A stretch of DNA of 64,000 nucleotides from Synechococcus sp. PCC 7335 (GTDB lineage: Bacteria > Cyanobacteriota > Cyanobacteriia > Phormidesmidales > Phormidesmidaceae): assembly GCF_000155595.1 (NCBI RefSeq), contig NZ_DS989907.1:76905-140904 (forward strand), written 5' to 3'. How positions within the stretch are numbered: position 1 is the first letter of the stretch; each line of letters begins with the position of its first letter. A program made the position numbers and the translations under genes. The notes under the pieces are model-generated. The model was not told the DNA's origin and searched no databases. It saw only the letters and a list, made by a program, of their open reading frames with translations. This document shows, one piece after another, positions 1-64,000 of the stretch.

Positions 1-2
1 TA

Positions 3-71
3 GAAGGGTTCGACTTAGAGAAGCAGCAGAGAATAGCAGCTTATGCTTTTGAACAAGCGGGCAAAGGGTAA
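3..71 (+). CDS. 3' end of an unidentified gene (partial)
   Basis: The window opens inside a reading frame of 22 sense codons ending in TAA at 69-71. The residues (rich in Glu, Lys, Gln, Ala) look like a helical C-terminus. It is on the same strand as the ATPase gene that begins 92 bases later and may be its upstream neighbour. Too little is visible for a function, and a chance open frame is possible. Confidence 0.35.
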   Translation, partial: EGFDLEKQQRIAAYAFEQAGKG

Positions 72-163
72 TGAGCTTTTGAAGGCCGCTTGTTCCAGGT
101 AAGCAACTTTTTAGTTAGGTGTATAAGAGTTACGAACAAAAAATTATTCAGTGAGCAACAGCT

Positions 164-1039
164 ATGACCATTCACATCATCACAAGTGGAAAAGCGAATG
201 TCGGTAAATCATCTTTTGCAGCAGCGCTAGCGACCGTAGGTGCCAATGCTGGCGCAAACCCCTCTCTCATCGATGCAGACGACGAGAACCAAACGCTCTA
301 TAAGCTATATGGGAAAGGAGTCCCAAGAATTAAGCTCTCTGATGATGAATTATACGAGGCACAGCCAGATACAATTTGGTACAAAGCACTGCAAACTGGT
401 AGGGATGTCATTGTCGATCTGGCTGCACAAACAGATAGTCATATTAACCGCTGGCTAGATGATAGAGGCATCTTAGAAGCCGCAAAAGACAACAACATAG
501 GAGTGATCAAGTGGTGGTTAGCTGATTTAGATCCTGATTCGTTCGAGAGATTAGATACGCTCTGCCAGCGCTACAGGACTGATGAGATAACGCATGTGTT
601 AGTCAAAAGTCATTTCAGAGGTCGTCCCTCACTTTGGGCGGAGACTGAAGCCGAAAACAAAAATATTATTACAGCGAAGGAAAACGGCCTTAAAAGCATT
701 GAGTTTCCCAAAATGTTCATTGGGATAAATGATAGGCTTCGAGCTAACAATCAAACCTTCTACGAGGTCTTGCAAGACAAAAAGCATGAAAACATTGATA
801 TGCTAAACCGTTCGTCAGTGATCAAATGGATAAAAAGATGCACCGAGCAGATAGAGCAGGTTTATCAATTCACTCCGGTCAAGGTCGAGACACAAAAGGC
901 AGAGGGTGAGACAAATGCTACGCCAGAGAACAAAACGGTAGGAACTAAGGTGCAGAAACCAGATGGAGATAAAGGTAAGTCGAAAACTGGTGCTCCAGAC
1001 AGCAAAAAGAATGAGCCTGTTCAGACAAAGGCAAAGTGA
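164..1039 (+). CDS. ParA/MinD-like P-loop ATPase
   Basis: A 291-residue cytoplasmic P-loop NTPase. The N-terminus has a beta strand followed by the deviant Walker A SGKANVGKSS (residues 8-17), then IDADDENQT (about 37-45) at the position of switch I, and DVIVDLAAQ (about 81-89) resembling the Walker B region. This is the pattern of ParA/MinD/SIMIBI ATPases used in plasmid partition, or of the MobD/TraL-like ATPases of mobilisation regions. The C-terminal 60 residues are a Lys/Glu/Thr-rich low-complexity tail, often a sign of a partner- or DNA-binding extension. No ParB or centromere repeats are visible beside it. Its stop lies only about 6 bases from the predicted right end of the IS605 element, so the insertion may have removed a downstream partner gene. 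Family call firm, exact role (partition or mobilisation) open. Confidence 0.75.
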   Translation: MTIHIITSGKANVGKSSFAAALATVGANAGANPSLIDADDENQTLYKLYGKGVPRIKLSDDELYEAQPDTIWYKALQTGRDVIVDLAAQTDSHINRWLDDRGILEAAKDNNIGVIKWWLADLDPDSFERLDTLCQRYRTDEITHVLVKSHFRGRPSLWAETEAENKNIITAKENGLKSIEFPKMFIGINDRLRANNQTFYEVLQDKKHENIDMLNRSSVIKWIKRCTEQIEQVYQFTPVKVETQKAEGETNATPENKTVGTKVQKPDGDKGKSKTGAPDSKKNEPVQTKAK

Positions 1040-1044
1040 CAGAG

Positions 1045-1190
1045 GTTGACACTCCCACCCATGAATGGGCGAGATTCTCCCGTCTAGGCAGACATTGGGA
1101 ACAACGTGAGTTGTTGTGCTGACTGATTCATGGAGTTAAGGGGATTATCAAATACCCCATCCGCTGAAGCCACAACGCCCATTACAGACG
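1045..1190 (-). ncRNA. Putative omega RNA of TnpB (3' end of tnpB plus right end)
   Basis: Known TnpB systems process a guide RNA from the 3' part of the tnpB transcript and the right end, with the guide taken from DNA just beyond that end. Here the tnpB stop at 1084 is followed by a palindrome-containing right end up to about 1045. The predicted guide would come from the adjacent 3' end of the ATPase gene. The 5' limit is a guess; the inference rests on gene order and hairpins only. Confidence 0.4.
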
Positions 1191-2268
1191 CCGCTTCTTT
1201 TAGAATCAACGGACACGAAAAGCCATCCCACTGGGCAATATTAACGGCAGCATTCCAATCAGCATTGCACTGATAGCCATTGGCACCAGTGAACGTATGC
1301 CCATTGCGCTTGCCATCCAATTGCCCCGTCCGATGGTCGCTCTTCGATGTGTAGGCAGCAGGTCGCTTGTTTACCTGCCTGCCTGCTAAAGCCATCTTAT
1401 AGACCAGCTTTGTTTCTAAGTCGTAGTACGCCCAGGTGTGGCGAGAAGTGCCAGCATCAGAACGGTTCATCTTTCGCTGCTTCGACGTTTGCCGGATATT
1501 AGAGAGATCTTCTAGATATAGATCTGCCTTCTGTGACTGCGCGAAGCGGACAATCCGACGACTGATGGTGTGATTGACTTCACGCATCCACCGCGACTCA
1601 CGCCGCTCTAGTTTCTTCACCGCTCTGTACTTGCCAGCCGCTTGCAGTTTACGCCGCAACTGTTGGAACCGCCGACGCCGATGCTTTACATCAACACCTG
1701 AGAAGAACAGGCAGCGCCCGCTTGCAGTTGCGGCGACGGCTAGATTATTCTGGCCCCGGTCTACGCCGATGCGCTGAGTGCTTTTTTTCTCGGGAACGTC
1801 CCGAGTGATAGAAAGCATCGCGTACCAGACGCCGCGTAGCTGCATTAGCTTCAGAGATCCTTTCTCAACGTCGCCGTTGATGATGTCGTCTAGCTGATCT
1901 ATAAAATGCGGATGTACTGCAATAGGCACCCGCTTAACACCCTGCACCGTTGGGAAGCTAACAGAGTAGGTAGTGCCCACTTTGGCCACTTTCCAGTTCT
2001 GTTTGTTCACTTCTGGCCAAAACACTTTGAACGCTTTGGCCCGCTTGCCTGCCTTACCTTTCAGAATGCGAATCACCTGATTCGATAGAGCAGACTTTAA
2101 CGGCGTGACAACTTGCGCTGTCGTCAGCTTCTTGCGCTCAGCGTGAGGCACCAGCAATAACTCATTCGCCAACTGCGTTGTCGCTGCTGTCGTTTGCCCA
2201 AACATATTTGCTTTGGCCTGATTGAGGTCAAAGAACTTGAGTTTTAGCGTCGTCGTCACTGGTGTCAT
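1084..2268 (-). CDS. tnpB: TnpB, RNA-guided RuvC nuclease of IS605 element
   Basis: 394 residues from the ATG at 2268; an upstream in-frame ATG would run into the tnpA start region and lacks support. The RuvC-like catalytic triad is visible: D170 in GVDRG, E253 in YLEDL and D337 in NADWNAA. A basic segment (residues about 195-225, many Arg/Lys) corresponds to the RNA-binding bridging helix. The usual CxxC zinc-ribbon between the last two catalytic motifs is replaced by TSKSDHRTGQLDGKR with a single later Cys, as in a subgroup of cyanobacterial OrfB proteins from memory. TnpB cuts DNA next to a transposon-associated motif under guidance of an omega RNA and helps keep the element at its site. 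The gene appears intact. Confidence 0.85.
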   Translation of the reverse strand: MTPVTTTLKLKFFDLNQAKANMFGQTTAATTQLANELLLVPHAERKKLTTAQVVTPLKSALSNQVIRILKGKAGKRAKAFKVFWPEVNKQNWKVAKVGTTYSVSFPTVQGVKRVPIAVHPHFIDQLDDIINGDVEKGSLKLMQLRGVWYAMLSITRDVPEKKSTQRIGVDRGQNNLAVAATASGRCLFFSGVDVKHRRRRFQQLRRKLQAAGKYRAVKKLERRESRWMREVNHTISRRIVRFAQSQKADLYLEDLSNIRQTSKQRKMNRSDAGTSRHTWAYYDLETKLVYKMALAGRQVNKRPAAYTSKSDHRTGQLDGKRNGHTFTGANGYQCNADWNAAVNIAQWDGFSCPLILKEAASVMGVVASADGVFDNPLNSMNQSAQQLTLFPMSA

Positions 2269-2310
2269 TGGTCTATCATAACAAGCAGTAGACCAAGCTA
2301 GTGTGGAGAT

Positions 2311-2709
2311 ATGGGGCAAAAATATAGGCATGAGAACACATCTGTTTCGTTCCTTAACTATCATTTTGTCTGGACAGTTAGGCGTCGAAAGAAGCTACTT
2401 AATGGAGACTTAGACACTAGGCTCAAAGCACTTATACACGAAGCTGTATCAAACATAGACTGCAAGGTGATAGCGCTAGAGACTCACTATGACCATGTTC
2501 ATCTATTTGTGAACGCCATCCCTAACCTGGCACCCTCGCAAATCATGCATAGAGTCAAAGGGTATTCTTCTCATGTGTTGCGTGAGGAGTACCCTTGGAT
2601 TAAAACTAAGCTGCCTAGTCTATGGACTCGCAGCTATCTTGTGTCTACTGCTGGCAACGTTTCGGGCGATACAATAAAGCGGTACGTTGAGGAGCAAAAG
2701 ACCCGATAG
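2311..2709 (+). CDS. tnpA: TnpA, Y1 HUH transposase of IS605 element
   Basis: 132 residues, normal length for an IS200-type Y1 transposase. The HUH motif is HVH at residues 62-64 (context YDHVHLFV), and the likely nucleophile is Y125 in IKRYVEEQ near the C-terminus. Such enzymes act as dimers that recognise subterminal hairpins and cut and rejoin single-stranded DNA. It starts 42 bases from the divergent tnpB start. No frameshift is seen, so the element may be autonomous. Confidence 0.9.
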   Translation: MGQKYRHENTSVSFLNYHFVWTVRRRKKLLNGDLDTRLKALIHEAVSNIDCKVIALETHYDHVHLFVNAIPNLAPSQIMHRVKGYSSHVLREEYPWIKTKLPSLWTRSYLVSTAGNVSGDTIKRYVEEQKTR

Positions 2710-2745
2710 AAGCAAGATTGCTCGCTATCGCTCACCGTCTTATTT

Positions 2746-2766
2746 ACCACCTCTGAAGAGAGTGGT
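2746..2766. repeat. Left-end hairpin of the IS605 element
   Basis: ACCAC-CTCT pairs with AGAG-A-GTGGT around a GA loop, leaving one bulged A at 2761. It lies 37 bases past tnpA and is followed by a T-run on the plus strand, so it may also end tnpA transcription. Bulged subterminal hairpins of this kind are what Y1 transposases bind. Confidence 0.6.
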
Positions 2767-2927
2767 TTTTACGACGATTTCTGTAAAGAGACTATGTGAA
2801 GGTCACGGTATCTGTAATGACGATACTTACTTGCAACCATAAGTACCAAAACAGCTTACGAATAGAAAGGTACTAGACTAACCAGCAGCTGCTTAACTCG
2901 ATGGCGATCGCGTGTTGACGACAGTAA

Positions 2928-2967
2928 AACAGCCCCCCATCAGTATAGGAAACTGATAGGGGCTGTT
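2928..2967 (-). terminator. Strong inverted repeat after the 2973-3362 gene
   Basis: AACAGCCCC and ATCAGT arms pair with ACTGAT and GGGGCTGTT around a short loop, with one unpaired base on each side. It begins six bases past the stop codon of the minus-strand gene, so it is the likely transcription terminator of the whole minus-strand block. Confidence 0.65.
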
Positions 2968-2972
2968 AGCTG

Positions 2973-3362
2973 TTAGAATGCGTTCGCACCAAGACCGAAC
3001 ATAACAGTCTTGGTAAAGACCCGATCGTAAAACGTTCCATTTCGCAAGTCGTTCTCAAACCATTCTGGTAGAGAAAAGTCCTCAACTTCCATATCGCAAA
3101 AGCTGTCGTAGAGTGCTTCGATAAACTCTCCTGCCTCGTGATACTTCTTTTCGCCTTCCTCTAGTCGAAGCAACAACGGGTCAAATTTATCGGACCAATC
3201 GCACCTAGCAACGAAGGCGAAAAAGCTTAGCAGTGTAGAATTCCAACCTACAGCAACTACGCAGGAACCACCGTGACTATGCAGATCGTAATCTTCGGTG
3301 AACAAGTAACTGCAATCTTCTGGAAGGAGCTTATAAAAGTTGTCCGGGTATTGAATCATCAT
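2973..3362 (-). CDS. Hypothetical acidic protein, 129 aa
   Basis: Not recognised. A soluble, acidic protein rich in aromatic residues (Phe, Tyr, Trp) with an EEGEKKYHEAGEF helix mid-way. It is the last gene of the minus-strand block and follows the polymerase-like gene. The ATG at 3362 overlaps the stop of a putative 14-codon leader peptide (ATGATG junction), and a copy of the GCTGCGC leader motif lies 46 bases upstream. A terminator hairpin follows the stop directly. Confidence 0.6.
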   Translation of the reverse strand: MMIQYPDNFYKLLPEDCSYLFTEDYDLHSHGGSCVVAVGWNSTLLSFFAFVARCDWSDKFDPLLLRLEEGEKKYHEAGEFIEALYDSFCDMEVEDFSLPEWFENDLRNGTFYDRVFTKTVMFGLGANAF

Positions 3363-3403
3363 AGCTTTGCCTTAATGTGGATTACGAGAGTAGCCTCGTT
3401 CAT
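3359..3403 (-). CDS. Putative leader peptide MNEATLVIHIKAKL
   Basis: A 14-codon frame starts at the ATG five bases after the GCTGCGCATAGA motif. Its TGA overlaps the ATG of the following gene, the arrangement used for translational coupling. It matches the leader at 10226-10273 (both begin MNEAT and share a hydrophobic core) although codons differ and one has an extra codon, hinting at protein-level conservation. No Shine-Dalgarno sequence is evident, so it may be only DNA-level similarity. Confidence 0.4.
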   Translation of the reverse strand: MNEATLVIHIKAKL

Positions 3404-3407
3404 CACA

Positions 3408-3420
3408 TCTATGCGCAGCA
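3408..3420 (-). promoter_or_regulatory. GCTGCGC leader motif, copy 1
   Basis: On the minus strand it reads TGCTGCGCATAGA followed five bases later by TGAACGAGGCTAC. It lies 46 bases upstream of the 2973-3362 gene and shares the extended form with the copies at 10283 and 25938. Confidence 0.5.
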
Positions 3421-3511
3421 CGATCAATCGTCTTTTGTAGACTCATATAGATAGCAGAAGGTACTAGATCAGCTTCAAATGGATAGCGTCAAAGATCGCT
3501 TTTGCTAGTGA

Positions 3512-6500
3512 TTACCGTTCTTGTCCTCGACTTTGGCTGGTAGTCAACTCTTTGGTATTTGCGGTTACCTTAGCAGTTTTATAAGCAGCGATCGCTTTTT
3601 CAATTCTGTCTTTATCACTGGTTCTGACTACACAGTTAGCACCTCGAAAATCAGCAGGCGCTTTGGCTTCAAAGTTACTAGACTCGAAGCGATAGGCAGC
3701 AGTAGTCTCTTTTCCGGCGGTTAGGATTCGCTGCTGTAGCGATTCATCACCGAGCGCTTTTGCAACGTTATACCATTGTCTTAGTTCGTTGCTACTTGGA
3801 CGGTAGATGTCATCGGCAGGAGGGAAGGCAACCACGTTGCCGTTTACATAATCACCTACTGGAGACATCTTCAGTCCCCACAGCGGTTGACCTGCTACTT
3901 TACTTAGCTCCATTAATCTATCTAAGTGTTCAGGGCTTTGCTTTTCGAGAGATGACCAAAGCCTTCTATAGTTCTTATCTTGCACTTGCTCTGGCGTAAT
4001 TAGGTATTGACTGCCCACATCGAAAGCAACTTTGTGACCGTTCCCTTTGACAATTCCTCTATCGCCTTGTTTGAAGCCATAGTCAGCATAAGGTTCACCC
4101 AAGTGCGTACTATGTACCCTGCCATAATTCCGCATGGCTTCTACGCAAGAGCTAACGGGCAACGGATTTTGGTCTTCTGCGATACGCAACGATTCGGGTG
4201 TGATGATTGGTCTACCTGTAATCGCAATTGGCGCTAAAGATGGCGTTGTCTCGGTTGAAGTTATCGGGCTTGACTGTTCTGGAGAAGAGGCGATCGCGTC
4301 CGGCGGCTTCACCTGCGATGACAGTTTCTGGTTTTGCCCTTGAAGAGGTACCAGCTCGCGCATCTGAGAGTAATCTTCTGCGCTGATAGTGACATCGGCA
4401 TGTCTATAGGCTGAAGGTGGATCGAAGTCAAAGCCAGGCGCATTAATATCTTCTGCGCTGTCTACCCACCGTTGTTTTAGAGATTGCTCCACCTCTAGAA
4501 TTCTGAAAAGTTCGGCGCTTGGACAACCTTGCTTTGATGCTGCATTGAACCACTGATCAACTTCTTCGTAGGAAGGCGAGTAGCCAGGAGATTGCTGCGT
4601 TTCTACTGTTGCTGTAGCATCTGATGCTTCTAATGAAGAAGCAATTTCGGCGCTTGCCGTCTTCAGCCCAGAACTTTGGTGAAGCCCATCCCATAGTTCA
4701 CCAGAAGGCTGATGTATTCGGCCTAGCTTGTACTCACCGAGCGGTTCTACAGTCAGCCCCCATAGAGTGCTACCGTTCGCCTGCGCTTTGCTAATCCGAT
4801 CGTATAAAGCAGCGGCAGACGCCCTTTCCTTATCGGCCCAATGCTCGATATAGCCTTCTGTCTCTAGCGCCTCCTGCGTAATGCGATACTGCTTGCCGAC
4901 TTGCATTGCAATCTGTTGCTTCGCATCATCAGGAGAGGGCACCACTACAATATCTCCCTCGCGGACTCTATAGACAGCGTAGGGCTCTCCTTCCAAACTC
5001 ATATGGCTACGGCCCTGCGCTAGTGCATCGAACTGAGCTTGAGTTTGCTCGATGGCTGGCAGATCAAGCACCTGCATGTTGAGTACCGCAGCGCTGGTAT
5101 TGTTCTTCGAGAAGTGCGCCATGTAGGTTTTCCCGGCTGGCAGCGCTCGGCTATCTTTAGAAAAAGCACCGACAAATAAGCGATTGCCATCGGGTTTAAC
5201 GACATAGACCGTAGGCAATGTGACCGTGGTTTGAACGCCCTTCTCTTTCTTCACAAAGTTATCTGTACTGATCTGAATAGTGTGAGGGCTGTGCTCAACG
5301 AGCTGCTGCCGCACCTCAGATGGAATTTGTAGACGACCAATCACGGTTGCGGGCGCAGGACTAACTTGTTCGCTAACCACATCTGGATAGGAGCGCAAAG
5401 CAATGTTTCTGCCTGCATAGCCTTGCCAAAGAGCAGCAGTTGTTTGGCGATGGTGTTGGGCTTCGTCCTGGCCTGGGGGTGGCGCAAGCGATGACTCCAG
5501 GTACTGCCGCGCTTGCTCATAGAGCATATCGGTATCATGCCGCTGCGCCCACGGTACTCGGATGGTGGCCTTGGGTTTAGCGATACTCAGTTTTGCTTGG
5601 TTTGTTAGTCGCTTAGAGAGTTCGTGCTGCTTAGCCGATTCAGGCGAAACAAAGCCGATTCGCTGGGCTTTCGTCTGTCCGGTCTGATCAACAAACGTCA
5701 GCTGAGCGGGAAACTGTTCTTTAAAAGCGGCGCTAGCATCTCTTTTGATCCGAATAGTTCCGGCTAGCGGTTCGCCATTAGTACGCCAAATCGGTAGAGT
5801 ACCACGACTATCTTCAATGTTCTGGAGCGTTAGTTGTCTGCCGTCCGGCAATGTGACTAGTAGCGTAGGCTTCTGATCTTCAGAATGACGCTTGCGTAGC
5901 CTGTCTTTGCTACTGCTTATCTTATCAACAAGCTGATTGTTCTCTTTTGCAACCTTTGTAGCCTGCTTAATGCTCGCCTCGCTCTGCATCTCTGGAAAGA
6001 TAGCGTTGAACTCGGTATTCTCTCGTTCTTCCAGGCGAACATCGCTATACTCTTGATTGACCAGCCGCACCCCGTCCGCAACAGGTTCTTGGGTAGATGT
6101 CGGCATGAGTTTGCCGTCCATGTAGACACTAGTATTGTGCTTACACTGCCTTAGTTCATCTTCCTTGTACTGAAGCGCCTTGATGAAGTTATGCAGGTTT
6201 TCATCAATACCTTTGGAGCTTTTTGCGGAGTCTACAGCGGTTTGCAAGTTGACCGCGTTAGGTCCGTTCGCGACCTCAGAGAGAAAACTAGAAGCATTCT
6301 GTAAATGTCTTGAGACATACTGAGCACGTTTGTCCGGATCATCGTAAGTCGCTAACTGATGAGTAGCTGTGGCAATGTCGTTGATTCGTTCGGTGTAGAG
6401 AGCCGGAAAATTTTGACTGCTAAGCCAATCATCATCAGGAATAGAAAGCCGACCTCTATCTGCTTTTTGCAACACGCTAGTAAAATGGGCGGAAACTTGG

Positions 6501-8746
6501 TGCAGTAGAGCTTCTTGGTTTTCCCTTGCGCCAGTCTTCAGTTCTTCTGAGAGTGCTAGCAACGTCATCCCCGCATTCGCAACTTTGCCGGTGGGATTAT
6601 CTGCTGTAATCTCCCAAGCTCGCCAGGTAGCTTCAGCATGAGATTCACCCTCTCTCCAAGCATGCTTCTCCTTTTTCTGCTTGATAATTTCCGGTGGTTT
6701 TACTTCTGGTGCGTTCCTGATGATGAATTCTTTTACCGCCAGGGGTGATTCAGCCGGGGTGATGCGGGTTTCTTGATTCTGTTCCTGTTGCTGAATCATC
6801 CGGTCGAATAGGGCTCGGCCTGCCTCGTACTGCTGAGCCTCTGATAGTCCGGCACTGTCCGCTAGTTCAGCTCGAATCTGCTGCGGTAGGTCGTCTACAG
6901 TGGCCTCATAACCAACGAAGAAACCATTCATATCGCCATCAAAGTCAGTGATGGCAACTTTCTTAGCTGTATGGGGCGGTAGGTAAGCTACACCCTGCTT
7001 GAAGAACGCTTCCTTATCCTGCTGCTTGATAATCTCTCTGTTGTTGATGGCGATCGCCGCTGCGCCCACATTTGGGAAAGGCGAACGATAGTAAGCCACA
7101 ATGGAACCATGCGGCAAACTTTTGTTGCACACTTCCCACGGCTTCAACTGACTATGGTGCTGAGCCATCGCAGAGGGTACGGTAGTTCCATTAGTCGCTA
7201 GCCGCTTCCATTCACTGCGGATGTAGCGGTTCAAGCCTCTTACAACATTGGCTTGTCCGGCTAGCTGACCGTACTTATCGGCACTTAGGACTTCGTACAA
7301 CCCGTCAGGACGGCTCTCTTGTAAGTCATTGTCTTCAAAAAAATTATCGGAGCGTGAATAATCGCGCTCCTTTTGTTCGATATAGCGCTGACTTAAAGAA
7401 ACATAGTCTCCAGCGATCTGAGCCAGTTCTTTGGCCTGAGCCTGTACTTGCGGATTAATCTCGTTAGCCGTCGCTTCTGGAATGGTGTACTTCACCTGGG
7501 GTCCGACTGTTTGCTGACCGTATTGAGCCGTAGATTTGCGATTGATCCAAAGTCTTGAGACTTGCTGTATCCCTGGCTTTGAAAAGCGGCCATCATCCCC
7601 TTTGATATCATCAGTAGAGATGATAGCGGCCACCCCTAGGCGCTCGCACCACTTACTGCTGGCAGCTGTCCCTTTAGCAATACCGGGAAGGTCCGGGCTA
7701 GCGGCTCGAAACTGAACCACACTTCGTCGTGCGAGCGCCCTTTCCTGCTGTGCGGCACTGTCTATCGCAGTATCTGCGGTAGACATCTCTTGAAAAAGGG
7801 TGGAGAAATCACCGCTGACACCTGCTTTCTTAGAAGCTTTGAGAGCAATATTATCCTTTTCCTCTGGGGTGAGCAGCGATAGCATTGTCTCCTCTGAAAC
7901 AAGCATCGTGCCATCGCCCATCTTATTATGAAGCGCTGTGAGCTGCTGTTTTGAAAGAGGGGTTCCGCTAGAGAGCAGCTTGGCAAAGCTTTCAGCAGAC
8001 TGATTATTATCAACCACCAAGATACTTATCTTCTTTGAGTCAGCGCCATCTTGTTCCGCAGTTGCCTCTACTTCAATCCGAACGTCTGCATCATCTGTCG
8101 TTTGGGCAGAAATATCGGTAGAGGCAACCCCGTCCGACGAAATCAGACTATCGTAAGCAACATTGTTGTGAGCAGATTCGTGATCGCCGGCATAGATAGG
8201 AGTAACGGTATCACTCCCTAGCGTCATCAACTCTTGCGTCTTCGGATCTGTAGAGTAGCCGTCGCTCCCACTGCTATAGATCAGCACACTGCCGTCAGCT
8301 TCTAAGCGTTGACGACCTGAATTATTGACGCTTTCATATCTATCTGTCGTTTGGGCAGAGATAACGGTAGAAGCAACCCCATCCGACGAAATTAAACTAC
8401 CGTAAGCAACGTTGTTGTGAGCAGATTCGCGATCGCCGGCATAGATAGGAGTAACGGTATCACTCCCTAGCGTCATCAACTCTGCCGTCTTTGCATCAGT
8501 AAAGTAGCCGTCGCTCCCACTGCTATAGACCAGCACTCTGTCTTCAGCTTCTAACCGCTGACGGTCTAAATCATTGACGCTTTCGTAGAACTGGGCTACA
8601 GAGAACTTCGCTTCGATGTTGTTACTGTTGAGCCAGTGTTCTAGGTAGGAATGCTCTACCTGTTTGATCGCAGGGCGATCTTGGCCGTCTATTCTTTCCT
8701 GAATAGCTTTGCCCGTCTTGACATCGAAGCGTTCAATCTGAAGCAT
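3512..8746 (-). CDS. Giant two-barrel RNA polymerase-like protein, 1744 aa
   Basis: Residues 53-218 are two tandem 83-residue repeats. From about 343 the sequence shows marks of double-psi-beta-barrel polymerases: QFR at 345-347 followed by K358-G359 (compare the QxR...KG segment of RdRP barrel 1), YRSPFPN with R554 and P556 (compare RxP in beta' and RNP in RdRPs), then DFDGD at 601-605, the Mg-binding signature of multisubunit RNAPs (NADFDGD), YonO and QDE-1-like RdRPs. Behind it come GKVANAG (720-726) and QKADRGRLSIP (760-770), resembling the downstream helical part of RdRP-like enzymes. The C-terminal third holds a duplicated module (about 1250-1455 and 1548-1720, each starting GEPYA). It follows the 8758-9060 gene by 11 bases. 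Predicted role: template-dependent RNA synthesis from plasmid genes. Polymerase fold likely; activity unproven, and non-polymerase barrel proteins remain possible. Confidence 0.65.
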   Translation of the reverse strand: MLQIERFDVKTGKAIQERIDGQDRPAIKQVEHSYLEHWLNSNNIEAKFSVAQFYESVNDLDRQRLEAEDRVLVYSSGSDGYFTDAKTAELMTLGSDTVTPIYAGDRESAHNNVAYGSLISSDGVASTVISAQTTDRYESVNNSGRQRLEADGSVLIYSSGSDGYSTDPKTQELMTLGSDTVTPIYAGDHESAHNNVAYDSLISSDGVASTDISAQTTDDADVRIEVEATAEQDGADSKKISILVVDNNQSAESFAKLLSSGTPLSKQQLTALHNKMGDGTMLVSEETMLSLLTPEEKDNIALKASKKAGVSGDFSTLFQEMSTADTAIDSAAQQERALARRSVVQFRAASPDLPGIAKGTAASSKWCERLGVAAIISTDDIKGDDGRFSKPGIQQVSRLWINRKSTAQYGQQTVGPQVKYTIPEATANEINPQVQAQAKELAQIAGDYVSLSQRYIEQKERDYSRSDNFFEDNDLQESRPDGLYEVLSADKYGQLAGQANVVRGLNRYIRSEWKRLATNGTTVPSAMAQHHSQLKPWEVCNKSLPHGSIVAYYRSPFPNVGAAAIAINNREIIKQQDKEAFFKQGVAYLPPHTAKKVAITDFDGDMNGFFVGYEATVDDLPQQIRAELADSAGLSEAQQYEAGRALFDRMIQQQEQNQETRITPAESPLAVKEFIIRNAPEVKPPEIIKQKKEKHAWREGESHAEATWRAWEITADNPTGKVANAGMTLLALSEELKTGARENQEALLHQVSAHFTSVLQKADRGRLSIPDDDWLSSQNFPALYTERINDIATATHQLATYDDPDKRAQYVSRHLQNASSFLSEVANGPNAVNLQTAVDSAKSSKGIDENLHNFIKALQYKEDELRQCKHNTSVYMDGKLMPTSTQEPVADGVRLVNQEYSDVRLEERENTEFNAIFPEMQSEASIKQATKVAKENNQLVDKISSSKDRLRKRHSEDQKPTLLVTLPDGRQLTLQNIEDSRGTLPIWRTNGEPLAGTIRIKRDASAAFKEQFPAQLTFVDQTGQTKAQRIGFVSPESAKQHELSKRLTNQAKLSIAKPKATIRVPWAQRHDTDMLYEQARQYLESSLAPPPGQDEAQHHRQTTAALWQGYAGRNIALRSYPDVVSEQVSPAPATVIGRLQIPSEVRQQLVEHSPHTIQISTDNFVKKEKGVQTTVTLPTVYVVKPDGNRLFVGAFSKDSRALPAGKTYMAHFSKNNTSAAVLNMQVLDLPAIEQTQAQFDALAQGRSHMSLEGEPYAVYRVREGDIVVVPSPDDAKQQIAMQVGKQYRITQEALETEGYIEHWADKERASAAALYDRISKAQANGSTLWGLTVEPLGEYKLGRIHQPSGELWDGLHQSSGLKTASAEIASSLEASDATATVETQQSPGYSPSYEEVDQWFNAASKQGCPSAELFRILEVEQSLKQRWVDSAEDINAPGFDFDPPSAYRHADVTISAEDYSQMRELVPLQGQNQKLSSQVKPPDAIASSPEQSSPITSTETTPSLAPIAITGRPIITPESLRIAEDQNPLPVSSCVEAMRNYGRVHSTHLGEPYADYGFKQGDRGIVKGNGHKVAFDVGSQYLITPEQVQDKNYRRLWSSLEKQSPEHLDRLMELSKVAGQPLWGLKMSPVGDYVNGNVVAFPPADDIYRPSSNELRQWYNVAKALGDESLQQRILTAGKETTAAYRFESSNFEAKAPADFRGANCVVRTSDKDRIEKAIAAYKTAKVTANTKELTTSQSRGQER
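8093..8590 (-). repeat. Tandem 249-bp coding repeat
   Basis: Two adjacent 249-bp units (8342-8590 and 8093-8341) encode 83-residue repeats of the polymerase-like protein. They share long identical blocks such as SSGSDGY, LMTLGSDTVTPIYAGD and SAHNNVAY, so the duplication is recent and may vary between strains. Confidence 0.9.
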
Positions 8747-8757
8747 GATTCTTGAAT

Positions 8758-9060
8758 CTACTTTTGCTCTTTGGGAACGTAGCGAGGAGGCATAGGCGAA
8801 TCATTTTTCCCACAACGGTAAAATTCATGCCACCAATCTGCTCTGGCTTCTGCTAACGCTACCTCCTCCTCATTCATTGGAACTATCACACGCTTGGCAG
8901 CGTCCTCTTGTGACGTGAAGAAGTAGCCATCATCGTTCTTGGGATCATAGTCGTCGTAGAGCGCACCCGACGAAATTAGCTCATCAACATCGGCTCCCCC
9001 TGCTAGCTGTTCTTCTACGGACAGATCGCCAGCTCCACTCTGTTTGAATCGTTGTGACAT
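8758..9060 (-). CDS. Hypothetical acidic protein, 100 aa, operon with polymerase-like gene
   Basis: Not recognised. A small acidic protein with the segment DDGYFFTSQEDAAK, which loosely recalls SDGYFTDAKTAEL in the N-terminal repeats of the giant protein next door. Its stop lies 11 bases before that protein's ATG, so the two are probably co-transcribed and perhaps translationally coupled. AGGGGTAAAG before the ATG can serve as ribosome-binding site. This two-gene unit has no GCTGCGC motif, unlike many genes around it. A role as accessory subunit is only a guess from position. Confidence 0.6.
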   Translation of the reverse strand: MSQRFKQSGAGDLSVEEQLAGGADVDELISSGALYDDYDPKNDDGYFFTSQEDAAKRVIVPMNEEEVALAEARADWWHEFYRCGKNDSPMPPRYVPKEQK

Positions 9061-9110
9061 CTCTTTACCCCTATTCCTTGATTAACTTTCTAATGATACT
9101 CAGAGATGCT

Positions 9111-9160
9111 ACAACCGGAGACAGACTTCTCGAAAGTTCAGAAAAGCTGGCTCCGGTTGT
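9111..9160 (-). terminator. Inverted repeat between 9179-9784 and 8758-9060 genes
   Basis: A perfect 10-base inverted repeat (ACAACCGGAG / CTCCGGTTGT) with a 30-base loop region lies 19 bases past the upstream gene. It likely separates that gene from the polymerase operon; no T-run follows. Confidence 0.5.
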
Positions 9161-9178
9161 TCTAGCTGGCGATTTCGT

Positions 9179-9784
9179 CTATGCCGTCTTTAGCCTGGTA
9201 GAAGAGTGATCAATCTCTTGCAGCAGACTCAGAAGCTTGATGGCGGAGCGTAGGTAAAACTCGCGGCTGTATACAAGACAGCTCACCGTCTCTGCTTTCA
9301 GTTCTGCGCGGAACTTTGGCAATACCTCCCGATGGATATGAGCGATCGCTTCTGTTACTTCAGGTGTAGCAGGAAGCGAATTCGGGAATTCGCAACCGTG
9401 GATGAGCCGATAGCTAACACGGGTGTAGCCATTCGCCAGTGCGATCGCCCATTGACGGGTAATCTGACCAGCACGAATCGCCCGAGGAGCCAGCCATAGC
9501 AGTAGACTGAGCCACTGCGAAAACAACCAAGCCGACACCAATAGCATGGCTAGGAATGGATTTTCTTCTCGCTCGACGGTGGCGCACACTTGAGCGAAAC
9601 TCACTGGCTGTTCACTTTGAACTTTCGAGTGAAGCGTAGTCCACACTACTTTGTTCGAGAGCGTGATCTGCTGGGTAGCTGTGGACAGCTCAGAGGCGAT
9701 CGCCCGAGCTTGTCGCTTAGCTGCTTCTTGACCAAGAGCGTTGTAGCACTCTGTCTTCAGTTCTGTGATTGTGATAGTAGTCAT
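9179..9784 (-). CDS. Hypothetical membrane-anchored protein, 201 aa
   Basis: The ATG at 9784 is preferred over upstream in-frame codons because a CGGAGAT ribosome-binding site precedes it. A helical N-terminus is followed by one strongly hydrophobic segment (about residues 76-99, rich in Leu and Trp) and a basic helical C-terminal half. Topology suggests one membrane span. No family recognised. The motif copy at 9882-9898 lies about 100 bases upstream, and an in-frame ATG (MNEK) occurs right after the motif, so a longer form starting at 9876 cannot be excluded. Confidence 0.6.
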   Translation of the reverse strand: MTTITITELKTECYNALGQEAAKRQARAIASELSTATQQITLSNKVVWTTLHSKVQSEQPVSFAQVCATVEREENPFLAMLLVSAWLFSQWLSLLLWLAPRAIRAGQITRQWAIALANGYTRVSYRLIHGCEFPNSLPATPEVTEAIAHIHREVLPKFRAELKAETVSCLVYSREFYLRSAIKLLSLLQEIDHSSTRLKTA

Positions 9785-9881
9785 GATTAAGATCTCCGAA
9801 TTTTCAAAATGTGTCGTCGCGGAAGCCAATGCACGAAAGCTGAGGCGAGGTGCTTCGCGCACTGACTTCTCGTTCATATTT

Positions 9882-9898
9882 TCTGAGCGCAGCGAAAG
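9882..9898 (-). promoter_or_regulatory. GCTGCGC leader motif, copy 2
   Basis: Minus-strand CTTTCGCTGCGCTCAGA, followed by AAATATGAACGAG, identical in layout to the copy at 10283. It lies between the terminator at 9903-9930 and the 9179-9784 gene. Confidence 0.5.
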
Positions 9899-9902
9899 AG
9901 GC

Positions 9903-9930
9903 AACCCCATCAGCAAGAACTGATAGGGTT
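9903..9930 (-). terminator. Terminator hairpin after 9939-10229 gene
   Basis: AACCCTATCAG pairs with CTGATGGGGTT (one mismatch), nine bases past the stop codon. Confidence 0.6.
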
Positions 9931-9938
9931 AGCTCTGG

Positions 9939-10229
9939 TTAATTGCCGATGCCGAACATATCGTTAAGCAGCTGAAACTTTTGTTCTTGAGATAGCTCGA
10001 AGTCGATGATTCCGACTTCAGTTAACTTTCGAGAACATTCTGCAACAAACTTATCGATATCGGTAAAAGCATCGTTGTATATCAGTCCTTGACCGACATC
10101 GACGATGGGATCTTCAGACTGATTCTTGTCTTCGGACATCACCTGCATGAAGAAGGTACGCATCGGTTGAACCGGGTCCCAACCGTAGCAGATGCGATAG
10201 TCCTTGTGCTGTACGCAGTGCCGACTCAT
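9939..10229 (-). CDS. Hypothetical protein, 96 aa
   Basis: Not recognised. Soluble and acidic, with aromatic residues and a C-terminal NDMFGIGN. Its ATG overlaps the TGA of a putative leader peptide (ATGA junction) that follows a leader motif, and its stop is followed by a hairpin terminator, so it forms a self-contained cassette. Confidence 0.6.
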   Translation of the reverse strand: MSRHCVQHKDYRICYGWDPVQPMRTFFMQVMSEDKNQSEDPIVDVGQGLIYNDAFTDIDKFVAECSRKLTEVGIIDFELSQEQKFQLLNDMFGIGN

Positions 10230-10273
10230 ATTAGTTGCCTGTAGTGGACTACGACGAACGTAGCCTCGTTCAT
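10226..10273 (-). CDS. Putative leader peptide MNEATFVVVHYRQLI
   Basis: A 15-codon frame begins directly after the GCTGCGCTTAGA motif. Its TGA shares bases with the ATG of the next gene. It matches the leader at 3359-3403 in its first five residues and in hydrophobic pattern, with synonymous changes and an extra codon. No clear Shine-Dalgarno sequence; translation is unproven. Confidence 0.4.
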   Translation of the reverse strand: MNEATFVVVHYRQLI

Positions 10274-10276
10274 ATT

Positions 10277-10291
10277 TTCTAAGCGCAGCGA
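10277..10291 (-). promoter_or_regulatory. GCTGCGC leader motif, copy 3
   Basis: Minus-strand GTCGCTGCGCTTAGA followed by AAATATGAACGAGGCTAC. It sits 48 bases upstream of the 9939-10229 gene and just after the terminator of the preceding gene. Confidence 0.5.
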
Positions 10292-10318
10292 CTATCTGTT
10301 TAGTATTGGGAAAAAGAA

Positions 10319-10340
10319 GTAAGCAGCGAAAGCTGCTTAC
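10319..10340 (-). terminator. Rho-independent terminator
   Basis: Perfect 9-base stem GTAAGCAGC / GCTGCTTAC with a TTTC tetraloop followed on the minus strand by TTCTTTTT. It ends the 10356-10595 gene. Confidence 0.75.
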
Positions 10341-10355
10341 TGACCACTATTTCTT

Positions 10356-10595
10356 CTATTTCTTGATTGATACGATTACCACCGTAATCAACCGCTTATC
10401 CCGATTGACAACGTTGAATGGAACTGAGAGATCAATTTTCGGCCTTTGAGGTTTCGTGCTGTACGTTTGCCAGAAGCACTCAAACGTTTCCTCGGAGGGG
10501 AAAGCCAACGCAAGTCCTCTCTCTAATATACCGACAGGATTGCCTCCACATACAACTGCGTGGATGACAATCTGTTGTTCTGACAATGAATCCAT
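10356..10595 (-). CDS. Hypothetical protein, 79 aa
   Basis: The ATG at 10595 (MDSLSEQQ) is preferred because GAAGGTGAG lies just upstream; in-frame ATGs at 10622 and 10640 also exist. The protein is small with a beta-rich C-terminus ending in RLITVVIVSIKK. No family recognised. It is flanked by the leader motif and terminator of the block. Confidence 0.5.
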   Translation of the reverse strand: MDSLSEQQIVIHAVVCGGNPVGILERGLALAFPSEETFECFWQTYSTKPQRPKIDLSVPFNVVNRDKRLITVVIVSIKK

Positions 10596-10627
10596 TTTCT
10601 CACCTTCTGAGTAGTTCGTCATTCCTT

Positions 10628-10644
10628 CTTTGCGCAGCAAAAGG
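10628..10644 (-). promoter_or_regulatory. GCTGCGC leader motif, copy 4
   Basis: Minus-strand CTTTTGCTGCGCAAAGA, about 33 bases upstream of the 10595 start and next to the 12-bp-stem terminator of the preceding gene. Here the motif forms the palindrome TTTGC-TGC-GCAAA. Confidence 0.55.
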
Positions 10645-10676
10645 GTTCTCCCGTCTAATTGACCAGACGGGAGAAC
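10645..10676 (-). terminator. Terminator hairpin after 10685-11020 gene
   Basis: Perfect 12-base arms GTTCTCCCGTCT / AGACGGGAGAAC with an 8-base loop, beginning eight bases past the stop. Confidence 0.65.
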
Positions 10677-10684
10677 AACGGCTA

Positions 10685-11020
10685 CTAGTCTTCAACTACA
10701 AATGGGACGCACACGCGGTACAAACGAATGGCAACAGAACGGTGAAGCCCATATGCGCTCAGCACGTCGCAGAACATCTCCATGCCTAACGTGCTTGCCG
10801 AGTGCTCGATGCACTCAAAGATCGGGACGGTTTCTAAACTTGCCCCTCCGTCTTTGGTAGAAATCCATTTGAAATAGTATAGACAAGCTGTACCATCTGC
10901 CTTGCGACTGATTGCATACTCGTCGGCCAGTACTTTTGTTACAAAGTGCCAACGTTCGAGGAAATCTCCTGTCTCTTTGGCTCTCTTTTCGGCTAATGCG
11001 AGTTGTTGGCTAAATGTCAT
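10685..11020 (-). CDS. Hypothetical protein, 111 aa
   Basis: The start MTFSQQ at 11020 is favoured by an AGGAAA ribosome-binding site; an in-frame ATG at 11044 directly follows the leader motif. N-terminal helix rich in Ala/Glu/Lys, then a mixed region. Not recognised. One of the cassette-like genes of the block. Confidence 0.55.
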   Translation of the reverse strand: MTFSQQLALAEKRAKETGDFLERWHFVTKVLADEYAISRKADGTACLYYFKWISTKDGGASLETVPIFECIEHSASTLGMEMFCDVLSAYGLHRSVAIRLYRVCVPFVVED

Positions 11021-11049
11021 TTGCTTTTTCCTAATCGTTATCATCGCGT

Positions 11050-11066
11050 CTTTGCGCAGCAAAAGG
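11050..11066 (-). promoter_or_regulatory. GCTGCGC leader motif, copy 5
   Basis: Minus-strand CTTTTGCTGCGCAAAGA preceded by CACGGTGAGGTTGC, the same 14 bases that precede copy 6. About 34 bases upstream of the 10685-11020 gene. Confidence 0.55.
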
Positions 11067-11230
11067 CAACCTCACCGTGCGGACAAGTAGGGTGCGCTAT
11101 CGGGCAGGATAATGTTAAACAGAAGATAGAGGAGTTCAACAAAGGTATCAAGGGAAAGACAAAGGGCTTCCTCATTCGCTCAGCACAAAACGCCCCGGAT
11201 GCTTCCTCATAATGAAATATTGATAAAAGA

Positions 11231-11270
11231 TTATATGGAGAGATTGGCAATAGCCTATCTCTCCATATAA
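11231..11270 (-). terminator. Terminator hairpin after 11279-11644 gene
   Basis: Perfect 14-base arms TTATATGGAGAGAT / ATCTCTCCATATAA with a 12-base loop, starting eight bases past the stop. Confidence 0.7.
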
Positions 11271-11278
11271 TGCTTAGC

Positions 11279-11644
11279 TCAACCTGCACTAAGGAACATC
11301 TGCTTGTCGCTGTCAAGCAGGATATAACTCCTTTCAATCAACACCGGATTTGCTAGATAGAAATTCTCGGAAACACGTAGGATAGAGTCATCCAAACTCT
11401 CTACCGCAATAATGTTATGAGACTCGTGGTCAAGTCTACCACCCTCGAAAGTAAACTGAACAAATCGGTTATCTGCAACGCCGTTACAAAGTAATAGATC
11501 AAACAGCACTATTCCTGAGAATTCGGCCTTTCCCAGGATAGTTTCTATCTCACAAACGTAAGACAGCGGACTTTCGTAGTTGAGAGTCAACACGAGAGCA
11601 TAGCCCTCAGAAAGCTGTTTGATTTCAAAAGATTGGTCTTGCAT
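11279..11644 (-). CDS. Hypothetical protein, 121 aa
   Basis: The ATG at 11644 (MQDQSFEIKQL) has GGAG seven bases upstream; a further ATG lies four codons earlier. Acidic, beta-rich, soluble. No family recognised. Cassette-like, with motif upstream and hairpin downstream. Confidence 0.55.
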   Translation of the reverse strand: MQDQSFEIKQLSEGYALVLTLNYESPLSYVCEIETILGKAEFSGIVLFDLLLCNGVADNRFVQFTFEGGRLDHESHNIIAVESLDDSILRVSENFYLANPVLIERSYILLDSDKQMFLSAG

Positions 11645-11678
11645 AGTGGACTCCATTTCATCTGATTCATCATTCTTT

Positions 11679-11695
11679 CTTTGCGCAGCAAAAGG
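11679..11695 (-). promoter_or_regulatory. GCTGCGC leader motif, copy 6
   Basis: Minus-strand CTTTTGCTGCGCAAAGA with the same CACGGTGAGGTTGC lead-in as copy 5. It lies about 38 bases upstream of the 11279-11644 gene. Confidence 0.55.
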
Positions 11696-11881
11696 CAACC
11701 TCACCGTGTCAACTACCTCCAGTCGATAAGCGTCAGGAGGCTTTTGGCAATTATCCCTAGATGAACAAGTGGGATAATCTCTACCGAGCAGGATAATATC
11801 GAGCAAAAATCGAGGAGTTCAACAAAAGTATCAAAGGAAAGACAAAGGTCTTCCTCACTTACCCAGCACAAAGTGCAATCT

Positions 11882-11908
11882 CAAAAAAAGAAGCCGCTGA
11901 TTAGCGGC
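11882..11908 (-). terminator. Rho-independent terminator
   Basis: GCCGCT / AGCGGC stem with a 4-base loop followed on the minus strand by TTCTTTTTTT. It is the terminator of the broken gene at 11932-12153. Confidence 0.75.
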
Positions 11909-11931
11909 GAGGTGAGGATTTGATGAGAGTA

Positions 11932-12153
11932 TCAATGTTCTTCGGGTACGGAGACTTCCACAGACCATTCATGCTCTTCTACCACTAAACTCGGGTACTC
12001 CCGGTTTATGTAACAAATATAAGAAAGTACAGTCTGTGGAGGAGGGAAAAAGACCTCGAATCCACTAGCATGTGACTGAGTAAGCTGTCCGCCAAATACC
12101 TCGGTAGCTCAGCCATCGGCAGATTCCAATTGAGACTTTAGTTGGTCAGTCAT
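11932..12153 (-). pseudogene. Small gene with one in-frame TGA
   Basis: Reading from the ATG at 12153 (MTDQLKSQLESADG) the frame meets TGA at 12109-12111 and then stays open for another 58 codons to a TGA at 11932, giving an otherwise protein-like sequence (ATEVFGGQLTQSHASG ... VSVPEEH). A ribosome-binding site (AAGGAATTC region), a leader motif upstream and a perfect terminator downstream are all in place. A nonsense mutation (for example from TGG or CGA) is the simple reading; recoding is possible but there is no sign of a selenocysteine system here. Confidence 0.6.
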
Positions 12154-12195
12154 TTGAATTCCTTTACTCCTTAATTTGGATATTCGTCATCACGT

Positions 12196-12211
12196 CTATG
12201 CGCAGCAAAGG
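12196..12211 (-). promoter_or_regulatory. GCTGCGC leader motif, copy 7
   Basis: Minus-strand CTTTGCTGCGCATAGA followed by CGTGATGACG. It lies about 45 bases upstream of the broken gene at 11932-12153. Confidence 0.55.
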
Positions 12212-12213
12212 GA

Positions 12214-12242
12214 AACCCCATCAAGTAGAACCTGATGAGGTT
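12214..12242 (-). terminator. Terminator hairpin after 12274-12594 gene
   Basis: AACCTCATCA pairs with TGATGGGGTT (one mismatch) about 30 bases past the stop; its arms resemble those of the hairpin at 9903-9930. Confidence 0.55.
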
Positions 12243-12273
12243 AGGGGCATTAGTCAATGTCTATTGTAGAACT

Positions 12274-12594
12274 CTACAATAGAAGTTCTGTTGATCTTCC
12301 CTTAGTGCCCCGCTTAAGCGATGGGGTGTTATACACGTTTTCTTCGTAGCCATCCTTAATCTTCCAAACGTCGCCTTTTATTTCAGCGACTGCGGTACCT
12401 TCGATTAACAGTTCAGCATCGGTATATTTTCTTAATACAGGATATATCTCGCGAGCGTAGACTTTCAGTTCTTCTAGGTCTTCCCAGGCTACTAACTGCT
12501 TCCGGGTTGGTACCATTGTTACGGATTGCGCACGTCTAGCATAAGAATATTCATGAGGAATGATAGAGAGTGCAATTTTGTGAAGAATATACAT
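12274..12594 (-). CDS. Hypothetical protein, 106 aa
   Basis: Not recognised. The central part (LVAWEDLEELKVYAREIYPVL) is helical and acidic, and the C-terminus is basic. The ATG at 12594 has no strong ribosome-binding site, and MVPTRKQ at residue 27 is an alternative start. Cassette-like with motif copy 8 upstream. Confidence 0.5.
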   Translation of the reverse strand: MYILHKIALSIIPHEYSYARRAQSVTMVPTRKQLVAWEDLEELKVYAREIYPVLRKYTDAELLIEGTAVAEIKGDVWKIKDGYEENVYNTPSLKRGTKGRSTELLL

Positions 12595-12622
12595 AGCAAC
12601 CGAAGTTAAAACGTCAGCTTCT

Positions 12623-12639
12623 CTATGCGCAGCAAAAGC
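12623..12639 (-). promoter_or_regulatory. GCTGCGC leader motif, copy 8
   Basis: Minus-strand GCTTTTGCTGCGCATAGA region, followed by GAAGCTGACG. It abuts the terminator at 12639-12675 and lies about 35 bases upstream of the 12274-12594 gene. Confidence 0.55.
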
Positions 12640-12675
12640 ACAGCCACACTAGGAAAAGTTCCCAGTGTGGCTGTG
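12639..12675 (-). terminator. Terminator hairpin
   Basis: Perfect 12-base arms CACAGCCACACT / AGTGTGGCTGTG, directly after the stop of the gene remnant at 12680. Confidence 0.65.
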
Positions 12676-12679
12676 TCGG

Positions 12680-12793
12680 CTATTCAACGATGGTAGGTGT
12701 CTGCAAACCAGCCTTCTCTAGCAGCAGATCGGCGGAGGCATGTGCTAGACCATAAGCGCGGAAGAACGCCTTGCTGTCAAAAGCGGTAAGAAG
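12680..12793 (-). pseudogene. Remnant of a small gene (37 codons, no start)
   Basis: An open frame with the protein-like sequence FDSKAFFRAYGLAHASADL ending in TIVE-stop lies directly before a perfect terminator, but it has an in-frame TAG upstream and no usable start codon. It looks like the C-terminus of a decayed cassette. No family recognised. Confidence 0.4.
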
Positions 12794-12831
12794 CTAACTA
12801 ATCGATCGCACCAAAGGAAAACGATGGCTAG

Positions 12832-13164
12832 CTATTGGCTGGCAAGTAACTCGAAGGCTTCGTAGGCAGGGTAGCTATGGAAATGACGGCAATACACAGT
12901 TGCGCCATGACTCGGTTCAAACTGCATTAGTTGAACATCAACTAGAGATTTAAACCTGACTTGAATAGTCTCGCAGTATTCGTTCTGGTAGCTAGTTTCT
13001 TGACCCTTAGCACATGCTTTTGCACTAGCACTTGCCTGTTCTTCAGAAGTCGCTTCAATCAGCATGATTTCTTCTGAATATAGTGGTTTATAGCCTGGAG
13101 CATCTGATGACGTTTCAAACACCAGCACGGCTGCATAGAAGCAGGGTTTTGGACTCTCTCTCAT
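12832..13164 (-). CDS. Hypothetical protein, 110 aa
   Basis: A strong AAAGGAGAT ribosome-binding site precedes the ATG. Beta-rich start (FYAAVLVFETSSD) followed by an Ala/Glu-rich helix; contains several Cys. Soluble, not recognised. Upstream, CAACGGGGCTACCCTAG resembles the second half of the extended leader motif (TGAACGAGGCTAC), though the GCTGCGC core is not preserved. Confidence 0.6.
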   Translation of the reverse strand: MRESPKPCFYAAVLVFETSSDAPGYKPLYSEEIMLIEATSEEQASASAKACAKGQETSYQNEYCETIQVRFKSLVDVQLMQFEPSHGATVYCRHFHSYPAYEAFELLASQ

Positions 13165-13241
13165 TTTCTATCTCCTTTGAGCGATTATCTACTAGGGTAG
13201 CCCCGTTGCACTCTTAAAGCCCAAGCAGAACTACTCTGTGT

Positions 13242-13553
13242 CTACTTTTTGAAACGACGGTCATTCAACAGCTTGTACGCCTTTTTCCCATCAGCTGACT
13301 TATCTCTTTTGATCTCTCTTAGAGTCTTCTCATTGTATTCGCTAGGAAATTCTCGACGGACGCCGCTTTTCCGACAGCGAGAGATAAAAGAACTGGCACT
13401 TTCTTCGAGGTTATCTTCGTACTGGCAGCTTGGCGACTGCGTAATGACTCCCCCTTCGCCAATAGTAGAATCGCCTTCGCAGGCTGCAAGAGGTATTAGG
13501 CAGAAGCTCAGAGTTATGGCAAGAAAGGCACGGGATACTTTATTGCGGTACAT
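13242..13553 (-). CDS. Small putative lipoprotein, 103 aa
   Basis: The ATG at 13553 has a CGAGGAC ribosome-binding site. The N-terminus is a classic lipoprotein signal: basic MYRNK, hydrophobic core and lipobox LAAC (Cys about residue 25), so the mature protein should be lipid-anchored. The mature part is short, charged and holds two further Cys. In other cyanobacterial or plasmid settings such proteins can be entry-exclusion or envelope factors, but nothing here proves that. Motif copy 9 lies upstream. Confidence 0.6.
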   Translation of the reverse strand: MYRNKVSRAFLAITLSFCLIPLAACEGDSTIGEGGVITQSPSCQYEDNLEESASSFISRCRKSGVRREFPSEYNEKTLREIKRDKSADGKKAYKLLNDRRFKK

Positions 13554-13584
13554 ATCAGTCCTCGATAGCTTAACGTCAGACTTT

Positions 13585-13601
13585 CTGTGCGCAGCAAAAG
13601 C
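13585..13601 (-). promoter_or_regulatory. GCTGCGC leader motif, copy 9
   Basis: Minus-strand CTTTTGCTGCGCACAGA followed by AAGTCTGACG. It lies between the DUF932 terminator and the lipoprotein gene, about 32 bases upstream of the latter. Confidence 0.55.
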
Positions 13602-13603
13602 AA

Positions 13604-13629
13604 AGCCCACCTGAATTAACAGGTGGGCT
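13604..13629 (-). terminator. Terminator hairpin after DUF932 gene
   Basis: AGCCCACCT / AGGTGGGCT stem with an 8-base loop, 17 bases past the stop codon. Confidence 0.65.
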
Positions 13630-13646
13630 GTCTCTGGTATCGACAA

Positions 13647-14705
13647 CTAGGAAACAGTTGCTAGCTGCTTCCACTGATTAGCGGGCAAAGTCATCACCGT
13701 TGAGCCAAGCTCCTCTAGCTCAGTTGCCCGGTCATAGGACTCAGCATCTTGCGCCGTGCGGGTGACTGCATTCAGCAATCCCCACTGGCTCAAGTCGCCG
13801 CCTCGAATCAGATGCTGAAGTACTCCCGAACTTTCGTTCTGTTGTAACTTGAACTTGTTTGTGAGCACTTCGACCGTCTTCACGGGGTTGCCCTCGATCC
13901 GGCGCTCGGTCGTGTCACGCATCTGTGCAACTAGGTGCTCGAACTTTGTCCGATCTACCGCGTCACGCACCAAATCCTGAACCTTCAGGAAGAAAGCAGT
14001 ATTATCCGCTTCCAAGGTTTTGTCCGAAAACAACTCGTATGCGTCAGGCGTATCCGCAGCTGCTCTACCTAGATGAGTAAAGCGGTTGCGAGCGCTGCGA
14101 TCAGGTGAGACCATTCCGTTGGTGCAGACCAGACGGTAGATCAGCGGTTCGACTCGCAGGGAGCCCATGCCGATTTCCGAGTTCGAGATGCACACGCCTG
14201 CTTGGACTGCATCACCCACTTTCACGTCCGCTTGGATGCGATCGGTGACTACTTTGAGATACATGCGAGTTTCTGTTAGCTCGCAAGATACTACCCGCGC
14301 ACCCTGCATCTCTAGCAATGTTGGTAGCACTGCATCAGCTAGATCGAAGTTGTCCAAACGGCGATAGCGGCGGCTTAAGAACGCACGAGCGTCAGTGCCC
14401 ATCGTGCGGATCATCCGTTGCTCAGGCTGCTCTTGAAACCAATGGTTAACATTGGATTGTAAGAGCTGAGGTGCTTCCACGCGCATCCGGTCATAGTACT
14501 TGGCCGGAATGCCAATGCGATCGCCTATCTGACGATGTGCGTGTGGGGTGATTGCAAACTGCTGCGTAGTCTCAGCGTTAACGATCGCTAGTTGACCATT
14601 GGGGGTCATCTCTAGCGCACGGGTATCAGCTACGAAGTCTTTCTTCTGAGTCTGTTGCGCTTCGAGAGCCTGTGCCATCTCAGTCAATGTTCTGCCAGAT
14701 TTCAT
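13647..14705 (-). CDS. DUF932 domain protein
   Basis: 352 residues. The sequence follows the DUF932 (phage/plasmid-like TIGR03299) pattern: N-terminal segment with FAITPHAHRQIGDRIGIPAKY, a central RALLSRRYRRLDNFD-like motif (here RAFLSRRYRRLDNFD), then SEIGMGSLRVEPLIYRLVCTNG written in pieces as NSEIGMGS...EPLIYRLVCTNG. DUF932 proteins are common on plasmids and phages; their function is not established, though links to DNA metabolism have been suggested. The length fits the family. Hairpin terminator downstream. Family call confident, role unknown. Confidence 0.85.
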   Translation of the reverse strand: MKSGRTLTEMAQALEAQQTQKKDFVADTRALEMTPNGQLAIVNAETTQQFAITPHAHRQIGDRIGIPAKYYDRMRVEAPQLLQSNVNHWFQEQPEQRMIRTMGTDARAFLSRRYRRLDNFDLADAVLPTLLEMQGARVVSCELTETRMYLKVVTDRIQADVKVGDAVQAGVCISNSEIGMGSLRVEPLIYRLVCTNGMVSPDRSARNRFTHLGRAAADTPDAYELFSDKTLEADNTAFFLKVQDLVRDAVDRTKFEHLVAQMRDTTERRIEGNPVKTVEVLTNKFKLQQNESSGVLQHLIRGGDLSQWGLLNAVTRTAQDAESYDRATELEELGSTVMTLPANQWKQLATVS

Positions 14706-14750
14706 TCTTCAATCCTGTTGTAGACTTCACCGAGAGAAGCCTTTGTCAGA

Positions 14751-14768
14751 ATGTCTTTGCGTAGCTCA
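14751..14768 (-). promoter_or_regulatory. Degenerate leader motif, copy 10
   Basis: Minus-strand GAGCTACGCAAAGACATTC followed by TGAC; one change (GCTACGC) from the core. About 55 bases upstream of DUF932. Confidence 0.4.
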
Positions 14769-14972
14769 CACCGCCCGGATGGTGAGTCAATATCAGCTTT
14801 TAAACAAAAAAAATGCTGTACCCAATTCGGTACAGCAAACACAATAAAGTCATGGTGAAGGGGAATTGTACTAATGCGATTTCTCTTAGTTCCCGTTTTG
14901 AGCTTCCAAGCTCTCCATCCATCGCTTGTTGCCGTAGATACCTAGACACAGTTCATGAACAAAAAGGGAAAT

Positions 14973-15008
14973 CCCTCTCTCAACAGCTCAGTGGCTATCG
15001 AGAGAGGG
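14973..15008 (-). terminator. Terminator hairpin after 15015-15578 gene
   Basis: Perfect 9-base arms CCCTCTCTC / GAGAGAGGG, six bases past the stop. Confidence 0.6.
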
Positions 15009-15014
15009 GACAGA

Positions 15015-15578
15015 CTATTGAGCGCAACCGTTGGCTGTGTTCACGTTAGCGATCGCCAACGCTGCAATCGCGTTCCAGTCATCGTCGTTTTGCCACTCGG
15101 ATGACAGCAGCTGATTGTTGGCACCGCGCAGACTAACGGCAAGCGTCTTCCTGCCGGTTCGCAGTTCCTTCAAGTAAGTCTTCAACTGCACTGGCTGCGA
15201 AAGCACTTCCGGGGAAGCAGCTGCACAAGTAGCCAGAATCGTCTTACTGAAGAAGCAATCGTCGCCGCTCTCGAAGGTAAAGACACTGCCGTTGGCTTTC
15301 ATCGTTAGGTGAAACTTGCGGACTTCTTCACCACTACGTTCGAGCATCGGGAAACTGATTTGCAGTATCTGACCAGTGAAGACGGGCGGTTGCGTCACGG
15401 TTCTATCACCTTCAAGGATGTACCAACCGTCGCCGTTGCCTTTAGTAATGTTGCTGTAAACAACTTTCCTGTAGTCGCTGAAGCCTTCTGGCGCAGTCGG
15501 CTGAGATAGCGCTTCTATTGCTGATAGCATCTGCTGTAGCAAGGCAACTACGTCTGGAACAATGGGGTTGTGGGTCAT
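15015..15578 (-). CDS. Hypothetical protein, 187 aa
   Basis: Start chosen at MTHNPIVPDVV; the longer upstream frame reads through the leader region. Soluble, beta-rich, with FESGDDCFFSKTI and a Trp-rich C-terminal part. No family recognised. Has a leader motif upstream and shares the TGAAGTTCATTTGGT stretch with the next downstream gene's leader. Confidence 0.55.
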   Translation of the reverse strand: MTHNPIVPDVVALLQQMLSAIEALSQPTAPEGFSDYRKVVYSNITKGNGDGWYILEGDRTVTQPPVFTGQILQISFPMLERSGEEVRKFHLTMKANGSVFTFESGDDCFFSKTILATCAAASPEVLSQPVQLKTYLKELRTGRKTLAVSLRGANNQLLSSEWQNDDDWNAIAALAIANVNTANGCAQ

Positions 15579-15607
15579 GGGTTGAAACCAAATGAACTTC
15601 AAAAAGT

Positions 15608-15624
15608 CTGTGCGCAGCAAAAGC
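15608..15624 (-). promoter_or_regulatory. GCTGCGC leader motif, copy 11
   Basis: Minus-strand CTTTTGCTGCGCACAGA followed by CTTTTTGAAGTTCATTTGG. About 34 bases upstream of the 15578 start. Confidence 0.55.
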
Positions 15625-15653
15625 AAAGCCCTCGCACAAAGGCAAAGGGCTTT
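15625..15653 (-). terminator. Hairpin upstream of 15015-15578 gene
   Basis: AAAGCCCT / AGGGCTTT arms. No intact gene precedes it within 300 bases on this strand except the region before 15660, so it may be left over from a lost cassette or act in the leader. Confidence 0.45.
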
Positions 15654-15693
15654 AATCGCGGTAACCATACGAACGAGAGCTGATGCTAGCTCT

Positions 15694-15873
15694 CTATGGG
15701 CTAGGCCGTTTTCCGTCTTCTGAAGACTTCATCAACGTCATTAAGCGTCGGGCCATTTCTCGTTTTATCTTTAGAGCCGTACCCTGCTGGATGCGCGTAA
15801 GTCGATATTCCACTTGTTGAGGTGTAAAATCGAACTCCTTAGCAAGCTGAACGTAAGCCTCTTGCAGTGTCAT
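15694..15873 (-). CDS. Small hypothetical protein, 59 aa, possible helix-turn-helix
   Basis: MTLQEAYVQLAKEFDFTPQQVEY followed by a basic helix (RMTRIQQ-type, here RLTRIQQ and KIKREMARRL). The helical, basic pattern is compatible with a small DNA-binding protein, but no family is recognised. Leader motif variant and hairpin upstream. Confidence 0.45.
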   Translation of the reverse strand: MTLQEAYVQLAKEFDFTPQQVEYRLTRIQQGTALKIKREMARRLMTLMKSSEDGKRPSP

Positions 15874-15895
15874 AACTTTGACCAAATGAACTTCC

Positions 15896-15913
15896 ATCAG
15901 TCTTTGCAAAGCA
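15896..15913 (-). promoter_or_regulatory. Degenerate leader motif, copy 12
   Basis: Minus-strand GCTTTTGCTTTGCAAAGACTGATGG; the core has changed to GCTTTGC, but the flanks CTTTTGC and GCAAAGA are kept and GAAGTTCATTTGGT follows. Confidence 0.45.
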
Positions 15914-15916
15914 AAA

Positions 15917-15941
15917 GCCCACTACAGAAGTTGCAGTGGGC
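15917..15941 (-). terminator. Terminator hairpin after 15967-16158 gene
   Basis: GCCCACTGC / GTAGTGGGC stem (one mismatch), a near copy of the hairpin at 16211-16235. Confidence 0.6.
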
Positions 15942-15966
15942 AGGCTGTAGGCTATCAACAGAAGTG

Positions 15967-16158
15967 CTAGGGCTGTGGTTGCCAATAGCCATCTACTTTC
16001 GTGTATGACATTTCCACTAGCGCAATTATTGTTGAACCGAACGCATCAGCCACATACGAACGCTGTTGGACTTCAGCTTCAAAAGCTTCGATCGTTTGCG
16101 GCCCCTCCTTGCGATACAGCTCTCTGATTGCTCTCTTTACCGAAACTTTCTTTTCCAT
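15967..16158 (-). CDS. Small hypothetical protein, 63 aa
   Basis: A strong AAGGAGAGG ribosome-binding site lies before the ATG. MEKKVSVKRAIRELYRKEGP suggests a winged-helix-like or helix-turn-helix N-terminal half, ending in VDGYWQPQP. Not recognised. The leader before it keeps GAAGTTCATTT of its neighbours. Confidence 0.55.
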   Translation of the reverse strand: MEKKVSVKRAIRELYRKEGPQTIEAFEAEVQQRSYVADAFGSTIIALVEMSYTKVDGYWQPQP

Positions 16159-16210
16159 TTAGTCCTCTCCTTGAAATTGAAATGAACTTCATAACAGTGG
16201 TGTGATCGCT

Positions 16211-16235
16211 GCCCACTACAGGAGTTGTAGTGGGC
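16211..16235 (-). terminator. Terminator hairpin after 16249-16536 gene
   Basis: Perfect 10-base arms GCCCACTACA / TGTAGTGGGC with a 5-base loop, 13 bases past the stop. Confidence 0.7.
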
Positions 16236-16248
16236 GGGCTGTGAGTTA

Positions 16249-16536
16249 TTAGAACGGAATCGCTTCTTCGTAAAGCTGACATCTAGCCGCATAGCCTTGA
16301 GACATCTGCTTCAGATCGGCAGCGGCACGAACCGCACAGAAGCCTGGGCTGTACTGGGCGGTACCGTCTGCTCGATGCAGCTGCCGCCGATACTGCCAGT
16401 TCTCGCACTGAGCGCAGACGGGCGGTGTGGCAACCAACGGTGTTTCGTCGGCTGTCCAAAATGCTCGATTGTCGTCTAGCGCAATTCCTCGCGCCTGCTC
16501 GTATTGGCAGTCGGCACTATATTGCTCGGTAATCAT
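16249..16536 (-). CDS. Cysteine-containing hypothetical protein, 95 aa
   Basis: Six or so cysteines, including CAQCENW at residues 41-47 and CAVRAAADLK further on, hint at metal or disulfide binding. Soluble, no family recognised. Motif copy 13 lies about 32 bases upstream. Confidence 0.55.
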   Translation of the reverse strand: MITEQYSADCQYEQARGIALDDNRAFWTADETPLVATPPVCAQCENWQYRRQLHRADGTAQYSPGFCAVRAAADLKQMSQGYAARCQLYEEAIPF

Positions 16537-16563
16537 CGTAAGGCTCTCAATACTTCAGCCTTA

Positions 16564-16579
16564 CTTAGCGCAGCGGCTT
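16564..16579 (-). promoter_or_regulatory. GCTGCGC leader motif, copy 13
   Basis: Minus-strand GAAGCCGCTGCGCTAAG followed by TAAGGCTGAAG. It precedes the 16249-16536 gene. Confidence 0.45.
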
Positions 16580-16615
16580 CAGTATACTCATCAAAAAGGC
16601 GAAGTCTGTCTAGTA

Positions 16616-17068
16616 TCAACAAATCTGCACGTAGCCGCGAGAGCCGTGCCGCTGCATGGATAGCAATGCCAGGTCTTTCAGTAGCAGGACGCGGCGGCGC
16701 AAACCTTCAACAGTATTCGCATCTGTACCGACATTGATGATTTGTGGACCATCGGTAGAGCCTGCTCCTAACTCCTTCAGTACCTGTGAGAGAAAGTTGT
16801 CTTCCGCACAGGTGAATTCCTCAATGGCGGCTCTGTTCTTGAGCAGCACAACATGACAGCGCTGGTACAAATCAGCAGCCGCCATTTCTCCGTAGCCGTC
16901 CTCTACAGGCAAAGCTAATAGTGGAATCAGCTTTGCAGCACTGGCTTGGTTCATTGAAACGACAACGCTAAAATCGTCAGCAGGTTCATCCGCCTTAATT
17001 GTTTCTATCTGGTTGTTGAAGGGATTGGTGAAACATCCGAATTGAGCTGGGTAAAAGTCTAATGACAT
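16616..17068 (-). CDS. Hypothetical protein, 150 aa
   Basis: An AGGAGAAA ribosome-binding site precedes the ATG. Soluble, alpha/beta, with an Ala/Leu-rich core (AAKLIPLLALPVEDGYGEM). Not recognised. It lies between the methyltransferase-like gene and the Cys-containing protein. Its leader lacks a clear GCTGCGC core. Confidence 0.6.
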   Translation of the reverse strand: MSLDFYPAQFGCFTNPFNNQIETIKADEPADDFSVVVSMNQASAAKLIPLLALPVEDGYGEMAAADLYQRCHVVLLKNRAAIEEFTCAEDNFLSQVLKELGAGSTDGPQIINVGTDANTVEGLRRRVLLLKDLALLSMQRHGSRGYVQIC

Positions 17069-17135
17069 TGCTTTTTCTCCTGGTAATGATTGTTTTCTCG
17101 GTTGATTGCTGATTTCTGAAAAGGCAGACCAAACC

Positions 17136-17168
17136 GACCGCTACACCTCGCGATAGCGGCCAGCGGTC
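17136..17168 (-). terminator. Terminator hairpin after methyltransferase-like gene
   Basis: GACCGCT / AGCGGTC arms with an internal CGATAGCGGC loop, 15 bases past the stop. Confidence 0.5.
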
Positions 17169-17182
17169 GTCAGATTGAGTCG

Positions 17183-18073
17183 TTAAAGATCGAACAAGGT
17201 AGTCTGCCGATTGAGAGTCAAATCTTGTTGCTTGCGTGTTTTCTTCTTCGCAGGCAAGCTGTCTGTGAACGGTGCCAAGTCGAACAGCGTTCCGGTAGGA
17301 CTGGGCGCTGCTTCCGCCTCAGGTGTTGGCGTAGGCTGAACGTCTTCAGCGAGGATGGACCGCACCGCCTGCACTACCTTCTGCGTTTTGCGATGCGGGG
17401 CTAGCCATTGATGGAACAGCCGAAGTTGTGGTGTAGCGCGATGTTCCCAGTACTCCATACTCAAGCTGTTGCCGTGGCGAACAACCGCCTGGAGACCCAA
17501 TGCAGATAGCTGAATGTAGGCCATGTTGAAGGCATCGCGGCTAACATCTGTACAGTCAAATTGCAAGCAGCTACGGGGATCTATGCCTTGCGAAGCAACT
17601 TCTTCTGCACTAGCGATCACCATCGCTCCGCCGCCAACAGCGGGTTCACAAACAGTGAGGATGCCTTTTCCCTTTAATTGTTCCTTCATGTCGCCAAAGC
17701 TCATCTTCGTCATCGCCTGACAAATGATATAAGGCGTGAAGAACTGGCCCCCACGCTTATTCAATAGCAGCTCATCTTCGGCAATCTCACCGAGGAAATC
17801 TTGATAGTTACCCTGATGAGCATAGAGAGTCAGGCCCAAGAGTTCAGAGAAGGTGATTAGCTCTTCTTTGCTGTAGGGCTTTATCCACTCCATATATTTC
17901 GTTTCCAAAGTCTCGAACGCCTCGTCTTTCGGCAGTTCACCTGCATGGTACGGTAACTGATGCAGCGTGATCGCCGCTATCTCTAGCCAGTCGGTGAAAA
18001 CGCCACCAACCGAACGGCTATAGCTCAGGCTTCTCAGCTTCTGACTGAATTCCTTTTGTTGTTCGTTATACAT
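17183..18073 (-). CDS. N6-adenine methyltransferase-like protein lacking NPPY motif
   Basis: 296 residues. GQFFTPYIICQAM (109-121) is the segment that opens the catalytic domain of type I HsdM-like N6 methylases, and EPAVGGGAM (143-151) is the SAM-binding motif I; DVSRDAFNMAYIQL (176-189) and GNSL (201-204) continue the Rossmann fold. The catalytic (N/D)PP(F/Y) motif expected after GNSL is absent: the sequence runs on as SMEYWEHRATPQ. The protein may bind SAM and DNA without methylating adenine, or act through a diverged motif. Similar short forms are common on plasmids. The C-terminal 60 residues are Pro/Glu and then Lys-rich. Motif copy 14 is upstream. Confidence 0.7.
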   Translation of the reverse strand: MYNEQQKEFSQKLRSLSYSRSVGGVFTDWLEIAAITLHQLPYHAGELPKDEAFETLETKYMEWIKPYSKEELITFSELLGLTLYAHQGNYQDFLGEIAEDELLLNKRGGQFFTPYIICQAMTKMSFGDMKEQLKGKGILTVCEPAVGGGAMVIASAEEVASQGIDPRSCLQFDCTDVSRDAFNMAYIQLSALGLQAVVRHGNSLSMEYWEHRATPQLRLFHQWLAPHRKTQKVVQAVRSILAEDVQPTPTPEAEAAPSPTGTLFDLAPFTDSLPAKKKTRKQQDLTLNRQTTLFDL

Positions 18074-18099
18074 TTGCGCTCAATGAATGCGTTCATACA

Positions 18100-18116
18100 T
18101 TCACTGCGCAGCATTC
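18100..18116 (-). promoter_or_regulatory. GCTGCGC leader motif, copy 14
   Basis: Minus-strand GAATGCTGCGCAGTGAATG followed by TATGAACG, the same spacing to TGAACG as copies 1-3. About 33 bases upstream of the methyltransferase-like gene. Confidence 0.5.
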
Positions 18117-18162
18117 GTTTGGCTATTGGGGCGCAGCCGATATAGTTTCACTGATCAAAGCA

Positions 18163-20316
18163 TCACTCAGCCATCTCTCCGTACTTTGGACTCCACCAAA
18201 CGCCTTTGCTAGTGAAGAAGTAGACCGCCTCTTTATGTTTCTTCTGCTGCCTAGCTTTCTCGTCAGAGCAGCGTAGCAACTTTTTGTCCTTACCGTCTTT
18301 TTTATAGCTGTACGCTTCCATCGGTTTTTGACAGACCGGACAGAGGTGCTTCGTTATCTCGGTGGTAGCAGCTTTCTTCCGTGGACCATCGCTCGTTTTC
18401 TCCCGAGGTGGTTCCCATTGCTTGCTGTACTTGGAATAAAACAGTACAGTGTTTTCGCACCCATTCTGGCACTTAAGAAAGTACTTTTTGGTGACCTTTG
18501 TACTAGGGACTTTTGCCATTGGTTTTTGACACTGAGGGCAAGGCACTTTAGAAACTTCTAAAGTGTGATCGCTTGTTCCGGTTGAGCCAGAAGAACAATG
18601 CTTCGAGACTATCTGCTGTGCCTGGGTCAGGGCTGGGACGAAATAGTTCTGGTTCCAGCCAGCCAGGTAGCGCTGCCATTCTTCTTGCCCTTCTGCAATC
18701 TGATCAAGTGCTTGTTCCATCTGGGCCGTGAATGCTGACTCTAAAAGGTCGGGCAGGGCTTCTCCTAAAAACGCATCCACTTCTAAGCCTAATTGTGTGG
18801 GCGAGAGAGAGCTTTTGGCAGCTTCTACATATGATCGCTGTTTCAGGGTTTTGATAGTGGGTGCGTAGGTACTGGGCCTGCCGATACCTCGACGCTCCAT
18901 CGTCTGCACCAGTTTAGGTTCGCTATAGCGTGGTGGCGGTTGAGTCTGCTTCTGTTCGTGTGCGGCTCGCTCTAGTGTCAACACTTGCCCCTGCTGAACG
19001 CTGGGAAGCTCTGCGTCTGCTTTGAGGTTGTTCCAGTAGCGAGTGTAACCGTAAAAGCTGACCACTTGTCCCTTTGCTTGCCAACAGACGGTCCCTGACT
19101 GGATGTTGATCTTAGTCTGCTGAACCTGCGCGGGTTTGCATCGCGAGGCAATCGCCCGTTTCCAGATCATCACATACAGCTTAAAAGCATTAGCTGTAAG
19201 TTCTTTCTTGAGCGTTTGAGAACTCTTGAAGATGTCAGTTGGCCGAATAGCCTCGTGCGCTTCCTGTGCGCCTTTAGTCTTACGATGCTTAGCCACCTTT
19301 TCAGGAACATTGTCTGCATCGTGGTTTTCTAACCACTGTCGTGCCTGAGAACAAAACTCGGGGCTGAGCATTGTGCTATCGGTTCGCATGTAGGTGATCA
19401 AGCCGGCCTCATATAGAGACTGCGCCACTTTCATTGTATGTTCGGGGCTGAAGCGTAACCGAGAGCCAGCCGTCTGCTGTAGCGAAGAAGTGATGAACGC
19501 TGGCGGTGGCTTCCGGCGTGTAGTCTTGCCTTCGATGCTCTTGACCTGGTGCGGATGCTGTTGCGCTATCTCGACTAAGCGATCGGCCTCCGTCACCGAA
19601 ATGACTCTAGTGGATTCTTTGGCCGAGCTCTCAGTCGGATTTTCGGCATCATCTGTTGTTTCTTCTTCGTCGCTGTCAGCTGTGCTGCCTTGGTAGTAGG
19701 CTCGAAAGCCTTCGGCGTAATCGACAAAGACACTCCAGTAGTCTTGCGGCTCGAACGCTTGAATTTCTCGTTCTCTCGCACAGAGGATATGCAGTGCTGC
19801 ACTCTGTACGCGCCCCATGCTCTTCGCTCCGTTGTTTAGTTTCCATAGCAGTGGTGAGCCCCGATAGCCAACTAGCTTGTCTAATACGGTACGGCAGAGG
19901 CCAGAGTGAACCAAGTTGAGGTCAATTTGTCTAGGTTGCGCGATCGCCGCTCTGACCGCAGCAGGGGTTATTTGACTATAGACCACCCGCTGAGGATTCT
20001 TCAGCTTCAGCGCCTCTTGAATATGCCAAGCGATTGTCTCTCCTTCTCTATCAGGGTCGGTGGCGATCACAACTGTCTTTACCTGCCGCACCGCTGCTCT
20101 GAGTCCTTTAATTACCTTTAAGCCACTTTCACCCCTTGGGACAAATCGGCAACGGATTGACTGGCCGTCTATATCAAATCCAAGCGAATCGTTGCCGTCG
20201 CTAGCTAGCTCTCGGATGTGGCCGACACTTGCTTTGACCAACCATTCGGGGCCAAGTATCTTAGAGAGCTTTTTAATTTTGCCAGGACTTTCTACAATTA
20301 GAAGTTTGTTGGCCAT
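18163..20316 (-). CDS. topA: DNA topoisomerase I (type IA)
   Basis: 717 residues. The TOPRIM domain shows LLIVESPGK with E9 and ATDPDREGE with D87, D89 and E91 for Mg. The active-site tyrosine is Y309 in GLITYMRTDS, with R311 beside it. C-terminal zinc ribbons are visible: CPQCQKP...LKCQNGC and a degraded CPVCQKP...LRCSDEK. TopA relaxes negative supercoils by single-strand passage; a plasmid copy may help replication, transfer or transcription of the element. Host TopA is normally chromosomal, so this is probably an extra copy. All key residues are intact. Confidence 0.95.
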   Translation of the reverse strand: MANKLLIVESPGKIKKLSKILGPEWLVKASVGHIRELASDGNDSLGFDIDGQSIRCRFVPRGESGLKVIKGLRAAVRQVKTVVIATDPDREGETIAWHIQEALKLKNPQRVVYSQITPAAVRAAIAQPRQIDLNLVHSGLCRTVLDKLVGYRGSPLLWKLNNGAKSMGRVQSAALHILCAREREIQAFEPQDYWSVFVDYAEGFRAYYQGSTADSDEEETTDDAENPTESSAKESTRVISVTEADRLVEIAQQHPHQVKSIEGKTTRRKPPPAFITSSLQQTAGSRLRFSPEHTMKVAQSLYEAGLITYMRTDSTMLSPEFCSQARQWLENHDADNVPEKVAKHRKTKGAQEAHEAIRPTDIFKSSQTLKKELTANAFKLYVMIWKRAIASRCKPAQVQQTKINIQSGTVCWQAKGQVVSFYGYTRYWNNLKADAELPSVQQGQVLTLERAAHEQKQTQPPPRYSEPKLVQTMERRGIGRPSTYAPTIKTLKQRSYVEAAKSSLSPTQLGLEVDAFLGEALPDLLESAFTAQMEQALDQIAEGQEEWQRYLAGWNQNYFVPALTQAQQIVSKHCSSGSTGTSDHTLEVSKVPCPQCQKPMAKVPSTKVTKKYFLKCQNGCENTVLFYSKYSKQWEPPREKTSDGPRKKAATTEITKHLCPVCQKPMEAYSYKKDGKDKKLLRCSDEKARQQKKHKEAVYFFTSKGVWWSPKYGEMAE

Positions 20317-20402
20317 AGGAGGGAATATCTGAAACGTTCACCTTCATATAGGATATACGCTAAAGATAATATGTGAGAGAACATGTACTTAAGTTTTGTA
20401 CA

Positions 20403-20451
20403 AGAAAAAAACAGACTCCCCAAAAGGAAAGCCTGTTGATCGCAGCGAGTC
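20403..20451 (-). terminator. Terminator between 20475-20858 gene and topA
   Basis: GACTC / GAGTC arms enclosing a GC-rich loop, followed on the minus strand by TGTTTTTTTC. Confidence 0.5.
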
Positions 20452-20474
20452 GCCGCCTAGTTGTTTGGGATGAA

Positions 20475-20858
20475 TTATAGTTTCTGATCGATATAGCAAG
20501 CAATCCTCTCCTCGAAACCCCTAAGCAGCTTCATCTGCCCTGTCACGCTTAGGAAAGCATACAACCAGCCTAGGACTGCTCTAGTTCTCTTCTTGGATCT
20601 TCTTCCAGCAAAGACAGGAACAGGCGTTTTCTCGGTAATATACAGTCCAAATCTTCTATGGGGATAGAGCGCTTCGACCTGTACATAAAACGGATTCTGA
20701 TATTCGTTGCAGTATTGCTTAAGGACAGTCAGAGCAACCGACCGTGCTACGGCCTGTTGCTCTATTTCGTTGAATCCAGAGTGCTGTATCACCGTCCACA
20801 GATTGTGGCTAGAGCGCCAGATTGAAAGCTGTTCGGAGAATTCTTTAAGTGTTGCCAT
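20475..20858 (-). CDS. Hypothetical protein, 127 aa
   Basis: Not recognised. Helical N-terminus (LKEFSEQLSIWRSSHNLW), a basic stretch GRRSKKRTRAVLGW and a hydrophobic helix. It starts 14 bases after the PP-loop gene and probably shares its transcript; GGACGAAA serves as ribosome-binding site. Confidence 0.6.
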   Translation of the reverse strand: MATLKEFSEQLSIWRSSHNLWTVIQHSGFNEIEQQAVARSVALTVLKQYCNEYQNPFYVQVEALYPHRRFGLYITEKTPVPVFAGRRSKKRTRAVLGWLYAFLSVTGQMKLLRGFEERIACYIDQKL

Positions 20859-20872
20859 TGGTTTTCGTCCGT

Positions 20873-22048
20873 CTAAAGATCAAGTGCAAGCTCAGACTCT
20901 TGAAGCTGTTTTGTTTCCCAGTACTGAGAGATCGCCTGCTCAAGCTCTCTCAGCGCAGCTTCTGTCCAGAACGGTGAGCAATAGTGCAGGAGATGAAGCA
21001 TCAGTGTTGGGTTCCAAGGTTCGAGCAAACCGCGATCAAGCAGTATTTGGTTTAGCTGCTTCCGCTGGCGTACAGACATTTTCAGAACTTCATCGCTGAG
21101 TGAAGCTAGCCAGCGACTTTGCTGGAAGCCCCAACCCCCAACAATCTCCATCAGCGCTAGCTCGACCCATGTTTGAGGATTGTGCTTTGCCCCGTTATGA
21201 ATGTCATTCGCACTGCCTAAGACACACAGAGAACAGGACAATCGTGTGTTGCCAGAGGCATAAACCCAATGGCAAGGAAAGCCTGCGATCGCTTGCTCAA
21301 TTTTGCCTGATTGATACAGTTCGACCCGACGAGCGACATCCGCAGATGAGGTGCCGTTCTGCTGCCAAACCTGTTCGAGCGGCCAGTGATGGATCGGATG
21401 CCAGGAGATTGCGAATCGACCTTTTCGGCCAGAGTTCTCCCAGTCCTGATAGGCTTGCTCTGCCCACCGTTCCTTCTGTTCAGCCGTCTTGCAACTGGCG
21501 GGGGTTTTGAACCGCTTAGTGGTGATTTCGTTTCGTACCTGGTAGCGAGGCTTTTTCGCCCGCGCTGATGATTCCTCGGCTCGCAAGCCTATTGCACAGA
21601 CGATGAATTTATAGTCTCGCAACAGTTTGTCGGCGGGTTGGGTTTTTTCATGTTTGGTGCAGAAGCGAGCGCTGGAGGAAGACCAAAAAGGCTTGTTTTC
21701 CTGCTTTTCCAAAATCGTCTCGTAGCGCTGCTGCCACTCTTCGATCATCGGTCGGTTCGGATAGAGTTTCACGAGTGGAATCGCTAGCTCAAAGCAGAGC
21801 TGCTTCAGATGTCGGTCAACACCCGACCATTCGATTCGGCCTAGCTCGCAAAACAGAGCGAACATTTCCCCTGGCCAAGAGGATGCTCGCTGCTGTTCCG
21901 CGAGATAGCGAAGCATTGCATCACTATCTTTGCCGCCGCTGATGGAGATAGCGAGATCCGCACCTTTCTCTAGAAGAGACGGCACGAAATCTTGACATGA
22001 CGATTGGTCACTCTCTGTGAAGAGAGTGGTCTGCTTGAAAGTATTCAT
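20873..22048 (-). CDS. PP-loop ATPase of the PAPS reductase/DndC type
   Basis: 391 residues from the ATG at 22048 (GGGAAAA upstream). SISGGKDSDAML (residues 35-46) is the PP-loop that activates substrates by adenylation, as in PAPS reductases, DndC and tRNA thiolation enzymes. A later CSLCVLGSANDIHNGAKHNP (CxxC) and CTKHEKT suggest Fe-S or thiol chemistry, as in DndC. No dndB/D/E-type partners, IscS or restriction genes are visible in the window, so DNA phosphorothioation cannot be claimed. Orphan PAPS-reductase-like proteins are frequent in phages and plasmids. It is probably co-transcribed with the 20475-20858 gene. Confidence 0.8.
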   Translation of the reverse strand: MNTFKQTTLFTESDQSSCQDFVPSLLEKGADLAISISGGKDSDAMLRYLAEQQRASSWPGEMFALFCELGRIEWSGVDRHLKQLCFELAIPLVKLYPNRPMIEEWQQRYETILEKQENKPFWSSSSARFCTKHEKTQPADKLLRDYKFIVCAIGLRAEESSARAKKPRYQVRNEITTKRFKTPASCKTAEQKERWAEQAYQDWENSGRKGRFAISWHPIHHWPLEQVWQQNGTSSADVARRVELYQSGKIEQAIAGFPCHWVYASGNTRLSCSLCVLGSANDIHNGAKHNPQTWVELALMEIVGGWGFQQSRWLASLSDEVLKMSVRQRKQLNQILLDRGLLEPWNPTLMLHLLHYCSPFWTEAALRELEQAISQYWETKQLQESELALDL

Positions 22049-22140
22049 TTTTCCCAATTCCTGTACAGGCGTCCTTTCATACGAAGAGAGAAAGAACGCC
22101 AATTTGCTATTGAAGGAGCGTCAGCGGCTGCGTACTAGAG

Positions 22141-22175
22141 TCGCTGACCTGTATTGCCTAACCGCAGGTCAGCGA
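22141..22175 (-). terminator. Terminator hairpin after XRE gene
   Basis: Perfect 11-base arms TCGCTGACCTG / CAGGTCAGCGA, adjoining the stop codon at 22176. Confidence 0.65.
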
Positions 22176-22511
22176 TTACTTTTCATCCAAAATTTGTTCC
22201 ACAAGCTTTTTGTTCTTCAAAGCCCGAAGCAGCACAGGCAGCTTCTTCTTGTACTGTTTAGCAAGAGCTTGAATGATTTTGGCATCTGCTGGCGGGATTC
22301 GCCCAGATAGATAGGTTAACTCAATCGCATCTAGCTTTAGGTATCGCGCTAGCCGCCGAATAACAATAGGTTTAGGAGGATACTCCGAACTGTCATTTTC
22401 GATTTTCGATAGGTAGCTGTGATCAACGCCAACCAACTCTGCTAAAGTGCGCTGGCTATAGCCTTTCTTCACTCTTCCTGTTTTGATGTGCTGGCCGAAT
22501 GTTTGTCTCAT
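22176..22511 (-). CDS. XRE-family transcription regulator
   Basis: 111 residues from MRQTFGQHIK. The helix-turn-helix is typical for the Cro/C1 class: KGYSQRTLAELVGVDHSYLS then KIEND (about residues 15-40), followed by a helical C-terminal region ending in Lys-rich KKLPVLLRALKNKK. It is the most upstream gene of the minus-strand block and carries a leader motif copy, so it could regulate the block or itself. Confidence 0.85.
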   Translation of the reverse strand: MRQTFGQHIKTGRVKKGYSQRTLAELVGVDHSYLSKIENDSSEYPPKPIVIRRLARYLKLDAIELTYLSGRIPPADAKIIQALAKQYKKKLPVLLRALKNKKLVEQILDEK

Positions 22512-22537
22512 TGGTAAACCAGATATCGTCAGAATTT

Positions 22538-22553
22538 CTGTTGCGCAGCAGGG
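22538..22553 (-). promoter_or_regulatory. GCTGCGC leader motif, copy 15
   Basis: Minus-strand CCTGCTGCGCAACAGAAATTC followed by TGACG, about 32 bases upstream of the XRE gene. Confidence 0.5.
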
Positions 22554-22554
22554 C

Positions 22555-22860
22555 AACCTTTTAAGCGAAGGAAAAGGCGATCGCTCGTGATCAATGCAAC
22601 TAAAAAGGGCACGACTGCATATTGCCTGTCCATAATAGGCGATAACCTCGACTATACAAGCTTTTCAGCCATTGCAGTGCTTGCAGTATACGGGCAATCG
22701 CCTTACCATCGGATTTGTCCCCTATTCCCCGCCAGATAGACGCTTCAGCCTCATTCAACAGCAGGCAAAGGGGCACGGATACTCTGACATCTGCATATAA
22801 CCTAAAAAACAGCGCCCCTTTGCTACAGGTAGCGCTGATAGCTTGCTTATTAGCAAGTTA
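22555..22860. other. Gene-free stretch between XRE gene and pseudogene
   Basis: No supported gene. The only structure seen is a short inverted repeat (CAGCGC...GCGCTG near 22810-22838) followed by GCTTGCTTATTAGCAAG. Confidence 0.5.
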
Positions 22861-23022
22861 GAGCACCCGCTAAAAGAATGTTAGAGATGCGGTTCCTAGC
22901 CTCCAGATATTGATTTTTGGCATAGTCTCATTAAACACAGCGGACATTACGTCTGCAATTTTTGAAGTCTTTTCTGGGCTACTGTTCGAGGACTACCTGC
23001 ACCGCTTCAGGCATGGCGTATG
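22861..23022 (-). pseudogene. Degraded 3' fragment of the 24402-24944 gene
   Basis: This stretch aligns with 24455-24622 at roughly three in four bases by eye. Translated in pieces it gives MPEAVQVVLEQ-stop, KDFKIADVMSAVFNETMPK and then a frameshift, matching LPDAVQLVLEQ and KDFKIAEVMSALFKETMPK of the intact protein. The two copies bracket the AT-rich gene 23023-24114 and the truncated nuclease gene, suggesting a past duplication or insertion. Confidence 0.7.
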
Positions 23023-24114
23023 CTATTCGTTATCTGCCGACTCGAACTGTTTCCATATCCACGAAACGATAATATGCAGCCCTGGTAGGTAAGACAAAAG
23101 ACCTTCTTCGCTCAGCTCCTTATCAGCCCAGTATGGATTATCCCTTGTCGCCAAGCGAAGAACTGAAGAATTAATCGGATCAACTGCATTTAGACCCAAA
23201 AGCTTTTGTTTCCAAACAAGTGTTCTTCGCCACCATAAGGGTTTAGCTCTGATGGTTCGGACCTTTCCAAGAAGGCGGTACATTGCAGTAATTGACATCT
23301 TTGTACCATCGCTATTCAAGTATAAGTAGCAGTATTGATAATAGAATTTTCTCAAATCTTTAATACAGCGAATTATCATTACCTTTTCTTTCTCTGTAAC
23401 ACCGTGAAAAAAGGACTTTATCATTTCAATCTCTTCCCTACTCACAGAACGAGGGTCAAAATCTAGAGTAATACTAGTATTAGAATCAGTACTAACGGCG
23501 TTAAATAGTTTTTCCAAGCGCAATAGCGACTCATTCAGGGCCAGTTCAGGAGACTCATTTCTGACAATACATAGCGTTCGAGGATTGATGTTGTCCGATC
23601 CATATAGAATGTGGGATAACATCCGATGGTGACCACCCATTCCTTCTTCCCATAAAGCAATCGCATCATAGTAGGTGGAGTCCCATTGAAAGCTGTGTAA
23701 ACGTTTTCCTTGCGCCAGGTAAAACAATGACTCTATCGTAGTATCAGACTTCACTCCGCCCTTATAGGCTGGTCTAAGCCTGCCATCTGGCCGATATAGA
23801 ATTTCATGCATAGAAAAATCTATATCCAAAGACGTGCTATGAAAATCACCTTTTATACTTTCTACTTCCCCCGTATAATGCAACCAACTGAGATATTTTT
23901 CACAATACCGAGAAGTACCTAAAGGCTGAGCAGTCACCGCATCTTTAACAATAATTTTGTTTGAGCTAAATGCATCTATTACTTTCGGATACCAACGGGA
24001 AAACTTATCTTGGAAATCAGGTCCGTCTAGACTTTCAAATTCTTCTAAGAAAGAATCAACAATCCGACGAACTTCCAACTGGCCTCTGCTCAACTTTGTG
24101 TTATTAGTAATCAT
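23023..24114 (-). CDS. AT-rich hypothetical protein, 363 aa
   Basis: Not recognised with confidence. Base composition is clearly more AT-rich than in its neighbours, a sign of recent transfer. The stretch DAIALWEEGMGGHHRMLSHILYG, given here only as GGHHRMLSHILYG, resembles the GxHR motif of ParB/sulfiredoxin-like nuclease folds, but the match is short. Its start codon overlaps the 3' end of a truncated PD-(D/E)XK nuclease gene, and its stop abuts a winged-helix pseudogene, so it appears to have landed inside older genes. A defence or selfish function is conceivable, not shown. Confidence 0.55.
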   Translation of the reverse strand: MITNNTKLSRGQLEVRRIVDSFLEEFESLDGPDFQDKFSRWYPKVIDAFSSNKIIVKDAVTAQPLGTSRYCEKYLSWLHYTGEVESIKGDFHSTSLDIDFSMHEILYRPDGRLRPAYKGGVKSDTTIESLFYLAQGKRLHSFQWDSTYYDAIALWEEGMGGHHRMLSHILYGSDNINPRTLCIVRNESPELALNESLLRLEKLFNAVSTDSNTSITLDFDPRSVSREEIEMIKSFFHGVTEKEKVMIIRCIKDLRKFYYQYCYLYLNSDGTKMSITAMYRLLGKVRTIRAKPLWWRRTLVWKQKLLGLNAVDPINSSVLRLATRDNPYWADKELSEEGLLSYLPGLHIIVSWIWKQFESADNE

Positions 24115-24280
24115 TACTCACATCTGTATAGAACTGTGCAAGTGCCGCATGTAGAGCGGTACCCAACGCAGCCGAGGCAAACGCACTGCGCGCTTTCAAA
24201 CCGCACTCATAGCGGAAGTAGTATGCCTGCGGGCAACGAGCGTAGGACTTGAGTTTGGTGGCGGAAAGGGGATAAGCCAT
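24104..24280 (-). pseudogene. Truncated PD-(D/E)XK nuclease (RecB/Cas4-like), 5' fragment
   Basis: A 58-codon frame starting MAYPLSATKLKSYARCPQAY and continuing FRYECGL, then LGTALHAALAQFY matches the N-terminal pattern of RecB/AddB/Cas4-type PD-(D/E)XK proteins (LSxSxLxxYxxCPxxFYFRY...LGxxxHxxLExFY). Such proteins are about 250 residues or more; here the catalytic part is missing because the AT-rich gene begins over its last codons. A GGGGTATGG context provides the start. Confidence 0.65.
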
Positions 24281-24313
24281 ACCCCGTATTTTACTGGCTG
24301 ATGATGGTTTTAG

Positions 24314-24353
24314 ATCTTATGTAACTACTAATGTCTATGTAGTTACATAAGAT
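24314..24353. terminator. Perfect 15-bp inverted repeat
   Basis: Arms ATCTTATGTAACTAC / GTAGTTACATAAGAT with a 10-base loop, 49 bases past the 24402-24944 gene. It may be its terminator, although it lacks a T-run; the 10-base loop geometry equals that of the longer repeat at 49166-49215. Confidence 0.55.
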
Positions 24354-24401
24354 TCATTCGGATAGGCTTCAGTTGTTTCCCGATGTACCAGCGTCTCAGT
24401 T

Positions 24402-24944
24402 TTACCGAGCGCTGCGATATGAGCTACGGTCTCCTCTCTGCCAATCTCCGTTGCGAGCGCCCGCTGAGAGAATGTTAGAGACTCGGTTCCTGGCCCTTAG
24501 ATATTGGCTTTTAGGCATAGTCTCTTTGAACAAAGCAGACATCACCTCGGCAATCTTGAAGTCCTTCTTCGGCTCTTGTTCCAGGACTAACTGTACAGCA
24601 TCAGGTAGCGAATAGCCTTTCATGGCAGGAAGCAGATACTTTTGCCAATTCCCTGTGCGTCCGTCTTTCTTCCGCTTCGTGCTTTTGGCCTTGGTAGCTT
24701 TCTTAGCGCTAGTTGCTTTCTCAGTCTTTTCTTCTGGTTCTTCAACAGTAGGGGAAGCAGTCTCTTCATCACTAAGATCATCTTTTGCTTCAGTGGCAGC
24801 AGGTGAAGCATCAAACATATCGATGACTGAGAGGATAGCCTTTCGTTTCTCTCGTACTATCGATAGCTGCTGTTCAATAGCGGCGACTTCATTCTCCAGG
24901 TCAGAACTGGCGGATTTGAGCTTCGGTAAAACGTTTGTTGGCAT
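24402..24944 (-). CDS. Coiled-coil/winged-helix protein, 180 aa
   Basis: Residues 10-45 form a coiled coil (LENEVAAIEQQLSIVREKRK), 50-95 are acidic and then Lys/Ala-rich (linker that could bind DNA), and the last 75 residues resemble a winged-helix domain (SLPDAVQLVLEQ ... FKIAEVMSALF ... RVSNILSAG). Proteins of this layout occur in cyanobacteria as hypothetical or putative regulators. A degraded copy of the C-terminal part lies at 22861-23022. Divergent from the 25066-25440 gene. Confidence 0.65.
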   Translation of the reverse strand: MPTNVLPKLKSASSDLENEVAAIEQQLSIVREKRKAILSVIDMFDASPAATEAKDDLSDEETASPTVEEPEEKTEKATSAKKATKAKSTKRKKDGRTGNWQKYLLPAMKGYSLPDAVQLVLEQEPKKDFKIAEVMSALFKETMPKSQYLRARNRVSNILSAGARNGDWQRGDRSSYRSAR

Positions 24945-25065
24945 GGCAATGAGATTCGATAGAACTACTCGAATTCTATCAAAAATCTATAATGTTGCTA
25001 ATCAAAAAGACTTTTCTAATAGTAGCAACTGTAATATAGAAGGCACTCACTACTCTCAAAAAATT

Positions 25066-25440
25066 ATGAGCAAGACAGCCCCTTCTGGGAATTCATTTGT
25101 AGACTGCCTTTTAGCTCTAGAGGATGTCACCTTTCCAGCAGGAAAGAACCCGAACAGCAAAGAGCTTTTCCAAGCGATGCTAGTTTCTGTACGGCAAAAG
25201 GGGAAGCCGGATGAAACTAGAAAACAGCCTGAAATCTTTGCTGAGGAGCTGCAAAGGATTGTTGCTCAGCCCCAAGAGCTTGGCACAGACGATATCGTCC
25301 GAAGCACTTACAGTTCAATCGAAGAATTACAGCAAGTTAGTGGTGAGGGGGAAACTGAGGCTTCTAAGTCTGTACTGTTGCTTACGGCGGCTCTAGCGAT
25401 GCTAAAACCAATGTTGGATAAAGAGGCTAGTAACAACTGA
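25066..25440 (+). CDS. Hypothetical protein, 124 aa
   Basis: The ATG at 25066 (MSKTAPSGN) is chosen because upstream the frame lies antisense to the winged-helix gene. Soluble, helical, acidic. Not recognised. Shares an intergenic region with the divergent winged-helix gene. Confidence 0.55.
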   Translation: MSKTAPSGNSFVDCLLALEDVTFPAGKNPNSKELFQAMLVSVRQKGKPDETRKQPEIFAEELQRIVAQPQELGTDDIVRSTYSSIEELQQVSGEGETEASKSVLLLTAALAMLKPMLDKEASNN

Positions 25441-25472
25441 ACCAACTACGCAATCGCATTCAAAAAGAGAAA

Positions 25473-25500
25473 GCCACAACACCTAAATAGATGTTGTGGC
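25473..25500. terminator. Bidirectional terminator
   Basis: Perfect 9-base arms GCCACAACA / TGTTGTGGC, with A-run on one side and TTCTTCTC on the other, between converging genes. Confidence 0.7.
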
Positions 25501-25507
25501 TTCTTCT

Positions 25508-25894
25508 CTAGTGCTCAGACGGTAGCAAGATGATGTTTTTTTGGCAGTAGAGCATTATTTCCCCAAAGGGAAAGTCGCTCGGAATCTCCTGGTGTATTGT
25601 AGGTGCCCACCCTGAATCCCCCAAACAGTCAAGTTTGGCTTTATTTCCCTCCACTGAGAGTATCCAAACCTGCGACCCTGTGGTTTGCTCTAACGCTTTA
25701 ATTGCTGGGTCGCTCCGATAGGAGGCGATCATCTCTAGCAGCCAGTATGCTTTAGCTTTCTCTGCTAGATACTTGACGCCATCTGTACAGAACATATCTG
25801 GAAAACGAGAACTCCAGCGATGCCTCTGCACTGTTCTAGGAAACCCTCTTAACTCTTTTCGTAGCTGCTTTGCTTCACTTGAAAGTTTCATCAT
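25508..25894 (-). CDS. Hypothetical protein, 128 aa
   Basis: Not recognised. Basic N-terminus (KQLRKELRGFPRTVQRHRW), then an alpha/beta region with the EVGN/SVEGNKAKLDCLGDSG segment. It carries an extended leader motif variant upstream, although it lies outside the main block. Confidence 0.55.
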   Translation of the reverse strand: MMKLSSEAKQLRKELRGFPRTVQRHRWSSRFPDMFCTDGVKYLAEKAKAYWLLEMIASYRSDPAIKALEQTTGSQVWILSVEGNKAKLDCLGDSGWAPTIHQEIPSDFPFGEIMLYCQKNIILLPSEH

Positions 25895-25926
25895 AGATCT
25901 GATTGCGGGCTACAGTAGCCCTGTTC

Positions 25927-25946
25927 AGTTCTTCTATGCGTAGCAC
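25927..25946 (-). promoter_or_regulatory. Leader motif variant, copy 16
   Basis: Minus-strand GTGCTACGCATAGA followed by AGAACTGAACAGGGCTACTG, matching copy 1 across both halves (GCTGCGCATAGA...TGAACGAGGCTAC) with few changes. About 45 bases upstream of the 25508-25894 gene. Confidence 0.5.
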
Positions 25947-25955
25947 CTACCGAGT

Positions 25956-26219
25956 TTGCGTGGAGCCTCGTACTTCTGGGCGCGGAGTATCGCCTACTAT
26001 TCGCCTTGGAACCGCACTTCGGTTTTGTCGTTTCTTGAATCGTTTCTCGGTGTAACGATTGGACTGATGCTGTTCCTTGCTATATATATTTTCATTGACA
26101 ATAGAATCAGCTTAGCGGTTCAGGAAGGCAAGGTAGAAGAATTTACAGTTATAATTATTTCAAACTTTGCGATGGCCGGTATATTGGTGTCAACTATTGC
26201 GATCTGGTTCAGAAGCTAA
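25956..26219 (+). CDS. Small membrane protein, 87 aa
   Basis: Two hydrophobic segments (about residues 27-47, FLGVTIGLMLFLAIYIFI, and 62-85) predict two membrane spans. Not recognised; the first part overlaps the leader region of the divergent gene, so a later start is possible. Confidence 0.45.
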   Translation: MRGASYFWARSIAYYSPWNRTSVLSFLESFLGVTIGLMLFLAIYIFIDNRISLAVQEGKVEEFTVIIISNFAMAGILVSTIAIWFRS

Positions 26220-26283
26220 TATCTCAGTTCCCTTGATATGTTGTAGTTGTCTAAAGAAGTTACTGATGAAAAAGGTATTTTGA

Positions 26284-27060
26284 ATGTCTAGTAATCCTAC
26301 CAAACCGCCTTTTCTATTTGTCCTAGAGCAACTTGTGGCGGACTGGCGGCAGGTGGTACTGCCGCCGTATTGGTTAGGCGATCGCCGAGATCCCGAGTAT
26401 CTACAACGAATCAAAGAGGTAGGCGGGAAATACCTGTGGTTGCGTAACGCTAATTTACAAGGCGTTAATCTGAGCGGCGCTAACTTGCGGAAAGCCGATC
26501 TGAGTAGCGCCAACCTCAGTAGTGCTAATTTACGCGAAGCCGACCTAAGTGATGCAACTCTGTACTGTATCGACCTAGAGGACGCTTCTTTAGTCAGTGC
26601 CAAGCTGTGTGACGCCAAAATGCAAGGCGCTATCTTACACAAGACCGACCTGAGTGGTGCGGATCTCAGTGGCGCGAACCTCGATAGAGCCGAACCGAAC
26701 AAGGCTTACTTACGCGGCGTTAACCTGCATGGAGCCAGTCTGTTCGCAGCGGATCTACGCGGAGCTGATTTACGAGAAGCCGATTTGCATGGAGCCGACT
26801 TGTTCGGCGCGGATCTCAAAGCAGCCAATCTCAACAATAGCGACTTGTGTGGAGCCGTCCTAGAATTGGCTGATCTAAACCAGGTTTCTCTAGTAGGAGC
26901 AAAGGTTGATAATACTCGATTCGGTGAGGGTGAAGGGTTGTCCGATGAGAGAAAGGAAGATCTGAAGCAGAGAGGCGCAATTTTTGGGTGGGATGCGTTT
27001 TGCGAAGAGAACAAACCCAAGCATCGATTCTCTAGAGTTGTTTTTAATGTTTTGTACTAA
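26284..27060 (+). CDS. Pentapeptide repeat protein, 258 aa
   Basis: After a unique N-terminus (about residues 1-55) come some 25-30 tandem A(D/N)LXX pentapeptides from LRNANLQGVNLSGANL to about residue 215. These fold as a right-handed quadrilateral beta-helix. Some such proteins mimic DNA and protect gyrase, but in cyanobacteria they are numerous and mostly of unknown role. The last 40 residues are non-repetitive. Start MSSNPTKPP at 26284. Intact. Confidence 0.9.
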   Translation: MSSNPTKPPFLFVLEQLVADWRQVVLPPYWLGDRRDPEYLQRIKEVGGKYLWLRNANLQGVNLSGANLRKADLSSANLSSANLREADLSDATLYCIDLEDASLVSAKLCDAKMQGAILHKTDLSGADLSGANLDRAEPNKAYLRGVNLHGASLFAADLRGADLREADLHGADLFGADLKAANLNNSDLCGAVLELADLNQVSLVGAKVDNTRFGEGEGLSDERKEDLKQRGAIFGWDAFCEENKPKHRFSRVVFNVLY

Positions 27061-27166
27061 AGAGTTTACTTGGGTACAAAGCAAATGGGTAAACGTCCCG
27101 CTCTTGATCAAAGTCAGCGTCATGCGCTGCTCGAAATCTGCCAACCAGTCTGAGGAAAACAAAGTC

Positions 27167-27430
27167 ATGCGATTCCCTTTCTCCTTTAGAAAACTATCTA
27201 CAAAAGAACGAGAATACCGCAAGAAAGTGTATCAACACAGGCGACTGCAAACAAAGAAACTTCATTATGAGTTGAGTTACAAACCAACTCCAAGTATCGA
27301 CTGTGAGCTACATGAGATTGAGGAGTGGCTGCATAAGTATCACGCTGATTTACATGCGATCGAACTCCAAGAGCAGACCGAGTTTGAGGCGGCACTTGCA
27401 GAGCTAGATGCTGAAATTCCTAGACAGTAG
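27167..27430 (+). CDS. Small basic helical protein, 87 aa
   Basis: AGGAAAAC precedes the ATG (MRFPFSFRKL). The first half is very basic (STKEREYRKKVYQHRRLQTKKL), the second half acidic and helical. Not recognised; RNA or DNA binding is plausible from charge only. Confidence 0.55.
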   Translation: MRFPFSFRKLSTKEREYRKKVYQHRRLQTKKLHYELSYKPTPSIDCELHEIEEWLHKYHADLHAIELQEQTEFEAALAELDAEIPRQ

Positions 27431-27507
27431 ATGCCAATACTGTTTGGCAGCAGGTGTGGCTGTTCGGAAGTAGGCGATCGCGTTCCTCAAACGAGCTAAC
27501 AACACCT

Positions 27508-28785
27508 TCAGCACCTAACCTTGACTATCTCCTTGAGCCGTGTCGTGTACCGAGGCGATCGCCACTGCTGCCGCATTCCCCAAGACTTTCGCTGCTTGCC
27601 CTTCTCTAGTCCTTGAGCCGCAAAGCGAACGGTGCCTCTGCCCATCTTGGCGTTAAGTGAGTCCATCAGCGCCATCAGTTCATCGGACTGCTCGTGGTCG
27701 GTAGAGCAAAACAGATTGCCCTGTACGGTGGTGGCCGGGGCCAGGTCGAACAGCATAACGCCGCACTTGTGGTACTCAAACTCAGGCCGATACAGCTGCG
27801 CCATACATGCCCTGGCCGCATGAATAATTTCCCTACTATCGCTGCTAGGCACTGTGAAAGACCAGGTGCAGCTATTGCTGTACTGCGCCTCATGCTGACG
27901 GAATCTGTTGGTTTGCAAGAATACCTGCAATCCGCCACAACGACTGCCCTGCCTCCGTAGCTTTCCGGCTGCTCTAGCGGCGTGGTCAGCGATCGCCTCC
28001 AACAACAGATGTTTCTCAGCAATCATCCGCCCGAACGAGCGCGAACACATGATGTTCTTCTTCGGCTGAATCTCTTCTAATCCCAGACAAGCCGTTCCGC
28101 GCAATTCGTGAACGATCCGCTCTGCGACCACGTTGAACACCTGTCGAATTGTTCTTGGTTCAGCGGCTCGCAAGTCAGCCGCAGTCTCAATACCAATCGC
28201 ATTGAGCTTGAGCGTCCACCGTCTACCGATGCCCCAGATATTCCCAACTGCAATAGTAGGAAGCACCTCATCTTGGAGGGTGCGATCACACAAGTTAAAA
28301 ACACCGCTCGTTGTTCGTTTCTTAGCTACATAGTTAGCAACCTTAGCCAGCGTCTTAGTTGGGCCGATGCCTACACCGATAGGTATACCCGTCCACTGGT
28401 GGACTTTCTTTTGCATCTGGCGTCCGTAGTCAGTGAGGTCGAGGTGAGCAAAGCCATCCAGTTGCAAGAAGGCTTCATCGATTGAATAGACTTCCATATC
28501 CGGCGTAAACGTGCCTAAACATGCCATCACCCGCTGAGACATATCACCGTAGAGTGCGTAGTTAGAAGAGAAAACTGCAACATTGTGCTGAGCGCAGATT
28601 TTCTTATATTTATGCCACGGCCCGCCCATCGGCACCTCTAACGCTTTCAACTTTGGCGATCGAGCAATGAAACATCCGTCATTGCTCGACAAGACCCCGC
28701 AGGCGCGATGCTCTAGCTCAGGCCGGAATACCCGCTCGCACGATACATAGAATTGGTTGCAATCACAAAGGGCGAAGATCGGCAT
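27508..28785 (-). CDS. umuC: Y-family DNA polymerase V catalytic subunit
   Basis: 425 residues, normal for UmuC. D8 in LCDCNQFY and D103-E104 in YSIDEAF are the metal-binding catalytic residues of the palm; a helix-hairpin-helix (VGNIWGIGRRWTLKL region), and a little-finger domain follow. It performs error-prone translesion synthesis with UmuD'. No umuD lies beside it, so it must rely on a UmuD from elsewhere or act alone. The upstream region has a LexA-like box at 28941. Confidence 0.95.
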   Translation of the reverse strand: MPIFALCDCNQFYVSCERVFRPELEHRACGVLSSNDGCFIARSPKLKALEVPMGGPWHKYKKICAQHNVAVFSSNYALYGDMSQRVMACLGTFTPDMEVYSIDEAFLQLDGFAHLDLTDYGRQMQKKVHQWTGIPIGVGIGPTKTLAKVANYVAKKRTTSGVFNLCDRTLQDEVLPTIAVGNIWGIGRRWTLKLNAIGIETAADLRAAEPRTIRQVFNVVAERIVHELRGTACLGLEEIQPKKNIMCSRSFGRMIAEKHLLLEAIADHAARAAGKLRRQGSRCGGLQVFLQTNRFRQHEAQYSNSCTWSFTVPSSDSREIIHAARACMAQLYRPEFEYHKCGVMLFDLAPATTVQGNLFCSTDHEQSDELMALMDSLNAKMGRGTVRFAAQGLEKGKQRKSWGMRQQWRSPRYTTRLKEIVKVRC

Positions 28786-29093
28786 GGAATAACCCTCTCA
28801 GCGCATCGAGCGAATGATGTGAACCTAAGTTAGTCGATATTGTTGCCAAGCTCGTTGCCCGCACGGAAGAACTGCTGGTGCGATGGACTTGTCGTGATCA
28901 AGGCGACCAAGACAATAATTCCCATGATGCATCAGAAATAAGTACATATGAACTATGACTTCAGAGTATCGCTACGCCCGCTAGAAATCAAGAGAGCGGA
29001 GAAAGTGGTGTTTGATGAGGGTGCGCTGAACCGCTGCCGTCTGGGAACTCTGAACAGACATAGGCCCAACTCAAACGCCCATAGAGGCTGACT
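28786..29093. other. Divergent intergenic region
   Basis: Between umuC and the 29094 gene no coding frame is supported. It holds the candidate SOS box and presumably both promoters. Confidence 0.5.
28941..28954 (-). promoter_or_regulatory. Candidate LexA (SOS) box
   Basis: AGTACATATGAACT matches the cyanobacterial LexA consensus RGTAC-N3-DGTWCB at all but one position. It lies 156 bases upstream of umuC, rather far, and 140 bases upstream of the divergent nuclease gene. Confidence 0.35.
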
Positions 29094-29867
29094 ATGGCAG
29101 GTGATATCTCAGGAACAGAAAAAGAGCATCGTGGTAACACTTTGGTGCCGATTGGCGGTAAGCTCCCTCACTACTTAGAGCTGCGAACGTCTGCTACTCT
29201 AGATTGCTTGCAAACACTAATTCCGAGTGCAGCTGGCAAGCGCAATCGCCAACGCCTGAATGCTTCACTAGCTAGCCGTACTCGACTCGGCCTCTATCTA
29301 GAGATAAACGAAAAGTTGCATCTCGCTTATGCAGATCAGCGAGATGGGCGTGGCTCACAGCACTGGTGGCGGTTATTTTTCGATGACTCACTGCGAGAGA
29401 TTGTTGAACGAGCCGCTAACGCTAAAGCCTTAGCCGTTGGCACCCAAAGCCGACAGGAAGAAGCGAGACACACCAATCAAGGGGTCCCCTCTCTCTGTTG
29501 GAGTGGGATGTACTTTCGCTCCAAAGCTGAGCTGGCGATCGCTAAAGCGTTGCAAACAAAGGAAGTCTTATTCTTTGCCAATAGTCAGGGTATGGCCTCT
29601 CTCAAGGGATTGCCCGTGACAAGGGATGCTCACGGTATGGTCGAGCGACTAGAAGCTGACTTTTTGGTATTCAGAGATGGCCAATGCATCTGCTTGGAAG
29701 TCGATGGCCGACAACACCAGCAGAGCGAGTATGCGTTTCGAGACTATGCCAAAGAACGTGCCTTGCTAAAAGAGCAGATTCCGACCGTACGCTTTCCTGC
29801 TCAGGAGTGCATAGCTAGACCTCAGCAAGTTGTAGAAGAGTTTTTGGCTCTATTCCCTATTAGCTGA
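29094..29867 (+). CDS. DUF559-like restriction-endonuclease-fold protein, 257 aa
   Basis: The C-terminal half has the pattern of DUF559/very-short-patch-like nucleases: MYFRSKAELAIAKAL (about 136-150), then LEADFLVF (190-197) and CICLEVDGRQHQ (202-213), which give the E...D...ExD/K-type PD-(D/E)XK core, followed by RFPAQECIARPQQVVEEFL. The N-terminal 100 residues are a helical unknown domain. A role in DNA cleavage or repair is likely. AGAGG precedes the ATG. Divergent from umuC and perhaps co-regulated. Confidence 0.7.
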   Translation: MAGDISGTEKEHRGNTLVPIGGKLPHYLELRTSATLDCLQTLIPSAAGKRNRQRLNASLASRTRLGLYLEINEKLHLAYADQRDGRGSQHWWRLFFDDSLREIVERAANAKALAVGTQSRQEEARHTNQGVPSLCWSGMYFRSKAELAIAKALQTKEVLFFANSQGMASLKGLPVTRDAHGMVERLEADFLVFRDGQCICLEVDGRQHQQSEYAFRDYAKERALLKEQIPTVRFPAQECIARPQQVVEEFLALFPIS

Positions 29868-29960
29868 TGCAGGTAGCAGTGACAAGACTTTCACCATCAG
29901 TATTCGTAGTCCTTATCTGGGTTGACGAACCCCATCTCTGCGTCCCATCTTCCAACAGTC

Positions 29961-30001
29961 ATTCGTGTTACTTTAACTACTCCAACAAAAGCGACACGAA
30001 T
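29961..30001. repeat. 41-bp palindromic element, copy A
   Basis: Arms ATTCGTGTTACTT and AAGCGACACGAAT (two mismatches) flank a 15-base spacer. Same 13-15-13 design and similar spacer (TCC..ACAA) as copy B at 50383-50423. Confidence 0.7.
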
Positions 30002-30106
30002 AAATCTATTGAGTGGAGTGCCTCATTCAATGATTGTTTTTGCTATTGCTGTTGTCTTCCTGTGGAGCGCGATGGGCACCATAAATGAGTTACGTGGTTT
30101 AGTTGA

Positions 30107-30431
30107 ATGTATGTAGCCCAGGTGTTTGAATGGCCGCACCCACAGATAGATCAAGATTGGGCCGTTAGTAAGTGGTGCTGGCGCGAGATTACGCCGCTGG
30201 CCTACCGAGAGTTGAAGGCGAGTGGGCCGCTACTGTACGAAGCGCGAGATGCCTTCATGCAAGCCGAGCCAGCAGACGATTATCCAACGCCGTCGGCATC
30301 GGCTAAAGACGCCGGACGCCATTGTGGTAGCCAGTGCTTCAGTCGCAGATGCAGTACTCTTGACCAATGATCGGCAGTTGCTAAAGTTAGATGATTTGAA
30401 GACCTGCGCCTTGAAGATCAAAGGTGTTTGA
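30107..30431 (+). pseudogene. Broken PIN-domain (VapC-like) gene
   Basis: The C-terminal PIN signature RLKTPDAIVVASASVADAV then LTNDRQLLKL is read in one frame (from about 30292), while the preceding part (LLYEARDAFMQAEPADDY) is in another; a frameshift near 30285-30300 joins them. The N-terminal Asp-bearing strand of the PIN fold is not found. No antitoxin gene is adjacent. Probably a dead ribonuclease toxin. Confidence 0.6.
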
Positions 30432-30484
30432 TGATCCTGAGCAACTTCTTTTAAACGTTGAGCACAGGGCGATCGCTCCTTCGT

Positions 30485-30515
30485 TATTTCGCATTCTATA
30501 TAGACTATATAGAAC
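30485..30515. repeat. CGCATTCTATATAGA motif, copy 1
   Basis: TTTCGCATTCTATATAGAC; related copies are at about 31171-31188, 46690-46705 and 56388-56402. At 31171 the motif lies directly before a start codon, so the TATATAGA part could be a -10 element. Confidence 0.4.
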
Positions 30516-30624
30516 CCAATTTTTTGCATCCACTATAGGCCGGAATGGTGGCAATACAAGGTGGTTTCTCGTATAAAGTGTGATTATATATTTCTTTTCA
30601 AGCTCCTAACAACAGGTTAGACAA

Positions 30625-31092
30625 ATGCATAATCAATCTATAGGTGAACAGATAAAGAATCTTTCTCAAACTGAAAGGCGAGTACTGGACCAGATCGCTA
30701 CAGGTAACACTTTTAAAGATATTTCAAGGTATGCCGTCGAGATTCCTAAAAGGCTGAAGGCTTTGGAGAAAAAAGGACTAGCTATCGAAGATCTTGGTCA
30801 ATGGACTATGGCTGTTAATGTTCATTTAGCTTGGTGCCAGCTTTGTTCGGAGCCCACGGTAGTGAACCCATCTAGTCGTGGAGACCGGTGGTTAGTCGTA
30901 CGGTTTCCTGATGGTAGCTGGAGTACCGGTGGCTCACCATCAAATTATGGCGATGGAGAGGCCGAGTTGTTTTGGGTTCATGAGACGACCCGTGAGAGAG
31001 CTTTGCCCAAAGCACAAGCTTGGCGCTCTCGGGAGTTAGGATTGATCAAAAAAGAATTTGGTGACCGTATTGCTGACAGATGTTTGGCATGA
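30625..31092 (+). CDS. Hypothetical protein with N-terminal winged-helix-like segment, 155 aa
   Basis: The first 55 residues (LSQTERRVLDQIATGNTFKDIS...RLKALEKKGL) look like a winged-helix or LuxR-type DNA-binding fold; the rest is soluble with WLVVRFPDGSWSTGG. No family recognised. Stands alone between the PIN remnant and the IS1634 insertion. Confidence 0.55.
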   Translation: MHNQSIGEQIKNLSQTERRVLDQIATGNTFKDISRYAVEIPKRLKALEKKGLAIEDLGQWTMAVNVHLAWCQLCSEPTVVNPSSRGDRWLVVRFPDGSWSTGGSPSNYGDGEAELFWVHETTRERALPKAQAWRSRELGLIKKEFGDRIADRCLA

Positions 31093-31278
31093 GCAATGCG
31101 ATCGCTACTAAAGCGATCATATGATGCACATTGACACGCTGAGGTGTTGTAGCATTCCTTTTCGTGTATTTTCGCATCCTATATAGAGTATGAAAGTGCT
31201 TCCCTGCCACTACGAGAAATTAGCCCGGAAAAAGGTGCTGAAGCGATCGCTGCCAGGTAGAGTTCTTTTGGGGATAGA

Positions 31279-33115
31279 CTCACGGTTCGCTCAAAATTAG
31301 ACAAGGTTGAATAAATTATCCGGAAAGAGAGAGATAGATATCGTCCGCAGTCCCCAACAACTGCAAAATGCGCTGCTGTCGTTCAGATAGGTCAGAGAGA
31401 AAATATTGAAGCGAGCCGTTAATCTTCATCACCGTGAGAGTAATGCCGCGAAAAGCTCGCAATAGCAGCTCAGCAGTGGGTTTGGCAGTGGCCCGTTTCG
31501 GATTGCCAGCATAGAGTCCAGGCAGCTCATGTCGGGTTGAATCCAGTTCAGAGCGAACTGAAAATTCGAGTAAACAAAGCACACGCAAGCCAAGACTCAA
31601 CAGTCGAATCAAGCCCTTGACTCGCTGGTCAGTGGCTAAAAAGATAGGTGTTAAGCCGAGCGCTTTACCCTTGTAGCGGCCAAAGCATCGCTCAATGAGA
31701 TACTCGTTGCGATAGCCATAGACGGCTGCGGATAGCGACAATGACAAGTCGTTGGAGACATAGACCCGCCATCCGAGTAGCTGTTGTGCCTGCTGGTAGG
31801 CGTTTGGGTCGAGCGTTGCCTTGAGCTGGACGGTGGCTTCTGTGCGGATGCGCGCAGGCTGCTCTCGATAGGCGCGTTTGCGAATGGTTTCGCTCGTAAT
31901 TTCGTAGGTCATCTGCAACAACGATTCGACCCGATAGCGTTTGAGGATTCGCTCGGCAGCGGCTATGGTGTCATCGACTGAACGCCGTTTGTGTCCTCGG
32001 CCCGTGAGGTTCAGTTTAGCAAGTGCCTCAATCGTCTTCTCTAGGCGCTGCTCTAGCCCCCTTTGCTGACGTTGCTGATGCTTAAAGGAGCGCACTACTA
32101 ACCACTGCTCGCGCCAGGTGAACCTGTCGCTTCGTGTCCCCAACGATTGCGGCACCGTGAAGGCAAATCCTTCTGCAATCATCTCAGGCACCGTCTCAGT
32201 AGCTCTCTCTGCACCGCTGCTGTCACTAGCGGTGACTTCAGGAGCAGCGACCGAGTCAAGTCTTTGCTCACCGCGAAAGACTGGCGCGAGCAACTCGGCT
32301 AAGCCGTCAGTAGATACCTGCACTGCTGGCAAGGGGCATAGATAGTGGTTTTCGCTCTTCGCTAAATAGCCACGGGTTTCTATTGCCGACATCTTACTGT
32401 CGCCCACATATAACAAGCCGCTCATGCCCAGATGCTGCTGAACCTGTTGAATCTCGGGCACATACAACGGGTCATCCGCTCGGTTGCCACTCACCACGGT
32501 TGTGCTGACAGGCAGTCCTAAGGGATCCAAGGCCGCTTGCGATATCTTCACTTGCGGTAAATCAGGCCGATAATCTTTGCTGTGTCCAAACTGAAATAAC
32601 CCGTCTGGCGTCGGTGCTCGGTAGCTGCTGGCAGTTGTTGTATCCAGCCGCACCGTCTCTACACTCAAGTCATAGACCCGCACCGTTTGTCGATTCAACG
32701 CACCCTCGAAACCTTCCCAGGCTAAGTCGTCACTCAATTCGTCTAGCACCGTTGCCAGGTGGTCATCACTGAAATCTAAGGGCCGCACTGACACATCCAA
32801 GCAGGTTGCTAAGGTGTGACCTAACCCTGATGCCCAGGCTTCTACTTGATTGAGTCGATGGTCTCCTTGCGAAAGAATATAGGACAACCAACCCATCACC
32901 ACTTTGCCCAGACTCAGCCCTTTCCAGTTACCGTGGGTCTCAAAGTACTCATCGACTAGCTCGCTGAGTCCCACTTTTTGCATCTGGCTTAACAACAGCG
33001 GGATATCATCGACGCGTTCGTTACTGATTAATTCGGCCATCGCTTAGCTAGAATGCAGGGCTAGACAGGAATTGAGCTATTTATCATTCTCCTATATTTT
33101 TCAGCGAACCGTGAG
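31279..33115 (-). mobile_element. IS1634-type insertion sequence, 1837 bp
   Basis: Terminal inverted repeats begin CTCACGGTTCGCT at 31279 and end AGCGAACCGTGAG at 33115, followed inward by A-rich sequence on both sides. A 5-bp target duplication ATAGA lies at 31274-31278 and 33116-33120. One DDE transposase gene fills the element. Intact ends, duplication and gene suggest a recent insertion. Confidence 0.9.
31316..33040 (-). CDS. DDE transposase, IS1634/IS4-like
   Basis: 574 residues. D133 in VRLDTTTAS, D214 in LYVGDSKM and E450 in YRNEYLIERCFGRYKG give the DDE triad, the last with the Y-R-E-K signature of the IS4 superfamily; the long insertion between the second D and E fits IS1634. N-terminal LDFSDDHLATVLDELSD is typical of this family. 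Cut-and-paste transposase acting on the flanking inverted repeats. No frameshift seen. Confidence 0.9.
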   Translation of the reverse strand: MAELISNERVDDIPLLLSQMQKVGLSELVDEYFETHGNWKGLSLGKVVMGWLSYILSQGDHRLNQVEAWASGLGHTLATCLDVSVRPLDFSDDHLATVLDELSDDLAWEGFEGALNRQTVRVYDLSVETVRLDTTTASSYRAPTPDGLFQFGHSKDYRPDLPQVKISQAALDPLGLPVSTTVVSGNRADDPLYVPEIQQVQQHLGMSGLLYVGDSKMSAIETRGYLAKSENHYLCPLPAVQVSTDGLAELLAPVFRGEQRLDSVAAPEVTASDSSGAERATETVPEMIAEGFAFTVPQSLGTRSDRFTWREQWLVVRSFKHQQRQQRGLEQRLEKTIEALAKLNLTGRGHKRRSVDDTIAAAERILKRYRVESLLQMTYEITSETIRKRAYREQPARIRTEATVQLKATLDPNAYQQAQQLLGWRVYVSNDLSLSLSAAVYGYRNEYLIERCFGRYKGKALGLTPIFLATDQRVKGLIRLLSLGLRVLCLLEFSVRSELDSTRHELPGLYAGNPKRATAKPTAELLLRAFRGITLTVMKINGSLQYFLSDLSERQQRILQLLGTADDIYLSLSG

Positions 33116-33431
33116 ATAGAAGGTGCCAAACAACGCAATTGGGAAGCGCTTTATCTAGTAGCGCTGCCAGTTGATGCGGTTATTGTGATCGGGAAGCGGA
33201 TTTTTTGGCCCCTATCTTCACTGAGCCCAGGAATTTTTGCGTGTGTATTTCTCACAGGCTTAACAGTTTTCTTACTTATCCTTCCTTCGATTTGGATAAG
33301 AATGATTTTGGCGTATTCACCATTTATTTTACTAGGTGCGGCAGTGATCTTGTTCATTTGTATATGTAGGCGGGCCTGCTAAAACTGACAGACTTTTGTG
33401 GATTTAACGATGAAAGAGTGTAGATTTAACG

Positions 33432-33755
33432 ATGAGTGAGTATAACTATGCTGGCGAAACGTACAGGATTGTTGGAACCTTTACCGACGGAACTGGGAAA
33501 ACCCCTTTAGTGATTTCATGCTTAGCGAGTACTAAGGAGCCAAAACAGCCTTTTCTAGCTCAAAGCGTAGAAATTACAGGAACACAAGTCTATCGGATTT
33601 CAAACGATAGGTGGGAAGCAACGAATTTACCACCTATGAAAGGAGAGCCGCCTGCTTGGGCCGTCAGCCAAGCGTGGTACGCGAAGACCTTCTCGGCAAG
33701 TGAAGCTGAGTGCAACGCGGCCTTCATTCGCAGCTTCGTGGTTCTACGGGTCTAA
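33432..33755 (+). CDS. Hypothetical protein, 107 aa
   Basis: Not recognised. Soluble, beta-rich, beginning MSEYNYAGETYRIVG. It lies between the split membrane-protein gene and the IsrB element. Confidence 0.5.
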   Translation: MSEYNYAGETYRIVGTFTDGTGKTPLVISCLASTKEPKQPFLAQSVEITGTQVYRISNDRWEATNLPPMKGEPPAWAVSQAWYAKTFSASEAECNAAFIRSFVVLRV

Positions 33756-33816
33756 TAGCATGAAAGTATCTGGTAAGTTGGCAACCGCCGTACTTCAGTC
33801 GGGGGTGGAAAACGAC

Positions 33817-34899
33817 TCAAGCGGCTTTAGCCGCCAGTAGTCCAGTTGATCGATGGAGAGGCTGAATTTTCTTTGGAGAGAAGTATCCGATCCTTTTCCA
33901 GTCTTTGTTTGATAGCGAGACATGACTTTTGGTATCGCCACCAACCCATCCATAGAAGACTTCTCCTTTCTTAAATGCTTTAACAAAATCGCCTTTGCGT
34001 ACCCCGTGCCGCGTTGTTGTGCCGCCATACTTGCGCCGATTGCCACCCTTTGCAGGCACCGCCAAATGAAGCTGACGGCGACTAACCAGCGGGCGACGAA
34101 TGATGCAAAACTCTGAATCAGTAACAACGACTGACCCAAACCAATCGCCACCGTCTGCATCAATGCGATGGACTTTGCGGTAAGCCGTAAATTGCGTAGC
34201 AGCTAGGGCAACGCCATCGACAGCGTGGGAATCCGGCGATTGCTCTGCCTTATTGCGCGACTTTTCTAAACAAAGATGCCTGCGCATATTGGCAGTCTCC
34301 CAGCCATAGCGAGTGACGACAGGGACGCCGAAGACGGCTAGTTGCTCTAGCATCCAGCGTTGGCCCACCATTACAGGGCTAAATCCTTTATTGCCACTCG
34401 CCTTAACGTATTCGTAGACGATAGAACTGATAGGAAACAGCTTGAACAACTCACGCAAAACACGTAGCTCTAACTGCCGGTTAGCGCGGATAGAGGGCGG
34501 TACTTTGCGTGACTTACGATTGGAAAACCGCGACTGTCGGTGTGCTCGCTGGTCGAAGGCGACCTTACGATTTATTCGCCGCCCGCGCCGCCCGCGCCGC
34601 ATCATTGCCCGAAACTCCATCCGTTCCTTTACCCGCTTGAACGGTAGAACAAGATGACCTTTGAGCAAAGTTGCCTGCGCCGACTGCACCCCAACGCCGC
34701 TGTACAGCTTGCCAGGGTCTACGCCAACTGCAATGCCTTGCGCCTCACGCCCAGATGGTTCAGCGACTAGCTGAACGTACCAAACGCCTAGCTTCGACCA
34801 TTGGCCAACGGCTTTGCCACTTTCTACCCAGCGTCGCGCCCGTTGGGGCGTTGTGGGCATCAGTGGTTTACCGTCTGGATCTAGAACTGGAATTCGCAT
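33817..34899 (-). CDS. isrB: IsrB, RuvC-only IscB-family RNA-guided nickase
   Basis: 360 residues. PLMP at 12-15 is the hallmark domain of IscB/IsrB. RuvC residues are D61 (VGVDPGK), E163 (VYEYVK) and H225/D228 (SHAVDG); the Arg-rich bridge helix is RRGRRGRRINRK (101-112). The HNH insert that IscB has between RuvC-II and RuvC-III is absent, as only about 60 residues separate E163 from D228, so this is the IsrB class, which nicks the non-target strand under omega RNA guidance. The C-terminal YGGTTTRHG..RKGDFV segment is the target-motif-interacting domain. Intact. Confidence 0.85.
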   Translation of the reverse strand: MRIPVLDPDGKPLMPTTPQRARRWVESGKAVGQWSKLGVWYVQLVAEPSGREAQGIAVGVDPGKLYSGVGVQSAQATLLKGHLVLPFKRVKERMEFRAMMRRGRRGRRINRKVAFDQRAHRQSRFSNRKSRKVPPSIRANRQLELRVLRELFKLFPISSIVYEYVKASGNKGFSPVMVGQRWMLEQLAVFGVPVVTRYGWETANMRRHLCLEKSRNKAEQSPDSHAVDGVALAATQFTAYRKVHRIDADGGDWFGSVVVTDSEFCIIRRPLVSRRQLHLAVPAKGGNRRKYGGTTTRHGVRKGDFVKAFKKGEVFYGWVGGDTKSHVSLSNKDWKRIGYFSPKKIQPLHRSTGLLAAKAA

Positions 34900-35115
34900 A
34901 ATTAGTAATGGGTATAACCCCTAGTTTGTCGTCTCTTCGAGCACCAATAACAACATGGCTTGCCATTACGCAACGCCTCTTCCAATGAGGCTTGTAGGTA
35001 GTCCGAGCTAGAGAAGTACTCGGAGGTACGTAGCAGTTATTGGCTCAGCGCTCTAGTCAGTACTACGTTTAGATTGGCCTAAACAAGCCCCCGCACTTTA
35101 GTCGGGGGTCACTGA
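34900..35115 (-). ncRNA. Putative omega RNA of IsrB
   Basis: The 216 bases before isrB hold no coding frame but several inverted repeats, including the GC-rich hairpin with arms CCCCCG / CGGGGG at its 5' end and later stems such as GGCTTGT..., GCAAGCC-type pairs. IsrB/IscB omega RNAs lie directly upstream of the gene, with the guide at the 5' end; the guide would then come from sequence just above 35115. Structure inferred by eye. Confidence 0.55.
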
Positions 35116-35171
35116 CAGTCAGTAGAGATAGGGATTAATCATAAGAAGGATGCTTTTGTCAGATGGGTTCG

Positions 35172-35378
35172 TCAAAGATCAACCTCTTTCAATTCTTCTT
35201 CGCTAGCAATCTCCCTAAGTGCTGCACAGAAAACATCGCCAGTTGTTTTATCCTTGAACTCGCTTCGTTTGAGAATGAGACCCACCAAATTCTTGTAGGC
35301 TGGCGGTAGTGTGCATGATGGCCGCCAGCCGTTACGCCTCAACGCGCCTTTCGATTTTTGTGGTCCTCGAACGCCCAT
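35172..35378 (-). CDS. Small basic protein, 68 aa
   Basis: Start MGVRGPQKSKGALRRNGW. The Gly/Arg/Lys-rich N-terminus and PPAYKNLVGLILKRSEF segment recall small plasmid DNA-binding or phage terminase-small-subunit-like N-termini, but no family is certain. A helical acidic tail follows. Confidence 0.5.
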   Translation of the reverse strand: MGVRGPQKSKGALRRNGWRPSCTLPPAYKNLVGLILKRSEFKDKTTGDVFCAALREIASEEELKEVDL

Positions 35379-35578
35379 AGAACACCTACATCCTTCGACA
35401 ATGCCACTATAGGCGCATATCATTGTCCAAGCAAAATCAGTGAAGAACGCTAGTCGTTTTTAGACAACGAAAACCAACCTATAAAAACCTGTTGACAGCA
35501 AGTATAACCATCGCTATATTTGGATGAGATGAATAAGTCCCTGCAATTAGGGCCACAACAATCATCAAGGAATTTGCA

Positions 35579-35767
35579 ATGACCTTACAAACGAAGGCAA
35601 CTCTGTATGAGCGAATTATACGTTTATCTGGAGATAGCGATCGCCCTATTCAAGGGGAAGGATTCATGTCGCTTCGGTGTGAAAGGGCACTGAAGTACTT
35701 AGAACCCAAAGTGCTAAGAGAAGTCAAGTACGTTGATACCAATATTTGTGAGGCGGAAGAGAATTAA
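35579..35767 (+). CDS. Short paralogue fragment of the 38951-39625 family, 62 aa
   Basis: DRPIQGEG...RCERALKYLEPKVLREV aligns with NKPILPP...RCEAATRQLKPKLREA of the 38951-39625 protein's N-terminus. Its TAA overlaps the ATG of the next gene (TAATG), so it is translated in tandem or is a frame-broken start of the neighbour. Probably an N-terminal remnant of this family. Confidence 0.5.
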   Translation: MTLQTKATLYERIIRLSGDSDRPIQGEGFMSLRCERALKYLEPKVLREVKYVDTNICEAEEN

Positions 35768-36450
35768 TGACGGATCAAGATATGGATTTTTTAATTAAAG
35801 TGACTGAGCAATATCTAGATTCTACATTAATAGAGAAAGTCCGAGAAGCACACCTCTCTCAATCTATGAATCAGCGTTGCCAAATAGCTGAGCACAACGT
35901 AGGAGAAAGGCTGTTGACGGCGGCATCGAATCCTAAGTATGGATGTGTTGCTGTACTTCCTTTGTTTGCTTCTGATTTAGAAGCGCCTTATATTTTGACA
36001 CGGCCTCATAACACTCTGGTACGCAACGAAACCTTCCAGGGCTTTGTATGGAATCTAGCTGATCGGGGCTTTAAATGCTTTATCGATAGGCCAGGGCTCA
36101 CTTCCTCTGCACTGACAAACTTTCTGGGATTGATGCCGGAGCTGGGCTGGAAGCACTATCATATGCAGGAGCTGGAGGAAAAGCAAAAGGTAGTATGGAC
36201 TTTGTATGTCTTATTGCCAAGTTGCGAACCACCACGACGCTATTGGATGAGAAATGTTGCTTTTCATCTGAGGGGACCAGTTTTGATGCTGCTAGGCATC
36301 ACAATCTGTGCATTGTTGAGTTATGTGCTTTTTGTTCGCAGTAATGCGCTCAATCTAGGTGTATTACCCTGGATGATTACGCTTTCTCCTCTATTCCTCT
36401 TTCCGGCTGCGATTTATCGAGGCTTGAAGCTCGATTTAACGCAGGGATGA
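35767..36450 (+). CDS. Paralogous membrane-anchored protein, 227 aa
   Basis: A cytoplasmic domain of about 165 residues is followed by two membrane spans (about 170-190 and 197-216). It shares with the 38951-39625 protein the motifs FVWNLADRGFKCFIDRPGL and YVLLPSCEPPRRYW. CFIDRPGL with flanking Asp residues is the most conserved part. No known family recognised. The start overlaps the stop of the preceding short frame. Confidence 0.6.
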   Translation: MTDQDMDFLIKVTEQYLDSTLIEKVREAHLSQSMNQRCQIAEHNVGERLLTAASNPKYGCVAVLPLFASDLEAPYILTRPHNTLVRNETFQGFVWNLADRGFKCFIDRPGLTSSALTNFLGLMPELGWKHYHMQELEEKQKVVWTLYVLLPSCEPPRRYWMRNVAFHLRGPVLMLLGITICALLSYVLFVRSNALNLGVLPWMITLSPLFLFPAAIYRGLKLDLTQG

Positions 36451-36509
36451 AGAGACAACATTGCGCGACGATCAACCAGTTTGTTGGTACCACAATCACT
36501 AAATAAACC

Positions 36510-36836
36510 ATGCCCAACCCCTTGCCATCGAAGCGTCGGCGCGATCGCCGACGCTCCAGCTATCCACTGATTCACGAAGCGAAAAAACAGCGTAGCACCT
36601 ATCTGGAAGATCCACGCTGGAGACCGTACCGTAACAGCCCACAGTTGGCGCTGCAAGTGTACGAGTTAACTCATCCAGAGAATGTCATGACCTTCGATGG
36701 GCTTGAACGTAGCAAGGATGCTAATCAGTTAGCGTTATACCAATCCGTGGCACTTCGGTTAAGTGAGATGCTGGCTAAAGATCCTGCTGCTGAACACTTT
36801 CACGAGCTTGCGAATCTACAGAAATCTCTTAGCTAG
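36510..36836 (+). CDS. Hypothetical protein, 108 aa
   Basis: Basic N-terminus (KRRRDRRRSS) followed by a soluble helical region (DANQLALYQSVALRLSEML). Not recognised. Confidence 0.5.
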   Translation: MPNPLPSKRRRDRRRSSYPLIHEAKKQRSTYLEDPRWRPYRNSPQLALQVYELTHPENVMTFDGLERSKDANQLALYQSVALRLSEMLAKDPAAEHFHELANLQKSLS

Positions 36837-36897
36837 TTTGTAGACAAATTGGTCCCACCTGCTACCCCTTATTCATTCTCATAAAGGAGCTACCGTT

Positions 36898-37404
36898 GTG
36901 GAATTCAAAACGCCGCTTGAGATTCATCAGAGGAATCTAGGCATGGATCTAACAGTCGAAGAAATCGAAGCTGCTTGCGCGATCGCTCGCAAGTTTATAG
37001 CCAAGGCATTGGACGAATGGCGCGATGAGTCCCATTATGTACGTGCTAAAATTGTTCTCCCCAAACCAAAGTGGCTTGCTATTGAAAAAATCATTTCTGA
37101 CGAGCTAGCTGAAAGCGGATGGGAAATCGAAAGATGGTCTTCTTGGTCTGGAACGGAGATGGCCGAAAAGACCAGTCATAATCAATATATTCTTGTTGAT
37201 ATCGAACCGCTGGTAGATAATTTTAATCTCAAGCATAAGAAAGCATTTGCAAATTCAACTACAGGCTCATTTCGGAAAGCGAAAGGATTCATCATGCTTG
37301 TGGCGGTGACTTTGGGGCTTGTAGTGTTCCTTTCTGTAGCTCTGCATTTAGGTGAAAGGCTTTTACCTGACAATAGTTCTCGTCCTGCTATGGGCAGTAA
37401 GTAA
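36898..37404 (+). CDS. Tail-anchored hypothetical protein, 168 aa
   Basis: GTG start preceded by AAAGGAG. A soluble helical domain (EEIEAACAIARKFIAKALDEW) ends in one C-terminal membrane span (GFIMLVAVTLGLVVFLSVAL). Not recognised. Confidence 0.6.
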   Translation: MEFKTPLEIHQRNLGMDLTVEEIEAACAIARKFIAKALDEWRDESHYVRAKIVLPKPKWLAIEKIISDELAESGWEIERWSSWSGTEMAEKTSHNQYILVDIEPLVDNFNLKHKKAFANSTTGSFRKAKGFIMLVAVTLGLVVFLSVALHLGERLLPDNSSRPAMGSK

Positions 37405-37449
37405 TTTCTTTTGGAGAGAAGCGATCGCGCTAAAGCCAATTAGACGGTA

Positions 37450-37605
37450 CTGTGGGAGGCTAACTTAGATACAGCAAACCTCAGCGGAGCCAACCCTAGC
37501 GGAGCCAAAAAAACCAGCATAGCCCAGCTATCGGAAGCGTATCTATGCGAAACACAGTTACCTGATGGCATTGACTTAATCCTAAGCGGGATTGTAAAGA
37601 GCTAA
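37450..37605 (+). pseudogene. Pentapeptide-repeat gene fragment
   Basis: An open 51-codon stretch without start codon reads ANLDTANLSGANPSGAK, then QLSEAYLCETQLPDGIDL, closely resembling the end of the 59070-59567 protein (QLTEALLCNTVLPTGISL). It is a decayed pentapeptide protein. Confidence 0.65.
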
Positions 37606-37665
37606 CCGGCTAAGCTCCTGCTGTGCAGATGGTAAGCTAGCGGGTAGTTATGGCAGGCAGAAGGT

Positions 37666-37875
37666 GTGGGAAGAGGAAGACCGCGAGAGAATACGCAGCG
37701 CGTTGACTTCAGTATTTTAGTCGAACACTATCAAATATTAAGAGCGGATGCCGTAGCCAGAGGATACATCAGCGGAAATGGAGTTCGCTGGAAAGAGTAC
37801 TTCGGGGCGATAGCAATGATGTTAGTTGGCAAAGAGATAGAAGTCCCACCCTATAAAAATAAAAAAGTTGACTAA
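37666..37875 (+). CDS. Small GRPR-type protein, 69 aa, possible repressor (paralogue 1)
   Basis: GTG start. MGRGRPRENTQRVDFSIL ... RWKEYFGAIAMMLVGKEIEVPP; the 41794-41991 gene encodes a clear paralogue (MGRKAKDTQRMDFKIL ... AWGEFMKAIAIQILEGKIKLPP). Basic N-terminus plus short helices suggests a small DNA-binding protein, perhaps of the ribbon-helix-helix type. GGTAGTTAT half-sites occur both before and after the gene. Confidence 0.55.
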   Translation: MGRGRPRENTQRVDFSILVEHYQILRADAVARGYISGNGVRWKEYFGAIAMMLVGKEIEVPPYKNKKVD

Positions 37876-37890
37876 TAACTACCCGGTAGT
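37873..37890. promoter_or_regulatory. TAACTACCCGGTAGTTA palindrome
   Basis: A near-perfect palindrome at the 3' end of the small GRPR gene, with a half-site (CGGGTAGTTATGG) at about 37640 before the gene. Could be an operator or a short terminator; the paralogue has AACTACGTATGGTAG before its start. Confidence 0.4.
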
Positions 37891-38126
37891 TATTATTATT
37901 ATTAGTATTCCATCTTCGGCGCTAAGCGAACAATGCAATTGCTGGCAGGAACAAAAGTCTAACTCGCTAGAAACCGATTAATCAGTCTCCGCAGCCTGAC
38001 AAGGTAGTACCAATATCTAGTCGGGAAACCATGCAATTGCCTTGAACCTGCTACATTTATCCAGCTTGGAAAGATGAATGTAGCTTTCCCAGAAGGTTTA
38101 GTAAAAACAATTTGCAGGATATCTTT

Positions 38127-38402
38127 ATGGCTTTCCTAGATTCACATGCCGAATTTCTATCTACTGCAATGGAAAACCAGGTAATTGTCTATTTGTTGTA
38201 CGCGAACGTATTTTTTGCTGGAGTGATAGGACTTCTTTACATCCCGCGTTTGCCTCGGTTAGGCAGGTATGCCGTGTACATGGTTCTTGGGCTTAATGGG
38301 TTTATACTAGTCCCTCTATTTAATTTCCCAGTCCCGTTGTCATTCTTGATTGCGATAGTAGGACTCTTCGCTCCTATTATTGTGGAATATGAGAGATATT
38401 GA
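38127..38402 (+). CDS. Small membrane protein, 91 aa
   Basis: ATG at 38127 with AGGA upstream. Three hydrophobic segments (about 18-40, 44-62, 66-85) predict an integral membrane protein. Not recognised. Confidence 0.55.
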   Translation: MAFLDSHAEFLSTAMENQVIVYLLYANVFFAGVIGLLYIPRLPRLGRYAVYMVLGLNGFILVPLFNFPVPLSFLIAIVGLFAPIIVEYERY

Positions 38403-38486
38403 CTATACTTCTATTCTGTTAAAATGGGATTACTTAGAAAGAAAAGCTTTGTTTCTGCCAGTCCCGCTTAGTAGTAGCAATTTGGT

Positions 38487-38942
38487 ATGCAATCTTTCAC
38501 TAAAGATTCTCTGTTGACACTCAATTCAGAGCAGTTACAACCTATTCCTGAAGGTTTGGTGCCAGGTGTTCTGAGAGCAAACTATAGGACAAGGGAAGTG
38601 TTCTTCTATCGAGATAACGGAAGAAAGTACTACACTTCCTGGGAGTACCGAAGCTGGGCTGATAGGGTTTGCTTTGCGGAGATCGATTATAATCAATCGA
38701 AAGAAGCTGCCAACGTTGGTGGATGTGCGTATCGCATACTATTTGTAGATGAACTGCCAAGTCCTTCAGAACTTGCGGAAGAAGCTCAAGAACACAAAAA
38801 AGGTATGCGCTATCTTTGTGGGGTCACAGTTGTATTCTTGGTCTTCATATGGCTTGTGCTGCTTCCTTGGGAAAAGAAGCTTCAGTCAGAGCCAAGTGAG
38901 TGGATTGAAAGAGGATATCAACAGGAAGTCTTGAGTGAGTAG
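38487..38942 (+). CDS. Membrane-anchored protein of a local paralogue family, 151 aa
   Basis: FFYRDNGRKYYTSWEYRSWADRV, shortened to YYTSWEYRSWADRVCFAEI, matches YYTYKEYAEWSGMVCEAEV of the 55455-55865 protein, and AYRILF matches AYRIFV. A C-terminal membrane span (LCGVTVVFLVFIWLVLLPW) follows. It lies nine bases before the 38951-39625 gene, so the two are probably one operon. Confidence 0.6.
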   Translation: MQSFTKDSLLTLNSEQLQPIPEGLVPGVLRANYRTREVFFYRDNGRKYYTSWEYRSWADRVCFAEIDYNQSKEAANVGGCAYRILFVDELPSPSELAEEAQEHKKGMRYLCGVTVVFLVFIWLVLLPWEKKLQSEPSEWIERGYQQEVLSE

Positions 38943-38950
38943 AACTGGAA

Positions 38951-39625
38951 ATGGCTGACAAAGACGAGGACTTCTTAGTTGAACTAGTCGAATTATCGGC
39001 GGCGTCTAATAAGCCGATTTTACCCCCTGCGAACCCTAACGAGTCCGAGTACAGGCAGCGCTGTGAAGCCGCGACTAGGCAGCTAAAACCAAAGCTTAGA
39101 GAAGCAGCGACTGATGGCCGATACGATAGTGTTGCTCTGATGCCACTGCATACCTCTGAAATTAAAAAAAACAATCCATTGCGAAGACCTCTCAACACTG
39201 ATGTTGAGAGTGAGATTTTCCAGGATTTCGTGTGGGACTTAGTTGATAAAGGTTTACGGTGCTTCATTGATCGCCCTGGACTATCCTCTGCGCTATTCGC
39301 CCTTGAAAGCGACGGATACGAAAAGCCAGACGTTGAATGGGATGGCGATCACATATTGTACGTTTTGCTGCCGGGACATGAGCCCCCTCGACGCTTCTGG
39401 GCTAGAACTCTCGTATTCTATGCCAAACCAGCTGTACGACGTTTGCTCGCTTTTACCGCCGCTTTCTCCCCCCCTGTTAGCCTCACAGGATTCTTCTTCA
39501 TTCTTTCCGTGGTGCTTTTTATCTTGTCAATATACCTGTGGATACAAACACAAAATATAATATTTGCTATGACTGCGCTTACGTATTTGATAAATATGTT
39601 TATTTGGGGTCGTAGTCCTCAGTGA
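38951..39625 (+). CDS. Paralogous membrane-anchored protein, 224 aa
   Basis: Same family as 35767-36450: shared FVWDLVDKGLRCFIDRPGL and YVLLPGHEPPRRFW. The acidic N-terminus is followed by the conserved domain and two or three C-terminal hydrophobic segments (from about residue 165). Function unknown. Confidence 0.6.
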   Translation: MADKDEDFLVELVELSAASNKPILPPANPNESEYRQRCEAATRQLKPKLREAATDGRYDSVALMPLHTSEIKKNNPLRRPLNTDVESEIFQDFVWDLVDKGLRCFIDRPGLSSALFALESDGYEKPDVEWDGDHILYVLLPGHEPPRRFWARTLVFYAKPAVRRLLAFTAAFSPPVSLTGFFFILSVVLFILSIYLWIQTQNIIFAMTALTYLINMFIWGRSPQ

Positions 39626-39730
39626 TTTCCGAGGTCTGATAGAAAAGATTAGATCCAAACTTCAGATAGGCGATCGCCTATAAAAGTTATTTGCGGAAAT
39701 ATATCATTCAATCTAAAGTGAGTTTTGAAT

Positions 39731-40099
39731 ATGGCTTTCAACAGGACTTTCATATCCAGCCCGCTTGGAAAATTCATGAAGAGCCAGTACAACAAGTTCT
39801 TCCCAAGTGTTAGAGACAATATCATCAATCAAGGACATAGGATTCACCAAATAAGTGGCTTCCCGGCTGAAGTTATAAGGCAAGTACAAACTCAGTTGGA
39901 ACAGCAAATAGCCACAAGAAGATTCTATCTTCAGCTTTTCTTTGGCAGAACTATTGTACTTTTTGTAATGGTGCCACTTATTTTTTTATGGGTATTAAAC
40001 GCTGAAATATTAAAGATAGAACTGCCTAGTGGGTTGAAAGCTATATCGTTGATCGCTTTGGGGGGGGATCTATCTAGCGAGAATTCTGCAGGTTCTTAA
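39731..40099 (+). CDS. Membrane-anchored hypothetical protein, 122 aa
   Basis: ATG at 39731. A basic helical N-terminal half is followed by one hydrophobic segment (IVLFVMVPLIFLWVL). Not recognised. Confidence 0.5.
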   Translation: MAFNRTFISSPLGKFMKSQYNKFFPSVRDNIINQGHRIHQISGFPAEVIRQVQTQLEQQIATRRFYLQLFFGRTIVLFVMVPLIFLWVLNAEILKIELPSGLKAISLIALGGDLSSENSAGS

Positions 40100-40198
40100 G
40101 ATTTTGCAACTAGAGTCGATGGTTCATTGCCTGAAATGTGCGTTGGATAGATACAAAACTTGCTAGTCGATACTGTTGTAACAGCCAAAACCTCCTTT

Positions 40199-40513
40199 CT
40201 ACCAGTTGTTCCCAGGCCAGTTCCTTAGAATGTTAATGACTAAGATCAATACCAGCGCAATTGGCAGCAGGGCTGCAATAATTGAGAAATTGATGTGGAG
40301 ATAATCAAGACCATCAATAGAACTCAGTTCCTCGAATCCTTCAGATATGATTTTAGATATGGTCGGTGTAACCCAAATAACCCCTATGATACCGACTGCC
40401 GTTAGAAACAAAAAAACGATTCCTCTGAACCAAGATAGTTCAAGCAGGCGTGTAGCAAGATTGCCCACCAGCACCCCTACAGATATAGCAGCAATAGCTT
40501 CATACAACGACAT
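40199..40513 (-). CDS. Small membrane protein, 104 aa
   Basis: Three hydrophobic segments (residues about 3-20, 29-50, 76-97). Convergent with 39731-40099. Not recognised. Confidence 0.55.
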   Translation of the reverse strand: MSLYEAIAAISVGVLVGNLATRLLELSWFRGIVFLFLTAVGIIGVIWVTPTISKIISEGFEELSSIDGLDYLHINFSIIAALLPIALVLILVINILRNWPGNNW

Positions 40514-40683
40514 TATTAGCACCGTTTAGCAATCTGTTTGTATGCACATTCTACTCTAATCGGTGTTCTCTATCTGATAATCTAACCACACTTGATTATG
40601 ATGATATTCGGTCTTAAGGCGGTAGTAGTTCCCAAAGGTGGTATTGACTATCATTTAAGTATGACCAGAACTTAGGTAGATAA

Positions 40684-41022
40684 ATGTGGAAAACATTGCT
40701 CTTACTAACACTGTCTTTTAGTGCAATTTCTTGTGTGAGTATAGACAATCAGTTCTTAGACGGTGAAAGGATAAGCTGTGATAAAAGGGACAAAGGCGAG
40801 TTTGAGAAGTGTATTCAGCAGAGGTTTATGTCCGGTTCAAGCTTCCGAGAACTGAAGAATTATCTTCTCAAAGAAGGATTTGGAATCTATGAGTATGAGC
40901 AAGACGATAAAGCGAATTACTTCTATTTCCTGTGGAATTCAAACGGAATAGGTAATTATCGAATAGGCGTTGCTGGAAATTATGATGAAGATCTCACCAT
41001 AATTCACATCAACATCATATAG
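40684..41022 (+). CDS. Small putative lipoprotein, 112 aa
   Basis: MWKTLLLLTLSFSAISC is a lipoprotein signal with lipobox SAISC (Cys17). The mature part is polar with two further Cys. TTAGGTAG precedes the ATG. Likely envelope-located; role unknown. Confidence 0.6.
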   Translation: MWKTLLLLTLSFSAISCVSIDNQFLDGERISCDKRDKGEFEKCIQQRFMSGSSFRELKNYLLKEGFGIYEYEQDDKANYFYFLWNSNGIGNYRIGVAGNYDEDLTIIHINII

Positions 41023-41092
41023 AGTAAGATATTGGCCACTCCGTTTCTTGCCTGAGAAAAAGCCAAGTTCCACCGAGGTAGAGTTCTTTGAG

Positions 41093-41323
41093 ATGAACCT
41101 AGACAAACTAGATAGTCGTATATCCAAAACGGATTGGGAAGCGACACCCGAAGGTGTAAAAGGGGTAGTGGTAGAGTTAGCCGAAAGGGTAGAACAGTTG
41201 CAGCAGCGGGTGAAGCTGCTGAGTTCGCAGATGACACCCCTGGTAGAGCAGATAGATAAGATAGAGACGAAGCTAGCAAGGCGCAAGTCAATGAAGCGCA
41301 AACGCAACCGGGGTTTCGGCTAG
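41093..41323 (+). CDS. Short coiled-coil protein resembling a transposase N-terminus, 76 aa
   Basis: DWEATPEGVKGVVVELAERV followed by a coiled coil resembles the N-termini of IS66-like and related transposases (WxATPxxVxxLVxxLxxxV). The frame stops soon after in KRKRNRG, so it is probably a transposase fragment rather than an independent gene. Confidence 0.45.
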   Translation: MNLDKLDSRISKTDWEATPEGVKGVVVELAERVEQLQQRVKLLSSQMTPLVEQIDKIETKLARRKSMKRKRNRGFG

Positions 41324-41418
41324 ATTGAGAGAAATGCCACCATCAGCGCCTAGTCCTCTACCGCAATGAAATCCAAAATAGCCAAAGCGCTCTTTAAACC
41401 GGGGAGAGTCACGACAGA

Positions 41419-41592
41419 CTAGCCCCTGAACACCTTGTCTATCAAAACAGATACCACCGCACATAGAAATACCGTTGTAGCGAACACCCAAGGAGAGAAA
41501 AGATGCCAGTCTCGGATGAAGAACCAAGCACCGCCTCCTCCGATGAACCAAACTAGTGATCTGCCTATTGCGATCGCGTCATCTTCTTTCAT
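41419..41592 (-). CDS. Small membrane protein, 57 aa
   Basis: From ATG at 41592: MKEDDAIAIGRSLVWFIGGG, then AWFFIRDWHLFSPW and a membrane span VFATTVFLCAVVSVLI. The frame is protein-like although too short for usual gene finding. Ribosome-binding site weak. Not recognised. Confidence 0.5.
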   Translation of the reverse strand: MKEDDAIAIGRSLVWFIGGGGAWFFIRDWHLFSPWVFATTVFLCAVVSVLIDKVFRG

Positions 41593-41793
41593 TGGCTATA
41601 ACCACATAAAGTAATTTTGTACTAATCTTACTGAATAGTTTATCAGACTGCACAAATTCCTTCCTCTAGCTACTAGCTGTTACAAAGGAACGTAAGACCA
41701 GCGTAACGAAGGTGAGATACCTTAAAAAGCCCACGACGAAAGTATGAGTCGTTACGAATGATAAAATGCACGGAGTTTAACTACGTATGGTAG

Positions 41794-41991
41794 ATGGGAA
41801 GAAAAGCGAAAGACACACAAAGGATGGATTTCAAAATTCTAACTATCTGGCATGAAGCGTTATCGAATGAAGCTCGAAGACTAGGTTATATCAATAGCTG
41901 GAACCGTATTGCCTGGGGTGAATTTATGAAAGCGATCGCCATCCAGATTCTCGAAGGCAAGATAAAATTACCTCCTCACAAGCCGGATTGA
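41794..41991 (+). CDS. Small GRK-type protein, 65 aa, possible repressor (paralogue 2)
   Basis: Paralogue of 37666-37875. The palindrome AACTACGTATGGTAG lies directly before the ATG, where a repressor would block transcription or translation start. Autoregulation is inferred only from this layout. Confidence 0.55.
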   Translation: MGRKAKDTQRMDFKILTIWHEALSNEARRLGYINSWNRIAWGEFMKAIAIQILEGKIKLPPHKPD

Positions 41992-42073
41992 CATATAAAC
42001 GCCGTGTGTTTATATTTTAAGTGCCTTCCAATATGCAAAAAAATTAAATACAAGGTGTCTGAGGTTTTGGGTC

Positions 42074-43096
42074 ATGTCCCTACTGACAGGAACGATTTAC
42101 ATTAAGCACGAACGAGTGTACCTGGACAAGTATCACGGAGAGATTTCATTATCTCTAAAAGAGTATAGAGTCGCTAGACGTTTCCCTTTCTCTCCGTGGG
42201 TTGCCCTAGATGAGTTTGGTTTAATAGGAGAACCTGGAGATATCTACGATCTGTTTCCGGTAGCTCTAGGGATGCGTGAGTATAAAGGCGGTCCAAATCT
42301 AAATCGTATAACTGGAAGAAGAGTCAGAACTGCTAGAGTCGTCCATAATCATAAAGTAAATCATAAAAAGATAGTAAGTTTGGTGTTAATGATGTTGATA
42401 GGCTCGGTTATTCTCACCGAGAGTCTTTTATTGTTGAATAGCCTATTCTTTGCAGTTTCAGGCTTTAACAATCAAACTTCAGTTCTTACTTTAGAGCGTC
42501 TGCCATCTGTTCTACCTTCTATTAGCGGGTCAATTATAAAGCTAGGTTTGATCGCTACAGCTTTGTTTGTGGTAATACTAATGACCTCAGTAGACTCAAA
42601 CCCCGAAGATAATAGTCGTTTGGTCAATGCTAGTGAGCTAAACGTAGTCAAAGATGCAGATGTTCATGTCTGTAACAAGCCCTCACTCTTTGTTGAAGGT
42701 TCCACTTTCACAGAAGCTTGGCTAGGTTTCATGCATTATCCTCAAGTAGCTGTCTCACCTATAGACTATGTTCCGCCACAAGTCGCTTGTAATGTTCTGT
42801 ATTCTGTAGCAACTGACAGAACAGTGAAGGTGAAAGTAAAAGTAGGAATATTCAAGAAAGAGTATGAACACCCTAAACGCTGGTTTGCTATGGTAACTGC
42901 CGCTCCAGTTCACGAAACGATTACTCTTAGAGATCATACGTCTGACCAACTTGGGCTTACCCTTTACGAAGAGCCTTCATACAATTTGATTGAGAAAAAT
43001 GCCATTCTTCAAAAGAATCCTTCTTTCGTGGAAGGCGTGGCCGTCGGCCCGTTTGCTTCTAGAGAAGCTGTTAAAGCGTGGGCAGGTATTATTTAG
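42074..43096 (+). CDS. Hypothetical protein with two membrane spans, 340 aa
   Basis: An N-terminal soluble part (1-95), two hydrophobic segments (about 100-130 and 152-172) and a C-terminal soluble domain with GEPSYNL-type sequence. GC content is low. E3-ligase-like or GIDE-like layout came to mind (two spans, large domain between and after), but key residues cannot be identified. Unknown. Confidence 0.6.
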   Translation: MSLLTGTIYIKHERVYLDKYHGEISLSLKEYRVARRFPFSPWVALDEFGLIGEPGDIYDLFPVALGMREYKGGPNLNRITGRRVRTARVVHNHKVNHKKIVSLVLMMLIGSVILTESLLLLNSLFFAVSGFNNQTSVLTLERLPSVLPSISGSIIKLGLIATALFVVILMTSVDSNPEDNSRLVNASELNVVKDADVHVCNKPSLFVEGSTFTEAWLGFMHYPQVAVSPIDYVPPQVACNVLYSVATDRTVKVKVKVGIFKKEYEHPKRWFAMVTAAPVHETITLRDHTSDQLGLTLYEEPSYNLIEKNAILQKNPSFVEGVAVGPFASREAVKAWAGII

Positions 43097-43189
43097 GAAT
43101 AGCTTCTCAAACGACTGGAGGGAACTGTGGATTGGTAACGCGATCGCCTAGAGAAACAGTATTCTAAACGACAAAAGGAGAATCGATAG

Positions 43190-43894
43190 GTGAAGTCTAC
43201 CAAGACAGGTCAATTTTCATCGCAGCATATTGAGTGGGCCTATGGGAAGTGTGTGGAAGCCCTGCCACAAGTCGCGCTGACTGAAGCAATCCCCCTCATC
43301 TGCGCGGAAGTGATGCGAACCGACGAGATAGGGTTAATCACAGCTGGCGGCAAGCAGGTCGCTATTGTCTACCATGCGAAGAAGCGTCAGCCAGGTCGCC
43401 TGTTCGAGATGATGGCGATTGACGATTTCCCAAGACTTTCCTGGGATCATTTGTTTGAGTTTATGGGTTTGCCGACAAGCAACTCCAGCCCATCAAAGTC
43501 GGTCGTTTCTGGCTTTGAGTTATTGCTATATCGCCCGCAGGCAGGGCAGTTGTATACCCCGCTCAAATATACTAGCTATCTAGAAGCGGCAGCAGCTAGC
43601 GATCGCCATCTATATTTCGTGGTCAATGTCATCTACACGGCTTCTATGGGGGCGCTCAGTTGTCTTACCCAAGTTGAGCAGTCCGTGTTGCAGGCCGTGT
43701 TCGAGAAGCGGCTGAGAGTCGAGGAGATGACGATAGTGGAGGCAGTTGATGAGTGGCTAAAAACGGTCTATACCGAAGCCGCTGCCGAGCGTCGCTACGC
43801 TGCCCTTTCTCGCTTTCCACTTGTGCAACCACCTGCGGATTCAGACGATCAAGCGCCTGTGAAGACGGTACAGTTGGACGCAGCAGATTGGTGA
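43190..43894 (+). CDS. Hypothetical protein, 234 aa
   Basis: GTG start with AAAAGGAGAA upstream. Soluble, alpha/beta, GC-richer than its neighbours. Not recognised. Confidence 0.6.
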   Translation: MKSTKTGQFSSQHIEWAYGKCVEALPQVALTEAIPLICAEVMRTDEIGLITAGGKQVAIVYHAKKRQPGRLFEMMAIDDFPRLSWDHLFEFMGLPTSNSSPSKSVVSGFELLLYRPQAGQLYTPLKYTSYLEAAAASDRHLYFVVNVIYTASMGALSCLTQVEQSVLQAVFEKRLRVEEMTIVEAVDEWLKTVYTEAAAERRYAALSRFPLVQPPADSDDQAPVKTVQLDAADW

Positions 43895-43912
43895 TAAATC
43901 CTTCTTGGCTTG

Positions 43913-44536
43913 TCATAGGTCTGCGTCATTGCATGAGGAATTAGCATCTTCCTGCCAATCTGCTATTGCCATTGCGACCATACGGTTGGTTATCTCTAGA
44001 AGGCGGCGATCGCTATCGCTGTTGCCCTGAACAATGTGAAGAAAATCGTTCCTAGGAAGAAGATACGCCCTGACATTTGATAGGACAGCTCTTACATTTG
44101 AGCTGCTGTCATCTATGCTCTCATATTGCCCTGGGGATTCATCCGCTGAATCGGGTGCCAAATCTGATCGATCAATATACTTGATTGGAGTAGCCCTATT
44201 GGGAATTATATAACCGCTATTTTGTGGGGGCGCTTGTACAGTTCTATAGACAATAGTCCCGTACATAATTCCATGCATCATAAACGTTGGTTTAGAGGGG
44301 CGAGTACAGTATTCGTATTCGCAGTGATCGCCCTGAACACAAAACTGTATCATCCCAGGAAAAACGCACATAGGGCTGTTTACGCCTTCCAGCTCCATTG
44401 CAGTCATTAGCTCGATAGACTGTACTGGTCTTGGGATCAATACTGAAGTGAAGCCGTCCCAGTCTCCACGCAAGATGAATGCAATTGACTGGGCAATTTG
44501 AGGGGTGTGAAAGATTAATGTCAAAGAGTCGATCAT
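43913..44536 (-). CDS. Hypothetical protein, 207 aa
   Basis: Soluble, with several Cys and Met in the middle (CVFPGMIQFCVQGDHCEYEYC) and a helical C-terminus. Convergent with 43190-43894. Not recognised. Confidence 0.55.
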   Translation of the reverse strand: MIDSLTLIFHTPQIAQSIAFILRGDWDGFTSVLIPRPVQSIELMTAMELEGVNSPMCVFPGMIQFCVQGDHCEYEYCTRPSKPTFMMHGIMYGTIVYRTVQAPPQNSGYIIPNRATPIKYIDRSDLAPDSADESPGQYESIDDSSSNVRAVLSNVRAYLLPRNDFLHIVQGNSDSDRRLLEITNRMVAMAIADWQEDANSSCNDADL

Positions 44537-44770
44537 TATGGGATATATCCTCGCAGGCTATCGTTCATCTATTAGCTTTGTTTTTACTAATTACAACTAT
44601 AATAAGTAAATGTCGATATGACTTTCGGAAGGCTTTCTATCTTTTTTTAGTGCTTAAAAATCTTCTGAAAAAGAGTTTGAATATAACCACGTAGAGTTGT
44701 TTAATATAAACAGACAAAGTATCGAGCATCTTTTGCAGAGCTAGATTACAAAGCCCCAACTGGCAAAAAA

Positions 44771-45093
44771 ATGACTGATAAAAATTTCAGATAGGTGATC
44801 GCGTCCGCATTGTTGCTAAAGTAGAAGACTTGTCAATGCCGCAATACCCTTATGCAGGGCAGATTGGAACAGTGGTAAATGTGACAGAAAATGCGAGACC
44901 AAAGTATTATTCAGTATCGCCTATAGATCCGCTTTCCGGCGCTGATAAGTACTTTGGCGTAAATTTCAAAGCCTGTGAACTTCAATTAAGAAATGAGCAG
45001 CGCAGCATATTGCGTCGTAACCGTCGTGGTAGGCGTATCAAGAGAAACTCACCTTTCGCTTTCCGTAACCATCGTGGAAAAACGTTTCGCTAA
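44771..45093 (+). pseudogene. Frameshifted gene fused to an IsrB remnant
   Basis: MTDKNF is followed, after one missing base near 44793, by QIGDRVRIVAKVEDLSMPQ and a beta-rich domain (GQIGTVVNVTENARPKYY). From about 44997 the frame runs into RRNRRGRRIKRNSPFAFRNH, which matches the bridge-helix part of IsrB (MRRGRRSRRIDRSLPFELRNH). So an older KOW/SH3-like gene was frameshifted and now ends in a piece of a degraded IsrB gene. Confidence 0.6.
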
Positions 45094-45142
45094 TTGTCGT
45101 TGGAAAAGTATTTAGCTTGAACATGGAATTTTCTTAGAATTG

Positions 45143-45673
45143 TCAAACTTTCTTCCTGCCCGTCCTGCTAGCTTTTGTCCTGATCTTAGACGGATAAAAA
45201 TAGATGGATAATAAATCCTCCGGTTGGCAAGTACTGGTCTTCAACTTGTATTCTCCGGGTCTAAAGCCTGGGGAAAGCCTATGGGGAAGCACCCATATTC
45301 CATCGCAGGTTGTTGATTGAAACCATGCAGCTTCAACTTTTTTTTTAGCGCTATCGATAGTGGTTTCTACTATGCGTTTGTCTGTCCAACTATGGAAGGG
45401 TGCTTCGGACTCTACAGAGCCAAAACCTCGGATCCAAGGCATATCATAAAAGTCATAATCTATTTGAATAATTCTCCAGTGGCATAGTACTCTGCCCAAA
45501 GGATAGGATGTTTCTACTTCTAGGCAAAACCCGTGACCTAGTTGCAATAGATGTTTTACGGGGTCTGTACTACAATATTCGCTCAGACCCCTTTCGCATG
45601 ATGGTAAGGGAACGGTCTGCCAGCCTATCACCTGTTCCTTATTTCGGCTGGAGAAAAACCTGAAAAAGTTCAT
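45143..45673 (-). CDS. Hypothetical protein, 176 aa
   Basis: Soluble, with GFGSVESEAPFHSW and a basic C-terminus (SKIRTKASRTGRKKV). Not recognised. Confidence 0.55.
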   Translation of the reverse strand: MNFFRFFSSRNKEQVIGWQTVPLPSCERGLSEYCSTDPVKHLLQLGHGFCLEVETSYPLGRVLCHWRIIQIDYDFYDMPWIRGFGSVESEAPFHSWTDKRIVETTIDSAKKKVEAAWFQSTTCDGIWVLPHRLSPGFRPGEYKLKTSTCQPEDLLSIYFYPSKIRTKASRTGRKKV

Positions 45674-45820
45674 TGGCTGTAGAAAGAATACTTATCTCCT
45701 TTAATTGTAGCGAAATAATTTATCTTTTCATCATCAACAGTTTACTCTGAGTAGTTCTCCCAGGCTTTGCTTTGGAAATCTATGTTGAGCGATCGCCTTA
45801 TATGTCTCGCTCTATGGTAC

Positions 45821-46015
45821 TCAGCGAGTTTTCTTCACGCCAAACGCTTTTAGTTGTTTGTCCTTGCGCCTAAACTCCTGAATATCCTGATATAACTCTT
45901 TCTTCACTCGGCGATTTAAGACTGCAAAGAGTACCAATAAAATGGTAGTGGCGACTATTAGAATTGTGAACGTGCCAAATGAGAAGAGTAGCTTTTGGTC
46001 GCAGAAAATCGACAT
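45821..46015 (-). CDS. Small membrane protein, 64 aa
   Basis: One N-terminal hydrophobic segment (FGTFTILIVATTILLVLFAVL) and a basic cytoplasmic tail. A fragment of its 3' end is repeated at 62520-62585. Confidence 0.55.
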   Translation of the reverse strand: MSIFCDQKLLFSFGTFTILIVATTILLVLFAVLNRRVKKELYQDIQEFRRKDKQLKAFGVKKTR

Positions 46016-46062
46016 AAGTAGAGTCTCTAATTAGTTACTTTAGCCGGAGCCATCAGACAGTG

Positions 46063-46248
46063 TTATGGAGTGTTGACTTCTTCTAGAGAAATGCCCTCGT
46101 TATCATAGTCATTCATATATTTGTGCGCTGCTGCCATGTCTTTCTTGCTGATGGTGATGGCGACGGCGGAGATGAATACGCACAGACAAATTACAGTGAA
46201 CATAAGGCCAAATACCACTGAGGTGTTTTCAACGCAAAGATTAGTCAT
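46063..46248 (-). CDS. Small membrane protein, 61 aa
   Basis: Start MTNLCVENTS at 46248. One membrane span (GLMFTVICLCVFISAVAITI). Its 5' end overlaps copy 1 of the 111-bp repeat. Confidence 0.5.
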   Translation of the reverse strand: MTNLCVENTSVVFGLMFTVICLCVFISAVAITISKKDMAAAHKYMNDYDNEGISLEEVNTP

Positions 46249-46348
46249 TTGGGATACCAAAAATTACAACTACGATTGCTCAGTCAACGTTGATCATCGA
46301 AAGAGCCCAAAGAATACAGGCTATCCAGCGTAGGGTTACGGGGAAGAT
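46238..46348. repeat. 111-bp direct repeat, copy 1
   Basis: Nearly identical to 46998-47108 (a handful of mismatches). On the minus strand it encodes the C-terminus IFPVTLRWIACILWALS of the 47040-47264 protein, so this copy is a gene remnant. Confidence 0.85.
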
Positions 46349-46365
46349 AGCTGAGCAAAGTTCAG

Positions 46366-46572
46366 TCAGTTCTCAGGACTGATTACCTTGAATAAGGTTT
46401 GCTGTGCTGGAGTAGATTTCTCTGCTTCAGTTGATGTCCATAAGGCACGAATCAAAAGGAGAAAAACTAAGGCAGCGGCGAGATATAAAGCAAATAGCAA
46501 AGTAACTTTACGCCCTTGTTCAAACCCTTTGATAAAATCGGATTTCTCTCTTAGGTCTGGAATCTTTGTCAT
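46366..46572 (-). CDS. Small membrane protein, 68 aa
   Basis: N-terminal soluble helix (DLREKSDFIKGFEQGRKV) then one membrane span (LLFALYLAAALVFLLLI). A 3' fragment of it is repeated near 52793-52870. Confidence 0.55.
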   Translation of the reverse strand: MTKIPDLREKSDFIKGFEQGRKVTLLFALYLAAALVFLLLIRALWTSTEAEKSTPAQQTLFKVISPEN

Positions 46573-46997
46573 ACTTCTCCGGCTTCATTATCGTTAGGAT
46601 GATTATAGGGGTCTCTGATTGACAGTGCTATTATCTGCCACCGTTGCTGCTTTCACCACGGTTACTAGCACTTCTCTGCCCTCACATTCTCGCATTCTAC
46701 ATAGAATCTGTCCTTCTAGAGCAGTCGCATTGATATCGCGATCGCTGATGAGCTAGTTGTGCTCATACCTGAATATTCTTCTCTTAGCTCTCTCAAAAAC
46801 TGCCCAGCGGCCTTTTGAAGGAGCTACATAATAAGCCCCTCAGCAGAGCCTATAACGGGCTAAAAGTTAGCCGACACTATTGAACCGAGTGTATTTTGTA
46901 AACAGAGTGTCCAAAGACACATGTTTTGTCAACGGCATGGTACGTCAACAACATGTCTTTTTTATCGTGTTTTGTCAACAGCACCTATTAAAGCTTC
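46573..46997. other. Gene-free stretch with GTCAAC repeats
   Basis: No supported coding frame. It holds a CGCATTCTACATAGAA motif (46690) and, at 46928-46983, three copies of GTCAACnRCAyS (GTCAACGGCATG, GTCAACAACATG, GTCAACAGCACC), which could be iterons or the end of a decayed transposon. Confidence 0.45.
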
Positions 46998-47108
46998 AGA
47001 TTAGTCATTTAGGATACCAAAATCTACAACTACGATTGCTCAGTCAACGTTGGTCATCGAAAGAGCCCAAGGAATACAGGCTATCCAGCGTAGGGTTACG
47101 GGGAAGAT
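46998..47108. repeat. 111-bp direct repeat, copy 2
   Basis: Second copy of the repeat at 46238-46348, here forming the 3' end of an intact small gene. Confidence 0.85.
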
Positions 47109-47264
47109 GGGAGCAACAAGCAGCCCTGTTGCAATTGTAACCATCGCCAGCATTAAAAGGAAGAAGAAAAAACAAACCAAAGGCTCTTCTGCGTGGTTAT
47201 TCCCTTTCGTTAGCGAATCTGCTGGGTCAAAAAATATTCTTGGAGTCTGATTTCTTTGATTCAT
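47040..47264 (-). CDS. Small membrane protein, 74 aa
   Basis: A hydrophobic stretch (VCFFFFLLMLAMVTIATGLL) is followed by a second one (FPVTLRWIACIPWALS). ATG at 47264. A C-terminal fragment is duplicated at 46287-46348. Confidence 0.5.
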   Translation of the reverse strand: MNQRNQTPRIFFDPADSLTKGNNHAEEPLVCFFFFLLMLAMVTIATGLLVAPIFPVTLRWIACIPWALSMTNVD

Positions 47265-47363
47265 CAAAATTTCCTACTCAATAAATCGATTATAATAGAA
47301 TTTTTTGGATGTTTCTCTAAGAGAAAACAGCCGCTATGCATTGATTTTCTAGAGGGGTCTGGA

Positions 47364-47699
47364 ATGTCTCGTACTAAAGAAAAGAGAAGTAGTAAGCTGC
47401 CGTACCGCTGGCTAGAGTTCGAGTGGCAAGGAAGCCGATATAGAATTGGTTTGAGTCGAAATTGCTGGAAAATTGAGCGATTTGTTCTATTACCCTTATT
47501 TGGTCCAGGCGGTTGTGATTCTGGAGTAGTTGATCCTGCTACCTGGATCAGCTACTCACCCCTAGCTTGCCCAGCTCCTTTGCTAGAGACAGCCTTGTTG
47601 ACTGTCGAGGAATCGCACGATAGAGCCCTTCTTGTTACTCGTTCTACTGCCTGGAAGAGTTTACAGGACCAAACCTTGACCGCAATCTCAGAGGGTTAG
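47364..47699 (+). CDS. Hypothetical protein, 111 aa
   Basis: Start MSRTKEKRSSKLPYRW with AGAGGGG upstream. Soluble, alpha/beta. Not recognised. Confidence 0.5.
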   Translation: MSRTKEKRSSKLPYRWLEFEWQGSRYRIGLSRNCWKIERFVLLPLFGPGGCDSGVVDPATWISYSPLACPAPLLETALLTVEESHDRALLVTRSTAWKSLQDQTLTAISEG

Positions 47700-47778
47700 A
47701 GTCTATAGGAGCCTTCTAGATTGCGTAGAAGAAGCGATCGCCTCATTGATAGGGAAGTGCGATTCTTCAAAAGACAAA

Positions 47779-47810
47779 GACGCATCCCTTACGTAGGCAA
47801 GGGATGCGTC
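47779..47810. terminator. Perfect 12-bp inverted repeat
   Basis: GACGCATCCCTT / AAGGGATGCGTC with an 8-base loop, about 80 bases past the 47364-47699 gene. Confidence 0.55.
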
Positions 47811-47946
47811 ACAGCTTTGTTGAATTTAGTCCCTGTTGTGCAGGGCTTGGCCGTTAACTGTGAAGGTTTCACAAGTCTGTCATTATTTTTCAATTCAGTC
47901 CCTCCCGAAGAGGGCACAATGATACTATCACTATACTCCTATCTTC

Positions 47947-48171
47947 TCAACCCTCGATAAATTTTACGCCGAGCACCGCTTCAATTTTTTTAAGCGTTGC
48001 GAGAGGCAGCGGGTAGGTCAACCGTTCTTCTTCGATGTCATACCAATAGCTGCGGTTAATTCCGGCTTCTTCAGATAATGCCATCAAGCTTTTCGAGTGA
48101 GCCTTTCTTGCTTTCCGAATTCGAGCACCTAAGTCCTTGACTTCAATTTGTATTTTTTTCTCTACTTGCAT
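47947..48171 (-). CDS. XRE-family regulator, 74 aa
   Basis: DLGARIRKARKAHSKSLMAL then SEEAGINRSYWYDIEEERLT is a Cro/C1 helix-turn-helix, nearly the whole protein. It may control itself or the divergent 48390-49100 gene. Confidence 0.8.
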   Translation of the reverse strand: MQVEKKIQIEVKDLGARIRKARKAHSKSLMALSEEAGINRSYWYDIEEERLTYPLPLATLKKIEAVLGVKFIEG

Positions 48172-48389
48172 ACCATCACGCTATTGACGACTGTAGGCCA
48201 ACACCATACAATAAAGAATAGACAAAGTAAAGTCGCTTCATTGCTGCAAAGCTATAAACAACATTGTTTTCCGGGTGTGCGCTCCTCAGTAGCTGTTGCT
48301 CGGCGTATCAAATTTCTGGAGTCCAGTAAAACTATTGGTTCTGGCTATTACGTAGGAACGTACCAACTAATTTAGAGAAAGGAAGAGAG

Positions 48390-49100
48390 ATGGCAACCAC
48401 AACAATCAATAGAGAAGAGCTAAGTGGGATTACCCGCTACTACCCCGAAGCAAAAAATGTACTAGGTCAGCTAGGCGACCGGGTTTCAGTTGAGTTTATC
48501 GAATGGGGAAGGCTATCTATCTCAATGCCCGATGGCTCAAAAAAACTGTGTGATCCTAGATTTGACGGCGAGCTAGACAAAGAACAGAGTAGCGACAACT
48601 ATGAACGGCTTGTCCGAGTCTGTCGATTCGAGGAGCTGATTGAAGATGTCATTGAGCGGGATTTTAAGCTTTTATCTCGCCCAGTTCATGAGATTGCCTC
48701 GGCTACGAACTTAATTGACAATTATTCCATTGGTGAGCTACTTAGTACTAGCGACTATGTACGGTTTACGAATGAAGGCGCTCATGATGGCGATATTTTT
48801 GTTGATGAAGATGGAGATCTGTTTATTGGATTGAATACAATTAACAATTTCGAGGAGCTAAGCTGTGATCCTGGCTTGGCGCGATTCAAAGTCGTTGCAG
48901 ACTGTGATGATTCTGTCTCCTACTTTTTTGAGGATGAGTTGGATGCGGAGCTATATGCAAAATGGGCTAACGCTGATCTCGTAGACGAGGATTACACGCT
49001 AGAAAGCGCACTAAATGTGAAAAATTTTGTTGTGCCTGCTCACTATATCTTTTCGCGAGATTATCGTAGCCCTACTGGAGGAAAGTGGCATGAACCATAG
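48390..49100 (+). CDS. Acidic hypothetical protein, 236 aa
   Basis: AGAAAGGAAGAG precedes the ATG. Strongly acidic, soluble (DGDIFVDEDGDLFIGLN). Not recognised. Followed by a long perfect inverted repeat. Possible partner of the adjacent XRE regulator. Confidence 0.6.
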   Translation: MATTTINREELSGITRYYPEAKNVLGQLGDRVSVEFIEWGRLSISMPDGSKKLCDPRFDGELDKEQSSDNYERLVRVCRFEELIEDVIERDFKLLSRPVHEIASATNLIDNYSIGELLSTSDYVRFTNEGAHDGDIFVDEDGDLFIGLNTINNFEELSCDPGLARFKVVADCDDSVSYFFEDELDAELYAKWANADLVDEDYTLESALNVKNFVVPAHYIFSRDYRSPTGGKWHEP

Positions 49101-49165
49101 AGTCATAAAGTCGGAAAAGGCAGCTCTGAAGAAGTTAAGCGTACTTTGGGTGGTGTAGTCGCACT

Positions 49166-49215
49166 ATCCCACCTTAGTTTCAGATTCTCTACAGGATCTG
49201 AAACTAAGGTGGGAT
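49166..49215. repeat. Perfect 20-bp inverted repeat
   Basis: 20-base arms (ATCCCACCTTAG... and ...CTAAGGTGGGAT) match perfectly around a 10-base loop TCTCTACAGG. It lies 65 bases past the 48390-49100 gene and may be its terminator, but the length of the stem is unusual. Confidence 0.75.
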
Positions 49216-49296
49216 CTTAAAGGCAAGAAAGCTGCTCCAGATTTTTAGGCTGGTTTTCTTCTCCTCTATAGATGATTGCCACTTATTTCACAATTT

Positions 49297-49503
49297 TTAA
49301 GGTGTTTTGACGCGATCGCTATTTGGACAAATGCTGAGCGTAACGTTACATAAAACGACGGCAGAAAATAGATCCCAAGCAATCTGATGAAGGGTATTCC
49401 AAAAGAGATACCAAGCTGCAAAAACCTTCAGCAGGCCAGGGAACCTACGATTCTCGATAATCTTTCTCTGGCTGGGCACTTCTTCAAATTGATTCTTTTT
49501 CAT
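49297..49503 (-). CDS. Small membrane-associated protein, 68 aa
   Basis: GGAGAAATT precedes the ATG. A basic N-terminus and one hydrophobic segment (LLKVFAAWYLFWNTL). Not recognised. Confidence 0.45.
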   Translation of the reverse strand: MKKNQFEEVPSQRKIIENRRFPGLLKVFAAWYLFWNTLHQIAWDLFSAVVLCNVTLSICPNSDRVKTP

Positions 49504-49627
49504 TTAATTTCTCCAAAAATCCCATGGTTTTACTGGAGCTGGGAGAGACCAAAACGCTAATCGGCCCTGCTGTGTGCTCGCTTAGCCTGCTCAATAGTCA
49601 CAGCCGTAGTCCATAGGCTTAAGAGAG

Positions 49628-50071
49628 TTAGATCTGACTATCATGAACCCAATAGCGTCGAACACCGAGCGCTGCGAACTGATACTCAACCAGAGTGAAC
49701 CCATCCTCAAAGAGAATAGCTTTACCACAACTACCGGTTGCTAGAGTCCCTCGCACGTTATCACCGAAATTAGGTTCTGTTCTGATGTTTGTTGGCCCGT
49801 CTTGGATGCAGACCGAATCTGAGGCTGTATAACTGAGGACGCTTAAAGCCGGTACGCTAGTTTGCGTGTGTGAGGGGCTTGTAGGTGCTGGCGAGTAGAC
49901 TCGCGAGGGTACCCGTCGTGGTGCTGGCCGTGTTGTTGGCTGTGAGCGATGACAATGATAAGGTTGCGATCCGGCATGACAGCCAGCGCTGTTCAGTCCC
50001 CCTGGATGAGCGGCGGCAGGAGAGACGAGTGCTGTGGTGATAGCTAAGGAAACAAATAATCTTAGACGCAT
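49628..50071 (-). CDS. Secreted YHCH/SH3-like protein, 147 aa
   Basis: A signal peptide (MRLRLFVSLAITTALVSPAAA) is followed by HPGGLNSAGCHAGSQPYHCH, the G-x-GCH...YHCH motif of small secreted cyanobacterial and proteobacterial proteins. A Pro/Thr-rich linker leads to a C-terminal domain with CIQDGPTNIRTEPNFGDNV, typical of bacterial SH3 domains. Probably exported to periplasm or outside. Confidence 0.65.
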   Translation of the reverse strand: MRLRLFVSLAITTALVSPAAAHPGGLNSAGCHAGSQPYHCHRSQPTTRPAPRRVPSRVYSPAPTSPSHTQTSVPALSVLSYTASDSVCIQDGPTNIRTEPNFGDNVRGTLATGSCGKAILFEDGFTLVEYQFAALGVRRYWVHDSQI

Positions 50072-50382
50072 AACAGGGAATATGAAGAAATTAAAAGCAA
50101 CGTTGGATGCATCCTTTTGGAAGTCTGACGGCTATTGCTCTTATCCCGCCATGGTTGAGAATCATCTTCATCAATAATTCCCAAAGCATAAACAACATTA
50201 TCTGTTGTATGAAGCTTTGCACCAGCCGCAGTCTAATGTAGAGGCTCGCCTCTAATGGATCTAGTAGAGATTTTCTGGATGCAGGCTACGGTTCATGTTC
50301 CGGTTACGTGATGATGAGCTAGTGCTGATTAGGTTCTGGTGCGAACGAAGGGAGCGATCACGTCGCCTGATAGACTCAGCTC

Positions 50383-50423
50383 ATTCGTGTCACTTAAATT
50401 GTCCTGACAAAAGTGACACGAAT
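50383..50423. repeat. 41-bp palindromic element, copy B
   Basis: Perfect 13-base arms ATTCGTGTCACTT / AAGTGACACGAAT around a 15-base spacer AAATTGTCCTGACAA. It lies 45 bases past the stop of the protelomerase-like gene and shares design and spacer with copy A at 29961-30001. Confidence 0.8.
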
Positions 50424-50467
50424 AGACTTCTCTTCCAACACGATCGCCTCTCTCTCGCTTTTAGCCA

Positions 50468-52399
50468 TTAGCACTTGTCGATGCCGAGCGCGGCCTTGAG
50501 TACATCGATGTCTTTGCCGCGATTAGCCATTCTGCCGTGAAGACCATAGTGGTCATGATGCTCTTGCAATTCCTGAGCCAATTCGCCTTCGAGTACTCGT
50601 TTGATGATCGCCTGATTGCGAGTAGAGAGCTGCTTGAGTGTTGATTGGTTAATCAACCATCTTTCGCTGTCATCTCTAGCCTGCTGGTCGTTATACTGCA
50701 TAATCTCCCGAATGAGCATAGCCACTTCGCGTTCCACCTGGTCGGAATAGCCTTTTTCCGGTGTAGAGCGTTCTTGCGGAGCTGGGGGAGAGGCCCCACG
50801 ATGCTCGCCTTCGATGCCAGCCGTCATCGGTTGACTCATAGGCAATGGTTGACTGACAGGTAACGAGATCGCTCCGTTTGGCTGAGTGCCCCCAATACTT
50901 AAGAGCTGTTGTAATTGCTTGAGCTGCTGCTGAGCGGCCTGGAACTGAGTGAGCTGAGCACGAAGTGCGGCGACCTCATCGTTAGCTGTGGTCAGTTGTT
51001 TTCTAAGCCGTTCACTTTCCTGCTTCAAGTGACTATTAAACTCATGTGCCATTGAGAGAGACTGTTCAATCACTTTATGAGTGCCCGCGCCGTTGCCGGC
51101 CATCTTCTCGGCTTCAGCCAGCTTCGCTCGCAGCTGTTCATTCAGTCGCTGCTCATCAGCAATCTGCTGATTCACCGCCTCTACCTGTTCGGCTAGTTCG
51201 ATAGGCTGACAGCCGAAGTTATCCGCCAAAGAGATAGCGGCATCAGCGGCATCTAAGATGAGCTGCATCGTATCCTGCTGAGTGCCTAAACCAAGCTCCC
51301 CTTGAATTGCCAAGACGCGCTGCTTATCGCTCTCGGTAATGCCAATCCGACTCATCACTAGCTCCTCTGCTGGCTCAACTGCTTCTGTTGGTTTAAACGC
51401 GGCGATCGCCTCCACACCTGGCTCATTCAACCGCACTCCTTTACGCTGCCCTCCATGTGCCGCAATGACCTGATCGCTGATTTCATAGTCGAAGTAATGA
51501 CGACTGGCGGCAAGCGATCGCCTAAGTTCTGTCTGCCCTGCCTCCAACACTTTGTAGTGGCCTTGAATAGCGGCTCTAAACTCTAGTTCTGGCACCTCCG
51601 GTGGACAGAACCAGAAGGTTGCAATCGTGCTGTACACAGAGCGAAAGAGATGGGTATAGAGATTGTCCTTTCCTTCCCTAGCCGGTACCAAATCGTGAAA
51701 GCAGCGATCACAAGCTTGGGCGATCGCATGACTATAGGCGCGATTCATATCCCGATTACTCATGCCTTGAGTATCGAGCAGTGATCGCAAGCGTCTAGTT
51801 GCAGAGATTACGCTACCTGCCTTTACTAGCGTCGGTAGCTCGAAGCGAAGTGATGTAGGTTCACCGCGTCGTTTGACCGCGCCTGTGAACCAGACAGACC
51901 AATCAGAAGCGGGTTCAAACTGAGCGGTTTGAATCACCTCAGCAGCGCGTCGTCCAGTCGCTACCGCTAAGCCTGCTGCCAGTTCACTCCAGTCACCAGA
52001 CTGCAACAGTACAGCGGCGCGTCGAGCAATCTCATTGGGGTCGTCAATCGGCTTCGCAGAGCGCTGCGATACCGCCTGCTCAGAAGGCATATTGATCTCT
52101 GTCCACTCATCAGGTGTAAAGCCGACATTAGCTAATGCCGGATGATCGGCATCAATGGCCTTAAGTACTCGTCTGACATCGGTAATAGGGTTCTTCTGCT
52201 GCCTATGCGTCTTCAACCCCCGCTGCACCATTCGTTCTTTTACGAGCGCATCCCACCGCCGCGCCCGTCGATGGCCAGCGGCTGTATCAGCGACATTTAC
52301 CACTTGCGGCAGTAGCTCTTTAAGTAGTGACTTCAACCACTCCGTTGAACAGAGCGCGATCGCTTTCGCCAAGTCGGGCTCAAGTGTTTTTGCCATCAT
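50468..52399 (-). CDS. Protelomerase (telomere resolvase)-family protein, 643 aa
   Basis: The catalytic residues of tyrosine recombinases of the TelK/ResT type can be picked out: R150/R151 in ATGRRAAEVI, K176 in GAVKRRG, H250 and R253 in THLFRSVYS, H281 in IQGHYKVLEAG, and Y302 (or Y305) in SRHYFDYEI. The order and spacing fit the protelomerase catalytic domain. A C-terminal coiled coil (about 400-500) and a helical tail follow. Protelomerases cut palindromic DNA and make hairpin ends of linear replicons; some homologues may act as plain recombinases. It begins five bases from the 52405-52776 gene and a 41-bp palindrome lies behind it. Confidence 0.75.
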   Translation of the reverse strand: MMAKTLEPDLAKAIALCSTEWLKSLLKELLPQVVNVADTAAGHRRARRWDALVKERMVQRGLKTHRQQKNPITDVRRVLKAIDADHPALANVGFTPDEWTEINMPSEQAVSQRSAKPIDDPNEIARRAAVLLQSGDWSELAAGLAVATGRRAAEVIQTAQFEPASDWSVWFTGAVKRRGEPTSLRFELPTLVKAGSVISATRRLRSLLDTQGMSNRDMNRAYSHAIAQACDRCFHDLVPAREGKDNLYTHLFRSVYSTIATFWFCPPEVPELEFRAAIQGHYKVLEAGQTELRRSLAASRHYFDYEISDQVIAAHGGQRKGVRLNEPGVEAIAAFKPTEAVEPAEELVMSRIGITESDKQRVLAIQGELGLGTQQDTMQLILDAADAAISLADNFGCQPIELAEQVEAVNQQIADEQRLNEQLRAKLAEAEKMAGNGAGTHKVIEQSLSMAHEFNSHLKQESERLRKQLTTANDEVAALRAQLTQFQAAQQQLKQLQQLLSIGGTQPNGAISLPVSQPLPMSQPMTAGIEGEHRGASPPAPQERSTPEKGYSDQVEREVAMLIREIMQYNDQQARDDSERWLINQSTLKQLSTRNQAIIKRVLEGELAQELQEHHDHYGLHGRMANRGKDIDVLKAALGIDKC

Positions 52400-52404
52400 G
52401 CTTC

Positions 52405-52776
52405 TCAGAACTTGATTGAATGAGTTTCCGCTACGTCAATGATTGCATCGAGCAAATCTGAGAACTGACGCATATCATCTCGATTATCTACCCCTCTAAC
52501 GTCAACTACTGTTTCTTGCCCCTCAAAAATAAAATGAATCGGATCTGGGGAATCGCAGAATTCAAGCAAATAAGCTCGTAGATGATAGCCAAACTCTTCT
52601 GTATAAACGCAGTACTCGTATCGTTGGTCGTCTACCTGAATGACAGGTAGCGCAATGAAGTCTACCGTTACACTGTTATATCTCCCTGAGATATTCCTTA
52701 GCACTATGAGTTCGCCATCAGGCCATCTATCTGAAGACCAAAACAATCCTCTCAACACTGTCAGAAACTTATCCAT
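52405..52776 (-). CDS. Hypothetical protein, 123 aa
   Basis: Start MDKFLTVLRGLFW; the upstream frame extension is antisense to a gene fragment and is rejected. Soluble, acidic, beta-rich. Its stop lies five bases before the protelomerase start, so the two are likely one operon. Function unknown. Confidence 0.55.
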   Translation of the reverse strand: MDKFLTVLRGLFWSSDRWPDGELIVLRNISGRYNSVTVDFIALPVIQVDDQRYEYCVYTEEFGYHLRAYLLEFCDSPDPIHFIFEGQETVVDVRGVDNRDDMRQFSDLLDAIIDVAETHSIKF

Positions 52777-52792
52777 TCTGTACTCACTATAG

Positions 52793-52870
52793 CTTGCGAG
52801 ATTAAAGGGGTTAGTTTTGTTGGAGTAGATTTCTCTGCTCCAGATGGCATCAATAAGGCACGAATCAAAG
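52793..52870 (-). pseudogene. Fragment duplicated from the 46366-46572 gene
   Basis: GGAGTAGATTTCTCTGCT and AAGGCACGAATCAAA occur with the same spacing as at 46410-46458, so this is a degraded copy of the small membrane gene's 3' part. Confidence 0.6.
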
Positions 52871-53046
52871 CAACCTCCTACTCCCAAACAAAGTGATGCG
52901 GTTTTCTGATACTGAATTAGCCTAAGCAGCTAACATTTCAAAGTTATTGTAGAAACACATAAGTGTCATTTTTTATCACTATTTTTCAGTACTACAGCCC
53001 ATTAATCTGGCTTAGATTTTTGGTGAAGGCTGTGAGAACATAAATC

Positions 53047-53463
53047 TTACGCTGCATTGAGACCGCACAGATCCTTAAACTGGGGCTCACCGATGCTAGC
53101 TACCGATGCGAGCCGTTCTACCAGCTCTGCTACGGGTGATGCATCCACCCAATGTTTCAGCCTACGAAGATGCTGAAGCTCTTGCTCCTCACCCTTTGTC
53201 TCTGTAGCAAAAGCGTGATTGTTCATCACGTAATAGCTATCCCTTGATATGGGATCAACTAAAAGTCTAGTACTCACACCTGTACGCTCTAAGCGTCCGT
53301 GTGTGCTTCCTATAAAAATTTGAAAACTAAGGCATCGGCCATCGCCAGGGAAAAAACGGGCTACAAAGCTCCAGCATCCTGGATAGCGCTGGTTGGCAAC
53401 CGGCTTATCCACCTGGAACTTGTATGTACTAAGACCTATGTTATCTGACATTGAATTACTCAT
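53047..53463 (-). CDS. Hypothetical protein, 138 aa
   Basis: Soluble, alpha/beta, with HWVDASPVAELVERLAS near the C-terminus. Not recognised. Confidence 0.5.
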   Translation of the reverse strand: MSNSMSDNIGLSTYKFQVDKPVANQRYPGCWSFVARFFPGDGRCLSFQIFIGSTHGRLERTGVSTRLLVDPISRDSYYVMNNHAFATETKGEEQELQHLRRLKHWVDASPVAELVERLASVASIGEPQFKDLCGLNAA

Positions 53464-53611
53464 TAATTACTAGCTATTTATAGCAGAAGTTGGAAAAGAG
53501 CTTTTCCAGACACCTTAAGTATTAAAATGAGATTACTTTTCCTGTTCTAAAATCACGTTAGCGCTCAGGGCTTCTGCTTGTGTCTCTCAAACTCCCTTTG
53601 GTTCTCAGTGT

Positions 53612-54163
53612 TTATTTGTACATAGAGATTACCCTCTTTATCTTCTTTAAGTAGACATCGCGTACTTCTTTAGGGGATTCGATCACGCAGCGATCGCCAT
53701 AGCGAGAAACGCGCTGAAGGAACCATAGCAGGTTAGAAATTCGTTGGGTCACTCTGGTCCAGCTTTGGCCATCAACAGACACCACTTCGATCTCTTTAAT
53801 TCTAAGATCTTCAGGTTTTGGCCGATAAGTAAAACAGACCCTGAAAGTAATCTCTATAGAATCTAGCCCTTCGCTGCGCCACTTTGCATCTGTCGGAATA
53901 AGCTGGGCATCATCCCCAACAAAAAATAGTCTATTGTGGCCTAGCTCGGGTAGGTCGGGGCGATTCCCCGGCTTGGCTGTCCAGCAGTGCAAGTATTCTC
54001 TATCATCGTGTTGCACAACCTCTGCATATTGAATGAGCCGTTCTTTACCGTGATAATTGAGGATAAATGCCTGCTGCTGAATAATTGAGTTCTTGGCTTG
54101 CTGTACCCAATCAGCACTTCTACCATCTAGCGACTTTAGCGCTTCCTTTAGAGGCTGAGCCAT
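53612..54163 (-). CDS. WYL-domain protein, N-terminally truncated, 183 aa
   Basis: The sequence runs QQAFILNYHGKERLIQYAEV ... REYLHCWTAKP ... LPELGHNRLFFVGDDAQLIP and RVSRYGDRCVIESPKEVRD, the pattern of cyanobacterial WYL regulators, some of which are annotated as CRISPR-associated TIGR03985. Such proteins usually begin with a helix-turn-helix and reach about 300 residues. Here the N-terminus is missing: the first codons (MAQPLKEAL) overlap the 5' end of a truncated IsrB gene on the opposite strand. It may be a pseudogene. No Cas genes are nearby. Confidence 0.6.
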   Translation of the reverse strand: MAQPLKEALKSLDGRSADWVQQAKNSIIQQQAFILNYHGKERLIQYAEVVQHDDREYLHCWTAKPGNRPDLPELGHNRLFFVGDDAQLIPTDAKWRSEGLDSIEITFRVCFTYRPKPEDLRIKEIEVVSVDGQSWTRVTQRISNLLWFLQRVSRYGDRCVIESPKEVRDVYLKKIKRVISMYK

Positions 54164-55140
54164 CCGGCAGGGCTACCCAGCCAATAGCGGTTGGCATTGA
54201 TCCAGGAAAGATGTTTTCTGGTGTCTCTGTCCAGTCCGCTAAAGCCACATTGTTTACAGCTCATCTACTTTTGCCGTTCAAACGGGTTAAGGATCGGATG
54301 GAGAGTCGCGCCATGATGCGACGTGGTAGGCGTAGTAGGCGAATTGATCGTAGCTTGCCTTTTGAGTTACGGAATCATCGACAGAAGCGGTTTGATAACC
54401 GCAAACAGAAGAAAGTGCCCCCTAGCATTAAAGCTAATCGCCAACTGGAGTTAAGGGTTGTGACTGAGTTATCTCAGTTATTCCCTATCTCTAAAATCGT
54501 TGTCGAATACGTCAAGGCCCGCACTAAGAAAGGTTGTTCGTTTAGTCCTGTCCAAGTTGGGCAAAAGTGGGCTATTGAACAACTAAAAAAACTTGCTTCT
54601 GTTCGTACTCTCTACGGTTGGCAGACTGCCACCATGAGAGACCACTTAGGGCTGAGTAAGTCTAAAAACAAGGCTGAGCAAACCCCACAGTCTCACGCTG
54701 TTGATGGTGTAGCCCTAGCCGCTAGCGAGTTTACAGAATACCGCAAGTATCACCGCAATGACTCAAGGGGTGCTGACTGGTCTGGTTTAGTCAATATCAC
54801 GTCAGCTAACTTTGTAGTCATTCACCGTCCCCCCGTCAGCCGTCGTCAACTTCATCTAATGGTTCCCGCCAAAGGTGGCAATCGTCGGAAGTATGGGGGC
54901 ACTGTAACCCGCCACGGGTTCAGGAAAGGTGATTTGGTCATTGCTGAAAAGAAAGGTATCCAGTCAATCGGCTGGGTGTCAGGAGATACCAAAAATCAGG
55001 TTTCGGTATCGGATTTTGACTGGAAGCGAATCGCACAGTTCACAGCTTCCAAGGTCCAGCTCCTCTATCGCTCTACGGGGTTGCTGGTTAATTGCCCGCA
55101 GAGATTGTCAGTCCGCAACGCATCGAGCGTAGCAGCCTGA
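54148..55140 (+). pseudogene. isrB: IsrB gene lacking its PLMP domain
   Basis: Homology to the intact IsrB starts at EAEPSGR (residue 46 of the full protein) and runs to the end: VGIDPGK, bridge helix RRGRRSRRIDRS, VVEYVK, SHAVDGVALAA and YGGTVTRHGFRKGD are all kept. The N-terminal 45 residues with PLMP are missing and replaced by sequence antisense to the WYL gene. No omega RNA region remains upstream, so it should be inactive even though the RuvC residues persist. Confidence 0.75.
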
Positions 55141-55154
55141 CTCTCCTTCCCTCC

Positions 55155-55181
55155 CCCACCTGAGCGAGGATGGGGTATCAC
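55155..55181. repeat. End hairpin of the truncated IsrB element
   Basis: CCCCCACCTGAGCGAGGATGGGG forms a hairpin 15 bases past the IsrB stop, like the right-end hairpin of the intact element. A related hairpin stands alone at 63588. Confidence 0.55.
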
Positions 55182-55454
55182 GGAGAATTTCAGATGAATT
55201 GCAAAGTTGTCCATGATATCTACTTGCTGATGGCTTCTATTTGAGTCGAGAGGCCCGTGTCATTGCCTTTCTTCCAGAGTGATCGCATGACTATGATCGC
55301 CTTTAGTTCTGACGGCTCTACTGGCATCACTGGTGTCAGTAACTTTTTTGTTTTTATTGTGCTAGAGATTGCGCTTCCGGTTGTCAGAGTTAGCTTCCTT
55401 GGGTTTGCACGATATCGCAACTTCCCTTGTGAGCCTTGCAGAAGTCTTCCAAGC
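55182..55454. other. Gene-free stretch
   Basis: Short open frames exist on both strands, but none has a ribosome-binding site, a recognisable family or clear codon signal. I see no supported feature. Confidence 0.4.
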
Positions 55455-55865
55455 TCATCGAAGAATTGCGCCTCTTGGCTCTAAAGCCTCCTGATGTTCG
55501 AGCATACAGAAAGGGCAACGGCAATCCTTACTTGTAGGGAATTGCTGCATTACTTCCACAGAGGGTAGTTCAACAATTTTTCCTGTACCCGTATTCTTTA
55601 CAAATATTCGGTAAGCAAACTGGCCATGAACTTCGGCTTCACATACCATCCCCGACCATTCTGCATACTCTTTGTAGGTGTAGTAGGATTTCTCATTTTT
55701 ATAAGAGTAAAATAAAGCCTCACCAGTTGGTCGGACTACTATACATCCTACCAGTCGCCCTTTTACGGAGGGAGTTAATTGTGGTTGACCTGTCTCTTCG
55801 CTATTCGTTGATGGTTTAATTAGCATTGAGCCGATTCGAGACTTCCTTTTAAGAAAATTCCACAT
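55455..55865 (-). CDS. Paralogue of the 38487-38942 protein without membrane span, 136 aa
   Basis: LFYSYKNEKSYYTYKEYAEW and MVCEAEVHGQFAYRIFV align with the 38487 protein; the C-terminus holds CRCPFC (CxC...C), possibly a metal site, in place of the membrane span. Part of its DNA (55655-55818) is duplicated at 63345-63508. Confidence 0.6.
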   Translation of the reverse strand: MWNFLKRKSRIGSMLIKPSTNSEETGQPQLTPSVKGRLVGCIVVRPTGEALFYSYKNEKSYYTYKEYAEWSGMVCEAEVHGQFAYRIFVKNTGTGKIVELPSVEVMQQFPTSKDCRCPFCMLEHQEALEPRGAILR

Positions 55866-56073
55866 TGACTACAGACCGAAGAAATACTTCTCTTATCTTA
55901 TACCTTGCGTACAGGCTCAGGTATCAGCTCTCTGAGAGCGTATGGTTCCAGCAGCAGTGAAGCGTTGTGAATTAGAACAGTCGCATGGCCGTAGTGTGCC
56001 AAAAGCGTTCAAAGATGCGATAGGGGGGTTAGCTCCATGCTGGCAGTCCTGCGCTGCGGCTACTTGATTGTCT

Positions 56074-56388
56074 TTACAGTCTTCTTTCTGCCTTCCCTTC
56101 AGTGTTAGTGCCCCTAGTGCGTCTTAGAGAATTAGCAAGCATAGTTGCGAAGTGCTTACGCAGCAAGGGGTTCGAGGCCAAACCTACGCTGGTGCAGTGA
56201 ATCGTCTTCCTGTGAAGTTCTGCAAGCATATCTATGGCTGAGAAGCTGGTATAGTCGGCGCTACAGCTCGCTTCAAGTAAGTCATATGCAGTTGGGCCTT
56301 TGCTAGCTGTTTCAACTGAGGTGCTTGGAGGGAGCAGTTTGTGCTGTTCTATTAGGGTGTGATCGCCATTCAATGAATACTCTGGCAT
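56074..56388 (-). CDS. Hypothetical protein, 104 aa
   Basis: Helical, soluble, with AIDMLAELHRKTIHC. Not recognised. The start region overlaps a GCATTCTGTATAGAAAA motif. Confidence 0.45.
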   Translation of the reverse strand: MPEYSLNGDHTLIEQHKLLPPSTSVETASKGPTAYDLLEASCSADYTSFSAIDMLAELHRKTIHCTSVGLASNPLLRKHFATMLANSLRRTRGTNTEGKAERRL

Positions 56389-56460
56389 TCTGTATAGAAA
56401 ATGAGCTTAACCAAGCGATCGCCCTATCTGGTTTATCTACGGTTGCAGCGCCAGCCTTCT

Positions 56461-56504
56461 TTATAGCGAGAAGTCCCCGCTATAGTTTTGCTATAGTGAG
56501 AAGT
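56461..56504 (+). promoter_or_regulatory. Promoter/operator with TATAGYGAGAAGT direct repeats
   Basis: TTATAGCGAGAAGT and CTATAGTGAGAAGT repeat at 30-base spacing; TATAGCG also pairs with CGCTATA between them. TGCTATAGT fits an extended -10. It lies 20 bases before the GRPGGNP gene, which may bind these sites. Confidence 0.5.
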
Positions 56505-56524
56505 GATGTCGAGGTAAGAGCTGT

Positions 56525-56776
56525 ATGCCAAGAAGAGGAAGACCAGGTGGCAATCCAGGGATAGCGGAGTATGAATTCACGAAGCAGCATGACTGGTCAG
56601 AATCATGCACAGCGGTGAAAACAATTAAGCTGCCGCCGATGATGTCGCAAGCGCTGAAGGATGGTCTCCTTCCTGAGTGGCAAGAGATTTGTCGTCAAGC
56701 GATCGCCTCGAAGCTTCCCTCTGAGATAGCGAAAGCGCTGAACTGGCCTATAGAAGAGGAAGTCACAGATGAGTGA
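56525..56776 (+). CDS. Small GRPGGNP-type protein, 83 aa, probable plasmid DNA-binding protein
   Basis: MPRRGRPGGNPGIAEYEF followed by a helical region (MMSQALKDGLLPEWQEICRQAI) is a form often seen in cyanobacterial plasmid-borne ribbon-helix-helix-like or replication-control proteins. It overlaps the next gene by eight bases. Confidence 0.6.
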   Translation: MPRRGRPGGNPGIAEYEFTKQHDWSESCTAVKTIKLPPMMSQALKDGLLPEWQEICRQAIASKLPSEIAKALNWPIEEEVTDE

Positions 56777-57095
56777 AGCACGATTTCCTGGTTATGCTGA
56801 ATACCAGAATCAAGACTACGAGGACGCCTTGCCGAAGATACTGTTAGCCGCTGAGCAAGGAAACGCAGAAGCGCAATGTATGGCTGGCACCTTGTATCAG
56901 CTAGGGTTAGGCTCAGCCGCTAATAGCGACAAAGCAGTGGCATGGTATGAGCGTTCATCAGCGCAAGGCTATAGCGTAGCGACGAACAACTTAGCCGGGA
57001 TGCTAGCAGTGGCGGGCAAGGTAGAAGAATCGCAGCGGCTCTACGCCCTGTCTCGTGAGCAGGGATTCATTCACGGGCCTGCGGTAGGCGACTAG
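56769..57095 (+). CDS. Sel1-like repeat protein, 108 aa
   Basis: Two to three Sel1/TPR-like repeats: LPKILLAAEQGNAEAQCMAG, LYQLGLGSAANSDKAVAWYE and SAQGYSVATNNLAGML. Such alpha/alpha solenoids mediate protein contacts. It is coupled to the preceding gene by overlap. Confidence 0.8.
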   Translation: MSEARFPGYAEYQNQDYEDALPKILLAAEQGNAEAQCMAGTLYQLGLGSAANSDKAVAWYERSSAQGYSVATNNLAGMLAVAGKVEESQRLYALSREQGFIHGPAVGD

Positions 57096-57212
57096 CTAAC
57101 TGGCTGAGCTGAAGTAGAGATCATCTTGTCACTTCTCCAGTAGATTGATGATGTTTTGAAAATTCTCAAGCAGCAAACTCTGTTGTTTCAACTCTAATCG
57201 AAGAGAACACAT

Positions 57213-57250
57213 TGCCGCTATATAGCGGGTATTCCCTGCTATAATATAGG
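57213..57250 (+). promoter_or_regulatory. Promoter with palindromes before secreted-protein gene
   Basis: A perfect palindrome CCGCTATATAGCGG (57214-57227) is followed by the extended -10 TGCTATAAT (57237-57245). It resembles the 56461 promoter, so both may share a regulator. Confidence 0.5.
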
Positions 57251-57338
57251 GATAGCCATAGCAAGAGCCTCATTTCTCTCTCCGTCTAAAGTTCGAGAAA
57301 TGAGGCCGGTCAACCCTAAGCAAATAGGATTTAAACTC

Positions 57339-57737
57339 ATGGTACCAAGAAAAGCTCGTGCCCGTATTTTGCTGGTAGTTCTGTCGAGTGCGTTAGCGCT
57401 TTCTCTCAGCGCATTCCTCCCAGCATCAGCGCCCGCAGCCGAGATTATACGAGAGGCGATCGAAGGTGTCTTCAACAGTGATGAAGAAGAGGAAGAATGG
57501 TATATCCCAGGTGTTCGGCGCTATCGTTGTCAGCTCATCCATGAAACACCTGCTCCGGCGGACAGTGAGTTTAAGACCTGTGCCTATAACTGCCGGGGGT
57601 ATGGAGCGGGTGCAACGTTCCCCTGGCCGAAGGACTTACCTTGTCCTGGCGGTTTCAATCATCTTATGCCTGAGATTCCAGAGGGATATCCGTCTCCTTA
57701 CCCCTCGAACCCTGGCACCCAAGCTATTCAAGAATAG
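57339..57737 (+). CDS. Secreted hypothetical protein, 132 aa
   Basis: Start MVPRKARARILLVVLSS; signal peptide with a cut near PAAE. The mature part has an acidic run (SDEEEEEW), four Cys and a Pro-rich tail. Likely exported. A hairpin terminator follows. Confidence 0.6.
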   Translation: MVPRKARARILLVVLSSALALSLSAFLPASAPAAEIIREAIEGVFNSDEEEEEWYIPGVRRYRCQLIHETPAPADSEFKTCAYNCRGYGAGATFPWPKDLPCPGGFNHLMPEIPEGYPSPYPSNPGTQAIQE

Positions 57738-57747
57738 TTAGAACCAC

Positions 57748-57782
57748 CTACACGGCCCCGCTTGAATGGATAGGCCGTGTAG
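57748..57782 (+). terminator. Terminator hairpin
   Basis: Perfect 10-base arms CTACACGGCC / GGCCGTGTAG, 11 bases past the stop codon. Confidence 0.65.
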
Positions 57783-58039
57783 TGTGTGATGGCAATCGGT
57801 GTTTCTTTTGGTAGGCGATCGCCCGACTTCAAAGCAAACCCTTCCCTACCAGCGAATGTAGGTTAAGAGGTTGGGCGATTGCCCTGGTCGTGATAGTCGT
57901 GATTACACGCTGACACGCTGACACAGATAGGTTATCGCATTCATACTGAGTAGCCCTACAGTTCTCGTCGGAGCCCTAGTCCATGATGAGGGGTATGAAA
58001 GAGCGATCGCCCCACATCTGAGGTTATCAACACTGCCCT
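57783..58039. other. Gene-free stretch
   Basis: No supported gene. Contains HIP1 sites and a doubled GCTGACAC sequence near 57908 that also occurs once near 31135. Confidence 0.4.
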
Positions 58040-58372
58040 TTAAAGTTCCAAGGTTTTTCTGACGCTAGATAGTCTTCTTAACTTTTCTTGCATTATCTGC
58101 ACGACTTGAAGATGTGCCCTTGAATGCCGTGTAGCTGCAAAGAGTGCAGCGGTCATACCATTGCTTAATTCTGCTTTAGATAGCGACAGATGTTCGCTAT
58201 CGAGAGCAAGCAACCCTCTAGCAAGCATCTCCAGAGTTGATTCGGGTAGCTGGGATATGTCCATCTGCCTAACAGCAGCTAGCTCTTTAAAGCTATCTAT
58301 TGTGTCCATCAGCAAAGTTGAGTCGCTGCCTTCGCCTTCGCGAACCATCCACAAAACTACTTCATCACTCAT
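58040..58372 (-). CDS. Helical hypothetical protein, 110 aa
   Basis: Almost wholly helical, with Leu-rich amphipathic stretches (FKELAAVRQMDISQLPEST). Not recognised. Its 3' end is repeated near 63303. Confidence 0.5.
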   Translation of the reverse strand: MSDEVVLWMVREGEGSDSTLLMDTIDSFKELAAVRQMDISQLPESTLEMLARGLLALDSEHLSLSKAELSNGMTAALFAATRHSRAHLQVVQIMQEKLRRLSSVRKTLEL

Positions 58373-58521
58373 AGTTTATTCCTCTACTGCGTTTTTCTTT
58401 AAATCTGTTAGTGACTTCAGGTTTCTGGTTAAAGCGATCGCCTTATTCACAGTCTATGAATTGAATTTCTGTTATTCGAGCAACCCAGCTTGTTTTACGG
58501 CCTCGATGGGCAAAGCTTTAA

Positions 58522-58866
58522 TTACGAACCCATAGTAAGTACGCCAAAGAGATTGATGATAAAAGATAATGCAAACAAATAGCGGCCTTTGTTTGAAAAC
58601 ATTCCATCATCACCTCGGAAGAATTTCGCTATCAGAAACCATACATAAAATACCAGTACAGCGGTAGCTGTACATTTCAGCCACACAGCGTAGTCTGATA
58701 AGAAAAAGGCGGCGAAGATAATCAGTGAAGAACCTACATATAGGCACTTTGCGGATAAATTTTGCTTAACATCATTAGCCAGAAAAACAAAGCTCATCAA
58801 CCCAACTGTGCCAATCGCCCCTATGTGTGCAACTGACGCTGCATTGGGCACTGGATTATCGATCAT
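58522..58866 (-). CDS. Small integral membrane protein, 114 aa
   Basis: ATG at 58866 with GGGAG upstream. Four hydrophobic segments predict four membrane spans. Not recognised. Confidence 0.55.
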   Translation of the reverse strand: MIDNPVPNAASVAHIGAIGTVGLMSFVFLANDVKQNLSAKCLYVGSSLIIFAAFFLSDYAVWLKCTATAVLVFYVWFLIAKFFRGDDGMFSNKGRYLFALSFIINLFGVLTMGS

Positions 58867-59069
58867 ACTCCCACTCGATTGATTGTAAATTGGTTGCAAG
58901 TAGAAATCTTTGGTTGAATTGTCAAAGGTTTCTTGATGCGATTCTAACGCACTTCTGTAACTCTCTTGGAAAAAGTGTGAGTAAAAGTATAAATGCTTTC
59001 ATCCTCTACTGATTGTGCGATCGCCTTATTGAGGCAGGTCAGATAGACTATAGCTAGAGCGAAAGAAGT

Positions 59070-59567
59070 ATGAAAGAACAGCATAGTTGGCAATCTGGTA
59101 CAAATCCTATGAATTATTCGACTGAACAAACCAGCGTTGAAGAACTGAGCAAGGAGATTAGAGAGCATACTGGAGAGCGTGTAGTACTGGAAGGAGCCGA
59201 CTTGGGTGAGGCTAAATTGAGTAATACCGATTTGAGTAATGCCAACCTGCGCGAAGCCGATCTAGGCATAGCCGACTTGACCTTTGCCAATCTGCGCGAA
59301 GCCGACTTGCGTGGAGCCAATCTGTTCGGAGCCGACCTGCGTGGAGCGGACCTGGGTGGAGCCGACTTGCGCGGGGCTGACTTGGTCGGAGCCGACTTGA
59401 CCTTTGCCGACTTGACCTTTGCTGACCTGCGCGGAGCCGACCTGTGCTTAGCCGACGTGTTCGGAGCTAGAAATCTCACTCATGAGCAGTTAACAGAAGC
59501 GCTACTCTGCAACACCGTTCTTCCTACCGGCATTAGCTTAGACCCTAACCGTGACTGCGAGGGATAA
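59070..59567 (+). CDS. Pentapeptide repeat protein, 165 aa
   Basis: About 19 tandem A(D/N)LXX pentapeptides from residue 32 (LEGADLGEAKLSNTDL) to about 130, then a C-terminal NLTHEQLTEALLCN segment. Folds as a beta-helix; role unknown. AGAAGT precedes the ATG. Confidence 0.9.
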   Translation: MKEQHSWQSGTNPMNYSTEQTSVEELSKEIREHTGERVVLEGADLGEAKLSNTDLSNANLREADLGIADLTFANLREADLRGANLFGADLRGADLGGADLRGADLVGADLTFADLTFADLRGADLCLADVFGARNLTHEQLTEALLCNTVLPTGISLDPNRDCEG

Positions 59568-59621
59568 CGGGAGTAAATTCGAGGACTATGCTGATTAGAT
59601 CGATTGCTGGAATTGCAGCCG

Positions 59622-59837
59622 ATGGTATTGCTTTGGGCGAAGGCGATATTATCTATTGATCCAGAGGTCTGTCATGGAAAGCCCTGCATCAGGGGCTTGC
59701 GCTACCCAGTAGAATTTATCCTAGAACTACTAAGTGCAGGCATGAGCCATGCAGAGATTCTGTCGGGCTACGATGATTTGGAAGAGGATGATATCCTTTC
59801 AGCCCTGTTGTATGCGGCTCGATTATATCGGGCGTGA
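59622..59837 (+). CDS. DUF433 protein (antitoxin-like), 71 aa
   Basis: LSIDPEVCHGKPCIRGLRYP and VEFILELLSAGMSHAEILSGYDDLEEDDI are the DUF433 signature. In cyanobacteria these small helix-turn-helix proteins often pair with a DUF5615 PIN-like toxin. No such toxin follows here. Start uncertain: ATG at 59622 or TTG at 59604. Confidence 0.8.
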   Translation: MVLLWAKAILSIDPEVCHGKPCIRGLRYPVEFILELLSAGMSHAEILSGYDDLEEDDILSALLYAARLYRA

Positions 59838-59888
59838 TGTCATGTTATGGGACACAGGTATAGAGGCTGAGATTTAGGGTGTTGAGCT

Positions 59889-60371
59889 ATGCTAGTCGAA
59901 CAATTACCATTAGCCAAGGGTAAGACAACTTGTCTTATGGAAAAAGATCTTTTATACAAGGCGTCATCAGCGCTAGCAGAGAAGGGATTCACCTCAGAGC
60001 AGATTAGAGAAGTCGTTGGTGAAGATGCCATTTTGTGTGTTGAATGTGGCTTACCTGCGACGTTAGTTTGTGATGGATACATCCCCCGGTGGCTAATGAA
60101 GTGGGGGCCAACAGTCAGTCGAATCCTTCAAGACCCTAAGACAATAAGCGAAGTAAAACTGAAAGATGATAATGCTTTCACTCGTAGACGAATATACGAA
60201 ACAGGATTGCTAAAAAGCGATATTTTATACGAAACATGCGATCGGCCCCTTTGTAAAGACTGTCGAGAGACGACTGGATATACCATCTACTGTGGAGAAG
60301 ACGGTGGAATTGTTAGCCATGATTACTGTCAAGAATGTGCGGGATACATACCTCAACTGAGAAGAGAATAG
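59889..60371 (+). CDS. Cysteine-rich zinc-binding protein, 160 aa
   Basis: CVECGLPATLVCDGY (about 51-65) and CDRPLCKDCRETTGYTIYCG then HDYCQECAGY form two likely zinc-binding clusters. The rest is soluble. No family recognised. Confidence 0.6.
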   Translation: MLVEQLPLAKGKTTCLMEKDLLYKASSALAEKGFTSEQIREVVGEDAILCVECGLPATLVCDGYIPRWLMKWGPTVSRILQDPKTISEVKLKDDNAFTRRRIYETGLLKSDILYETCDRPLCKDCRETTGYTIYCGEDGGIVSHDYCQECAGYIPQLRRE

Positions 60372-60579
60372 TGACTATGATGGATTTTCGGCAGATGAGA
60401 CAGATGTATGCCTGTATCTGCCAGGAGCGGTCTGCGACGATCTGGTTAATTATGAATTCACTAATGTGACGAATTTGGCAATAGATTATCGAGGCAGTTT
60501 GTTTGAACCGGCTTTTGAGATGGCCAGAAACCTCGATCGAAACTTGGTTTTCCCAGCACGCAAAGGGAGGATTTTATGA
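60360..60579 (+). pseudogene. C-terminal fragment of an unidentified gene
   Basis: An open frame without a good start reads DETDVCLYLPGAVCDDLVNY, then IDYRGSLFEPAFEMARNLDR and ends RKGRIL-stop. It looks protein-like and overlaps the end of the Cys-rich gene in another frame. A short gene with a non-ATG start remains possible. Confidence 0.4.
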
Positions 60580-60735
60580 GTCCATGAACGTTCTCTGCTG
60601 GTATTGAACCCCAATTTAATTATGATGATGAGAGGTTGCATCATATTTGGCACAGTCTTACTAACGGTCGCTTTTATCAGGCATGAAATGACATCAGGTT
60701 TGTTATCTTGAGAGAGGGAGCAAGAATACAAAGTT

Positions 60736-61590
60736 GTGAAACGGCAATCCAAACGGCCTGACTACGAAGCATTACGGTATACGATCAATCGAGCGCGATA
60801 CGCTAAGCGTACTGGTCACTGCAAAGTGCAATGGGCCGAACTAAAGCAGGCGTTAGTAACAGCCTGGGAGTTTGGCTACATCCGCTACCCTGGGGGGGTG
60901 AAGTCCGTTAGAGGCAACACCAAAGCCGGAAGAACTATCTTGCTAGAGCTAGCTGCTCAGTTTAAGGACGCTAAGCTAGTGGTCAAAACTACTTTGAAGA
61001 AGGAATATGGATGGACAGATCGTCTCATCGCAAAGTATCAACTAGAGCCGGACTTGCTGGTCGAAAATCCTCACTATAGGCGTGGTGCTGCGATGCATCT
61101 CTATGCGCTCAATCGAGTGAAGCGCATTGCCTCAGAAAATGAAGTAGCGGCTGAGTTAGCGAACGTTCTAGCCCAGCGCCCAGCGCGAAAGCAGGCGGCG
61201 CAGCAGGCAGCGCGAACCCGTTCTATTGCAGAACAGGAACGTCAAGAAGCAGCTCATCAGTCTTTTCACATGTTCTTAGATGGATTGGCCTTTATTGTCC
61301 CTACCTGGTCTGTAGAAGCGCTATTAAAGCAAGCCCTTAGCCGTTACAACACTTTTAATTATGGTCTATCTGCTTCTATCTCAGACGATGCTGACTTTCT
61401 CTACCAGATAGCACGAACCTATCTGTACTACGATTGTACGAACTATGAAGCGCTACTCCAGCTATACGATAGCGATCGCCAGCGAGCCGATATTCGAGCG
61501 AAGGTAGAGGAAGCTGTAGAAGCCGCTTATCCGAATTTGCTGGAGAGAGTGCAAATGGTTAAGGCGAGATTGGAAGGCAATCGTTTGTAA
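60736..61590 (+). CDS. Hypothetical protein, 284 aa
   Basis: GTG start. The N-terminal third (KEYGWTDRLIAKYQLEPDLL, then MHLYALNRVKRIA) resembles a segment seen in several cyanobacterial phage/plasmid proteins that combine Gly-Trp-Thr and LYxLxRV motifs. An Ala/Arg/Gln-rich coil follows, then a helical domain. Function unknown. Confidence 0.6.
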   Translation: MKRQSKRPDYEALRYTINRARYAKRTGHCKVQWAELKQALVTAWEFGYIRYPGGVKSVRGNTKAGRTILLELAAQFKDAKLVVKTTLKKEYGWTDRLIAKYQLEPDLLVENPHYRRGAAMHLYALNRVKRIASENEVAAELANVLAQRPARKQAAQQAARTRSIAEQERQEAAHQSFHMFLDGLAFIVPTWSVEALLKQALSRYNTFNYGLSASISDDADFLYQIARTYLYYDCTNYEALLQLYDSDRQRADIRAKVEEAVEAAYPNLLERVQMVKARLEGNRL

Positions 61591-61790
61591 TTTTTATTAT
61601 GAAGCCTCTCCCACCGAGCGTGTCGCTATAGACTGTTTACGCTGGTCTGTCCTGAAGTGATGGTTCGTACTTTTGCTATTCAGCTATTGTAGGCTTTCTG
61701 ATCCATTGGTTGTTTAAGTATTGCATAGGCAGCATTCAGCAAGAGAACGGACTGAGTAGCCTCTGCTGAAATCTCGTCGCAGCTAAACAC

Positions 61791-62261
61791 TCAATTAGGC
61801 GAAGAAGTCATTCTGTTGAAGTAAGCGGCAACGACATCGAATGCACCGATTAAAGCAATGAGAGATAGGGTAGCGAAGGTAGCCAGGGAGAATACCGGAG
61901 ATAAGGTCTCACCAGCAGGGAAGAATAGTTCTTCTAGCTGATCGGTCATTCCATGCCAAACAAAGAAAGCAACTAGGCTCCCACAAGTTGCTAGAGCGCC
62001 TGATGCGAGGTAGTAGAGCAGAAGCATCATCTTATTCTCTTTCTCTTCTTCTGCTTCCTCTGGGCCTTCTTTAGAGCTACTTTTGACCACATCTACTAGT
62101 CCGAATAAGATATAGCCTTCGTAGCTAAATGTCATCCAAAAAACGACATCGCTAAGCAGACTTTCCCAGCCAAGTCTAGAAAAGATAACGGCTAGAGGCA
62201 GAAGAAAGACAGCGTAGAGATAAAACCAGCGTGTTCCCGAAGTTAGGCGTAGATTTATCAT
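61791..62261 (-). CDS. Integral membrane protein, 156 aa
   Basis: Four hydrophobic segments with an acidic/Lys-rich cytoplasmic loop (SSSKEGPEEAEEEKENK) in the middle. Not recognised. Confidence 0.6.
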   Translation of the reverse strand: MINLRLTSGTRWFYLYAVFLLPLAVIFSRLGWESLLSDVVFWMTFSYEGYILFGLVDVVKSSSKEGPEEAEEEKENKMMLLLYYLASGALATCGSLVAFFVWHGMTDQLEELFFPAGETLSPVFSLATFATLSLIALIGAFDVVAAYFNRMTSSPN

Positions 62262-62519
62262 TGGCTTGCAAAATTTTATTTAGTCAAGAGACAGAGTAGA
62301 TTGTGGATTTCTGGAAATTATAGCGGTTCTTAAAGAGTGACCACATGACTATAGACCCAGTACATAACTCTTAATCACCAACGCTATCATATCTATTCGG
62401 AGTCTAAAAGAGCAGAATAAAGAGTATAGATATAGATAAAGGAGAGTCTTTCTATTTCAATAGGGCGCGATCGGCTGTTCATTGGTTTAGAGGAAAGCGA
62501 TTGCTTGGCTCAGAGAGGT
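62262..62519. other. Gene-free stretch
   Basis: No supported gene; AT-rich with repeated AAAGAGTATAGATATAGAT-like sequence. Confidence 0.4.
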
Positions 62520-62585
62520 TTTCACGCCAAACGCCTGCCACTGTTTGACTCTGCGCTTAACTCCTCAATATCCTAATGTACGTCC
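62520..62585 (-). pseudogene. Fragment duplicated from the 45821-46015 gene
   Basis: TTCACGCCAAACGC and CTCAATATCCT match 45833-45898 with several changes, so it is a degraded copy of the small membrane gene's 3' end. Confidence 0.6.
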
Positions 62586-62670
62586 TTTTCGGATGCCGCT
62601 CAAGGTGATAGTGCGATAGTATCGGGATAGCTGAGTACTTTTTGGATTGGGTGTGTGACATCTGCGTCCT

Positions 62671-63231
62671 ATGTTGCTTGACAGATTGCTGAGATATCGC
62701 AAAAAACCGCCGCGAGATGAGATGCGAGTTAGGGTAGAGACTATCTTAGGAGGAAAGCCGCTACCCAATATATTTTGGCGGAATATTTTGACTAAGCTCA
62801 GAGATAAAGCTTCACGTACTCCCTTCCGGCCAGCCTTATATAAGGCATCACTGTCGCAATGTGCTCAGTTATTAGAGATGCAGCAGTTTGCGATATCGAG
62901 CGTTCATGCAGGCTTAGACAATGCTGTGAATCCCTCTGAGCTACTGACGTTTCTCCAACAAAGTGGTCTAGATGTTGAATTTAACATTCTACTAAAACAT
63001 CCAGATTTTCCTGTGCAAACGCCTATGACGTTATGCACATCGTTTGCGGTCAGATACACTGTTGAAGATTTTCCAACTCAATTCGTTCAGAGATTTGGAT
63101 ATCATCTTGGCAGTGGTTTGATCGTCAGAAATATAAGCGGGGAAACGTTGATAGATAGCTCCTTTATTGTTAATTTGGGGTCTCCAAATTGGGGGAAACG
63201 TCGTTATCTTTTGCATATTAGCTCCCGATAG
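62671..63231 (+). CDS. Hypothetical protein, 186 aa
   Basis: Basic N-terminus (LLRYRKKPPRDEMRVRVE), soluble alpha/beta body with VHAGLDNAVNPSELLTFLQQ. Not recognised; no strong ribosome-binding site seen. Confidence 0.5.
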   Translation: MLLDRLLRYRKKPPRDEMRVRVETILGGKPLPNIFWRNILTKLRDKASRTPFRPALYKASLSQCAQLLEMQQFAISSVHAGLDNAVNPSELLTFLQQSGLDVEFNILLKHPDFPVQTPMTLCTSFAVRYTVEDFPTQFVQRFGYHLGSGLIVRNISGETLIDSSFIVNLGSPNWGKRRYLLHISSR

Positions 63232-63302
63232 CGAGTAGCAGCGCAGGCTATACACACACTTTTTGTTAATTCTTCTGGGCATCCCCTTTAAGCACCTAAA
63301 TA

Positions 63303-63510
63303 CCGGAGATGTTTCTGACGCTAGATCGTCTTCTCATCTTTTCCTGCCCATTCTGCGTACTCGTTATAGGTGTAGTAGGATGTCTCATTCTTATAGGAGT
63401 AAAATAAAGCCTCGCCAGTTGGTCGGACTACTATACATCCTACCAGTCGCCCTTTTACGGAGGGTGTTGATTGTGGTTGACCTGTCTCTTCGCTATCCGT
63501 TGATGGGGAG
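63303..63510 (-). pseudogene. Mosaic of two gene fragments
   Basis: 63303-63340 matches the 3' end of the 58040-58372 gene (TCTGACGCTAGAT, GTCTTCT), and 63345-63508 is nearly identical to 55655-55818 in the 55455-55865 gene. Joined head to tail in the same orientation, the result has no function of its own. Confidence 0.75.
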
Positions 63511-63587
63511 CCTGCTTATCTGCTGGACAATCTTTTCTTGCTTTCAAATATTCTTGTCAATCTTGGTTAAGAACCTATAATTTTTAC

Positions 63588-63614
63588 CCCCACCTGATAC
63601 CGAGGTGGGGGTGT
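63588..63614. repeat. Solitary IsrB-type end hairpin
   Basis: ACCCCCACCT-GATACCG-AGGTGGGGGT, a perfect 10-base stem without a T-run. It resembles the end hairpin at 55155 and may be the remnant of an IsrB element. Confidence 0.55.
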
Positions 63615-63628
63615 GCAGATCGTAATCA

Positions 63629-63931
63629 TCAATTCATAGGGAATGAACTAAGCAGTTTGTAGGCAATGAGGGAGCATATATATAGACCTATTGTTAATGC
63701 AAACCCGCAAATAAGATTTAACTTTGTTTGTGTATAGGCTTCCCCCGAAAAAAGGGAGTCGTGGTGGAAATAGGCTTCAGCTACTTCAATAATTTTCTGA
63801 GCTATAGCTGTTTCAACTGTTTGATACAGTCTTGGAGGAATGCTTATCAATTCACTTCGAATATCTATCAGCACTTCATCTGAAACCGTTTTCGGCTTCT
63901 GGCTTATTTCTACAGAGACAGACGGAATCAC
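63629..63931 (-). CDS. Tail-anchored hypothetical protein, 100 aa
   Basis: GTG start at 63931. Soluble helical part with one C-terminal membrane span (LICGFALTIGLYICSLIAY). It begins six bases after a partial upstream gene, suggesting an operon. Confidence 0.5.
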   Translation of the reverse strand: MIPSVSVEISQKPKTVSDEVLIDIRSELISIPPRLYQTVETAIAQKIIEVAEAYFHHDSLFSGEAYTQTKLNLICGFALTIGLYICSLIAYKLLSSFPMN

Positions 63932-63937
63932 GGGGAC

Positions 63938-64000
63938 TCAGATTTTGGCTATGAAAGCAGCAGCCGCTTCGATGCGTGGCTCTACTTTCCTGCCAGAGCT
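63938..64000 (-). CDS. 3' end of an unidentified gene (partial)
   Basis: Open from the window edge for 20 codons (VEPRIEAAAAFIAKI-stop). Same strand as the next gene, six bases apart. Function unknown. Confidence 0.35.
   Translation of the reverse strand, partial: SSGRKVEPRIEAAAAFIAKI

Follow-up and report, generated by a model that had tools for sequence, protein, structure and literature searches.

Results

Does the open reading frame (ORF) at 50468-52399 mark a linear replicon in Synechococcus sp. PCC 7335? The ORF lies in a window of 64,000 nucleotides (the whole stretch of DNA analysed here, to which coordinates refer unless a contig or locus is named). This window spans bases 76905-140904 of contig C4, which is 156,025 bp long and one of the 11 contigs of the 5.97-Mb genome. 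The original prediction, made from the sequence, assigned the ORF product to the protelomerases, enzymes that make the covalently closed hairpin telomeres of linear plasmids and prophages, and proposed that its target lies elsewhere or that the enzyme does another job. The main features are the following:

50468..52399, minus strand: telomere resolvase (protelomerase) homologue, 643 aa (ORF, PF16684 match, profile matches to solved telomere resolvases)
51485..52039, minus strand: catalytic domain, residues 121-305, with R150, K176, H250, R253, H281 and Y302 (Pfam stretch and residue conservation)
50906..51199, minus strand: probable coiled-coil segment, residues 401-498 (coiled-coil model matches weak, below cut-off)
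50480..50743, minus strand: conserved C-terminal segment, residues 553-640 (all 12 aligned homologues have N570 and H615; no family match)
59653..64000, no strand: inner 4.3 kb of the right-hand C4 inverted terminal repeat (C4 self-comparison), which continues to contig base 156025 and has its mirror copy at 1-19476

Family assignment of the ORF product

The ORF translation starts at an ATG on the minus strand. In the Pfam search, the ResT-TelK_cat family (PF16684) matched the ORF with an E-value of 4.5e-32 and a score of 111.5 bits (cut-off 27), and positions 7-181 of the 181 of this telomere-resolvase catalytic domain fall on residues 121-305. ResT of Borrelia and TelK/TelN of telomere phages belong to the same Pfam family; ResT and TelK differ from the window enzyme in that their single-sequence matches to it are weak (E-values of 0.67 for ResT and 0.0032 for 2v6e, which is presumably TelK), while the solved chains named "protelomerase", which we take to be TelA, were matched at about 1e-11. 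The profile of 12 relatives gave 3.5e-23 to the "protelomerase" chains, 2.7e-15 to 2v6e and 7.9e-8 to the chain named ResT. The NCBI TelA model reached 56 bits, far below its cut-off of 800. From these comparisons, the ORF is read as encoding a telomere resolvase homologue, a family assignment far beyond chance, and the Pfam and profile matches bear out the family named in the original prediction. The residues listed there as the resolvase arrangement are also in place: R150, K176, R253, H281 and Y302 are identical in 27/27 aligned cyanobacterial homologues, and position 250 is H in 20 of them, K in six and S in one. We considered and rejected an ordinary site-specific tyrosine recombinase: up to an E-value of 0.1, Pfam returned, besides the resolvase domain, only weak matches to two coiled-coil models and no integrase family.

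The window enzyme shares its catalytic domain with TelA of Agrobacterium tumefaciens C58, as judged from the profile match to the chains taken to be TelA. Unlike in TelA, this domain lies near the N-terminus and is followed by a long tail, and the H-to-Y distance is 21 residues (11 in TelA). As a guess, the coiled-coil and C-terminal segments of the tail may serve dimerisation or telomere binding, and the segment 553-640 could be the one that binds DNA. The AlphaFold model of the enzyme is poor (mean pLDDT 49.2, from 4 sequences). No relatives of the enzyme were found in the viral contigs searched.

Palindromes and other genes in the window

The longest exact arms in the window measure 12 bp at spacers of 0-8, in agreement with the earlier statement that it holds no perfect palindrome of at least 40 bp. 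The two "candidate palindromes" proposed at 50383 and 49166 did not hold up, as the exact-arm scan gave no exact arm of at least 7 bp within 60 bp of either. A palindromic target inside the window was therefore rejected. In the whole of C4, no perfect palindrome with an arm of at least 15 and a spacer of 0-8 was found, and a palindromic target on this contig is expected only as a half-site at the uncaptured tips.

Unlike in telomere phages, neither phage structural nor lysis genes appeared among the 22 ORFs searched of the window's 63 ORFs of at least 120 aa. A 1744-aa ORF (3512-8746) had no Pfam or NCBIfam match at an E-value of 0.01. The family search gave these other features:

164-1039: weak ParA-like match
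1084-2364: TnpB
18163-20316: topoisomerase
27508-28785: UmuC-type polymerase V subunit
33817-34899 and 54085-55140: two RRXRR-domain proteins

Ends of contig C4 and of its sister contig C2

The self-comparison of C4 identified an inverted terminal repeat of 19.5 kb (1-19476 and 136557-156025, 99.96% identical). The first base of the contig pairs with the last, the match is exact for 9,716 bases and then goes on to 19.5 kb, and the two copies differ by at most one mismatch and seven single-base gaps. No direct overlap of the C4 ends, as in a circle, was found. Contig C2 (774,507 bp) carries a second resolvase gene, 76% identical to that of the window, together with a 29-residue fragment, and its two ends form an inverted repeat of 41.5 kb (1-41451 and 733036-774507, 99.91% identical). 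The comparison covers the readable contigs C1-C6, as C7-C11 read N: the other four, C1 (15 kb per end), C3, C5 and C6, have no resolvase gene and no inverted terminal repeat (0/4), and the ends of C3 overlap directly over 3.6 kb, as a circle gives. Among readable contigs, the resolvase-bearing C4 and C2 are thus the only ones with inverted terminal repeats.

The genome-wide search with C4 bases 1-4000 gave a full match only at the two ends of C4 itself, and no continuation beyond the outer end of the repeat was found in the readable assembly. Pieces of the C4 repeat of 48-183 bp are present in C3, and none in C5 and C6; the C2 repeat, near its inner end, is common with C5 over 1.3 kb at 93%. 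In 17 other genomes, the first 3 kb of C4 bases 1-4000 were unmatched. Two adjacent ORFs in the C4 terminal repeat (L004:4042-5573) resemble, by eye, DprA/Smf and a ComF-like phosphoribosyltransferase.

These ends bear on the alternative of a circular C4 in which a large inverted repeat kept the assembler from closing the circle; the enzyme would then be a tyrosine recombinase that does something else. Such a circle, with its inverted copies side by side, would yield an identical contig, and the C4 tips are not captured; but the terminal inverted repeats are confined, among readable contigs, to the two that carry a resolvase gene, and nothing readable extends past the outer end of the C4 repeat (C7-C11 being N). 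Together with the plasmid records described below, this leaves a circular C4 improbable.

Other causes of the repeats were tried and rejected. Concerning a fold-back artefact, read-through at a tip would leave a palindrome inside the contig, and there is none in C4. Ribosomal operons were set aside as the content of terminal repeats, with no Rfam match in L122, L121, L115, L124 and L004. Separately, the cumulative GC skew of C4 and C2, taken as a test of an internal origin of replication, has no clean V; GC skew is described in PMC5987646 as unable to locate cyanobacterial origins.

No tip palindrome is present at the contig ends of C4 and C2. The end of C2 cuts an ORF, and so this contig stops short of its true tip. 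The first ORF of at least 80 aa in C4 begins 395 bp inside the contig end, but the first 106 bp correspond to one portion of a longer dispersed repeat, so that this end may also fall short of the tip. The contig ends of C4 and C2 are therefore not to be taken as telomere sequence. The starts of the contigs of three close relatives (L041-L043) have no palindrome with an arm of at least 14.

Published linear plasmids of Nostoc

Linear replicons are called rare in cyanobacteria in a passage of PMC5987646. The same source describes, for Nostoc N6, seven circular plasmids and three linear ones (pNPM8, pNPM9 and pNPM10); palindromic reads, coverage and mate pairs led its authors to conclude that the linear ones have inverted repeats and covalently closed hairpins. 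Its text does not contain the word protelomerase. The tblastn search with the enzyme of pNsp_d, a plasmid of Nostoc ATCC 53789, listed 20 records, which include all three N6 linear plasmids (3/3) and none of the circular ones (0/7; pNPM7 was confirmed to be present among the records searched). The homologue of pNPM9 covers 81% of the query and lacks its N-terminus. In Nostoc ATCC 53789, both linear plasmids were matched (pNsp_d being the query, and pNsp_f with an 83-residue fragment) and none of the ten circular plasmids was (0/10, with plasmid shapes as published).

The three pNPM plasmids resemble C4 in being cyanobacterial and in having terminal inverted repeats and a resolvase homologue, and differ from it in repeat size, 0.16-2.73 kb versus 19.5 kb in C4 and 41.5 kb in C2. 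Repeats as long as those of C4 and C2 could come from the copying of one end onto the other. In the databases pNPM9 is filed as circular, and yet it is published as linear; a circular label is thus weak evidence.

Ends of related plasmid records

A total of 27 cyanobacterial plasmid records had a resolvase match, and 16 of them were examined (eight whole, eight by 10-30 kb per end); records of Pseudomonas, Xanthobacter and Vibrio also matched and are outside these 16. Inverted terminal repeats, tip palindromes or fold-back are present in 10/16: Chondrocystis NIES-4102 plasmid2 and plasmid3, pLBY, Fischerella NIES-4106 plasmid4 and plasmid7, pNsp_d, pNPM9, pNPM10, pC052_H and Calothrix NIES-22 plasmid8. 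Chondrocystis plasmid2, filed as linear, has a perfect inverted terminal repeat of 8629 bp, and the sequence of its first 189 bp is palindromic, running through the tip; plasmid3, also filed as linear, has a 93-bp palindrome at one end and no repeat at the other. In pNsp_d, repeats of 5.1 kb are accompanied by a short read-through palindrome at the start. Nostoc C052 pC052_H consists of two inverted duplications with the same tip motif at the centre of each. Among the records filed as circular, Calothrix NIES-22 plasmid8 has a read-through palindrome near both ends, and Fischerella plasmid4 and plasmid7 have terminal repeats of 2.9 kb and 1.5 kb. The signature of pLBY is degenerate (366 bp at 81%). 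Four records (L110, L139, L223 and L220, the last being pNPM9) are labelled circular, yet their ends are inverted repeats or tip palindromes.

No signature was found in the other 6/16, i.e. pLBX, Gloeothece 7822 Cy782202 and four records labelled circular (NIES-3755 plasmid1, Fischerella NIES-4106 plasmid2, Gloeothece PCC 7424 pP742401 and Calothrix PCC 7716 p8). These four, with their related enzymes and no terminal repeat, agree with a circular C4; against this stand the several circular-labelled records that bear terminal repeats or tip palindromes, and the label of pNPM9 that contradicts its publication.

The reading of homologous replicons through the tip into their own complement points, at the level of sequence, to closed hairpins. 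This also bears on the alternative that C4 is linear with open ends capped by terminal proteins, as in Streptomyces plasmids, its resolvase homologue being incidental. Long terminal inverted repeats are typical of Streptomyces-type protein-capped linear plasmids, and Fischerella plasmid6 (see below) has terminal repeats and no detected resolvase; however, the relatives of the window enzyme sit on replicons with such read-through tips, and we consider open ends very unlikely, even more so than a circle. Since the hairpin tips of the homologous replicons lie at their ends, the target of the window enzyme is most likely at the ends of C4, outside the window, which is the first of the two options left by the original prediction.

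Contigs of related genomes, including chromosome-sized ones

Furthermore, we read both ends of 23 resolvase contigs of relatives, mostly from assemblies in few pieces. Inverted terminal repeats are present in 6/23 (G080:C1, 893 bp at 76%; G013:C3, 1.5 kb at 81%; G218:C4, 875 bp at 80%; G049:C1; G049:C7; and G025:C7), and two more have internal inverted arms or fold-back (G035:C2 and G153:C1). In G035:C2, arms of 9 kb at 96% flank 1.2 kb that is non-palindromic; although counted here as having inverted arms, this contig has directly overlapping ends, as a circle would. Neither inverted repeats nor fold-back were found in 15/23; among these, G153:C2 has only a gene fragment, and G228:C2 has the same size and start as the NIES-3755 record. 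Many of these contigs, and of the six plasmid records without a signature, may be fragments or may have been cut at arbitrary points.

Four contigs (G153:C1, G073:C1, G137:C54 and G269:C72) were picked for their mirrored gene pairs, which is a biased choice, and all four are large inverted duplications. The mirrored resolvase genes lie in 4.1-kb arms around a run of N in G269:C72 (L182) and in a 17.5-kb palindrome in G137:C54 (L180); the palindrome of G153:C1 (L181) is unmatched further out, and its extent is thus stated only as at least 20 kb. The duplications of these three contigs look like assembly through the tip. In G073:C1 (4,681,111 bp, a one-contig genome), a palindrome of 6159 bp (L111:7111-13269) has 3079-bp arms around TATCAGATA and contains two head-to-head resolvase genes; this has the look of a linear chromosome whose two hairpin ends were joined during assembly.

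Two other contigs of chromosome size have the gene. In G080:C1 (5,458,034 bp; L112/L148), the resolvase lies about 8 kb from the right end, which stops exactly at GATAATAC, and the left end shows no clear tip; a linear chromosome is possible. In G049:C7 (5,458,963 bp; L122, L152), perfect inverted repeats of 6551 bp are present, the left copy at the contig end and the right copy 720 bp inside its end, and the left copy has no Rfam match.

Controls and spread of the domain

Among controls without a detected resolvase, 1/16 has a signature: 0/4 in the own genome, 0/8 in the contigs of relatives (read for inverted ends over 10 kb, versus at least 10-20 kb for the test contigs) and 1/4 in the plasmid records. 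The exception is Fischerella NIES-4106 plasmid6 (L227, AP018304, labelled circular), with perfect terminal inverted repeats of 2213 bp, on which tblastn of eight resolvases found no resolvase and whose ends are unmatched by those of plasmids 4 and 7 of the same strain. The link between gene and ends is thus not strictly in cis; plasmid6 may depend on a resolvase acting in trans, carry one too divergent to detect, or have a different type of end.

A refinement compatible with the hairpin reading of C4 is that the resolvase also acts in trans, C4 and C2 sharing their enzymes. The presence of two 76%-identical copies in one cell and the lack of a detectable copy on plasmid6 agree with it, and a precedent is described for Agrobacterium biovar 1, where the resolvase acts from another replicon, its gene being on the circular chromosome (PMC13293297). 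Shared specificity, however, hangs on the telomeres of C4 and C2, neither of which is captured, and we regard such sharing as possible but rather doubtful.

The telomere resolvase domain was found in 76/388 genomes of the class (75 above cut-off), a count that may include some remote relatives, as the cut-off may admit them: Synechococcus elongatus is above the Pfam cut-off, and the small genomes G067 and G086 reach only 31-33 bits. The chromosome of Synechococcus elongatus is circular. In total, 18/39 of the related records and contigs with the domain have hairpin-type or inverted ends (10/16 and 8/23).

Enzyme clades and tip shapes

We generated a maximum likelihood tree of 27 enzymes, rooted at the midpoint, in which, according to a warning of the program, long branches meet. 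It divides the enzymes into three groups. One of them (support 100/100) includes the window enzyme, the C2 copy, three close relatives and the enzymes of Chondrocystis plasmid3, pLBY, NIES-3755 plasmid1, G073, G080, G035 and G013. The pNPM9 and pNPM10 enzymes belong to a different clade from the window enzyme (that of pNPM8 is outside the tree).

Four tip palindromes near the group of the window enzyme have an odd centre (TC-A-GA). The centre is TATC-A-GATA in Chondrocystis plasmid3 and G073, whose enzymes are in the tree, and in Chondrocystis plasmid2, whose enzyme is outside the tree and 42% identical to that of the window over half its length. The tip of G218:C4, whose enzyme is also outside the tree, reads GTAAGTTC-A-GAACTTAC; from its size and end pattern, this contig is probably a relative of pLBY. 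The terminal sequence of G080:C1 is one half of the odd-centred core, and the G035 junction has the same central sequence as the G073:C1 palindrome, with non-palindromic flanks.

In the other two groups, the palindromes that were read have even centres: Nostoc and Calothrix have TTTAAA, G025 and G153 have GAATTC, and G137 has TTAATTAA. The Nostoc N6 linear plasmids end in AAATTAACRGAC, for which the read-through of relatives gives the TTTAAA centre. The Fischerella ends begin with GGTTAG and are not read through. The core resolved by TelA is likewise even, with the six bases TCATGA according to PMC3558466, in contrast with the odd centre at the tips near the clade of the window enzyme. Judging from the tip sequences, an odd centre would point to cleavage with another spacing. 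The core of the C4 ends would be an odd-centred TC-A-GA palindrome, as in the nearest relatives, although we are less sure of this than of the linearity of C4 and of the role of the enzyme.

Discussion

To the question of whether the replicon is linear, the evidence favours a positive answer: C4 has no circular overlap and has inverted ends of 19.5 kb, C2 is alike, and homologous replicons have hairpin tips. Very probably, C4 is a linear hairpin-ended plasmid and the window enzyme is its resolvase, which would keep the replicon linear. In this respect C4 would be similar to the replicon of TelA, a linear chromosome with hairpins; we infer hairpins at C4's own ends, on which the window enzyme would act.

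If the system works as those of TelA and ResT do, a hairpin-ended molecule replicated in both directions would give a circular dimer with telomere junctions. The window enzyme would bind the duplicated telomere and cut both strands through Y302, forming a phosphotyrosine; each half would then be folded back and resealed, giving two covalently closed hairpins. This mechanism of dimer resolution is established for the family and is extended to the window enzyme by analogy.

Hairpin plasmids are already known in Nostoc, and a structural paper lists cyanobacteria, in a passage that gives no reference, among the bacteria with hairpin-ended linear chromosomes. Among the matches listed in the open-licence literature, none ties cyanobacterial linear replicons to the resolvase family or describes the clade of the window enzyme. 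As far as can be told, the class-wide link, the odd centre of the tip, terminal repeats of this size and the hints of linear main chromosomes are new. More tentatively, somewhat short of what we would call probable, cyanobacteria could have a widespread hairpin-telomere system, in which one clade resolves odd-centred (TC-A-GA) telomeres, and so cuts with a spacing unlike that of TelA, and which maintains large plasmids and some main chromosomes (G073:C1, G080:C1 and G049:C7), their ends having been joined or unrecognised in assembly.

Hairpin or inverted ends, in replicons of which some are filed as circular, call for a change in the assembly and finishing of such genomes. The family is also a source of new telomere enzymes, perhaps with a target of a new shape, that are useful for the production of closed linear DNA, and the resolvase clades provide a means of testing the evolution of telomere specificity.
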